Below are positions 1 to 64,000 of a stretch of 64,000 bases of DNA, in pieces. The notes beneath the pieces were generated by a model. That model was not told where the DNA came from and made no database searches. It was given only the letters and a program-made list of their open reading frames with translations. The DNA comes from Chondrosia reniformis (Eukaryota > Porifera > Demospongiae > Chondrillida > Chondrillidae). The stretch's first letter is position 1, and the number at the start of each line of letters is the position of its first letter. Made by a program: the position numbers and the translations under genes. The DNA lies in assembly GCA_947172415.1 (NCBI GenBank), contig OX359190.1:7626001-7690000 (forward strand). The letters are read 5' to 3'.

Positions 1-214
1 TTAATTTCATAGAGTAGAAATATAAAGTACATTTAGTATTAAATGGTGAGACATGTATATGAAGCTACTTGCTCTCACAGGAAATAAGGGATGTTTCAGA
101 AACCTTGAAGAAAATTTACTAGCTTGCCCTATATCTCTCACCACGCATCAATTTCATATAATACTAGAGTTAAATGTATATTTAGTACTCACACTCTGTA
201 TCAAATGGAGAGAG

Positions 215-3200
215 ATTCATCTAGAAACCATGTTCATTCATCTCATATTGTTCATTCATCTCATATTATCTTTAAATTTAACTTTCCTTCCTACAAAGAA
301 TGAGAAGTTAATTAGAATGCAGTACTTAATGGTCGAATTTCATTCCACTGCCCCACTTCCGCTACAAGGATATAAAATGGAAGATACATGATTTGTCTAG
401 AAACCGTGTTCATTCCTTCCACATTATCTTTAAACTTGACTTTCCTTCCTACAAAGAATGAGAAATTAATCAAAATGTGGTACTTAATGGTCGAATTTCA
501 TTCCACTGCCCCACTTCCGCTACAAGGATATAAAATGGAAGATACATGATTTGTCTAGAAACCATGTTCATTCCTCTCACATTATCTTTAAACTTGACTT
601 TTCTTCCTACAAAGAATGAGAAATTAATCAAAATGTGGTATTTAATGGTCGAATTTCATTCCACTGACCCACTTCCGCTACAAGGATATGAAATGGAAGA
701 TACATGATTTGTCTAGAAACCATGTTCATTCCTCTCACATTATCTTTAAACTTGACTTTCCTTCCTACAAAGAATGAGAAATTAATTAGAATGCAGTACT
801 TAATGGTCGAATTTCATTCCACTGCCCCACTTCCGCTACAAGGATATAAAATGGAAGATACATGATTTGTCTAGAAACCGTGTTCATTCCTCTCACATTA
901 TCTTTAAACTTGACTTTCCTTCCTACAAAGAATGAGAAATTAATTAGAATGCAGTACTTAATGGTCGAATTTCATTCCACTGCCCCACTTCCGCTACAAG
1001 GATATAAAATGGAAGATACATGATTTGTCTAGAAACCGTGTTCATTCCTTCCACATTATCTTTAAACTTATCTTTTCTTCCTACAAAGAATGAGAAATTA
1101 ATCAAAATGTGGTACTTAATGGTCGAATTTCATTCCACTGCCCCACTTCCGCTAAAAGGATATAAAATGGAAGATACATGATTTGTCTAGAAACCGTGTT
1201 CATTCCTCTCACATTATCTTTAAACTTGACTTTTCTTCCTACAAAGAATGAGAAATTAATCAAAATGTGGTATTTAATGGTCGAATTTCATTCCACTGAC
1301 CCACTTCCGCTACAAGGAGATAAAATGGAAGATACATGATTTGTCTAGAAACCATGTTCATTCCTCTCACATTATCTTTAAACATGACTTTCCTTCCTAC
1401 AAAGAATGAGAAATTAATCAAAATGTGGTATTTAATGGTCGAATTTCATTCCACTGACCCACTTCCGCTACAAGGAGATAAAATGGAAGATACATGATTT
1501 GTCTAGAAACCATGTTCATTACTCTCACATTATCTTTAAACTTGACTTTCCTTCCTACAAAGAATGAGAAATTAATTAGAATGCAGTACTTAATGGTCGA
1601 ATTTCATTCCACTGCCCCACTTCCGCTACAAGGATATAAAATGGAAGATACATGATTTGTCTAGAAACCGTGTTCATTCCTTCCACATTATCTTTAAACT
1701 TATCTTTTCTTCCTACAAAGAATGAGAAATTAATCAAAATGTGGTACTTAATGGTCGAATTTCATTCCACTGCCCCACTTCCGCTACAAGGATATAAAAT
1801 GGAAGATACATGATTTGTCTAGAAACCATGTTCATTCCTCTCACATTATCTTTAAACTTGACTTTTCTTCCTATAAAGAATGAGAAATTAATCAAAATGT
1901 GGTATTTAATGGTCGAATTTCATTCCACTGACCCACTTCCGCTACAAGGAGATAAAATGGAAGATACATGATTTGTCTAGAAACCATGTTCATTCCTCTC
2001 ACATTATCTTTAAACATGACTTTCCTTCCTACAAAGAATGAGAAATTAATTAGAATGCAGTACTTAATTGTCGAATTTCATTCCACTGCCCCACTTCCGC
2101 TACAAGGATATAAAATGGAAGATACATGATTTGTCTAGAAACCGTGTTCATTCCTTCCACATTATCTTTAAACTTATCTTTTCTTCCTACAAAGAATGAG
2201 AAATTAATTAAAATGTGGTACATAATGGTCGAATTTCATTCCATTGCCCCACTTCCGCTACAAGGATATAAAATGGAAGATACATGATTTGTCTAGAAAC
2301 CATGTTCATTCCTCTCACATTATCTTTAAACATGACTTTCCTTCCTACAAAGAATGAGAAATTAATCAAAATGTGGTATTTAATGGTCGAATTTCATTCC
2401 ACTGACCCACTTCCGCTACAAGGAGATAAAATGGAAGATACATGATTTGTCTAGAAACCATGTTCATTACTCTCACATTATCTTTAAACTTGACTTTCCT
2501 TCCTACAAAGAATGAGAAATTAATTAGAATGCAGTACTTAATGGTCGAATTTCATTGCACTCTCCCACTTCCGCTACAAGGATATAAAATGGAAGATACA
2601 TGATTTGTCTAGAAACCGTGTTCATTCCTTCCACATTATCTTTAAACTTATCTTTTCTTCCTACAAAGAATGAGAAATTAATCAAAATGTGGTACTTAAT
2701 GGTCGAATTTCATTCCACTGCCCCACTTCCGCTACAAGGATATAAAATGGAAGATACATGATTTGTCTAGAAACCATGTTCATTCCTCTCACATTATCTT
2801 TAAACTTGACTTTTCTTCCTATAAAGAATGAGAAATTAATCAAAATGTGGTATTTAATGGTCGAATTTCATTCCACTGACCCACTTCCGCTACAAGGAGA
2901 TAAAATGGAAGATACATGATTTGTCTAGAAACCATGTTCATTCCTCTCACATTATCTTTAAACATGACTTTCCTTCCTACAAAGAATGAGAAATTAATTA
3001 GAATGCAGTACTTAATTGTCGAATTTCATTCCACTGCCCCACTTCCGCTACAAGGATATAAAATGGAAGATACATGATTTGTCTAGAAACCGTGTTCATT
3101 CCTTCCACATTATCTTTAAACTTATCTTTTCTTCCTACAAAGAATGAGAAATTAATTAAAATGTGGTACATAATGGTCGAATTTCATTCCATTGCCCCAC

Positions 3201-5020
3201 TTCCGCTACAAGGATATAAAATGGAAGATACATGATTTGTCTAGAAACCATGTTCATTACACTCACATTATCTTTAAACTTAACTTTTCTTCCTACAAAG
3301 AATGAGAAATTAATCAAAATGTGGTATTTAATGGTCGAATTTCATTGCACTGTCACACTTCCGCTACAAGGAGATAAAATGGAAGATACATGATTTGTCT
3401 AGAAACCATGTTCATTCCTCTCACATTATCTTTAAACTTGACTTTTCTTCCTACAAAGAATGAGAAATTAATCAAAATGTGGTACTTAATGGTCGAATTT
3501 CATTCCACTGTCCCACTTCCGCTACAAGGATATAAAATGGAAGATACATGATTTGTCTAGAAACCATGTTCATTCCTCTCACATTATCTTTAAACTTGAC
3601 TTTTCTTCCTACAAAGAATGAGAAATTAATCAAAATGTGGTACTTAATGGTCGAATTTCATTCCACTGTCCCACTTCCGCTACAAGGATATAAAATGGAA
3701 GATACATGATTTGTCTAGAAACCGTGTTCATTCCTCTCACATTATCTTTAAACTTAACCTTTCTTCCTACAAAGAATGAGAAATTAATTAGAATGCAGTA
3801 CTTAATGGTCGAATTTCATTCCACTGCCCCACTTCCGCTACAAGGATATAAAATGGAAGATACATGATTTGTCTAGAAACCGTGTTCATTCCTTTCACAT
3901 TATCTTTAAACTTAACTTTTCTTCCTACAAACAATGAGAAATTAATTAGAATGCAGTACTTAATGGTCGAATTTCATTCCACTGCCCCACTTCCGCTACA
4001 AGGATATAAAATGGAAGATACATGATTTGTCTAGAAACCGTGTTCATTCCTTCCACATTATCTTTAAACTTAACTTTTCTTCCTACAAAGAATGAGAAAT
4101 TAATTAGAATGCAGTACTTAATGGTCGAATTTCATTGCACTCTCCCACTTCCGCTACAAGGAGATAAAATGGAAGATACATGATTTGTCTAGAAACCATG
4201 TTCATTACTCTCACATTATCTTTAAACTTAACTTTTCTTCCTACAAAGAATGAGAAATTAATCAAAATGTGGTACTTAATGGTCGAATTTCATTGCACTG
4301 TCACACTTCCGCTACAAGGAGATAAAATGGAAGATACATGATTTGTCTAGAAACCGTGTTCATTCCTTTCACATTATCTTTAAACTTAACTTTTCTTCCT
4401 ACAAACAATGAGAAATTAATTAGAATGCAGTACTTAATGGTCGAATTTCATTCCACTGCCCCACTTCCGCTACAAGGATATAAAATGGAAGATACATGAT
4501 TTGTCTAGAAACCGTGTTCATTCCTTCCACATTATCTTTAAACTTAACTTTTCTTCCTACAAAGAATGAGAAATTAATTAGAATGCAGTACTTAATGGTC
4601 GAATTTCATTGCACTCTCCCACTTCCGCTACAAGGATATAAAATGGAAGATACATGATTTGTCTAGAAACCATGTTCATTACTCTCACATTATCTTTAAA
4701 CTTAACTTTTCTTCCTACAAAGAATGAGAAATTAATCAAAATGTGGTACTTAATGGTCGAATTTCATTGCACTGTCACACTTCCGCTACAAGGAGATAAA
4801 ATGGAAGATACATGATTTGTCTAGAAACCATGTTCATTCCTCTCACATTATCTTTAAACTTAACTTTCCTTCCTACAAAGAATGAGAAATTAATCAAAAT
4901 ATGGTACTTAATGGTCGAATTTCATTCCACTGTCCCACTTCCGCTACAAGGATATAAAATGGAAGATACATGATTTGTCTAGAAACCATGTTCATTCCTC
5001 TCACATTATCTTTAAACTTA
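215..5020. repeat. 158-bp satellite array with higher-order repeats
   Basis: About 31 tandem copies of a 158-bp monomer. The word ATTTGTCTAG recurs from 391 to 4973, exactly 29 periods of 158 bp. The first copy (215-390) is degenerate, with an 18-bp internal duplication. Monomer variants differ at fixed sites (GATATAAAATGG or GAGATAAAATGG; CAAAATGTGG or TAGAATGCAG). Rare variants recur at multiples of the monomer: TACTTAATTG at 2061 and 3009 and ATGTGGTACA at 2213 and 3161 (948 bp, six monomers), and ACAATGAGAA at 3931 and 4405 (474 bp, three monomers). So blocks of six and three monomers were copied as units. No long ORF and no CENP-B box seen. Array ends near 5020, where sequence becomes unique. 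Confidence 0.95.
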
Positions 5021-5127
5021 TCCTTATACGTATTTATCTTCAATAAGGAAGAGAAGAAAACTTGGTCATTTTGAGGATCTCTACACACAGAGCATCAAGT
5101 TTTCCACCCAGATTTAGAGAAGCCAAA

Positions 5128-5806
5128 TCAGCTAGCATAATCTTCTTTAAGAATTTCAGTTACCTGTATGGAAAAGCACAATTAAGAAGTCGAAAAATAA
5201 CAAAATAACATTAAACAATGACCTATTTTCAACATTATGCATGAATACGAAAAGTTCATGGCCTTTTGTAGTTTACATGTAAAGCTGTCAACAACTCAAT
5301 GGAAGGCCAATTAATGAACGTACATGTTACCAACTAATTAAGTCTACATATAGCCATACACTAAAAGTAATTATATAATACTCACAGAGAAACTTCAAAA
5401 ACTTGATTCTGAAACCCACTGAAGGGCTACATTGCACGACATCCTATATCGTACTAACTACAGTGTATATAGTCTAATAACACAATACCAATATCTGATT
5501 GGCCTCCCGCAAGGTCGTTGAAACTGAAATAGCACGCCCTGGAGATTTTCGAGACTACAGAATGAAGCATTTGTAGAATTACTCACTGCACGCATTTGTC
5601 CAGCGATTCGCTTGCAAGAACAAGACACGCTTTGCAGTCCCAGCGTATGCAGCACTTCACTGCTGTAGAAAAAAGAAGTGCAGATACGCAAAAGCGAAAT
5701 AGATAAACTGAACAACTCACCCGCGCGCGTGCATCATTGCTTCTCGCTTCTTAGGGATTGACTCTCCTATCAAGCCACGTCGCGAACCAGCGACAACGGA
5801 AGTCAT
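5128..5806 (-). CDS. candidate small three-exon protein, unknown function (65 aa)
   Basis: Not recognised. Three exons join in frame: 5721-5806 (ATG at 5806, donor GTGAGT), 5587-5662 (acceptor TTTTTTCTACAG, donor GTGAGT) and 5128-5163 (acceptor CATACAG), giving 65 residues and a TGA stop. The product starts MTSVVAGSRRGLIGESIPKK, is basic at the N terminus, has CSC in the middle and ends ILKEDYAS. No signal peptide or membrane segment is visible. The ATG lies in a locally CpG-rich stretch (5560-5830), unlike the AT-rich surroundings, which supports a promoter and first exon. Its 3' side runs into the satellite array about 100 bp further on, so a longer ancestral gene may have been truncated. 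In exon 3 a second frame is also open (MLADLASLNLGGKLDALCVE, near 5140-5080) and could be used instead. Family unknown; the model rests on splice signals alone. Confidence 0.42.
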
Positions 5807-5809
5807 GTG

Positions 5810-6014
5810 ATTAATCTTAATTACCCGGAAATACAAATTATATTTGTATAGTTTGTAGTAGTCAAGTTGGATATAATGAAAGTTATAAAATAATTATAAT
5901 GCACAACACTAGTCTTATAAAAGTATCTGTTGCTTTGCTAAAAATGACACACGAATTAGTCTGATGATTGTAAGGATATATTGGTAACTGGTTAAGTTAA
6001 TTCTCTCAGTGTAG
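5810..6014. other. intergenic, no feature seen
   Basis: AT-rich sequence between the candidate small gene and the acyl-CoA synthetase relic. I see no ORF, repeat family or RNA gene here. Confidence 0.5.
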
Positions 6015-6133
6015 TTACTCTTCATGCATTTTATCAATGAGATCACAGTTATCTTTCTCTTCAGCTTTATAGTGGGAGTAAGCAATGGTTTATCTCCCAA
6101 AGGACTTAGGTCTTCAGGCAAAATTGTAATTTT
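6015..6133 (-). pseudogene. relic last exon of an ACSBG-type long-chain acyl-CoA synthetase
   Basis: After a strong acceptor (ten T then GTAG) the minus strand reads KITILPEDLSPLGDKPLLTP then TIKLKRK. This is the C-terminal signature of bubblegum-type acyl-CoA synthetases, where the usual pattern is ILxxDFSxxGGELxPTxKLKR followed by a KYKxxID segment. After KLKR the expected tail appears in a different frame (KDNCDLIDKMHEE, then stop), so a short non-triplet deletion seems to have removed a few residues and shifted the frame. No other exon of the enzyme (AMP-binding motif, GYGxTE) is seen upstream, where the kinase 3' end and a SINE lie. A lone decayed exon is the best reading; a genuine alternative C terminus cannot be excluded. 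Confidence 0.5.
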
Positions 6134-6227
6134 CTACAAAAAAAAAACAATATAGTCAATCATGATCAGACAAAAGTGTATGCAAAAATTGTGTATTATA
6201 TGACCCTAGAATAGCATATATACAGTA

Positions 6228-6420
6228 CGCCAAGAACTCACAAAAGATCAATTAGGACAAAGGCAAAGATTCCCGGCAGCACTGATGAAGGGTGAAATTC
6301 CAAGAAATTTTGCCTGTGCCAGTAGAAAATATGAGAGTAGAAGGAGAAACTCTTGTATATTATACTCTTCCAAACTCTCAGTAGGTTGAGTTCCCTGTAG
6401 ACCTTTACATTAAGTTAACT
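6228..6420 (-). mobile_element. tRNA-derived SINE body (hammerhead-like family), decayed
   Basis: Matches the dispersed family whose plus-strand form reads AGGATTCACAAAAGATCAA, CCCAGGATCACTGATGAAGG, ATCCAAAGCTCTC and AGTTCCCTATAGGC. Orientation is set by the tRNA-headed copies near 43.2 and 55.0 kb. This copy is diverged and its ribozyme-like core is lost. Confidence 0.7.
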
Positions 6421-7418
6421 TCTACACATGAATACATGAATCATTTAACATATATACCCTCGAGCTCCATATATATAAAGGTTTTTCCTTATATACTCAT
6501 AAGGAAAAAAAGGAAGATGATTTCTACATGCATTGTAAGCATTTTGTAACTTGTATGGCCGCACTAGTTACTTCCAAAAATAGCCTATCGTTTTAAGGGG
6601 TGTGATCATGAGTTAACTTTAATTCAGCTATATAGCAGCAAGGCCACGTTAAATTAGTATTATAGCAGCCATTTCATGCTTCGATTTGAAGGCATGCAGC
6701 CAAAATGCATATGGAAACTGGAATGGCTAATTATATAAAACACTCTAGATATGTGATCAAAGCTGACAACTAAGAGCTACGTATATCTATAGGCTGCAAT
6801 TATAATATATACACTACTGTGCTTAGCTATAGTTTGGATTGAGTTTTTAACTAGTAGTTACACTTGCATATTCATACAAATGTCAGAATCAATCACAGTT
6901 CATATCAATTATCAATCTTCAAATTTATTTTACATAATTTAAACAAAACATCCACTTTAGTATGTTTCATAGAATATAAATACAACTATTCATATTGAAC
7001 AAGTTAATAATTAAAAGTTATGTAGAAACATTTTTGGGGGTTGGCATAGCAACAAAGGGCGAAGCACCAAAGCAGTCTCGTTCTCTCACTTCTGGCTGCC
7101 ATGTTGATGTGGATCTTTGATCTGTACGTGGAGTAGAAGACGGATGTACGTACATATAAATAGTGCATAAATAAATTACAACCAATATCCGTACATGTAT
7201 ATTAGTCCTATATTAGAAATGTGATAAAAGGTGTTCTTTTTAAATCAAAATGCAATTAAGCATTTTGAGACCATGTAAAAGAAGCATTGCTATGTTAAGA
7301 TAACCAGACTATAGGCTATACTGAGAATGGCATAGTCATTACAACACTCCATATGACAAAAAGTGTCAAAAAACTCTTTCTTCTAAATTTTGACTGAAGC
7401 CTTTGGAGGATATGAACA
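6421..7418. other. 3' flank of the kinase gene, no further gene seen
   Basis: AT-rich DNA downstream of the kinase stop, probably holding its 3' UTR. No ORF with recognisable homology, no RNA gene and no clear repeat apart from short TACGTA words. Confidence 0.5.
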
Positions 7419-17111
<9,693 letters not shown>

Positions 17112-17739
17112 TTCTGGTGACAACGCTAATAAACTCAAAAAGAACGCAAACATTTATAAGGGAAAAAGAGGATGTGGTTGAACTAAAAAGGAAGTTGTCT
17201 GCTTTTTCCGGATATGTTATCGAATTTTGTTTCACCCAGTCTAAACTTTCGTTTTTATATTTAATTCATTAACATTGTATTGAAGTGTACTGCAGTGGTC
17301 TTGTTGAGACTGTATAAAAAGCTGTGTAGTTTCTGAGAACAAGCTTCATTATCAACAGTATACATGTATATATCCTTCCCTAATAATTGAAAATGGAATG
17401 ATAGGGAGTTGTATATACAGTTCCTGCAGTGGTTCAAGCGAATTAATTTACAATGTTCAGTCTTCATGGCCATTATTATATATATTTGATGGAATCATGA
17501 CTTTGTCAAATGTTACAATTTAAGGGAAGCTTTTTAAATAACCAGTAAATGGTTTCTGAATCATGAACTGGTGCTTTGATTTCTTTTGTTAAAATAATAT
17601 AGTTGTACTATATAGGATAGAATTATTTATTGTGCAGCTGCATATGTATGGACCTTTATTAATTTAATTGGTATGGATCTAAGACTATAGAATGTCTAGA
17701 GAATTTTTAATTATCCAAAGGTATTATGCTCTTCCAGAA

Positions 17740-17905
17740 ACCTTAGCTGAGTTCCCTAAAACCTGTACAAGTAGACTATCTTTTGGAATGGCAAAGGGAG
17801 AGATTTTGGTTTTTATTAACTAGACTTTAATTTGGTTCCCTCCATTAGCTCTTTATGCACCTCAGGGGAGAAGAGTGGATGGGGTAAGTCCAGTGTCATG
17901 AAATG
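17740..17905. repeat. dispersed repeat, copy 1
   Basis: Shares TTTGGTTCC, CCATTAGCTC, CTCAGGGGA and GAGTGG in the same order with 24180-24300. Non-coding; class unknown. Confidence 0.5.
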
Positions 17906-18284
17906 ATTCAAGGCATTAAAATAGGCTTTAGATTCCTAGTTTTCATAATTAATTAAGTGGTCCTATAGGTCACATGTACTCAAACAAAAGAGTGCATGTG
18001 GACTTTTGGCACTTAAGGTACAAAGTACATAATAATATATATTATTGTTATTATTAAATAGCTAGCTCATTGTTACATATACATATAGTCCCATTAAACC
18101 ATAAACTCAATGTTGACTGCTGCACTGATAGGGAGGGATGCAATTATTATTTATAATTATTATTATTATTATTATTATTAGCAGTCAAAACCTGTGGCAC
18201 AATCGGTCCAGAGTCTTTGTGCTTCCTCAGAGATGTCTGAAGTCAGTCACAGGAGAGCCCAACTCCTAGTCAATCAAATCTTGC

Positions 18285-18560
18285 AGTTCACATTAAGTAG
18301 ATCATGATCAGCTGGGCAATCCCACGGTCTTCACACGCTAAGTCTGTGATTGCATGTATATGAAACTGAATGTCATCAGTTAAGGATGCAAAATTGGGAA
18401 ACCCTTCTTCAACAATAGTCAAAAGATGTCGTCTTTCCAGCTCCCATGTAGGACACCGTAACAACCAGTAATTGCAGTCTTCTACTTCCTCATTCGTCCT
18501 ACACTCTCTATACAATCTGGATTTATTGCTAACAGGAAGTCGTTCACAGTGTCACTGACT
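18285..18560 (-). mobile_element. LINE-type reverse transcriptase C-terminal remnant
   Basis: The minus strand encodes LYRECRTNEEVEDCNYWLLR followed by CPTWELERRHLLTI, then a hydrophobic tail. The C-x-N-E-E-V-E-D-x-x-Y-x-L-L-x-C-P pattern matches the zinc-knuckle-like end of non-LTR reverse transcriptases (usually TEExxxHxLxxCP). Only this end is present; the catalytic domain is not seen nearby. An isolated, 5'-truncated fragment is typical for LINEs. Confidence 0.5.
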
Positions 18561-18767
18561 TGGTTGGTTACCGTTGCATGTGGGCTTCTAATACAGGCTA
18601 TACTCCGTCATTACCATGCATGCTAAGCTAGCTAGCTATAGGCAAGGAAATTATGTTGCAAGTCAAGCCTTCAATCAGAATTACTGCTTTATACTAGCTG
18701 GTGAACATTGTGAGGGCTCCTGGTATGCTGGGTTGCGCAAGAAGCAGGCGGGGCAGCAAAAATGGAC

Positions 18768-18930
18768 GTTTCCGAAAATAACGCTACTTAACTCACAGAG
18801 AACGCAACCGAAAACAAGGGAAAAGAAGAGGAATATGGCTGACTGAACGAGGAAGTTGGCTACTTTTAAACCGAAATACTGACGAAAACCTGCCCGCCAT
18901 AGTTACACCAACTTAGAGATGTAAGTAAGA
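18768..18930 (+). promoter_or_regulatory. probable GBF1 promoter / first-exon region
   Basis: A short CpG-containing stretch upstream of GBF1. Its left part resembles the DNA just upstream of the kinase ATG (shared blocks TAACGCTA, CTCA, GAACGCAA, AAGGGAAAA, AGGAAGTTG). It ends at a donor-like GATGTAAGTAAG near 18920, which could close a non-coding or mostly non-coding first exon. Function inferred from position and sequence resemblance only. Confidence 0.4.
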
Positions 18931-19529
18931 TTACACCTATCAATATGAGAGTTCTTTGGTAATTTTGTAGCGGCGTCGTAATCTTTCCAATTTATATTGT
19001 TTTCTTTACTATTTCCACCATTAAACTCTTTGTCTAGTATTTAATATACTTTGTTATCAGTATATGGTTTCAGAAATGTTCTACAAGTGAACTATCAGTG
19101 TATGCTTGTGAAATGATTCAGCGTAAGAACTACCCAACATGGAATTGTTATTCTCATTCCAAAATCTCATTAACACTGGCATTCACTGATCTGTAGTGGT
19201 TTTCCTACTTTCCCTCTACAAAGGCGTAGTGACAGTCACTGCTTATTACCTTAATATTCCCTACGAATACCATAGCCTTCCGGTGTCACATGTGATACTC
19301 TTACCAGTTTCTCTCCACCTTAAGAACATCTATACTTTTACTTGGAAATAGATGGCATTTTTAATGTAATTTACTTGAACAGACAGTACTCCATAAGCCA
19401 TATTGTTTTAATCTCTTGAGGTGATTCTGTAAAGAATATCAACTGGCCTCCTGTGTCTGTATTTGAATGTGATTGTTGTGAAGTTAAAACTAGTATTTAC
19501 AAAGCTATAATCACAGGAATACGTACATT

Positions 19530-19605
19530 AGGTCAGACCAGCCTAGTGACTGAGGTCTTATATAGCCTGGGGAACTGAAGTCCTATGAAATGTGGCAACC
19601 AGTGA
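19530..19605 (-). repeat. fragment of the retrozyme-like repeat (R family)
   Basis: Reads GACCAGCCTAGTGACTGAGG and GGCAACCAGTGAATCC, the terminal part of the R family described at 35925 and 37613. The ribozyme end is absent. Confidence 0.55.
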
Positions 19606-20247
19606 ATCCTGTCTAGTAGTGAACGGATTCTATATTTTAGTAATTGCAACTTGTTGGATTGTATACTGCTTATAGCTAGGCAGTTGTTAGTGTAACAAAA
19701 AACATATATATATTTCAAAATTGAAACATTTAAATCATAAAGCACTTATGTGGCTTTGTGTAGTAAGTGAGTATATTTGCTGAATGCAGTTGATTGTTAA
19801 TTTACTTATAAAATGTCTTTAAAATGGTTTACCTTTAGTCTTTTGAGCACCTTGAGCATCCACCATCTAAAAGATAAGTAGTTAGAAGAAATTCTTTTCA
19901 TCTCATTTATAAAACATTTTTATAAAAAGGGCTTTACCAATGTTACACTACTGTATCATGACAGGATTTCTTATTCTTCATAGTTGCTGTCATTAGCACC
20001 TTGATATTCAGAGACACTTCAATGAAAGCTATCTATGTCATTCAAGGAGAGGTTTCCCTTCTCCTGAGTGTCCTCAGGAAAACCACAAAATGGGCAAGTC
20101 ATGCAAGAATGGTAAGTGACTAGTATTAGGATATTACACAATATACCTATTGTGGAATGCATGGCATGCTTATGTACATACGTAGTTCTCTTACTTTCAT
20201 TTGTAAGCACATCAGCTCCTAAAGACTATAGAGCTCTTTTGAGATAC

Positions 20248-20275
20248 ATAATAATAATAATAATAATGATGATTG
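20248..20275 (+). repeat. (ATA)n microsatellite
   Basis: Short ATAATAATA tract; a similar ATT tract lies at 18158-18180. Confidence 0.8.
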
Positions 20276-21870
20276 TTTATTATTGTGACATGCTATACTA
20301 AACTGAAATCAGTAAAGACAGCCCAACCACAAGGGTTTACAAGTCACACTAAAAGACATAATATTGACTGCAACTGGATAAATTGGAGAGGAGGGGGGGA
20401 GTGAATTGTATACATTTGCATATACATACACTTCTAATGAGTTTGAAATTGTCAAATTCCTTTTTCACTATCAATACCCTGTATGTACGTACATCTTTAA
20501 ATTAGACATATGTAACAACCAACTCGATAAATAATTTACAAATAATGATGTCTGTAGTGTGTATTAGCTTAAATAGATGTCAAACGCACTTTTAACCTTT
20601 CTTATTTCATATTTAACTATCCTATGAGATACCCTACTTTAAAGTACATACTTTGGATATTTCTGGAAACAAAGCATCTTTGGATAAAGACTATAAGTAA
20701 TGCATTATCGGGAATAAGCAAGTTAAGTTTCAATCTACTGTAAATCTACTTGGGAAAATGAGTTACATATAATATAAGATGATTCTTGGCTACCATTTTC
20801 TAAAAGGGAGTTACTACCTGCTGAGATATGATGTCTCTCTATGAAGTTATTTCAGCATGGAACATTTCATATTTTGAATTTTAGAATAAAAAAACAGGTG
20901 TTTATATAGGAATGCTACAAGTCAACCATGAGGAACAGGTTTTATTACATCAGCACTCAAATGGAATCTTAACCTTATTTGTGTGCAAATTGTTTTTCTT
21001 TCAAGCCTTATAATTGCATTTTTGAACAAAACTTCTTTCTCTAAAATGAGAAATGGTTTCAAAAGTGAATTGCTCTATATTATCATTACAGTGCCTAATA
21101 TTTTGTATTAAAGAGGAAAGCTGTGTAAAGACTCTAATGAATAGGGATGAATCTATAGAAAAGTGCATGTGTCTTTTGGATGGTACATCTTTGTACTCCA
21201 TTTGGGTGTAAATTTATTGGTTCTATCCAAAAGTTAAGTTTGATGCGGTAGAAGGGATTCTAATTTTCAGTTTATTAAAGCTCTCATAATTTTATACTTT
21301 TGTTATGTTAGTACATTTCCCATTAGTTTCAAGGTCACTTTGACATTAACAGTCAAAGCTAGAGGTTAAATAACTTAGATATGTATAGTGTTGACCCAGG
21401 AACCCTATATAGGATGCTTGGAACAAACCCTATACAGTGAAAACACAAACACACTTTACACACTTGCTTTAAGTGAACAAAATTGGAAAACAGAGTCCCT
21501 ATAATACAAAAGCTACTGTTTAACACGAATATGTTCTGTTAACGCGAATAGAATTTGTCGACCGATTAACTATCGATTTAACCTACGTACGAGTTAGTAT
21601 AATATGAAAATGAAGAAGAACACATCACCTTGATAATCATATAGTCCATTTACCACACATGTTGCCAGCTTAACCTTGTTTGTTTCTTATCTTTTGGATG
21701 GTATGTATCTTTTGACTCTTTGAGTGTCTAAAAATGCTGTTATTGTTTAAATCTTTGGACAAACCTTCTGACCTTCTTATGGTCTTTATCAGTTGTACCT
21801 TCCAAAAGATAAGTTCAATGTAGTGAGAAGGAATCCTAATTTTATTTCATTTCCTTCCCTTCCGCCCCAG

Positions 21871-24800
21871 GAGGAGGAACATGATCCTCTGGTTCACAGC
21901 CTGCAGAGGCTCTATGACCAAGCTATGGTGATGCCTCCGGATGCCAACCCTGATCCAAATCTCTTCCTGCCGCCATTTTTGGAGGTCATTCGTAATGAAT
22001 ATACTAGTGGCCAAGTGACTGGAATGGCTTTGTCAGCAATCAACAAGTTTCTGGCTTATGGAGTTATTGGTATGTACTTTATGTAAAACTTTGTTAGTGA
22101 ATGAATGTGTAATATCAAGGTTGATAATGCATGGTATACTCGCTGGAAAATACGTAGATGTTTTCTGTTTATATTACTATGAAGTGTATGCTAAGAAGGG
22201 AGTTTTATTACTTTAGGGACTTACACAGGCAGCCCCTATATTGTTTTCATTCTTACTTCCAATTGTTGATGCTCATGTCATATATATGTATGTATGTATA
22301 AGTATATGTATATACGTACGTAATATGAGGCATTTGGAAGCTAAGGCCATGTAAATTTGACTCGCAGTTTATCATCATGTACCGAAATAGTGTAGCCTGA
22401 CAATGCAAATCAACCTGGTTGTGTTTGAACTGACATTTCTGCACCATCATTTTACGTGGGACTGTGATCTATACTGGGATGTGGTTTTAGCACAAGTTTT
22501 TTTGAGACAGAACTGGAGTTGGGCAGGGATGGTAAGCTGGGAATCAAATTTGCCTGGCCTAAAGTTAACTAGAAGCTTCCCTTTAATTTTGAGGTTATTT
22601 ACGTACGTAAGTATCCTCTTCATTGTATTTTCCCACTTCTGACAGAAACCTCCCTCCAGGTCCAAAAGTGTATCTGCTACCTAGGAGCTTGTATACCATA
22701 TACCAATGTATACGTACAAATACATACATATGTGGTATCTTATTTTTGATAGATTTTTCATCATGTGATGGAAAAGCCATAGTTTCTATGATAGCCAATG
22801 CATTATGCCATGCCCGTTTCTATGGGGAGAACCCTGCAAGTGATGAAGTTTCCTTAATGAAAATTCTGCAAGTCTTGAGAACACTTCTTCTGAGTAATTA
22901 TGGGACCCTCCTTACAGATGAAAATGTTTGGGAAATCATGAAGGCTTGTGTGAATATTTGCTTTGTTAACTCACTCTCTGGTAAGCAGTAAATGTACGTA
23001 CGTATGTGTTCTCTTTGAATACCTTTATACAGTATAAATGATGACTGGGAGGCGATCACTGGTTGCCAATTTAATAGGACTTGGTCCCCCAGCCAAGATT
23101 AGACTTCTGTCACTTGGCTGGTTTGGTGTAATACTTCTAGTGATTATTTCTTACTTATCAGTATATTAGTACGTAGTTGTATATTGCCCCATTTCATGGT
23201 GGATAAATTAGCATTTATCAACTCTACTACTCATTCATCCAGAATTGATTGGTCGTGCAAGTTCCCTATCAATATCACCACGTAGGGTGTCAAGTAAGAT
23301 TGTGCTTCGAGTGGCTAATAATGTGACTTGTAGTTTTTGGTGCTTCTTTAATGGAAGAGGGATCGATTTAGTCTGTGTAAAGTGTTTTCTTACTCTTATT
23401 AAAAATTTGATGTACGTATATGTATCTGTGGACCCATGTATTACACCATCTCCTAAGTTTCATATGGTAAGGTTGTTTACCAGCAGTGTGGGGCATTTAA
23501 ATTATTTTCAATCTACGTACATATTTTCACATATCCATTTAAGGGGTCCAAAGGAAGTGTTTAACAAAAGAGTGTAGTTTTGTCTTTGAGATGGTTTATC
23601 TTTACCTTTGCCGTCCTGCCTCATCATTACCTTATATGTTGTGTGTGTCGTTTGTTACCATATAAGGTACGTACGTACATACACATACAGTAATAAGGAA
23701 TTTACGTAGGTAGGTGTGGCTAAACTATTCTATAGACTATCAAACATACAGTTTACCTTTCCATTAGTTAATTTCTATTATAATTTACTCCATTATACAT
23801 GAATGGATCGTAATAGGGACTTTTCCTTTTTTCCAGAACTCTTGCGTCATGCTGCCTTTGTAACTCTTGATGACATGATTCAAATGTTGTTTTCAAGTCT
23901 CCCAAGTATTGCAGCTAAACATGCCGAGCAGAAGGCCAAGCTCAGAGAGACACAGAGTAAACAAGATGGAGGTACATCCTACCTGTGATCGCTGGTTGCC
24001 ATTTTGATAGGAGTTTGGTCCCCTAGCCAAGATGAGACTGTGGTCACTTGACTGGTTTGGTGTATTAACTTGCAGTGGAAAAATAGGGGAACTTTAAAAT
24101 CTAAAGCCAAATTTAAAGCATTGATACCATCATCATCATCATTGAACTCTGGACATTACCTGTCTGTCTATGGCTCGACCATCTTTTTGAGTGGCTAAGG
24201 GGAGACTCTGGTTCCCATCAAGCGAACTTTGGTTCCGCCCATTAGCTCATTGCGCTCCTCAGGGGACATGAGTGGGCAGGGGTAATATCCAGATGATGAT
24301 AACTTGCAGTGATTAATCACTTTTCACCATACCTTTTTATGAGGCGTTGTATGAGATATTGTGTGCCTGTCTATTTATATACTGTACATAGCTGCCAATC
24401 CTTCTTTTCTCTAAATTTGGCATTCTCTACTGAATGTACATACGTAAACTTAGTGTGTATACAAAGGTATCTTAGTTAGAGTACTTAACTGCACCTGTTC
24501 CTCCATGTGTGTCGACATTTATTGATGGTGCACAAAAGTGATTATTATGTGTTGACATATATACACGCAGTGGATATGCTATGCCCATTATTTTAACAGA
24601 TGGTACGACACCTGAGGACTCTCTTGAGGTCATCGGAAACAAAGTAGAGAATGACAAAGCGTTTCCAGTGACCGAGAGGAAGTCTACCCCTGATGGTGTG
24701 GTGGGTGTGGTGGAGGAGGAGGAGGAAGAACCACCTCTCCATCCCGCTCCAATAGCTCTTAATGAAGAGGATCAAGATACCCCAACAACACCTCCAGAAA

Positions 24801-27800
24801 TGGGTAAGAATGTCTACAGGCAACCATTAATGAGGATAGCAGTGCTAAAATTATGGGTACCTTATGATTGAATTGCTTGTTTTTGCACTTTTCTCTTAAC
24901 AAATATATACCGAAGCACTTAGGATCAGTCATATGTAAGTTACCTGGGTTGATCCAGACAAATTGATGCACATTAAAAAGTTCTTGCAATATTAATAATC
25001 ACTGCAAAGGTTTACCCATATGGTCTCCTTCAGACAATATTTTGAGGGGGATGAAACACATTATGATAGGCTGGGCTTTGCAAACCTAGCTTACATTGTC
25101 TGGCATGAAGAGAGATAGCATAATAGATACACAGGCATTACTAATACTGAATCACTCTTCTCATTCTGTAATAAGGTGATATTTCTACCTAAACTGATGA
25201 TTTTCTGCACTCACAGTAGATGACTTTTAGCAGTTGGGGATTGAGATTTTATAGAGTGATCTGTTGAGGTTATCATTAACTTCACCTAGTGGGTTGCCCT
25301 TGAATCTCGCAAATGCAAGTGTTCCTTTGGCACGTAGTAACGGTGGTCATCTGATTGTATCCTTTCACCTTCAAGTATAATACAGTAGTTGAGTTAAAAA
25401 GTTTGACAAATCTTGATTATTTAAATTACTTAGTTTTTAATGATTTGATTCTTTTCAAATGGTTTTTCAATTATGTAATTTCTCTTGTTCACCTTAGTAG
25501 GTGAAGATGACCTCCATTCTTCGCATCCTGAGGATGGTGAATCCTCGCCCCTCTCTCCAAATGTTGATGATTTTGTAAACACTCAAGGAGTCAGATTTCT
25601 CCAGCCAGAACCACTGAAAGATGGTCAGATGTTGCCTTATGGATTAGCATGTGTCAGTCATGTCACCAGATATTTGGCAACTGTGATTGATCCTTACGTT
25701 GAGAAGAAGTCAGATAGTACCATTTTAGTTGGATTAAGGTTGATCTCCACGGCAATGGAGTGTGGAGCTCATCACTTATCATCTAGCCCAGAAGTGCTCA
25801 ATGTAGTACGGGATGACCTCTGCAAAAATCTGTTTGGTGTAAGTTCTTATAATATGTGCTTTTATCACATTCCTTAGTCACATGTCAGTGCTGCACGCTT
25901 TCAATCCAATTACTTACTTAATTGTTGGTACTTATAAGAGGGACGTACGTATTAACAGAGCGTTGCTGTAGCAACTGTATCACACTGGCAGAGCACTGGT
26001 GGTCATAACCAGCTGTTCTGGGTTCAATTCCCAGTGATTACTTCTTCTTTTTTCTCTCTTCACAATGTTTGAGAATGACTGCATGTGGTTTGATTATTAC
26101 GTATTTAATTATTCATGTACATTATTTAACTCCTATTCCTTTTGTATGTCACAGCTCCTGAGAGGAAACAGTGTTAATCTATTTTCACTTGCTTTGAGAA
26201 ACTGCTTTTTACTATTTGAATCAAATCGAGAACACATGAAATTCCAATTTGAGGTATCGCATATACAATTATCGGAGATGCAAACTGTAATTCTTGTATT
26301 ACCCCATACGTATTGCATACATCAGTAAGAAAGTACGTATTACAGTTAATCATAAATTCTACTCAGTAAATAGTTAAAGCCAAAGTATAGATGGGGTAGT
26401 TTTTCTTTATCTTTTGTGTACAGATGTTCTTCCAAATTTTAACTGATGAAATTATAACAAGCGAGAACTCAAAGATGCCATATCAGAAGAGAGAATTAGC
26501 CCTAGAGACATTAGTAATGGTGAGTTAATAGCTACTCTCTGTAGCGGTATTTGTACCTGTATACGTACGTACATTAACTTGTTCTAACTATGTAACTGTG
26601 GATTCAATTTATCGTATTAAAGCAAGCTATGTAATTTTGTTTTATTAAAGTCTTGTAAGAGTTACATACAAGTCTTTTTCTTTTTAGTTGTGCTCCATTC
26701 CCGATCTGGCTTCAGAATTATATGTCAACTATGACTGTGAGCTCTACTGTAGAAATGTGTTTGAAAGTTTAGCAAAAACCCTCTCAAAGGTACACTAATT
26801 GCATACAGAATGAACTAGTAAACAGAGAATATATTTTTAGTTTTGAATATCAGTTAGTGTAAAGTGACATTTTGATTATACTTGTGTTCTTGGCTGTACT
26901 TCAAGACCATACTTCAATAGCTGTGGTTCCCCTATGCATACAGTATGTACTGTTATACATAGAGTTACGTATGTCACCAGTGAAGTGCAGTTTGTTTCAT
27001 TTTAATTTACCTTAAGCTGTATAACCTTCTATGTAAGAAGAAGCAATGTGGTGTTTGGCAACAATGCAGTTGCTTAATAGTAACTGTTGCAGGATTCTCC
27101 ACTCAACAGCCTTATAATTACCTAGCTTATTCCTGTACACACCATATTCTGAATACCACATATCATGCAGGACTCGAATATAAGGGTAATATGTAGATAC
27201 AGCAATACCTACTGTTAACTACTACTAGATGTATGTACATCAGGTATAAGGTTAAGTTTCATTTTGCATTCTTTTAACCATAAATGGATAAATCACAATC
27301 TATTACTCTTACATTCGATTCTCAATATACGATATTCTATTTATTGAATGTGCAGTAATAGTTGTATGTGTCCAATTTTTCTTCCTTCTCAGAATGTCTT
27401 TCCCTCCAACCGCTTGCAAACCACCCATCTGCTCTCCCTGCAAGCTCTTTTGGCTATCATTGGCTCTATAGAAAGGTCATGCAGCACACTGCCTATTCAG
27501 GAGAGGGCATGGTTGGAGGTCTCTTCAGAGAAACACAGTGGTTCAAAGAATCCATTTTCCGACAGCTTGGAGAAAGCTCAGAGCACACACAATATCTCAG
27601 AGATTGCTAACTCAAAGCTGAAGACTTGTAAGAGTACTACTATTCATCGGTCAATCAGTGCTAGTCCAGTGTTTTCTGGTGTAAGGGAAGTCCAGGAACC
27701 AGCAGAAGAAGGAGCCATAGTAGAAGAGATCAAACTCCCATCCCCTGATGAGCTGATGTACCTTCGACAAAGAAAGAAACTTCTCTTGGCAGGAAGTGAT

Positions 27801-30800
27801 GATTTTAACATGAAAGCCTCAAAAGGTATTAAATTCTTACAATCTAAAGGATTAATTGCGGAAGACAGGCCAGAGGAGATTGCAAAATTCTTGGTGGATA
27901 ATCCGTACCTGAACAAAAGCACAATTGGAGACTACATTGGGAGTCGTAGCCATGAAGATGTGCTAAAAGCATTTGTCAGGTAGGGTTACCTACGTATATT
28001 CTACATGCACTCCGTTGCTGGGGCAACCAAGGCAAATTATATTCCACAACTGAAGTATAACTATATCATGCTGATAACTCAGTAAACCCCTATAAGCTTA
28101 CGTTATCCCGCAAAAATGCAAAAAAGCCTAGGGGCTGAGTGTATTTTATGATAAATCAAAATATCTGAAACACTGAACCTATGTACGTATTTCAGTGAAA
28201 TATTTTGTTATTTCATAGTTACTGTACCTTGAACCATTTCTATTTATGTGAATCTTCTAGTATCTAAAGTAACTTGTAGTTACAACTTATAGTTTTCACC
28301 AGTACCTTCTATTCTCTCTATTACAGACAGTTTCAGCTGCGTGATACATCACTTGTAGATGGTTTGAGACAATTCTTGGAAACTTTTAGGTTGCCGGGTG
28401 AGGCCCCTATTATTTCAAGAATAATGGAACACTTTGCTGAACACTGGCTGGTCAGTCTAGTTATGTAATGAAGTGTGTTAATGATGAAATTTGGTCATTC
28501 GAGAGTTGTTACTTTGTACGTATGTATGGTGTGAATGTATGACAAGTTGAGTGTTCCCTATTTTAAGCAACAATTTATTCAAATTATGTTCTGTAATAAC
28601 CATTGGAGGGGTTCTGGAATGGTTTATCTAACTGGGTAGAATCCATGTTACATTTTGTAACCATAGCTACAGTATGTGCATATATGTACATGCATGCCAA
28701 GGACTCACAAAAGATCAAGAAGAAGATAAAGACTCCCAGGATCACTGATGAAGGGTAGAATTCCCAGAAACAGCGGTCTGGCCCAGTGCAGATGTAGAGA
28801 GGTAGAAGGAGAAAACTCTGTATCCTCATCCAAAGTTCTCACTAGGTTTAATTCTCTATAGGCTGTATTCTAAAGTAGATGTAGCTTGTAAGAAATATGG
28901 TGTGTTAGATTATTCATGTATATTTTGCTATTGAACAATTTCTTGTTTGTTTTGTACAGGTTTGCAATGAGGACAATATAGCCAAAGGCATTGGTAGCAA
29001 AGACGCAGTCTATGTCCTCTGCTATGCAATACTGATGCTCCACACTGATCAACACAACCCACAAGTTAGGAACAGGATGACAATAGCAGTGAGTTAGCCT
29101 AAAGTTTCAGCATGTGTGGAAGGAACATTTGTTTTTTGCTTCTCTATGTGATATGCTTTGTATGTATAGCAATTCATAGTAATTTTAAAGTTGATAACAA
29201 TAAGAATGCTGTACTAATATTAATGTACATACGTATACATTCTATATTTAAATAGTCACTTCTATTAATAACAATTTCTGATATAATAAATATGAAGAAT
29301 TGTTTAGCAAGTTCCTCCTGTGTTCAAAATTACCAGAACACTCACTTTGTGCTGTTGCTTTTTCTAGGAATTCAAGAAGAACCAGAAAGGGGTTAATGAT
29401 GGTAAAGACTTCCCTGCCGAGCTACTGGAGCAAACGTACAAGTCTGTTCGGGAGAAGGAGTTTATCATGCCTGATGAGCATTATGGAGCTGTCAAGGAGA
29501 ACTACAAGTGGAAGGCAAGCAGTATTATTGTTGCTTTAATGATCTGTCTTTTGAGTGTCTACTGAATTTGTGATATTATAAGTACTCCAACTTTGCTACT
29601 ATGCGTAATCAGAACTTCTTTGTCACCTTATATTTAGTATTTTGATCATAAGTTCCAGTATAGGCCAAGCTCATATACAGTAACTCCTAATATAAATATG
29701 CTGTAACTCCACAGTTATTTGACTAGTGTACATTTAGTGGCACTTACTTAATAAGGTTTTAAAGCATTTCTTACATTTACATACAGTATGTACGTTTCTT
29801 AATGGCTTTGTTTAGATTCTTCTAAGGCGCAGTTCACAGTCCGGTGCTGACCACTATCTGAAGCCTCAGACTGCCCTCTACCATAGCGACCTTTACCTCA
29901 TCCTCTGGGGACCAGCCATAGCTGCCCTTTCCTATGTGTTTGAGAATGGAGTGGAGGAGGCTGTCGTCATGTCGGCCATGTTGGGATTTCAGAAATGTGC
30001 CGCTATTGCAGCACACTATGGCCTTTGTGATGTGTTTGATAACATTATTATCACACTTTGCAAGTTCACATCATTGTGCAACGCTCCAAATGAAGTGAGT
30101 GCCTGATATATGTAAATGTAGAACAATTTAGCATTATTGTTTTGTACAGAACAAATCTGATAAACCTTTAAAATGAAAACAGTTCTGTTTTAGTTAAAAT
30201 TTGGAAAATATTCTTAGCAATATAACAAAGGGTATAATGAATACATCGTACACAATGAAGGTTAATGATTATTTCTGTTAGTCGATATATGTAACAACAA
30301 AGATTATTATTATTTCATTATTTTATCCATATTGTATTCTGAAGACCATTTTAACCTTTTTAGAACCATTTTCGTTACTGTGTAATAATCCTACCTAATA
30401 TTTTATATTCACCCTCGACTGTCACATACGTATATGTATGTAATGTATGGAAAACAGTATGTAGTACTATGATATTGCTACTGCGTATCTGTTTAGTCAA
30501 TGCCTTCAGCTGTGCTGACTTTGGGGACCAATCCAAAGGCTCAAAAGAGTGCAAAGGTCATGTTTGCTTTAGCTCATAACCATGGTAACATTCTACGAGA
30601 AGGATGGAAGAACATATTGGAGCTTCTTTGGCATCTTTTCAAAGTTAGTTGTGCAGTGTACACTACATTGCACTGAGAGCATTCTATTCCTTCAGTATAG
30701 CCACACTATAGTTATACAATAGGTACAGGCTGGAGTGATTTACAGTGTAAGCACATTACATGTTCAACTGTATGTAACATGGCAGAACGTCAGTTGGTTA

Positions 30801-33800
30801 CTCGTTTGAAATTGTTTGATCAGTAGTGGCCCTTCACATTTCAAGCTTCTTCAAAAATTCTGTGACTGTGGTTCAAGTGGTGTTTCACGGGCTGTGTCAT
30901 TTTATTTGGTCCTCTGGTACAATTTAATCATTTTTTACAACTTTCTTTTTCCACAGGCCAAGTTGCTTCCACGGGAACTGACGGAATCTGAGGACTTTAT
31001 TCACAGTAGTGGAAAGATATCACTGTACAAGGAGGAGCCGATTCCCACCAAATCTGACTCTGGCATTCTCTCCTTCTTTGCCTACAATTGGCTAATAAGT
31101 TCAGAACAATCACAGAGCTCCAAGACCCCTCCACAGGCCGATGGCAAAGCACTCAAAAATGCACTGAAATGTGTTGAGGTACGTATGTGATGAAGCTTAT
31201 TTTACCAGTAGAGGTATGATTTTTTATTATATTGAGCTTGGAAAAAATGGACAAAATTTATAAAGAAAATAGGCAATTTTAGCCAGCAGTTAATTTTGGC
31301 AGGTATTAGTATATCAAGGTGTTACAGTTAATATTCTCAATAGAGGGTTTCTGGAATCTACGTAGTAAGCCCTCCTCCAATGTTTTTAAAAACCCTGAAG
31401 GACTGGAAAGGATATACGTATGTAATACATGTCTAAATGTTAAGCCACGCATTGTGAAAGTTGGTTGTAGAATGCTTGCATATTATATACCTCAAAAGTT
31501 TCCCTCATTCTCTAAACCCCAACCTCCTGTAACACAATAGTAATGACTATACACTGTATGATCTTATTTTGACATATGTAGGATTGTCATCCTGAGCTCC
31601 TGTTCAGTGAAAGCAAGTTTCTAAAACCAGAAAGTCTCACAGAGTTAATAAAGTCTTTAACATTTGGCTCACAAGGAATTGAAGCACATGAGCAGTTAGG
31701 AACAAGTTACGACGAAGAGTCAGCTGTTTTCCATCTGGAGTTACTTGTCTCTGTAGTGATTGAAAATAGGTGTGTTTCAAGAACACAAATTAAAATGTCT
31801 CTACATTACATTTGTCAGTTTTAGAATGCTAAAATGTGATATGCATTCATTCTTAACATTGTTGACATCTTCTGAAATGATACAAAAGATTTTAGGTTAA
31901 ATTGTATATTCCATTTTTTATATATACACCTACAGTACGTACATGTAGGATCATATCAATTTTACAGTATATTGTACTTGTACGTATAGGGATCGTATCA
32001 TTTTTATGTGGCATGAAGTGTCTAATCACTTTACAAGAATCATTTTAACACAAAGTCACCGCAGCTACCTGAAGGAGAGAGGAGTTGTTGGCTTACTGAA
32101 AGCTGTAAAAAGATTGATCTCAAGAGATGAAGTCAGAACTGAAGTAAGACACCTCTTAAAATGTTTCTTTGAGTATTGAAATACTTTTGGTTCATGTTTA
32201 ATAAGGTAGAATAGGATAAACAAAAATCAATCTTTCTACGTATATATTTATTGGTCCACTTAAGAGCTAAAGTGTAGGTAGATAGGGCAACTGGAATATA
32301 CAGTACCAAAATACTAAAAGTATTGTTACACAACTGTTTTATTTTTACTAACAACAGTTGTGGTTTGGATCCAGATAAGTACGTACGTGTCATCATGATC
32401 ACCTTGGTTTGCATATACGTACATGTACATATGTAGTATATACCAGGTGTGATAACTTGATTTAAGCTAGCGCACACCTTATTATTGTGTTGTTACATTT
32501 TAACTGGATAAATATCCTCATCATGCAGGTATTGTCCTCCTTGAGGATAATCCTAGCCCTTCCATTAAAGGACCTGCCCCACAGACTGCTGAGTCAGCTG
32601 TCTAATGGTCTCCATGAGGTGTTTCAAGCCAGTGTAGCCCACACAAAGAGTTCATATGATTGGCTCATTCTCATGGCAGTCCTGGAGGGCTGCAGTGCTG
32701 GGGTAAGCTTCCACCCAAAATCCCCTCTTAGTAGTGACACTAACCTGTCACATTCCAGTGATGACCAACCATCTGAACCCTCCCAGAATTCCAGTGAAAA
32801 TAGTTTAGTGCCTTTTATTCCTCAATCAACTGATCATCTTGTCAAAGCTATGAATAACTTTGATGTCTGGCCATCTGAGACGTTAGACTGGCCACATCCA
32901 TCTCTTCTCTTTAAAGCATGCGAGACCTTAGCCTATCTGATCCGAAACGAAAGGCACACGACAAAGGAAAACTTTACTAGCTGTATCCACGCTGTAAGGA
33001 CACTGGCAGAGGCTACTTCTACCCCAAAGGCTCTTCAGCATGACCTAAAGAGAACAGCAGCAGCACAACATGGGGCGGGGCCATCACCAAGGCAACAGGC
33101 GTCCAGAGGAAAGACATCCCACGTAGCAACCAAAGAGCCTCAACCATCATCTCCTCCAACAGGCAGTCTGTCCTTTAGCACCATCACAATCCAACTGCTA
33201 GACCTGATGCATACCTTGTATTCCAGAGTGTCAGACATTTTTGCTAATGGTCACCAAGGAAAAAGAGCTGGTTTAAACCCATCAGCCAGTGCGTCTCTAT
33301 ACTTTTCAGAGACAGACAAATCTCATCAGTCCACAGGACCTCTATGGCACAACGCTTGGTGTCCCCTGCTACAGGTCAGTTTACCAAATATACAGGGTAT
33401 GCTCATTTGGTTTGAAATGATAGGGGTTGTTTGTTGCATATCTTTGTGATGGTACATCGGATGATACATTCTTCGATTTTTTGAGTGTTTAGAAACGCAG
33501 TTTGGTTTCACTTCTTGGTCAAACGTTTCGACCCTGGGGATCTTCTTCAGCGACTGAGTGACTTTGAGAATAGTATTAGTTTATTGAGCCTCGATCACAT
33601 TTTCAGTAATTGAATATTTTGACCCAGAGGTCTTCATACAAATTATTATTGCTGGTTAAGACCTCTGGGTCGTAAACCTCAATTGCTGAAAAGCATTGTT
33701 TGCTGATCCATTACTTTATCACATTTCAAGATAAAGATCTATTGTGCTACAAACCAAATAAGAATCGCATTAGTTTAAATAATCCTCAAGTAAATCTTTA

Positions 33801-35665
33801 TGATCTCTGTGATTTTATTGTGTATATATTACATATTGCATAGGGAATGGCTCGCATGTGCTGCGACTCAAGGCGTAGTGTTAGGCATACAGCTATCAGT
33901 TACCTCCAGAGAGCACTGCTTGCTCATGATCTACAGCAGTTGAACCCCACAGAATGGGAAGCCTGTTTCTTAGATGTAAGTATCTAACAGGAACATATTT
34001 GATATTATAGATATTAGCTTTAGCACTATTCAGATATCATTTTCCCACATGAAAAATATAGAACACAATATTCTAGATAATTATGGTTACCATGCCGATA
34101 AACATAAAGAGGATAGACTTTAAATTTTCTTAGACTAGTTACTTAGGGAAAACCTAAAGAGCCTTGGATGAGGATATCGTTAGGCTTCTCTTTCTTCATC
34201 TATTGTCCCTAACATGTAAATGTGATGATACTTGTAGTAAAGGTTTATAAACTGGAGTCACAATCTTCTTACTCTTCATTGTTCAATTATGAGCCTATAT
34301 TCGCGTCTGTTTTGGTGATTTGAAGTGTTTAATACACATGCAGGTATTTTTTCCAATGTTGAGTCGATTATTGGATGGGGATGACATGATGGATGCCTTT
34401 AGTTTGGAAGAAACAAGAATGAGAGGAGCCCAACTTCTCAGCAAAGTTAGTAGCAGCTGACTACCTATGTATTTTTTATGGTTTGAATTTGGTGAACTTG
34501 CACAACTGAGATTTACCTTGATTATATATATTTAGCATATCTTGGAAATATGTAATGAAAGTTAACATTATTGCTCTGATTACGTACCTGTCTGCTATAT
34601 GACCTCCATGTTATTATATTTCCTTTAAAGGACTTGTTCTTTGGATATATTAGGTCTTTCTGCAACATTTGTCTCCTCTGTTAAAGTTGAAGAACTTCCA
34701 AGAGTTGTGGCTTGGTATTTTGGATGTCATGGAGAAGTATTATTTTATTGAGAATTCAGAAAGTTTGGTGAGCACTTTAGGTTCTGTAGTGATTTTACCT
34801 TGAGTTGAAGGATCTAATTGACCATTAACTTTTGAATGTATAGGAGTAAAGCCCTGTCTGATATGATAGTAAAATGGCCGTTCAATTGAATGTGCTTTCC
34901 ATAGTATAACTTAGGAGGCTTAGGATGCACTAAGTGTAAAGGAATGAGCTCTGTGTCAAAGTGATCCCTTTTTTCTTACAGACAGAAGCTATACCAGAAT
35001 CTCTGAAGAACATGCTGCTAGTAATGTCCACAGCTGGGCTTTTCGGTAACATTACAGAGATAATTTCCTTGGAAAGTAAAGGAGACCAATCATCTCTTAA
35101 AGAGGACCATGGCTTTCAATTATGGCAGTTGTCATGGCAACGTATTGAAAAATTTCTTCCAAAGTTGCAAAGCGAAATATTTCCCACTTCCAAGAGTTCT
35201 TCAGTCACATCCACTGACGTGACCACGCCCACTGATGTGCCCACCTCCAGTGGTGGCACAACTACAGAACAAGCTGTAGAAAGAGAATCAGAAAATGGTA
35301 ATTCGGAACAAGCCAACACTGAGAAAGTTAACACTCCACCTAGTAAGCACATCTCTGAACTTGTGCACACTCTAACAGTTTAATATGGACGTCTATTTTA
35401 CCATTGTAATAACTGCAATATTAACATACATATGTAGCCTTTAGCATATGCCTTATAATTCTTAACACCTTAACACTTAACTGCATGTAGTGCCCGTACA
35501 GTTATTCTGGTTCCCTTGCATCCTTACGCAGGTGTGATGGCAGCAACTGGGGAGGTCGTGATCCCAGGTCAGCCGGTACTGATATCACCTGTGACTGTTG
35601 TGAAGCTCAGTAAACCATTACCAGTAGTAAACAATGTTTCAAGCACTAATAACCAGTCATCATAG
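21871..35665 (+). CDS. GBF1: GBF1, Sec7-domain Arf guanine nucleotide exchange factor (5' end missing)
   Basis: GBF1 activates Arf1 at the cis-Golgi for COPI recruitment. Exons: 21871-22069, 22753-22980, 23837-23971, 24600-24803, 25501-25838, 26155-26253, 26424-26519, 26688-26789, 27393-27979, 28327-28450, 28960-29088, 29368-29514, 29816-30094, 30497-30643, 30957-31178, 31582-31769, 31990-32143, 32529-33374, 33844-33975, 34344-34445, 34654-34767, 34982-35342, 35532-35665. All join in frame: 1688 codons plus stop, against about 1859 in human. DCB-type start: [25 protein letters not shown]. Sec7: [23 protein letters not shown], catalytic glutamate loop RLPGEAP, and LHTDQHN. HDS regions: [14 protein letters not shown]. 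The intron after 29514 has a GC donor (AAG|GCAAGC); all others are GT-AG. Exons before EEEHDPL were not found. The last five exons are duplicated at 48570-50385. Confidence 0.95.
23038..23150 (+). repeat. R-family fragment in GBF1 intron
   Basis: GATGACTGGGAGGCGATCAC, GGTCCCCCAGCCAAGATTAG, CACTTGGCTGGTTTGGTGTA. Right part of the R family, without the hammerhead end. Confidence 0.75.
23978..24085 (+). repeat. R-family fragment in GBF1 intron
   Basis: GGTCCCCTAGCCAAGATGAG and GGTCACTTGACTGGTTTGGT. Diverged right part of the R family, seven bases after the GBF1 donor at 23971. Confidence 0.7.
24180..24300. repeat. dispersed repeat, copy 2
   Basis: Same family as 17740-17905: CTTTGGTTCCGCCCATTAGC, CTCAGGGGACATGAGTGGGC. 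Located in a GBF1 intron. Confidence 0.5.
25958..26050 (+). repeat. tRNA-like SINE head or tRNA pseudogene
   Basis: A box-like CTGGCAGAGCACTGG, a loop containing CAT, and a T-arm CTGGGTTCAATTCCCAG with a perfect 5-bp stem (B box GGTTCAATTCC). The acceptor stem pairs only in part, so a functional tRNA is unlikely. A T-rich pyrimidine tract follows. Lies in a GBF1 intron. Confidence 0.6.
28007..28140. repeat. dispersed repeat, copy 2 (family of 8580)
   Basis: Begins CACTCCGTTGCTGGGGCAAC, continues GGCAAATTATATTCCACAAC and GATAACTCAGTAAA. In a GBF1 intron. Confidence 0.7.
28684..28900 (-). mobile_element. SINE body with hammerhead-like core
   Basis: Near-complete body in a GBF1 intron: CCAAGGACTCACAAAAGATC, CACTGATGAAGG, GAAACAGCGGTCTGGCCCAG, CCTCATCCAAAGTTCTCAC. 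One change in the palindromic CAGCTG (CAGCGG). Confidence 0.75.
33449..33580 (-). repeat. solo PLE-type terminus in GBF1 intron
   Basis: CTTCGATTTTTTGAGTG, AGAAACGCAGTTTGG, TTTCGACCCTGGGGATCTTC, TTCAGCGACTGA. Matches 62850-62945 next to the partial PLE. On the minus strand the motif is CTGAAGA, a GATCC..GGGTC stem and GAAAC, hammerhead-like. Confidence 0.65.
33625..33675. repeat. short palindrome at the left end of the duplicated block
   Basis: GACCCAGAGGTCTT faces AAGACCTCTGGGTC across an AT-rich spacer. The segmental duplication (copy A) starts right at its end. Confidence 0.75.
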
Positions 35666-35924
35666 TTGTGTGTTCTGGAGCTTTTATTATTTATGATGTA
35701 AACATTCAATAAGTAAAATATATACTACTCCATTGTTGATTGTGTCAACAATGAACGCGTACATGTATAGTAACTCAGACATGTATGTATTTATTTGCTA
35801 TATACGTACATACGTACATAGGTTATGAAAAGGGATAGGGGAGGAGTGTATAACTATTACATGAAAAGGGGAAGTTTATTGCACTTGAACCTGTGCTAGG
35901 CTATTGTTGCAAATAATAAACAAC

Positions 35925-36094
35925 ACTGGATAATTATACGCCAACCAACCAAGTGACAATCGTCTACTTGGCTGGGGGATCAAAGTCCTATTTGTGGCAA
36001 CCAGTGATGACCTCCCAGTCATCCAATGATGGCAAAAAATCATCAATGAACCACAGACAGCTGTTTCGCCCTCTTTAGGGCTCATCAGTGTGGT
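35925..36094 (-). mobile_element. R-family retrozyme-like repeat with intact hammerhead
   Basis: Non-coding repeat about 170 bp long. On the minus strand it runs from the hammerhead (36050-36094) through GATGACTGGGAGG and CCCCCAGCCAAG to GGCGTATAATTATCCAGTG. No ORF, so it must depend on another element. Lies downstream of the GBF1 stop. Confidence 0.75.
36050..36094 (-). ncRNA. type I hammerhead ribozyme motif, complete
   Basis: Minus strand in order: stem I strand ACCACA, core CTGATGA, stem II GCCCT-AAAG-AGGGC (5 bp), core GAAA, palindromic CAGCTG as stem III, UC cleavage site, stem I strand TGTGGT. All stems pair and all conserved core positions are present. The self-complementary stem III suggests action as a dimer, as known for other short-stem-III hammerheads. 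Cleavage is predicted, not shown. Confidence 0.8.
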
Positions 36095-36781
36095 ATACAT
36101 GTATTTCTGGACATGCATGTACTTAAAAATGTTTATGACATTGCATTAATGCATTAATTTGGGAAATTCAAAGAACAACAGAATTAAAGTTATTGGCTTT
36201 TGATAAACAATGGAATGCTTGCAATATATTTTCAAAACTAAAGAGACTTATATAAGTTTCCAGTTCCAAAATTACACACTATAATTCAGAATCAGTTCCA
36301 GTTTCAAAATCACACACTATAATTCAGAATCAGTTCAACAAAGGGGTACAAGACTCCTAGGTAGAATCCTTTCCTTTCTATTAAATCTAAACAGAATCTA
36401 AACGGGAAGACATGTACAATTAAGCATTTATTTGTACATAGCATATATGATATTGCAATTGTATTAAAATCGGAAGTGGTTCAATTTAAAAGACTCGAAA
36501 TATTGTGTGAACCCAGCGTTATAATGAGCCAAAGGTATCATTCAATGCAACCTGTCTCACAAATCTCACAAAATACAAAAATCTGTGTTTGTATATATGC
36601 AGCTATGTTTGTACAACCCTATCAAATAACTGATACATATGCAGTTAACACTTGGTGTCAACACTCAGACTAAGCTTATCCTAAAGAGATCTTTGTTTTT
36701 AAAGATCTGATCATAGAATAAAACTTATAAAATAAAAAATAATTTTGTATGTTAAATTCAATTTCATTTAGGCCATTATAG

Positions 36782-39700
36782 CTACGTTTCCTCTTTCTTG
36801 GGAACATTTACAGCATCATAAGATGGATTGGCTTCCATTTTGACTATATCAGATGGCACCTCATACTTGACCTCCAGATCATCCTCAAACCTAAGCAACA
36901 TTAAGAATGACATCCATGCACTAAAATCGTGTATATAAGACTCCTAGAAATAAGCATACTAGAGAGACAAGGATTCACAAAAGACTCCCAGGTTCACTGA
37001 TGAAGGGTGGAATTCCCAGAAAGAAAAGAAAAGACTCCTGTATCTTCATCCACAGCTCTCTACAAGTTTAGTTCCCTATAAGCATTTTACAGAGTAGGTA
37101 TTGCATGTATATATATAGGAAAAACGGTGTATTAGATTTTTCATACAATAGATATATCACTTGACTGCACATGCATAACTTGGCTAATGAGGTGCATGGT
37201 TCACGAGTTACGCATATAGTTGTAATTAATTACTAATTATAACTTCAAGAAATTCAGCCTAATCAGTATTATTAAGCATGTGTTTTGTATTATTGCATTT
37301 TATAGATTTCTGAAATCTTATATAATTATTTGGCTTCTAACTTTTCTGATATTTCTCTCTTCTTAAATTTAGTGAGATAAAGTTTAAACACAATACAACT
37401 GCCTCCAACTCCAAAAATGACTCCAATCAAAGCACCTCCCAACAGCAATCCAATGGTGGACCCAACTGGCAAGTCTGACTGAAATGTGACCACCTCAACC
37501 ACTGTGTAAAAGATGATTTTATACGTATAACTCATCATATCTGTAATTAATGGTGCATGATAGGAATTTAGATATATCACTGATATCTCCATATTTATAT
37601 ATAGCAACTATAAGTAAAAATATTCACTGGAAAATATTACGCCAAACCAGCCAAGTGACCGAAGTCTAATCTTGGCTGGGGGACCATCATTGAAGTGTAC
37701 GACACTGATGAGCCCAAATGAGGGCGAAACAGCTGTCTGTGGTTCTTTGATGATTTTTTTTCCATCTTGGATGACTGGGAGGCGATCAATGGTTGCCATT
37801 TTTAATAGGACTTCGGTCCCCCAGCCAAGATTAGACTTCGGTCACTTAGCTGGTTTGGCGTAATATTTTCCAGTGAATATTTTTACTTATCATCCTAGCC
37901 TTTGCACGGCTCATTGCAATTAACTCCCTTTTTCATAGCAACTATAATGTGGACATGATGAATCACTCAATTATTCCTAGTTGGCATATTATTCTACATA
38001 TGGAATAGGTAGGCTCAAAGTTGTGTCATTCTTAAAGACGTCATCAATTAATGTACCAAGTACACTACTATGAACAAAGATAGCTATCCTATAAGGTTCC
38101 TCACATGGCAACAAGGTCATTGTCATGGATATAGGAAGGCCTGAATTAGGTCATATTACATTCTAGTATAATACAATTGTCACTTTTGCTACATCTTCCA
38201 TTGAGGTCAGAGTTGGCAAGTTTGTCAGAAATGTCGTCTAAGTAATTACACATGTCTTCTTTTGATACAGAAATGGGAGAAGACGTTGGAGATGGTTGAG
38301 GTACTTCTGTAGTAGAGGATGTGGAGGGTGTACCTGAGGATGTGGAGGGTGTAGCTGAGGATGTGAGAGTTCCAACAGGTGGCAACGTAGTCATATCACA
38401 ATACATGTAGATCTTAGTCAAAGGTAACAGAGCATCTCCCAATGCTAAAACCTAGAACAACAAATGGAAATAATTCTGATTTTCATGGACAATTTCTTAG
38501 AGATTTGCTAAAATAAACCAGATTAGTCAAAATGAGTATCTTGTTGGAAAAGTAATTTATGTATTCCATTACTTTTATTGTTATTTGATACATTGTTCAT
38601 CTTATAGTACGTACATGGTATATTTACTTAGACACATATACATGTATACTCACAGATATATCCACTCCATAAGTTCTTTGAATTAAGATTATAGTTGCTG
38701 TTATTGGTAAGCCTTGAAACTGAACTGTTACATTTCCAGTATATTTATCATTAATCTGAATATTAAAATTAGTAACATCCACCAGAACTCCAACTGCATA
38801 AGGGTCTTCACATGGGTAGAGTATGATGTTTAGATTTATGGGTATACGACCAAATTGAGTAACAGTAATTAAATTACAAAGTAGAGTGATGCAGTCTTCA
38901 GATATATCACAATCTCCAGAAACTTCACTAGCTGCGCTAAATCTATTATAAATACTCTCCAATGAATCACACATGTCCTCTTTCGGGTCAGGAGTAGGAG
39001 ATGGTGTGACTGATGTACCTAAATACAAACAATAGGAGTACCTGAGGATGTGGAGGGCGTAGCTGAGGATGTGATGGGTTTACCTGAGGATGTGGAGGGT
39101 GTAGCAGAGGATGTGGAGGGTGCAGCTGAGGATGTGGAGGGTGTAGCTGAGGATGTGGAGAGTGCAGCTGAGGATGTGATGGGCTTAATTTCACAAAACA
39201 TGAAAATTCTTGAAGATGGCAAAACAGTAAGTTCCACTGCTAATGATGGTACTGTCACTGTAGCCTGAAGTAAAATATAATGAAAAGTAAGTAGTTATTG
39301 CAATGTTGACTGTCTAGTTAAAAATCTAAAAACAGATTAACTACAAAATTGAATACTTGGATATAATATCATGATATTGCAACTACTGGTATTAATATTA
39401 GCATCACAAATGACTTACAATTTATAAACATTTACACAGTCCTGATAAATAAACATATAAAAATCATATAAAACCATATTGTAAAGTTTAATAAATACTT
39501 TATATGTCAAGAAAACAACATCAAAAACAGAATGGAACCAACTTAAAGTTTTCTTATATACACGTATATAAGGTCACCTATTTAGTTTAGATGTTTCAAA
39601 CTATAGTCAGCAGTACCGGGTACCTGAGTTCCATTCCATATAAAGTCCATCATACTAGTTTCCACTAACCTCCACACCTATGAAACCACTTCTTTGTGAA

Positions 39701-42700
39701 ATGGAAATGTCAGCTATAGCTCGCTGTCCAGCAACTGTTAGGCTCAAAGCTGTGTCATTCTTAAAGACACCATCAATTAATGTACCAAGTACACCACCAT
39801 GAACAAAGATAGCTACCCTGTAAGGTTCCTCACATGGCAACAAGGTCATTGTCATGGATATAGGAAAGCTTATATAGGTCATATCACAATCTAGTATAGT
39901 ACAATCGTCACTTTTGCTACATCTTCCATCGAGTTCAGAGTTGGCAAGTTTGTCAGAAATGTCGTCCAAGGAATTACACATGTCTTCTTTTGATACTGAA
40001 ATTGGAGAAGATGTTGGAGATGGTTTAGGCATTTCTGAAGCTGAGGATATGGAGGATGTAGCTGAGTATGTGATGGGCTTAATTTCACAAAACATGAAAA
40101 ATCTTGAAGATGGCAAAACAGGAAGTTCCAGTCCTAATAATGGTATTGTCACTGTAGCCTGAAGTAAAATATAATGAAAAGTAAGCAGTTACTGCAATGT
40201 TGACTGTCCAGTTAAATTCACTATAAAATTGAATTTTTGGATATACGTAATATCATGATATTGCAACTACTGGTATTAGCATCACAAATCACTTACAACT
40301 ATAAATGTTTACACAGTCCTGATAAATAAACATATAAAACCATATTTTAAAGTTTAATAAATACTTTATGTGTCAAGAAAACAACTTCAAAAACCAACTT
40401 AAAGTTTTCTTATATATACGTATATAAGGTCACCTATTTAGTTTAGATGTTTCAAACAATAGTCAGCACTACCACAGTTCCTGTCCATTTAAAGCCCATC
40501 ATACTAGTTTCCACTAACCTCCACACCTATGAAACCACTTCCTTGTGAAATGAAAATGTCAGCTATAGCTCGCTGTCCAGCAACTGTTAGGCTCAAAGTT
40601 GTGTCATTCTTAAAGACACCATCAAATAATGTACCACCAAGTGCATTACTATGAACAAAGATAGCTACCCTATAAGGTTCCTCACATGGCAACAAGGTCA
40701 TTGTCATGGATATAGGAAAGCTGAAATAGGTCATATTACATTCTAGTACAGTACAATCGTCACTTTTGCTACAGACTCCATCGAGTTCAGAGTCGGCAAG
40801 TTTGTCAGAAATGTCGTCTAAGGAATTACACATGTCTTCTTTTGATACTGAAATTGGAGAAAATGTTGGTAAGATGGTTCCAGATGGTGAAGGCTGTGTT
40901 GTAGCTAGAATAAGAGAGAGGGCATGGGTGAGGATGGGGAGGGTGGTACAGCAGTCAGTCCTGTGTCAGAAGTTGGAAGAATTAATATATCTGTTAGATC
41001 AATTGAGTCTGTTGCAAGATCAGATGATGGTTGAGGCATTTCTGAAGCTGAGGATATGGAGGATGTAGCTGAGGATGTGATGGGCTTAATTTCACAAAAC
41101 ATGAAAAATCTTGAAGATGGCAAAACAGGAAGTTCCACTCCTAATAATGGTACTCTCACTGTAGCCTGAAGTAAAATATAATGAAAAGTAAGTAGTTACT
41201 GCAATGTTGACTGCCCAGTTAAAATCTAAAAACAGATTCACTACAAAATTGAATACTTGGATATAATATCATGATATTACAACTACTGGTATTAATATTA
41301 GCATCACAAATGACTTACAATATAAATGTTTACACAGTCCTGATAAATAAACATATAAAACCATATTGTAAAGTTTATTAAATACTTTAAGTGTCAAGAA
41401 AACAACATCAAAAACAGATTGGAACCAACTTAGCCTTCGTATACGTATATACTTACGTACGTATAAGGTCACCTATTTAGTTTAGATGTTTCAAACTATA
41501 GTCAGCACTACCAGAGTTTGGGTCTATATAAAGCCCATCATACAAGTTTCCACTAACCTCCACATCTATGAAACCACTTCCTTGTGAAATGGAAATGTCA
41601 GCTATAGCTCGCTGTCCAACAACTGTTAGGCTCAAAGTTGTGTCATTCTTAAAGACACCATCAATTAATGTACCAAGTACACCACCATGAACAAAGATAG
41701 CTACCCTGTAAGGTTCCTCACATGGCAACAAGGTCATTGTCATGGATATAGGAAAGCCTATATAGGTCATATCACATTCTAGTACAGTACAATCGTCACT
41801 TTTGCTACAGACTCCATCGAGTTCAGAGTCGGCAAGTTTGTCAGAAATGTCGTCTAAGGAATTACACATGTCTTCTTTTGATACTGAAATTGGAGAAAAT
41901 GTTGGTAAGATGGTTCCAGATGGTGAAGGCTGTGTTGTAGCTAGAATAAGAGAGGGCATGGGTGAGGATGGGGAGGGTGGTACAGCAGTCAGTCCTGTGT
42001 CAGAAGTTGGAAGAATTAATATATCTGTTAGATCAATTGAGTCTGTTGCAAGATCAGATGATGGTTGAGGCATTTCTGAAGCTGAGGATATGGAGGATGT
42101 AGCTGAGGATGTGATGGGCTTAATTTCACAAAACATGAAAAATCTTGAAGATGGCAAAACAGGAAGTTCCACTCCTAATAATGGTACTCTCACTGTAGCC
42201 TGAAGTAAAATATAATGAAAAGTAAGTAGTTACTGCAATGTTGACTGCCCAGTTAAAATCTAAAAACAGATTCACTACAAAATTGAATACTTGGATATAA
42301 TATCATGATATTACAACTACTGGTATTAATATTAGCATCACAAATGACTTACAATATAAATGTTTACACAGTCCTGATAAATAAACATATAAAACCATAT
42401 TGTAAAGTTTATTAAATACTTTAAGTGTCAAGAAAACAACATCAAAAACAGATTGGAACCAACTTAGCCTTCGTATACGTATATACTTACGTACATATAA
42501 GGTCACCTATTTAGTTTAGATGTTTCAAACTATAGTCAGCACTACCAGAGTTTGGGTCTATATAAAGCCCATCATACAAGTTTCCACTAACCTCCACATC
42601 TATGAAACCACTTCCTTGTGAAATGGAAATGTCAGCTATAGCTCGCTGTCCAACAACTGTTAGGCTCAAAGTTGTGTCATTCTTAAAGACACCATCAAAT

Positions 42701-45700
42701 AATGTACCACCAAGTGCATTACTATGAACAAAGATAGCTACCCTATAAGGTTCCTCACATGGCAACAAGGTCATTGTCATGGATATAGGAAAGCTGAAAT
42801 AGGTCATATTACATTCTAGTACAGTACAATCGTCACTTTTGCTACAGACTCCATCGAGTTCAGAGTCGGCAAGTTTGTCAGAAATGTCGTCTAAGGAATT
42901 ACACATGTCTTCTTTTGATACTGAAATTGGAGAAAATGTTGGTAAGATGGTTCCAGATGGTGAAGGCTGTGTTGTAGCTAGAATAAGAGAGGGCATGGGT
43001 GAGGTTGGGTAGGATGGTACAGCATATGAAATATTGCCAGAAGAATATTGTATGGTAAAAGAATATAGTATGGTACATGGTAAAAGAATTTTTTATGCTA
43101 AGAGAATTGTATGTACATATATAGATAATATATGGAATAAGGTATTGATGGTATAGTCGTGTTTTTGGCTCAGTGGTAGAGTAGGCTAAATTCCCAATAG
43201 TGCCTGCACTCCATAATGAAACAGTTGTGGTTCAATTATCACTTCAATTATTCATATATATACACATGGCAGGTAGACACCACACTGCTCCAATGACACA
43301 TACTACAGTAAACTTAGTAAGAGCTTTGGATGAGGATACAAGAGTTTTCTCCTTCTACTCTTCTTCTCCACTGGGCCTTTTGTACAATAGAATAGAGCTC
43401 CAAAGGACCTGGATTCCCAACATTATCACTTCAGCTCCAAAGGACCTGGATTCCCAACATTATCACTTCAGCTCCAAAGGACCTAGATTCCCAACATTAT
43501 CACTTCAGCTCCAAAGGACCTAGATTCCCAACATTATCACTTCAGCTCCAAAGGACCTAGATTCCCAACAATATCACTTCAGTTCCAAAGGACCTAGATT
43601 CCCAACATTATCACTTCAGCTCCAAAGGACCTAGATTCCCAACATTATCACTTCAGCTCCAAAGGACTTGGATTCCCAACATTATCACTTCCGTTCCAAA
43701 GGACCTGGATGGGTAGGGCCAACATCAGAGGAATGCAACATTATTCTACAGATGAACATTAACGGAGTAGCTCAAGTGACAGAACATGCCTCCTTTCCTC
43801 AGACACAGACAACCAGTAGCCTCAGGGAGCTAGTCATGTGACCTTCAGACACAGACAATCAGTAGCCTCAGGGAGCTAGTCATGTGACCTTCAGACACAG
43901 ACAACCAGTAGCCTCAGGGAGCTGGTCATGTGACCTTCAGACATAGACAACCAGTAGCCTCAGGGAGCTAGTCATGTGACCTTCAGACATAGACAATTAG
44001 TAGCCTCAGGGAGCTGGTCATGTAATCTTCAGACACAGACAACCAGTAGCCTCAGGGAGGTGGTCACGTGACCTTCAGACACAGACAATCAGTAGCCTCA
44101 GGGAGCTGGTCATATGACCTTGGACACAACTGTTTACCTCTTAGTCTGATAGGGTGGTATCTAGGAAGAAGATTTGGAGGAAGGGAGATCTATAGTACCT
44201 GTAGACATGTCTCCCATGATTCTGGGGTATGGTCCCTAGGAATTTTGATTTCAGGCCCTTTCTAATTGATTGTAATGCAATCTGAGAGATAACTATTGTA
44301 TTTTTGGAATAAAATTAATTAGTTACAGTTAAAAATTACTTATTGAGTAAATAAGACCCATGAAAGGAAGTGAAAAAGAGAGAGGAGTTGGAAGGTGACG
44401 TACATAGTTATTCTTCCTGTGTCTTGATATGTACTACCTAACTCATAATATGTAGACATACGTATGTCTACTGATAGGCCAGAGATATCTCTATGAATTG
44501 ACAAACCTTTTGGGGAGAAAGCTGTAGAGTTTGGTGGAGAAGTTCCTCCCACTAGATTAAACTCTACCCTACCATATGGTTCCAAACATCATTCAGAAGC
44601 TGTTTACATATATACGTACATACTGTAGGTTCATGTTAACCTTTCATTAAGTTTACATATGCAGCACTCCTAAATAAAGTGTTGTGTATAGAGCAATGCT
44701 TTCTGAACTTAACCAGTCATGCAGGCTAATTCAGAGAGAGAAACCTCATGATTGATTGATTTTTCTGTAAGACTTCTATTTTAGAAGCCTCATGAAACAT
44801 AAATATTAAATTACACGTTCACACATAAAGGTTTCACATAACAACTGGTTAAAATGTACATAATCATATTCTACAAAGTGTAGAATGATCCAAATTTAGA
44901 TGATGCAAACCATCTAATTAGAATGCAGGAGGCAATAATGATGAGCATAGTGATTAAGCAATATGTCACTGCAACTGCCAATCAGATGGTACCATGCGTC
45001 TAATAACCACGCCTCAATTACAGAAGTCCTCAAACCTCACCTCAATTACAGAAGTCCTCTAACCCCTACTCTACGTATCTCTGCAGTGCCTGTGGTCAGA
45101 AGTTATTTCTAAAACTGAGACTGTTTCAAAGCCGATATGTACTTATAAAACTTTATCTTGTATTCACATGTTATATCTAGTCTTGATAGATTACATGTCT
45201 AATTTCCAAGACATTGCAATGGTGCTGCAGGTCTACACTGATAAATACATCAAATGGATCACATCACCAATCCTCCACATCAAAGGAATACTATATCCCA
45301 GGAAACCATAAAAGAAAGAGTGGGAGGGTTGCCATGACTACCACTTAGGAAGTCTGGCGTAATGCCACCGATCAAGCTAGTGTATTAATGAGAATGCCAC
45401 CTCACATGATCAAGCTAGTGTATTAATGAGAATGCCACCTCACATGATCAAGCTAGTGTATTAATGAGAATGCCACCTCACATGATCAAGGCATGAAGAC
45501 ACTCAAGAGCACTCAACTTAAGGCAAACCCATTTTGCTTTTAAGGGGCTTCCCCTTAATAATATTTACCCCTGCCCTTCCACCTTCAAGACAGTTTGCCC
45601 CACCTTGAGACAGTTTACCCCTGCCCTTCCACCTTAAGACAGTTTGCCCCTCCCCCTTCCACCTTCGAGACAGTTTGCCCCTCCCCCTTCCACCTTCAAG

Positions 45701-46959
45701 ACAGTTTGCTCCTCCCCCTTCCACCTTGAGACAGTTTGCCCCTTTGAACATGGGAAGAATAAGAGAAGACATCATGAATTTTCTAGTGGGAAGCACACCA
45801 TGCAAAATGCTACCAGATGTAGGGATATGTTGCATGCACAGCTAATGCTTCACTGCATGTGTAACATCATTTCTTGTTTTCTGTACTTTTTATGCCATCC
45901 CTACATCTTCACTACTTTTGAAAATTTTTAATATTTCTAGTTTCTGTACTTTTTATGGAGCACGAGCTAGTGTATTTTAAAACCATTTTGGTTTCGCAAT
46001 CTTCGACACGGTCACTTGCCTTATAAAGGCCAATTTATAGCATGGCTGGTCTATCTTTAACTATGCATAGCCTTTTTTCGGCCGTTTTCAGCCTATTTCG
46101 GATTTTCGCTCCTATACAAATGTATAGGGAAAACGAAACAACCGATACCATCCCTACATAGAGAGTACTACCGTACTCTCTGATATACACAATCATCATA
46201 ACCACTGTCCCATGAACGTTTCCCACAGCCATCAGATGCACTCTGCCATCAGATTTCAGTAAAGGTCATAGCCGATGATGTAAAGGATACCCAGCTACCA
46301 AACCTTATGATTGTTAGTGGTTGATCTGTAATATGTAAACAACCTCAAGAACCAATGACCTTTCAGAATAAGGTAAAGCGGGGTTATTTGGAACAGACCT
46401 TATTTAACTAGACCTAGCTGAACACAAGGGCCTAGGTAGCATACTTCAGAATGAACACTTGCTTGCCTTTAAATAGGCTGCATCAACAGCACTCGTCTTG
46501 CTGTTGGAAGGTAAAAGGAAAGCTTTGTTCCAAGTTACCCTCCTGTCGTTCCACTTTACCCTACACCTTTAATCACTCTTATCGACCGTTACAGACAGAG
46601 GACAAATGCTCAGGCGCAGATATCGCTTATTATGCTGCTGCTACAAGAAGCCCAAGGTATTCATAGAAGTACTAAGAACATCATCTATTCCAAATTGTTA
46701 ATTAGCTAAGGGAAAGTTAGCTCAACAAAAACAGGACTTGGATATAAACCTCTTCTTAAAATGGCCGGTGTGTGTTGTCATAAAGTATCTCGTAGTCTAG
46801 ACTGTCTATGGTTTAACAAATAAATAGTAGATACAACAGCTGCGAGAATACACGTACTGGTTTAGCAATGCATACATAATACAGTACTACCAACTTACGT
46901 GTAACATGTAGGAGATTAAACGCGGCCAGGAATAACAGAACTAGCGTTGTGTACGACAT
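36782..46959 (-). CDS. modular type I membrane protein, copy A (unknown family)
   Basis: Not recognised. The signal-peptide exon is 46899-46959 (MSYTTLVLLFLAAFNLLHVT, phase 1). Module exons are 42592 to about 43015 (5'-truncated), 41558-42199, 40519-41165, 39670-40158, 38654-39264 and about 38000-38451. The transmembrane exon is 37342-37501 (GLLLGGALIGVIFGVGG, then basic). The tail exon 36782-36890 ends NPSYDAVNVPKKEET. Each module has six Cys, N-glycosylation sites (NMT, NDT) and a Ser/Thr/Pro linker, in one symmetric phase-0 exon. The transmembrane and tail exons join in frame (EK|FEDD). Breaks: the 40519 exon has a 2-bp gain in an AG run (647 nt), and the module nearest the membrane has a stop after ECNMT. 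Exons right after the signal peptide were not found, so expression as one protein is inferred. Surface adhesion or recognition is a guess. Confidence 0.6.
36960..37135 (-). mobile_element. SINE body, ribozyme half deleted (copy A)
   Basis: CAAGGATTCACAAAAGACTC, TTCACTGATGAAGGGTGG, then directly AAAGAAAAGAAAAGACTCCT, so the GAAACAGCTGTC part is missing. The same deletion is in the copy B partner at 53460-53645, so it predates the duplication. Confidence 0.7.
37613..37939 (+). mobile_element. R-family element with hammerhead and inverted arms, inserted in copy A
   Basis: Flanked by ATAGCAACTATA on both sides; copy B has the site once (near 54100), so this is an insertion with about a 12-bp target duplication. 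The R unit (HHR 37699-37743 to about 37885) is preceded by an inverted copy of its end, giving about 70-bp terminal inverted repeats. A short tail (ATCATCCTAGCCTTTGCACG and on) precedes the right duplication. Confidence 0.8.
37699..37743 (+). ncRNA. type I hammerhead ribozyme motif, near complete
   Basis: ACGACA, CTGATGA, stem II GCCC..GGGC with a 6-nt loop, GAAA, CAGCTG, UC, TGTGGT. Core fully conserved; stem I has one G-G mismatch in six positions. Activity predicted to be weaker than the copy at 36050. Confidence 0.75.
40519..43020 (-). repeat. tandem exon-module duplication, about 1034-bp period
   Basis: Module exon plus downstream intron repeats with near identity. Introns 41166-41558 and 42200-42592 are almost the same, and module exon 5' ends at 41165 and 42199 lie 1034 bp apart. 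Module variants are mosaic: the exons at 40519 and 42592 share HSNALGGTLFDG while 41558 has HGGVLGTLIDG like 39670. Confidence 0.85.
43148..43385 (+). mobile_element. tRNA-derived SINE with head and body (copy A)
   Basis: Head with A box TGGCTCAGTGGTAGAGTAGG and B box-like GGTTCAATTATC, then CATGGCAGGTAGACACCACA, then the body GAGCTTTGGATGAGGATACA to CTTCTCCACTGGGCC. Links the body family seen across the window to a Pol III type promoter. The ribozyme-like part would follow CTGGGCC but is replaced by a minisatellite. Confidence 0.7.
43395..43715 (+). repeat. 37-bp minisatellite, copy A (about 8 units)
   Basis: Unit CAGCTCCAAAGGACCTGGAT followed by TCCCAACATTATCACTT. The copy B partner (55226-55875) has about 17 units. 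Confidence 0.95.
43796..44125 (+). repeat. 46-bp minisatellite, copy A only
   Basis: About seven copies of CAGACACAGACAACCAGTAG, CCTCAGGGAGCTAGTCATG, TGACCTT. Copy B has about one unit. Confidence 0.92.
44126..44740. other. copy-A-only stretch, weak coding-like minus frame
   Basis: The minus frame 44340-44577 reads EPYGRVEFNLVGGTSPPNST and on, ending in a hydrophobic LLSLFHFLSWVLF. It has no clear splice sites and no homology I recognise; it could be an exon of the membrane protein or chance. Otherwise nothing seen. Confidence 0.25.
45371..45490 (+). repeat. 38-bp tandem repeat
   Basis: Three copies of ATCAAGCTAGTGTATTAATG followed by AGAATGCCACCTCACATG. The copy B partner (near 57135-57225) has two. 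Confidence 0.85.
45545..45745 (-). repeat. G-run tandem repeat (quadruplex-prone), copy A
   Basis: Units of about 32-33 bp: CAGTTTGCCCCTCCCCCTTC then CACCTT(GA)GA. The minus strand has repeated GGGGGAGGGG. Reading frames across it are artefacts. Partner at 57425-57640. Confidence 0.9.
46155..46190. repeat. palindrome AGAGAGTACTACCGTACTCTCT
   Basis: A 22-bp near-perfect palindrome next to CATCCCTACAT. Also at about 48093, 58768 and 59181, always beside GTAGGGATGG-type sequence, so it is probably part of a transposon end. Confidence 0.65.
46606..46656 (+). CDS. candidate first coding exon, MLRRRYRLLCCCYKKPK
   Basis: ATG followed by 17 codons to a GTATTC donor. The peptide is basic with a CCC cluster, the kind of N terminus that can be palmitoylated and bind membrane. 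The copy B partner (59680-59730) encodes the same 17 residues with two synonymous differences and none that change the protein. No following exon was identified, and the model overlaps intron 1 of the minus-strand gene. May simply be chance conservation in a young duplicate. Confidence 0.3.
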
Positions 46960-47025
46960 TACTTTCCCTAAAGACAATCTGCGACCGCCAGAACTTGTGT
47001 AAAACCTTATGCACGTATTTCTTAC

Positions 47026-47232
47026 TACCGTAATTCGGGAAATTTTCGTGTTAAAATGTTTTCGTGGTTTGGGGGCAATCACATTTTCAGTGGCCGTGTG
47101 TCATAGATATGTTATAGATATACAACGCGTTATTCTTTCGTTGTTAAAAATATTTCGTGCATGTGAGAGATTTTCGTGGTTTGGGCCAACCATGAAAATA
47201 TTTTTAAAACGAAAATTTCCCGAATTATGGTA
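47026..47232. mobile_element. MITE with TACCGTAATTCGGGAAA-type inverted ends (copy A)
   Basis: Ends TACCGTAATTCGGGAAATTT and AAATTTCCCGAATTATGGTA, with inner inverted GTTTTCGTGGTTTGGG / CCAACCATGAAAAT. 207 bp, non-coding. It sits about 65 bp upstream of the membrane protein ATG, so within its presumed promoter. Confidence 0.75.
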
Positions 47233-47277
47233 TTAGAACATAAAGCAGTAATTTTGTCAACATGTAAGTCACGCTAC

Positions 47278-47316
47278 CATCTTATCTTATCTTATATCTT
47301 ATCTTATCTTATTTAT
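47278..47316 (+). repeat. (CTTAT)n microsatellite
   Basis: Run of CTTAT/CTTATAT units. Partner in copy B at 61397-61442. Confidence 0.85.
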
Positions 47317-47319
47317 ACT

Positions 47320-47912
47320 GGGTGACCCATTAGCCAAGGAAGGCTACTTTTCATGAGGCCCAGTTAATATACAGAAATTACAATAAACATTCTACACATA
47401 CACAATGTCATACAGTTAATCAGTTAACAAAATCAGTTTGGGCAGGTGTTGATGGAAGGGGGTGTCACTTTTCTAAAATTTCTTTTTTCTTCTCTGCCCT
47501 GGAGGTGCATGAGTCCTGGCCATCCCATTGTGCTTTTCTTAATAATCTTTGCTCTTAACCCCCAGGACACTAGCACCCACTCTTCCTGTATCCGATCGAT
47601 TCTGCTTACTCTATGAAACGGAACTCAAAAAGTAATGTAATATTATTGCTAGCTATAAGGCGGTATGTCTATATCCTGCTATTGAGCTTGAACCTAAAAT
47701 ATTGAAAAAGGGGACTTTAAGATCTTAAACTGATACTGATAATAATGAAAAGAAGTTTGTTCACGTAATACGGCTCCATCTTTGATCCATATAGATTAAT
47801 CTTTCATTAATCTTCTTATTAAACTTTGACTATATACAGTATCAGTACAAATCAATATCAATTGATATATATCATCATAAACCTTTGACAATATATGGTC
47901 CCACTATACATT
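47320..47912. other. right end of copy A, no gene seen
   Basis: Shared with copy B up to TATACATTA. No ORF or RNA gene recognised. Confidence 0.5.
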
Positions 47913-48089
47913 AAAATCTAGTTTTTCAATCTTTTGAAGCTGTCTCCTACAAGCAGTACCTGCATTCCCTCTGCATACTTCTTTCTATACATTTTTAATG
48001 TTTATATATATAGAAATGTTTTTGAATCAGAAAGACCATACTCATGATCATATAAATAAAACTTGTGTGCAGCTGAAAATGTTTCAGGC

Positions 48090-48436
48090 ACATATCAGAG
48101 AGTACAGCAGTACTCTCTAAGTAGGGATGGCCGAAAAAAACATGGCCGCACTATCCAATGTATTATCAATTAACACCTAATAAATCAACAGCAATAGGAT
48201 TTTTGCTTGTATTCGAACATTCAAAAATGAAGTTAAAAGTAGGGATGGCACTATAACAGTGATTGGCACATCTAGAAAAAGTAACGAAACAAGAAAGTGA
48301 TCATATGGTAAGGCTAACATTGCAGAAGTGGCATACTGAAAATTAACTATACACATCACTTCTATGTTTGGGTGCATCGATCCCTACTTCTAGTATATCC
48401 ATGATGTGCCCAAACATAGAAGTGATGTGTATAGTT
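48090..48436. mobile_element. palindromic repeat element at the A/B junction
   Basis: Starts at the AGAGAGTAC palindrome and GTAGGGATGGCCGAAAAAAA, and ends in a hairpin around ACTTCTATGTTTGGG / CCCAAACATAGAAGT. Copy B of the duplication starts immediately after it. Related to 57740-58790. Confidence 0.6.
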
Positions 48437-48569
48437 AAGTCATAAACTTCAATTGCTGAAAAGCATTGTTTGCTGATCCATTACTTTATCACATTTAAAG
48501 ATAAAGATCTATTGTGCTACAAATCTTTATGATCTCAGTGATTTTATTGTGTATATATTACATCTGCAG

Positions 48570-50385
48570 GGAATGGCTCGCATGTGCTGCGACTCAAGGC
48601 GTAGTGTTAGGCATACAGCTATCAGTTACCTCCAGAGAGCACTGCTTGCTCATGATCTACAGCAGTTGAACCCCACAGAATGGGAAGCCTGTTTCTTAGA
48701 TGTAAGTATCTAACAGGAACATATTTGATATTATAGATATTAGCTTATCAGTTTCCCACATGAAAAATATAGAACACAATATTCTAGAAAATTATGTTTA
48801 CCATGCCTATGAACATAAAGAGACTTTAAATTTCTTAGACTGGTTACTTAGGGCAAACCTAAAGAGCCTTGGATGAGGATACCGTTAGGCTTCATCTCTT
48901 TCTTCATCTATTGGCCCTAAAATGTGATGATACGTACATGTAGTAAAGGTTTATAAACTATAGAGTCACAATCTTCTTACTCTTCATTGTTCAATTATGA
49001 GCCTATTTTCGCATCTGTTTTGGTGATTTGAAGTGTTTAATACACATGCAGGTATTTTTTCCAATGTTGAGTCGATTATTGGACAGGGATGACATGATGG
49101 ATGCCTTTAGTTTGGAAGAAACAAGAATGAGAGGAGCTCAACTTCTCAGCAAAGTTAGTAGCAGCTGACTACCTATGTATTTTTTATGGTTTGAATTTGG
49201 TGAACTTGCACAACTGAGATTTACCTTGATTATATATATTTAGCATATCTTGGATTGGACTTGCCAAATATGTAATGAAAGTTAACATTTTTGCTCTGAT
49301 TACGTACCTGTCTGCTATATGACCTCCATGTTGTTATATTTCCTTTAAAGGACTTGTTCTTTGGATATATTAGGTCTTTCTGCAACATTTGTCTCCTCTG
49401 TTAAAGTTGAAGAACTTCCAAGAGTTGTGGCTTGGTATTTTGGATGTCATGGAGAAGTATTATTTTATTGAGAATTCAGAAAGTTTGGTGAGCACTTTAG
49501 GTTCTGTAGTGATTTTACCTTGAGTTGAAGGATCTAATTGACCATTAACTTTTGAATGTATAGGAGTAAAGCCCTGTCTGATATGATAGTAAAATGGCCG
49601 TTCAATTGAATGTGCTTTCCATAGTATAACTTAGGAGGCTTAGGATGCACTAAGTGTAAAGGAATGAGCTCTGTGTCAAAGTGATCCCTTTTTTCTTACA
49701 GACAGAAGCTATACCAGAATCTCTGAAGAACATGCTGCTAGTAATGTCCACAGCTGGGCTTTTTGGTAACATTACAGAGATAATTTCCTTGGAAAGTAAA
49801 GGAGACCAATCATCTCTTAAAGAGGACCATGGCTTTCAATTATGGCAGTTGTCATGGCAACGTATTGAAAAATTTCTTCCAAAGCTGCAAAGCGAAATAT
49901 TTCCCACTTCCAAGAGTTCTTCAGTCACACCCACTGACGTGACCACGCCCACTGATGTGCCCACCTCCAGTGGTGGCACAACTACAGAACAAGCTGTAGA
50001 AAAAGAATCAGAAAATGGTAATTCAGAACAAGCCAACACTGAGAAAGTTAACACTCCACCTAGTAAGCACATCTCTGAACTTGTGCACACTCTAACAGTT
50101 TAATATGGACGTCTATTTTACCATTGTAATAACTGCAATATTAACATACATATGTAGCCTTTAGCATATGCCTTATAATTCTTAACACCTTAACACTTAA
50201 CTGCATGTAGTGCCCGTACAGTTATTCTGGTTCCCTTGCATCCTTACGCAGGTGTGATGGCAGCAACTGGGGAGGTCGTGATCCCAGGTCAGCCGGTACT
50301 GATATCACCTGTGACTGTTGTGAAGCTCAGTAAACCATTACCAGTAGTAAACAATGTTTCAAGCACTAATAACCAGTCATCATAG
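48570..50385 (+). pseudogene. duplicated GBF1 3' end (five exons, no Sec7 domain)
   Basis: Exons 48570-48701, 49052-49153, 49374-49487, 49702-50062 and 50252-50385 match the last five GBF1 exons and keep every splice site and frame (280 codons plus stop). Differences by eye: about three replacements (G to R in SRLLDGDD, S to P in SVTSTD, R to K in VERES) and four or so silent. First, third and last exons look identical. It encodes only the C-terminal HDS part; no start codon or promoter is evident, so a gene fragment is the default. It could be read as alternative terminal exons by transcription running on from GBF1. Confidence 0.88.
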
Positions 50386-50614
50386 TTGTGTGTTCTGGAG
50401 CTTTTATTATTTATGATGTAAACATTCAATAAGTAAAATATATACTACTCCATTGTTAATTGTGTCAACAATGAACAAGTATACATACAGTAACTCAGGC
50501 ATGTATTTACTTGCTATATACGTATACGTACATACATAGGTTATGAAAAGGGGGAGTTTTTTGCACTTGAGCCTGTGCTAGGCTATTGTTGCAAATAATA
50601 ATCAACACTGGATA

Positions 50615-50774
50615 ATTACGCCAACCAACCAAGTGACAATCGTCTACTTGGCTGGAGGACCAAAGTCCTATTTGTGGCAACCAGTGATGACCTCCCAGTC
50701 ATCCAATGATGGCAAAAAATCATCAATGAACCACAGACAGCTGTTTCACCCTCTTTAAGGCTCATCTGTGTGGT
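50615..50774 (-). mobile_element. R-family repeat, copy B, hammerhead decayed
   Basis: Partner of 35925-36094. The ribozyme region 50730-50774 has CAGATGA in place of CTGATGA and weakened stem II, so it should be inactive. Confidence 0.75.
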
Positions 50775-51504
50775 ATACATCAGTAGCTGAAAATGGATGA
50801 CTGTTCTCTGCTTATCAATCCACCACAAGTGTTTCACATAGGTTATATGCTCCGCTTTTGATCTGTCAACTCAAATACATAATGTAATGACCATGTGTTT
50901 GCCAGCAGTAGAAATAAATTGTGTTGCCCATGCATGGTTATTTAGCGCAGTGACTAATCTTGCAATTTTTAATCTGATAGATAATGATCCCACCATTATC
51001 AGCTCATTGCCATGGCAGTGTTGTGTATATTCTCAAATGAAACTAACTTTTGCTTTTAAGATTAATTTACTTCTGTTTGTCTCTCACTCACAACTTGTAT
51101 TTACCTTATAGTGTTGCCTAGACATCGATTATGATATATAATATTTTGATTGTTACATTAAAAGTAATTGTATGAATGCAATATATGTATTTCTGGACAT
51201 GCATGTACTTAAAAATGTTTTTGACATTGCATTAATGTATTAATTTGGGAAATTCAAAGAACAACAAAATTAAAGTTATTGGCTTTTGATAAACAATGGA
51301 ATGCTTGCAATATATTTTCAAAACTAAAGAGACTTATATAAGGTTCCGTTTCCAAAATCACACACTATAATTCAGAATCAGTTCAACAAAGGGGTACAAG
51401 ACTCCTAGGTAGAATAGTCTCTTCCTTTCTATTAAATCTAAACAGAATCTAAACAGGAAGACAATTAAGTATATGTATTTATATCATTTGTACATAAGCA
51501 TATA

Positions 51505-51735
51505 CAGTACATATACCAAGGATTCACAGAAGATCAAAGGACAAAGACTCCCAGGATCACTGATGAAGGGTGGAATTCCCAGAAACAGCTGTCTGACCCA
51601 GTGGAGAAGAAGATGAAAGAAAGGAAAAGAAGAAGAAAAGACTCCTGTATCTTCATCCAAAGCTCTCTTCAGGTTTAGTTCCCCTATAGGCTTTTTTACA
51701 GAATATAGGCATAGCATGTAGGAAAATGTGTATTG
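51505..51735 (-). mobile_element. SINE body inserted only in copy B
   Basis: Complete body with CACTGATGAAGG and GAAACAGCTGTCTGACCCAG. The A partner reads straight through near 36430-36460, so this copy inserted after the duplication or was lost cleanly from A. Confidence 0.78.
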
Positions 51736-51867
51736 CAATTGTATTAATATAAGTGTGTATTCCACAAGCTAATTTAATACATAATGATACACTGCATACA
51801 TGAGAATGATTATGAGTAACTTAATTATACTGTATACATCATTTGGTCTAATTATATGTAACTTACA

Positions 51868-52342
51868 GAAACAAACACACCGCAATCATCTCTTTCTACA
51901 GTAACTGTTGTAGTGGCAGAAATTCCGAAATTAGACACAGCAATTGCTTCATAACTGATAAGTGTCTTATCAAGTAGCACAAATGTTTGGCTATATACAA
52001 ATTAACTGATAGGAGTTATATATACATAAGTATCATAATTATTATGTTAACAAGAATCTTATATGATCCATGAGTTTAATTCAATGACGTGCAATGCTTA
52101 TTCTATATATATCTATAGCTCTTGCTTACCCTGCAACTACAATGTCTGCGTAAATAAAGATAAATTCCTCCAATTTGTTGACTTGTTGGCTTAACCAATC
52201 TCGCTATAAATAAACCATTTGCTATTACAGAAGCGAACATGGTTCTAATTTGAATAGCAGTATAACAGAATGTGCTCAAACAATTTGAATGAACTCTGCA
52301 CATGCAAAGCAGAATGGAATATATTGCTACTGTTAAAAGCAT
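51868..52342 (-). CDS. candidate secreted protein start, signal peptide plus beta-sandwich-like segment
   Basis: Exon 52130-52342 begins MLLTVAIYSILLCMCRVHSN, a good signal peptide, and ends at a GTAAGC donor. A second exon ending at about 51868 (donor GTAAGT) reads TLISYEAIAVSNFGISATTT then VTVERDDCGVFVS. The YEAIAVSNFG pattern resembles the C-terminal half of a fibronectin III or Ig-like domain. The acceptor of exon 2 is unsettled: the best site (TATATAG) is out of phase, while AAG|ACACTT fits the phase but is weak. Lies in a block present only in copy B, near a CpG-containing stretch at 52680-52900. Only the start of a gene, if real. Confidence 0.35.
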
Positions 52343-52970
52343 TCTTCAATTCATTTATGACAAAGCATGAATTACAACTACAGGTGGGTTGGATATATAT
52401 ATATTGGATACAGTTGTAGTTGGTAGCATGGCGTTAGACATTGTTGGATCAGTCAATGTAGATGTTAATTGTTAAGCTTCCATTAGGTGTAATTTTATCA
52501 CTGAAGCATTTACAAGTTTGTATGTTAAAGATTTTCACAATTACTGAACCATAAATATTCACTTTTGATTCAACCTATTATATAGGAAAGTAATTGAAGC
52601 ATTAATGTAATATTGTTATGTAGGTACTGTATTCAACAATACGTATATATGCTACGCAGACAGAGAATGTATCAAGTTAATACAGTTCGCGCGCTTTTCT
52701 GAATCTCTAAAGAAGGTAGCTACAGCTTTGAAGTGTGAAACTCAATTAGTTAGAGTTTCAGTGTCTTTAAGAGAACTCCAGAAAGTGGGCAATCTCTCCT
52801 TGATTAATTTTCCTTCGATTTCGAGGTCTACTGGCAGCATGCTGGCAGCCATTCAAGTTGCGATGCAGCCTCGCCGCATTGCGTAAACAACTATGAAACT
52901 ATCCAGTTTTGGCTTCTTTCTCATTAATCGATGAATCGATATGCATCGCTGGTAAAGTACATGCAACTGA
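52343..52970. other. copy-B-only stretch, possible promoter
   Basis: Contains a CpG-bearing segment (near 52686 and 52860) upstream of the candidate signal-peptide exon. No ORF of note. Confidence 0.35.
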
Positions 52971-53285
52971 TAATCGGAAGTGGTTTAATTTAAAAGACTC
53001 GAAATATCGTGTGAACCCAGCGTTATAATGAGCCAAAGGTATCATTCAATGCAACCTTTCTCACAAATCTCACAAAATACAAAAATCTGTGTTTGTATAT
53101 ATGTAGCTATGTTTGTACAACCCTATCAAATAACTGATACATATGCAGTTAACACTTGGTGCCAACACTCAGACTAAGCTTATCCTAAAGAGATCTTTGT
53201 TTTTAAAGATCTGATCATAGAAGAAAACTTATAATATAAAAAATAATTTTGTATGTTAAATTCAATTTCATTTAGGCCATTATAG

Positions 53286-56200
53286 CTACGTTTCCTCTTT
53301 CTTGGGAACATTTACAGCATCATAAGATGGATTGGCTTCCATTTTGATTATATCAGATGGCACCTCATATTTGACCTCCTCAAACCTAAGCAACATTAAG
53401 AATGACATCCATGCACCAAAATCGTGTATATAAGACCCCTAGAAATAAGCATAGAGAGACAAGGATTCACAAAAGACTCCCAGGTTCACTGATGAAGGGT
53501 GGAATTCCCAGAAAGAAAAGAAAAGACTCCTGTATCTTCATCCAAAGCTCTCTACAAGTTTAGTTCCCTATAGGCATTTTACAGAGTAGGTATTGCATGT
53601 ACGTGTATATATATATAGGAAAAACGGTGTATTAGATTTTTCATACATTAGATATATCACTTGACTGCACATGCATAACTTGGCTAATGAGGCACATGGT
53701 TCATGAGGTACGTATATAGTTGTAATTAATTACTAATTATAACTTCAAGAAATTTAGCCTAATCAATATTATTAAGCATGTGTTTTGTATTACTGCATTT
53801 ATAAATTTCTGAAATCTTATATAATTATTTGATTTCTAACTTTTCTGATATTTCTCTCTTCTTAGATTTAGTGAGATAAAGTTTAAACACAATACAACTG
53901 CCTCCAACTCCAAAAATGGCTCCAATCAAAGCACCTCCCAACAGCAATCCAATGGTGGACCCAGCTGGCAGGTCTGACTGAATTGTGACCACCTCAACCA
54001 CTGTGTAAAAGATAAGTTTTAAACTCATCATATCTGTAATTAATGGTGATAGGAATTTAGATATATCACTGATATACGTAGCTCCATATTTATATATAGC
54101 AACTATAATGTGGACATGATGAAGAACTCAATTATTCTTAGTTGGCATATTATTCTACATATGAAAAAGTTAGGCTCAAAGTTGTGTCATTCTTAAAGAC
54201 GTCATCAATTAATGTACCAAGTGGACCACCATTAACAAAGACAGCTACCCATAATTAAGGCTCCTCACATGGCAACAAGGTAACTGTCATGGATATAGGA
54301 AAGCCTGAATAGATCATATAACATTCTAGTATAGTACAATTTTCACTATTGCTACAGACTCCACTGAGTTCAGAGTTGGCAAGTTTGTCAGAAATGTCGT
54401 CTAAGGAATTACACATGTCTTCTTTTGTTACTGAAATTGGAGAAGATGTTGGTAAGATGGTTCCAGATGGTGAAGGCTGTGCTGTAGCTAGTGTAAGAGA
54501 GGGCGTGGGTGAGGTTGGGGAGGGTGGTACAGCAGTCAGTCCTGTGTCAGAAGTTGGAAGAAATATTATATCTGTTAGATCAATTGAGTCTGTTGCAAGA
54601 TCAGATGATGGTTGAGGCATTTCTGAAGCTGAGGATATGGAGGGTGGTATAGCATATGAAATACTGTACAGAATACAGAAGACACAGGATCAAATGTCAG
54701 GTTTCATAAGGCATGAAACCTATTTGAAACTCATTGAACAGCCAGGTATGAAAGTATGTATAAAACTCAGAAAGGGCACTGTTAAAATTTGAAACCCATG
54801 AAATGAATCTATTAGTACATATTTGAGCACCCTTTGAAACCTGGCTGTTCAAGACGTTTCAAATAGGTTTCATGCCATATGAAACCTGAAATTTGATCCT
54901 GTGAGAATATTGTATGGTAAGAGAATATTGTATGTACATATATACGTAGATAATATAGGAATAAGGTATTGATGGTAAAGTCGTGTTATTGGCTCAGTGG
55001 TAGAGTAGGCTAAATTCCCAACATTGCCTGCACTCCATAATGAAACAGTTGTGGTTCAATTATCACTTCAATTATTCATATATATACGTACACATGGCAG
55101 GTAGACACCACACTGCTCCAATGACACATACTACAGTATACCTAGTAAGAGCTTTGGATGAGGATACAAGAGTTTTCTCCTATTTCTCTTCTTCTCTCCA
55201 CTGGGCCTTATATACAACAGAATAGAGCTCCAAAGGACCTGGATTCCCAACATTATCACTTCAGCTCCAAAGGACCTGGATTCCCAACATTATCACTTCA
55301 GTTCCAAAGGACCTAGATTCCCAACATTATCACTTCAGCTCCAAAGGACCTGGATTCCCAACATTATCACTTCAGCTCCAAAGGACCTGGATTCCCAACA
55401 TTATCACTTCAGCTCCAAAGGACCTAGATTCCCAACATTATCACTTCAGCTCCAAAGGACCTCGATTCCCAACATTATCACTTCAGCTCCAAAGGACCTG
55501 GATTCCCAACATTATCATTTCAGCTCCAAAGGACCTGGATTCCCAACATTATCACTTCAGCTCCAAAGGACCTGGATTCCCAACATTATCACTTCAGCTC
55601 CAAAGGACCTGGATTCCCAACATTATCACTTCAGCTCCAAAGGACCTGGATTCCCAACATTATCACTTCAGCTCCAAAGGACCTGGATTCCCAACATTAT
55701 CACTTCAGCTCCAAAGGACCTGGATTCCCAACATTATCACTTCAGCTCCAAAGGACCTGGATTCCCAACATTATCACTTCAGCTCCAAAGGACCTGGATT
55801 CCCAACATTATCATTTCAGCTCCAAAGGACCTGGATTCCCAACATTATCACTTCAGCTCCAAAGGACCTGGATGGGTAGGGCCAACATCAGAGGAATGCA
55901 ACATATTATAATTCTACAGATGAACATTAACGGAGTAGCTCAAGTGACAGAATACGCCTCCTTTCCTCAGACACAGACCAACCAGTAGCAGGTTCAATAA
56001 ACTGTATAGAGCAATGCTAGCTAGGAATGCTGAATCAGACATACTTTATACATAATATATACTGTACTTTGCTCTGAACTTCCAATGAAGTGTTATAGGA
56101 GTGTTTCCAATTGTGTTCATACTAGTCTTCAGTTGAGCAATCAGCAACAAAATTCAATAAACAGAAAGTGCGGACCAGTAGGACATTAATATTCACTGTT

Positions 56201-59200
56201 CCTTCCCACGACAACATCATTAACACATGTTAAAACTTTTCTATTTAAAGTGGCCTCTTTAGTAAACTCTTCACCATTTAGCTAATGAAGGCCTACAGGT
56301 CAAAATGTTCCATTTTGTTGTTACAAATATCACTCCAGTACCTCATATAGTAAACACAGTTAAAAACCTCATGATTGATTGATTTTTCTGTAAGACTTCT
56401 ATTTAAGAAGCCTCATGAAACATAAATATTAAATTACACGTTCACACAGAAAAGTTTCACATAACAACTGGTCAAAATGTACAAAATCAAGTGTAGAATG
56501 ATCCAATTATATTTTTAGATGATGCAAGCCATCTAATTAGAATTTTAGAGGCAATAATGATGAGCATAGTGATTAAGCAATATGTCACTGCAACTGCCAA
56601 TCAGATGGTACCATGCGTCTAATAGCCACGCATCAATTACAGAAGTCCTCAAACCCCTATTCTACGTATCTCTGCAGTAGCTGTATAGTTTCAGAAGTTA
56701 TTTCTAAAACTGAAAGTGTTTTAAAGCCGATATGTAATACTTATAAAACTTTATCTTGTATTCACATGTTATATCTAGTCTTGATAGATTACATGTCTAA
56801 TTTCCAAGACATTGCAATGGTGCTGCAGGTCTACACTGATAAATACATCAAATGGATCACATCACCATTCCTCCACATCAAAGGAATACTATATCCCAGG
56901 AAACCATAAAAGAAAAGAGTGGGAGGGTTGCCATGACTACCACTTAATAAAAGTGTGGCTTAATGCACAAATTTGTCATCAAACTCTCTTTCTAATCATC
57001 AAGAATTCCACAAAATTGGTCTTAATGAATGAATAGATGTAAGCAATAATATAGAGTCATTACAAAACTATCTTTAGTATATTACTTCCGAAGTTAGCCT
57101 ATACTTGCACAATGAGATGCTTTACAAAGGTCCATCTCCACCAATCAAGCTGGTGTATTAACGAGAATGCCACCTCACATGATCAAGCTGGTGTATTAAC
57201 GAGAATGCCACCTCACATGATCAAGGTATGAAGACACTCAAGAGCACTCAACTTAAGGCAAAGCCATGATACTCCCAACATTTCATGATGGCAGGATCCA
57301 TGGCAAATAGGTTGCTACTGTCTATTAATGACATTAGTACAGAGTGTATACAAGGGGCTCACACCTCTTAGCCAAAACACAATTATGTAACCCCATTTTG
57401 CTTTTAGGGGGCTTCCCCTTAATAATATTTTGCCCCTCCCCCTTCCACCTTGAGACAGTTTGCCCCTCCCCCTTCCACCTTGAAGACAGTTTGCCCCTCC
57501 CCCTTCCATCATAAGATAGTCTGCCCCTCCCCCTTCCACCTGGAAGACAGCTTGCCCCTCCCCCTTCCACCTTGAAGACAGTTTGCCCCTCCCCCTTCCA
57601 CCTTGAAGACAGTTTGCCCCTCCCCCTTCTACCTTGAAAAAAGTTAAATTGTTAATATTTAATTAGCAAACAAACATATTGAACTAGGTAGCCCCTCTAT
57701 AGTATAGAATTATTAAACATTTTCTTCATAAATAGTAAAAATGTAGGGATGGCACAAAAAGTACAGAAACGATAAATAATGTTTACACAGTGAAGCATTA
57801 GCTGTGTATATAAAGTAAATAAAAAACATTTACAAAAATGATGTTAGAAGTAGGAATGGTAGTGTTCACTAATACATCTGCAAAAAGTATCGAAACAAGA
57901 CACTGATTATATGATAAGGCTAATCATACAGAAGTTGCATATATACTGAAATTTAAGTAAATTAACCATACACTTCTGTGTTTGGGCGCACTAACCTTAA
58001 GTAGGAATGGTGCGCCCAAACACAGAAGTGTATGGTTAATTTACTTAAATTTCAGTATATATGCAACTTCTGTATGATTAGCCTTATCATATAATCAGTG
58101 TCTTGTTTCGATACTTTTTGCAGATGTATTAGTGAACACTACCATTCCTAATTCTAACATCATTTTTGTAAATGTTTTTTATTTACTTGTATTCCCCCTT
58201 TTTTCCTCTTAATATTACTAGTTTTAAATTGATTTGAAAGTTTTCTTGGCGAAGATCTCAAAATAACGTCTTAGACAAGAGAAATATGCCGGGGAAACCA
58301 TGATCTCTTAATTAAAAAATGGCGTCCGAGAAGACCACAATTTTCGCTCTTCACAATTAACATGCTTATTGTAGAGCGCATTCAGATTTAGGGCTGTCTA
58401 TTCCCTAGTTCCGAAATATTTATGACGATTTATAACTAGTATACGTGCCCGCATAAGTTCGCATATTAGCGCTAGTCTATTCAATAAAAGAAGAAGAAGA
58501 AGAAGAAGAAGAAGAAGAAGAAGAAGAAGAAGAAGAAGAAGAAGAAGAAGAAATGAATTTTGGAAGTGGGTCTATTCCTAGTTAGCCGCTTTTTGAACGC
58601 TATAGAGCGTGTAGAGCGTCGAAACATGTTTTGGCATTTAGGAAAGCGTGCATTAATCGCTGCAAATAACCGAATATAACCGAAAATCGCTTCGTTGGCG
58701 ATTTATGAGGTGTTGATTGCTAATACATTGGATAGGGCGGCCATTTTTTTTTCCGGCCATTCCTACTTAGAGAGTACTACCGTACTCTCTGATATATACC
58801 TATGTACATGGGAAGAATAAGAGTAGACATCATTCATTTTCTAATGGGAAGCTTAAGCACATCATGCAAAATATTACCAGATGTAAGGATATGGTGCAAC
58901 ACCCTTGATAGTATGATTCATGCACAGCTAATGCTTCACTGTATGTGTAACATCATTTCTAGTTTCTGTACTTTTTATGGAGCATGAGCTAGTGTATTTT
59001 AAAACCATTTTGATTTCGCAATCTTTAACCGATCGCTTGCCTTATAAAGGCCAATTATAGCATGGCTGGTCTATCTTTAACTATGCATAGCCTTTTTCCG
59101 GCCGTTTTCAGCCTATTTCGGATTTTCGCTCCTATACAAATGTATAGGGAATACGAAACAACCAATACCATCCCTACATAGAGAGTACTACCGTACTCTC

Positions 59201-61153
59201 TGATATACACAATCGTCATAACCACTGTCCCATGAACGTTTCCCACAGCCATCAGATGCACTCTGCTTCGCACATTTCAGTAATTCTACGTAGCCACTAT
59301 TTAATATTGCTGAAGAAAAGGTCATAGCCGATGATGTAAAGGATACCCAGCTACCAAGCCATATATATAATTGTTAGTGGTTGATCTGTAATCTGTAAAC
59401 ATTGTGTATCTATATGTACCTCAAGAACCAATGACCTTTCAGAATAAGGTAAAGCGGGGTTATTTGGAACAGAGCTTTTTTTAACTAGACCTATATAGCT
59501 GAACACAGGGGCCTAGGTAGCATACTTCAGAATGAACACTTGCTTGCCTTTAAATAGGCTACATTAACAGCGCTCGTCTTGCTGTTATAAGGAAAGCTTT
59601 GTTCCAAGTTACCCTCCTGTCGTTCCACTTTACCCTACACCTTTAATCACTCTTTTCGACCGTTACAGGCATAGGACAAATGCTCAGGCGCAGATATCGC
59701 TTACTATGTTGCTGCTACAAGAAGCCCAAGGTATTCATGGAAGTACTATAACATTATCTATTCCAAATTGTTAATTAGCTAAGGGAAAGTTATATAGCTC
59801 AACAAAAACAGGACTTGGATATAAACCTCGTCTTAAAATGGCCGGTGTGTGTAGTCATAAATTATCCGGTAGTCTAGACTATATATCTATGGTTTAACAA
59901 ATAAGTAGTATTATAGATACAACAGCTACGAGAATACACGTAGGGGCGTGGCTTCTATATTCGGACACCATGTAATTTCGGACGCCTGTTCTCAGTGGCA
60001 AAGCATTCAATCCTCCTCCTTTTTTGCTCACATAATAAGTAGACTGACCCTAGATGGTGTACCAAGTTTGGCCCAGAAATAGCGTCCCGACTAGAAGTTA
60101 TCGACCAAAGTTCAAAGTGACCGAAAATATATATTTTCGGACGAAAGTCATGTATTTCCGGACAGTAGCTCGTAAACTTTTAAGCAAGCACAGTCGCCGA
60201 CTTTTAGTTGCTCTAATGATAGATATACTCAAGGGCTACTACCAGGAGAAGATTCAGATTCAACCGTTTTGAGATGACAGAGGAAGGTTTGTTTAGATTA
60301 GGCGCTCTGGGGTCATCTAAAATCGGACACCTTTTCTTCAAAAAATGAAAATAACTGAAGTTAGTGGTGTTAAAATGAACTTCTAGGACTAATGTGGCAT
60401 TCAGTTGTATTCTAGGCATTATTTGGATGTTAACTAAAGCTTATTTGACACTGTTAAATGTAAAAATGGGTATTGACCTATTAAATACCTAATCCCACTT
60501 GTGCACAGATTAAAAGTGTGAAAATTCAGGAAGGTCGGTAGTACACTAAGATAAAATGACTCTGTGGTTGTTATTACTGATATTTAGTTTGAACTAGCCT
60601 TGTTAAAGACATTAGAAGCTACAAAGTGGATACCTAAGCTATTTACAGCCCAAGAATGTCGAAATTAGTAGCAGATGGTGTCCGATTTTAGATGACCCCA
60701 GAGCGCCTAATCTAAACAAACCTTCCTCTGTCATCTCAAAACGGTTGAATCTGAATCTTCTCCTGGTAGTAGCCCTTGAGTATATCTATCATTAGAGCAA
60801 CTAAAAGTCGGCGACTGTGCTTGCTTCAAAGTTTACGAGCTACTGTCCGGAAATACATGACTTTCGTCGTCACTTTGAACTTTGGTCGATAACTTCTAGT
60901 CGGGACGCTATTTCTGGGCCAAACTTGGTACACCATCTAGGGTCAGTCTACTTATTATGTGAGCAAAAAAGGAAGAAGATTGAATGCTTTGCCACTGAGA
61001 ACAGGCGTCCGAAATTACATGGTGTCCGAATATAGAAGCCACGCCCTACTGGTCTAGCAATGCATACATAATATACAGTACTACCAACTTACGTGTAACG
61101 TGAAGGAGATTAAACGCAGCCAGGAATAACAGAACTAGCGTTGTGCACGACAT
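53286..61153 (-). CDS. modular type I membrane protein, copy B (reduced)
   Basis: Paralogue of the copy A gene. The signal-peptide exon 61093-61153 reads MSCTTLVLLFLAAFNLLHVT. A single module lies at about 54160-54650 (KEDMCNSLDDISDKLANSEL and six-Cys core). The transmembrane exon 53841-54000 and tail exon 53286-53385 are intact; the tail has lost three codons in frame (EKFEEVKYEV) and still ends NPSYDAVNVPKKEET. The module is interrupted by a stop after LLPCEEP, and the upstream part is cut at the same GCATATGAAAT junction as in copy A. So B may encode a short protein or be decaying, while conserved tail and signal peptide argue that part is still used. Unknown family. Confidence 0.5.
53460..53645 (-). 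mobile_element. SINE body, ribozyme half deleted (copy B)
   Basis: Partner of 36960-37135 with the same internal deletion. Confidence 0.7.
54683..54903. mobile_element. 221-bp MITE with 3-bp target duplication
   Basis: Ends CACAGGATCAAAT and ATTTGATCCTGTG, inverted repeats of about 63 bp (CAGGTTTCAT, AGGCATGAAACC and so on). Flanked by AGA on both sides. Copy A has the empty site (CCAGAAGAATATTG near 43031). A 3-bp duplication suits PIF/Harbinger or CACTA-type transposition; no coding capacity. Confidence 0.85.
54970..55210 (+). mobile_element. tRNA-derived SINE with head and body (copy B)
   Basis: Partner of 43148-43385: TTGGCTCAGTGGTAGAGTAG, GGTTCAATTATC, GAGCTTTGGATGAGGATACA, TCTCCACTGGGCC. 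Confidence 0.7.
55226..55875 (+). repeat. 37-bp minisatellite, copy B (about 17 units)
   Basis: Same unit as 43395-43715, about twice as many copies, very homogeneous. Confidence 0.95.
55990..57130. other. copy B spacer, no gene seen
   Basis: Partly collinear with 44740-45320. Open frames here show no homology and no splice pattern. Confidence 0.5.
57425..57640 (-). repeat. G-run tandem repeat (quadruplex-prone), copy B
   Basis: About seven units with TTTGCCCCTCCCCCTTCCAC then CTTGAAGACAG; the minus strand is GGGGGAGGGG-rich. Partner of 45545-45745. Confidence 0.9.
57813..58188. repeat. 376-bp near-perfect palindrome (178-bp arms, 20-bp spacer)
   Basis: Left arm 57813-57990 and right arm 58011-58188 are near-exact reverse complements, with spacer CTAACCTTAAGTAGGAATGG. 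Sits inside a larger element bounded by GTAGGGATGGCAC (57742) and the AGAGAGTAC palindrome near 58770. Transcripts would fold into long double-stranded RNA. Confidence 0.93.
58487..58553 (+). repeat. (GAA)n microsatellite
   Basis: About 22 uninterrupted AAG/GAA triplets. Confidence 0.95.
59680..59730 (+). CDS. candidate first coding exon, copy B partner of 46606
   Basis: Encodes MLRRRYRLLCCCYKKPK before a GTATTC donor, identical in protein to copy A. See that entry; no downstream exon found. Confidence 0.28.
59943..61046. mobile_element. fold-back DNA transposon with TA target duplication
   Basis: 1104 bp. Ends GGGCGTGGCTTCTATATTCG and CGAATATAGAAGCCACGCCC; arms of about 370-390 bp surround a middle of about 345 bp. 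TA on each side; copy A has the intact site (CACGTACTGG near 46853), so the insertion boundary is exact. The left arm has about 20 bp (AAAATATATATTTTCGG region) missing from the right. No transposase frame; TA duplication points to a Tc1/mariner-type or similar source. Confidence 0.92.
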
Positions 61154-61228
61154 TACTTTCCCTAAGGACAATCTGCGACCGCCAGAACTTGTTGGGATTG
61201 TGTAAAACCTTGTGCACGTATTTCTTAC

Positions 61229-62003
61229 TACCGTAATTCGGGAAATATTCGTTTTAAAATGTTTTCGTGGTTTGGGGGCAACCACGAAAAAAGTTGAGAA
61301 ATTGCAAAAGGGATCATCATTGCGCTGCAGGTTTCGCAGTAGCTAGAGCCATTTTCATTGGCCGTATGTCATAGATATGTTATAGATAATATACAACTTC
61401 TTATCTTATTTTACATCTTATCTTATATTATATCTTATCTTATTTATACTGGGTGACCCATTAGCCAAGGAAGGCTACTTTTAATGGGCCCCAATTAATA
61501 CAGAAATTACAACAAACATCTACACAATGTCATACAGTTAATCAGTTAACAATAGTCAGAAATCAGTTTAGGCAGGTGTTGATGGAAGGGGGTGTCACTT
61601 TTCTTAAATTTCTTTTTTTTCTTCTCTGCCCTTGAGGTGAGTCCTGGCCATCCCATTGTGCTTTTCTTAATAATCTTTGCTCTTAACCCCCAGGACACTA
61701 GCACCTCCTCTTCCTGTATCCGATTGATTCTGCTTACTCTATGAAACGGAATTCAAAAAGAAATATAATATTATTGCTAGCTGGGGGCAACCACGAAAAT
61801 ACGTTGAGAAAATGGAGGATTACGAAATGGATCATCCTTGCGCTGTAGGTGTCGCAGTAGAGCCAATTTCAGCTGTTTGTGTGGCCGTATGGTAGATCAT
61901 ACAACACATTATTTTGTTGTGAAAAATATTTCGTGTGAGAAATTTTTGTGGTTTGGGCCAACCACGAAAATATTTAACAACGAAAATTTTCCGAATTACG
62001 GTA
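61229..62003. mobile_element. TACCGTAATTCGG MITE split by internal duplication (copy B)
   Basis: Left end at 61229 and right end at 62003 match the 207-bp copy A element, but about 570 bp lies between. The flanking segment with TCTGCTTACTCTATGAAACG occurs twice (61729 and 62062, 333 bp apart), so a local tandem duplication reshuffled the region. Confidence 0.65.
61397..61442 (+). repeat. (CTTAT)n microsatellite, copy B
   Basis: CTTATCTTATTTTACATCTT and similar units, before TTTATACTGGGTGACCCATT as in copy A. Confidence 0.8.
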
Positions 62004-62369
62004 TTATTAGAACATAAAGCAGTCAACATGCAAGTTACGTTACCGTCTTCCTGTGCCGATTCTGCTTACTCTATGAAACGGAACTCAAAATGTATTATAA
62101 TATTATTGCTAGCTATAAGGTGGTTTGTCTATATCCTGCTATTGCATGAGCTTGAACCCTAAATATTGAAAAAGGGGACTTTAAGATCTTAAACTGATAC
62201 TGATAATAATGAAAAGCAGTTTGTTCACGTAATACGGCTCCATCTTTGATCCATATAGATTAATCTTTCATAATCTTTTATTAAACTTTGACTATATACA
62301 GTATCAAATCAATATCGATTGATATATACCATCATAAACCTTTGCCAATATATGGTCCCACTATACATT

Positions 62370-62805
62370 AACTTCATGGTGAGAGTTCATATCTTTCCAT
62401 TTGGTAGAGTTACAGTTTGGGTATACAGACCTGGAGTTAATGTATGGTGAGAGATAGGGCAAATTATAAGTTCCATAAAATTTCCAAAACCTCATTGAAC
62501 ATACTGTACAGATGTCTGTGATTGCTGACACAAAGTAGTAACTTCATATCATTCTATTTTATAGAATTACAGCCGTCAATGTACATTAAATTCTGATATA
62601 CAGAGTTAATGTATTGTGAGAGATAGGGCAAATTATAAGTTCCAGCAAAATTCCAAAAACTCATTGAACATACTGTACAGATGTCTGTGATTGCTGACAC
62701 AAAGTAGTAGCTTCATATCTTTCCATTTAAAAGAGTTACAGCCATCAATGTACATAAAATCTGAGTTAATGTATGGTGAGAGATAGGGCAAATTAAAAGT
62801 TAGAA
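62370..62805 (+). repeat. 160-169-bp tandem repeat
   Basis: About 2.5 units marked by GAGTTAATGTATGGTGAGAG at 62434, 62603 and 62763, with AGATGTCTGTGATTGCTGAC in each full unit. Between copy B and the PLE. Confidence 0.85.
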
Positions 62806-62809
62806 TAAG

Positions 62810-64000
62810 GATTTCTTCTAACTGCGTCGAACTTATCTTTGTAAAGATTCATCTTTCGATTTTGGGAGCATCTAGAGACGCAGTTTTTTCAATTCTTCTT
62901 TCTGCCAGTTTCGACCCTGGGGGTCTTCTTCAGTGACTGATGTTGGTTTTCAAGGTGTCTTCATTTATAGGCATCCATTTCGATTACCTCATCAGTGATG
63001 TCATCGGTTACATCATTTCTGGAGGAAGGTTAAGTGAAGGGAGTATTCATAAAAAAGGGTTTCCAACCACTTTATAGTACAATTCCTTGATCTAAGTTCA
63101 TTCTTACCTGACATTGTTGGATCTTCAGGGCTTCCTTAATCCTTCTTCTATACCAGTCCTCTTCCCTCTCCACCACTCTGGCTTGGCTCCACTCAATTGG
63201 ATGGCCAGTTTTTAGGGAGTGAACAGCTAAGCCATTGTTCACATCCCCCATCCTGACTTTCAGCGTTCTTCCTGTTTCTCTAGTGTACACTGCAGGGCAA
63301 CTAGAACAGGGGATCTGGTAAACGACACCTTTAATATCCATGGTAGGCTGTGGTTGTTTAGGCCTAGAGAGGATACTCCTCAGTGATCTCTGCTTTGTGA
63401 AGATGGTTTCAATGTTCATCTTCCGGCATGTTCTGGAGATCATTTCACTGAGGCCTTTCACATACGGAATAAAAAGTTTACGTTTACCATCTACCCTACT
63501 TCCCTGGCTCCGTTGTCTCTTCATGTGCCTAGCAGCAACCTTACTGGGGTATCCATTGGCCTGGAGTACCCCTTTCAGGTGCTCTTTTTCCTCTTGGAGG
63601 ACACTGAATCCAGCACTACAGATCTTCTCCGCTCTGTCCCTGAGGAAAGGGCAATGCCAGCTTTCACCCTAGGATGGTGATGAGATGAGAAGTGAAGGTA
63701 TCTATCCGTGTGGGTTGGTTTTCTGTACACGGATGTACTCAAACTTCCTTTGTTCTTCTTCACTAGCACGTCAAGAAACGGGATAGAACCATCTATCTCC
63801 TCCTCCATGGTGAACTGGATGTTTCCATGTCTTCCATTAAGGAAAGATAGAAAATCCTCCAGCTGATCCCTACCCTGGCTCCAGATGACAAAGGTGTAGT
63901 CTACATAACGTAGCCAGAGCCTGGGTTTGGAGCCAGCCTCCTGGAGGGCTTCGTTTTCAAACTCTTCCATGAAGATGTTTGCCACCACTGGAGAGAGAGG
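62810..64000 (-). mobile_element. Penelope-like element, 3' part (reverse transcriptase and GIY-YIG), runs off the window
   Basis: The reverse transcriptase C-terminal part is at 63575-63988: SPVVANIFMEEFENEALQEA, WLRYVDYTFVIW (the usual YVDD reads YVDY here), FTMEEEIDGSIPFLDVLVKK, VYRKPTHTDRYLH. The GIY-YIG endonuclease block is at 63072-63330: GVVYQIPCSSCPAVYTRETG, RTLKVRM, LKTGHPIEW. This order is diagnostic of endonuclease-bearing PLEs. The two blocks are open in different frames, so this copy is broken by at least one frame disruption. The 5' part lies beyond 64000. A hammerhead-like terminus (62905-62945) lies 3' of the coding part. Confidence 0.92.
62905..62945 (-). ncRNA. hammerhead-like motif at PLE terminus
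   Basis: Minus strand: CACTGAAGA, stem GACCC-CCA-GGGTC, GAAACTGGCAG. CTGANGA and GAAA cores are present, with one extra A before stem II. PLEs are known to carry hammerheads in their terminal repeats; activity of this copy is uncertain. Confidence 0.5.

What the first reader, a model, noticed from the sequence alone, without database searches (positions are those of the whole stretch)
36050..36094. Complete hammerhead ribozyme in a short dispersed repeat (R family)
All core positions and three stems are present, with a palindromic CAGCTG stem III, a form expected to work as a dimer. The host repeat is about 170 bp and non-coding, with further copies at 37613, 50615, 23038, 23978 and 19530. 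This fits a retrozyme-like element: a non-coding RNA that self-cleaves, possibly circularises, and is reinserted by another element's enzymes. Hammerheads in metazoan retrozymes and PLEs are known; this family and its arrangement may not be described.
Basis: partly seen in the sequence, partly recalled or inferred. Interest (0 to 1): 0.82.

Follow-up and report, generated by a model that had tools for sequence, protein, structure and literature searches.

The report
Sponge hammerhead retrozyme with Penelope-type insertions
A short non-coding mobile element in a sponge genome carries a hammerhead self-cutting RNA motif, and the scars it leaves in DNA look like those of Penelope retrotransposons, which suggests which machinery spreads such ribozyme elements in animals.

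Summary
The hammerhead at 36050-36094 is real, on the minus strand: Rfam Hammerhead_1, 39.4 bits, above the gathering score; its pattern never appears in 100 shuffles. The host repeat is not ~170 bp but a 352-358-nt non-coding unit (A, B); a related family C (354 nt) covaries with it in stems I and II. Monomers fold strongly (z -5.1 to -6.8). This fits metazoan non-LTR retrozymes.

The new point is how copies sit in DNA. Many are head-to-head pairs inside one short target duplication. 3' ends fall at two fixed sites, 44-56 nt apart. In the 23 of 36 head-to-head clusters where both outer ends could be assigned, one was site I and the other site II every time (two are duplicates of one insertion). 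Autonomous Penelope-like elements (PLEs) of the same genome do the same in 6 of 6 pairs examined. Published work gives this tail plus inverted arms as a PLE hallmark (PMC3846280, PMC11167929). Best reading: a non-autonomous retrozyme reinserted by PLE enzymes. Self-cleavage, circular RNA and trans-mobilisation are inferred, not shown.

The parts
36050..36094 (-). type I hammerhead, core intact; predicted cleavage between 36056 and 36055 (after GUC)
   Evidence: RF00163 39.4 bits
35861..36100 (-). R element (family A), 5' part missing; 3' end at site II (..CCCCTTTTCAT)
37614..37936 (+). R element (family B), complete head-to-head insertion: short inverted arm ending at site I on the left, main arm ending at site II on the right
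   Evidence: (I7)
37603..37613 (.). left copy of the target duplication AGCAACTATAA
37937..37947 (.). right copy of the target duplication AGCAACTATAA
37699..37743 (+). second hammerhead, core intact, one stem I mismatch; predicted cleavage between 37737 and 37738
   Evidence: 26.1 bits (below gathering score)
50543..50831 (-). R element (family A), 3' end at site II; probable target duplication ACATAGGTTAT at 50534-50544 and 50836-50846
50730..50774 (-). decayed hammerhead (CUGA to CAGA), paralogue of 36050-36094
23040..23151 (+). R fragment from downstream of the hammerhead
23987..24077 (+). R fragment from downstream of the hammerhead
19507..19605 (-). R fragment from downstream of the hammerhead
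62802..64000 (-). 3' part of a Penelope-like element (ORF 3' end with GIY-YIG-like C-terminus, 3' flank); runs off the window; candidate kind of helper

Best explanation
The R repeat is a non-coding, non-autonomous retroelement of the retrozyme kind, with a 352-358-nt unit and a type I hammerhead, and it is inserted by the proteins of Penelope-like elements (PLEs). Proposed cycle: (1, inferred) read-through RNA holding one or more units is made; (2, inferred from the motif) the hammerhead cuts after GUC, probably as a dimer because stem III is a loop-less palindrome; (3, inferred) monomers are ligated into circles; (4, from the insertion structure) a PLE-type RNP cuts both target strands with a short stagger, and each 3' OH primes reverse transcription at one of two internal sites of the RNA, about 145 nt (site I) and 191-199 nt (site II) downstream of the cleavage site, usually one site per strand; (5, from the structure) the two cDNAs run to variable points, sometimes more than once round the unit, and are joined head to head, which leaves 3' ends outward inside one target duplication.
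For: Hammerhead: (72 genome matches among 73 scored of 11,921 candidates; 51 over the cut-off). Covariation between families: 97.1% of cells paired, 37 cells with changes on both sides against 13.0 in shuffles, slid controls at most 45% paired. Bipartite stem I: the first three pairs beyond a 3x1 internal loop pair in 29, 30 and 32 of 37 distinct copies; the unpaired U on the 3' side is in 37 of 37. Monomers: GC 0.44-0.45, circular folds z -5.1, -6.8, -5.4. Units in tandem: L041 and C loci L056, L058, L062, L064. Insertion: 36 head-to-head clusters among 64; 23 of 36 have both outer ends assigned and 23 of 23 are site I plus site II, none I+I or II+II; a target-duplication score of at least 6 in 27 of 36 head-to-head clusters against 5% of 300 random placements. 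Same in PLEs: two 3' ends 36-37 nt apart; 6 of 6 pairs one end each, with 9-13-nt duplications; 27 of 36 neighbouring PLE matches within 6 kb are head to head. [quoted passage not shown] the PLE PAc cuts and extends both strands and starts reverse transcription internally, the tail lying between two start sites (PMC11167929, main text).
Against: No expression, cleavage or circular RNA data. R and C units share no sequence with the PLE family found here: no match in 19 of 20 PLE loci, and one 30-nt C piece outside the element in L073. PMC3846280 reports no cross-mobilisation between PLE families and infers co-adapted cis sequences, so the helper may be a PLE not sampled here. PAc showed no difference in start site between strands, and its insertion in vitro did not need the hammerhead. 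No 5' end found exactly at the cleavage site: 0 of 48 matches in C; in A 8 of 56 begin near it, and none of 6 fetched begins exactly there. Arms within a pair are not always from one template: identity above the between-locus mean in 16 of 22 pairs, below in 6. Two covariation measures do not exceed shuffles: pairs changed on both sides (3 against 3.3) and pair types (9 against 12.2), so the covariation is essentially one split between two families at three pairs. Unconstrained RNAalifold on the 45-nt motif prefers a competing fold. Core sites are not spared in A/B copies. No LINE or SINE of this genome was examined as a control for the end pattern.
Confidence: 0.7

Rival explanations
1. R is not a retrozyme proper but the free-living pLTR of an autonomous PLE family not seen here (a 'solo pLTR' or internally deleted PLE), which keeps the hammerhead and start sites of its parent.
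For: PLE pLTRs of other animals carry hammerheads and tails (PMC7761336 passages; PMC11167929); PMC3846280 passages report solo pLTRs and captured sequences between pLTRs. The end structure is that of PLEs.
Against: No similarity of R/C units to 20 PLE loci apart from a 30-nt piece outside the element in L073; no PLE coding sequence in L001-L072 apart from a 39-residue match in L033; 0 of 103 listed hammerheads within 2 kb of a listed PLE C-terminus (8 of 70 extra Rfam matches left out by hand). But 5 lie within 5 kb (random mean 1.1, maximum 5) and 23 within 50 kb (random mean 8.1, maximum 19). Only one PLE group was sampled, and lists are capped.
Confidence: 0.2
2. R is a retrozyme moved by a LINE-type machinery; inverted copies come from twin priming and the two 3' ends are chance or alternative RNA ends.
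For: Metazoan retrozymes were proposed to be moved by LINEs or PLEs (PMC7229834, passages). 5' truncation is also a LINE trait (general knowledge).
Against: In twin priming both inverted parts come from one RNA with a single outer 3' end (general knowledge). Here both outer ends are 3' ends, at two sites, one each in 23 of 23, and the resident PLEs do the same.
Confidence: 0.07
3. A terminal-inverted-repeat DNA transposon (MITE or foldback element) that happens to hold a hammerhead.
For: At 37.6k two 76-nt arms, 99% complementary, flank the motif, and there is an 11-bp duplication.
Against: The two outer ends are not the same sequence (site I against site II in 23 of 23), inner junctions vary between copies, and 28 of 64 clusters were not head to head.
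Confidence: 0.02

Closest known systems
Metazoan non-LTR retrozymes (Cervera and de la Pena 2020, PMC7229834)
   Same: Type I hammerhead, non-coding unit within 170-400 nt, low GC, strong self-pairing, units in tandem, co-existence with PLEs.
   Different: A sponge family: 'sponge', 'porifera' and 'amphimedon' occur 0 times in the main text of that paper. Most copies here hold about one unit or less, and many are head-to-head pairs with two fixed 3' ends; I saw no such description in parts 1-2 of 6 and the passages that I read.
Penelope-like elements, Penelope/Poseidon type (PMC3846280; PAc, PMC11167929)
   Same: Head-to-head inverted arms, short target duplication, tail on one arm, internal start of reverse transcription, partial tandem units, hammerhead upstream of the start sites.
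   Different: R and C have no ORF, a tail of 44-56 nt rather than 30-40 bp, and a bipartite stem I; PLE hammerheads are described as minimal, lacking helix III or the loop-loop contacts (PMC7761336 passages).
Plant LTR retrozymes (PMC4918200; search listing only, plus what PMC7229834 says)
   Same: Non-coding, hammerhead-bearing, thought to pass through circular RNA.
   Different: Type III hammerheads, LTRs with primer site, 600-1000 bp, 4-bp duplications; none of these here.

Membership tests
Metazoan non-LTR retrozyme | type I hammerhead | tested here: met
Metazoan non-LTR retrozyme | non-coding unit of about 170-400 nt, GC under 50% | tested here: met
   units 352, 358, 354 nt; GC 0.44-0.45
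Metazoan non-LTR retrozyme | tandem units, dimers to multimers | tested here: inconclusive
   tandem in 1 of 34 A/B loci (L041) and 4 of 23 non-overlapping C loci (L056, L058, L062, L064); the rest hold less than two units; no long arrays seen
Metazoan non-LTR retrozyme | highly self-paired circular RNA | tested here: met
   prediction only: circular folds z -5.1, -6.8, -5.4 against 100 shuffles each
Metazoan non-LTR retrozyme | expressed as linear and circular RNA; self-cleaves in vitro | not testable with these tools
   no RNA data held
Penelope-like element | ORF with reverse transcriptase and GIY-YIG endonuclease | tested here: not met
   R/C insertions are short and non-coding; no PLE coding match in L001-L072 except a 39-residue piece in L033
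Penelope-like element | adjacent inverted copy (head to head) inside one short target duplication | tested here: met
   36 of 64 clusters; duplication score at least 6 in 27 of 36 against 5% of 300 controls
Penelope-like element | optional tail on one of the inverted arms | tested here: met
   23 of 23 assigned pairs have exactly one tailed arm; the genome's PLEs 6 of 6
pLTR of a PLE of this genome | sequence shared with a PLE pLTR, or R next to a PLE ORF | tested here: not met
   one PLE group sampled, lists capped
TIR DNA transposon or MITE | same sequence at both termini | tested here: not met
   site I and site II differ

The most novel reading that the evidence does not exclude
Sponge retrozymes are parasites of the PLE machinery: one hammerhead-made RNA circle serves as template for both ends of a PLE-cut target, the RNP dimer holding two distinct start sites so that each strand primes at a different one. 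This would explain the strict one-site-per-arm rule, the head-to-head junctions, the >1-unit copies (up to about 804 nt, 2.3 units, in L062) and why PLEs and retrozymes occur together in animals.
Probability: 0.35. Interest if true: 0.8.

Novelty: new variant of a known kind. Interest (0 to 1): 0.6.

Why it matters
Which enzymes move animal retrozymes has been open; PLEs were named as strong candidates on grounds of co-occurrence (PMC7229834, PMC7761336 passages). The insertion scars described here are a physical test of that idea that can be repeated in any genome with both elements. The strict pairing of the two 3' ends also constrains how PLE-type integration works, since PAc showed no strand difference in vitro.

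Tried and rejected
TIR transposon: suggested by the inverted arms, rejected because the two ends differ. R as pLTR of the resident PLE: looked for in 20 PLE loci and, by Rfam, in 16 sources (15 of those loci and L093), not found. Copies made from a cleaved linear RNA: looked for 5' ends at the cleavage site; none exactly there, though in family A some lie within a few bases (L096 about 2 nt and L097 about 6 nt after it; L098 and L099 keep 3-5 nt upstream of it). One shared template for both arms: mixed result. Exogenous viroid-like relatives: exact core patterns of A and C gave 0 matches in the viral contigs (exact matching only). A first loose pattern scan was too permissive to use. Linkage of hammerheads to PLE ORFs: none within 2 kb, a modest excess at 5 kb (3 of the 5 are one C cluster) and at 50 kb; for that count 8 of the 70 Rfam matches not already, and the one 42-nt match, were left out by hand. 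Pfam on 10 window ORFs gave no hit for the PLE ORF; it was recognised by eye from its GIY-YIG-like C-terminus, then by its many genome copies and long ORF relatives.

Not done: no search of other animal genomes (none is held), no RNA data, no control on LINEs or SINEs, no full PLE census. Copy numbers are lower bounds: the tool scored 40 of 436 and 40 of 669 candidates for R, 40 of 1134 for C, and 73 of 11,921 for RF00163, a list which does not even contain the window's own 39.4-bit copy.

Full report
Observation. The hammerhead at 36050-36094 is on the minus strand and passes the Rfam gathering score (39.4 bits). A search of the window for CTGATGAG..CGAAAC..GTC finds it and a second copy at 37705-37737, and nothing in 100 shuffles. 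Predicted cleavage is after GUC, between 36056 and 36055. Stem III is ACAGCUGU with no loop, so a monomer can hardly close it; a dimer can. Unconstrained RNAalifold of the 45-nt motif indeed prefers a competing fold, which fits that view but is not support for the ribozyme.

Host. The genome holding the window has 117,379,552 bases in 15 contigs. The lengths of its 14 large contigs agree at two decimals with 13 of the 14 chromosomes of Chondrosia reniformis odChoReni1.1, the other differing by 0.01 Mb (8.95 against 8.96), and the remainder of 17,451 bases equals the 17.45-kb mitochondrial genome (PMC12181767, passages). This is an inference from sizes, not a label.

Unit. Two tandem copies in L041 are 358 bp apart; A units span 352 bp. 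A second family, C, with units of 350-355 bp in tandem in four loci, has an alignable hammerhead but an otherwise much diverged sequence. Coordinates below count from the cleavage site. The three monomers fold as circles with z = -5.1 (A), -6.8 (B) and -5.4 (C) against 100 dinucleotide shuffles each, GC 0.44-0.45.

Selection on the ribozyme. On 37 distinct 45-mers, 97.1% of cells pair under the hammerhead structure and 37 cells have changes on both sides (shuffles 13.0, none of 500 as high); slid controls pair in 24-45%. Two measures do not stand out: pairs with change on both sides (3; shuffles 3.3) and pair types (9; shuffles 12.2), so the covariation is mainly one split between A/B and C at pairs 1-45, 5-41 and 15-26. 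Beyond stem Ia all 37 distinct flanks have a single unpaired U on the 3' side, and the next three pairs form in 29, 30 and 32 of 37, with changes between G-C, A-U and U-A types; 105 of 148 cells pair against 33-75 when slid. So stem I is bipartite, as in full type I hammerheads, rather than minimal. Single copies decay without regard to the core: 26 of 42 A/B copies have an intact core, core sites mutated in 3.7% and others in 3.0% of cells; 9 of the 20 core changes are at G12, next to a C, as in CpG decay. In C 32 of 34 are intact, but these were chosen by Rfam score.

Ends. In 60 stretches (34 R loci, 23 non-overlapping C loci of 30 brought in, and three window stretches) 64 clusters were mapped; 36 have a minus arm on the left and a plus arm on the right, so both outer ends are 3' ends (one, WIN50k, only through a spurious 16-nt match). 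3' ends fall at two sites: I, 147/151/143 nt, and II, 191/196/199 nt from the cleavage site in A/B/C, hence tails of 44, 45 and 56 nt. With a tolerance of 9 nt, 23 of the 36 have both outer ends assigned: 23 are I plus II, 0 are I plus I or II plus II; the other 13 have at least one end that is neither site. L070 and L071 share flanks and are one insertion duplicated, so 22 are counted as independent; other duplications were not searched for. The best matching flanks score at least 6 in 27 of 36 (all 23 of the assigned), in 8 of the 28 other clusters, and in 5% of 300 random placements. The script's repeats are 7-14 nt and may include element letters or simple sequence (L056, L019 are doubtful). 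The window's own example is clean: AGCAACTATAA at 37603-37613 and 37937-37947.

PLEs. The window holds the 3' part of a PLE (62802-64000, minus), of which at least 151 relatives are in the genome. L094 shows the usual plan: 858-codon ORF, 303-bp direct repeats (98%), and an inverted head-to-head piece. Their 3' ends also fall at two sites, 36-37 nt apart. In all 6 pairs for which both outer ends were in hand, one arm ended at each site, inside 9-13-nt duplications; of 36 neighbouring PLE matches within 6 kb 27 were head to head, 2 tail to tail and 7 in the same direction.

Interpretation. PMC3846280 (passages) describes for Penelope an inverted pLTR next to the direct ones, duplications of 8-10 bp and a 31-bp tail optionally present at one of the inverted pLTRs. 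PMC11167929 (main text section) shows that the PLE PAc cuts and extends both strands and starts reverse transcription inside the RNA, and calls the tail the stretch between two start sites. R and C bear the same marks without an ORF. Hence: retrozyme by anatomy, PLE by insertion. The helper need not be the sampled PLE, since no sequence is shared and PMC3846280 found no cross-mobilisation between families. The hammerhead's part is inferred: copies of up to about 2.3 units (L062: 688 + 116 nt) need a multimeric or circular template; no copy was seen to start exactly at the cleavage site.

What is new. The searches made listed no paper that describes a sponge retrozyme or this end pattern in retrozymes, but I saw only listings for most of them (10-20 of up to 1,400 papers), the library is open-access only, and the key PLE hammerhead papers (Cervera and de la Pena 2014; Lunse et al. 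2017; Arkhipova et al. 2017) are not held and were seen only as references. I therefore rate it a new variant of a known kind.

Noticed in passing
window ~51.57k (plus); fragments 12701-12769, 28769-28834, 43325-43373, 55153-55203; L015, L020: Another dispersed repeat with a hammerhead-like motif (CACTGATGAAGGGTGGAATTCCCAGAAACAGCTGTCTG): largely complementary stem I and the same CAGCTG palindrome, but an A.A at the base of stem II; not reported by Rfam at E<=1.
   Followed up: partly
window 33669-36100 and 48439-50780: Segmental duplication, 93% identical, of the 3' part of a GBF1-like gene; both copies carry the same R insertion.
   Followed up: partly
L033 897-993: A ~98-bp piece of PLE sequence sits inside an R copy, with about 8 bp of R repeated on its two sides: a very short PLE insertion.
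   Followed up: no
L094 near 780; PLE 3' flanks: The resident PLEs carry a degenerate hammerhead-like stretch (CACTGAAGAAGACCCCCAGGGTCGAAACG) upstream of their start codon; Rfam does not call it in 16 sources.
   Followed up: partly
window 249-5020: 158-bp satellite, 30 copies, 94% matches.
   Followed up: no
window 14343-14437: Hairpin resembling MIR8675, 54.8 bits, below its gathering score 90.8; it is an inverted repeat and may be element-derived.
   Followed up: no
window 57813-58188 and 59944-61046: Long near-perfect inverted repeats (arms of 178-192 nt, 99%), nature unknown.
   Followed up: no
whole genome: PLE matches concentrate in the middle of chromosomes (135 of 150 in deciles 4-6) while hammerhead copies are spread more evenly.
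   Followed up: no
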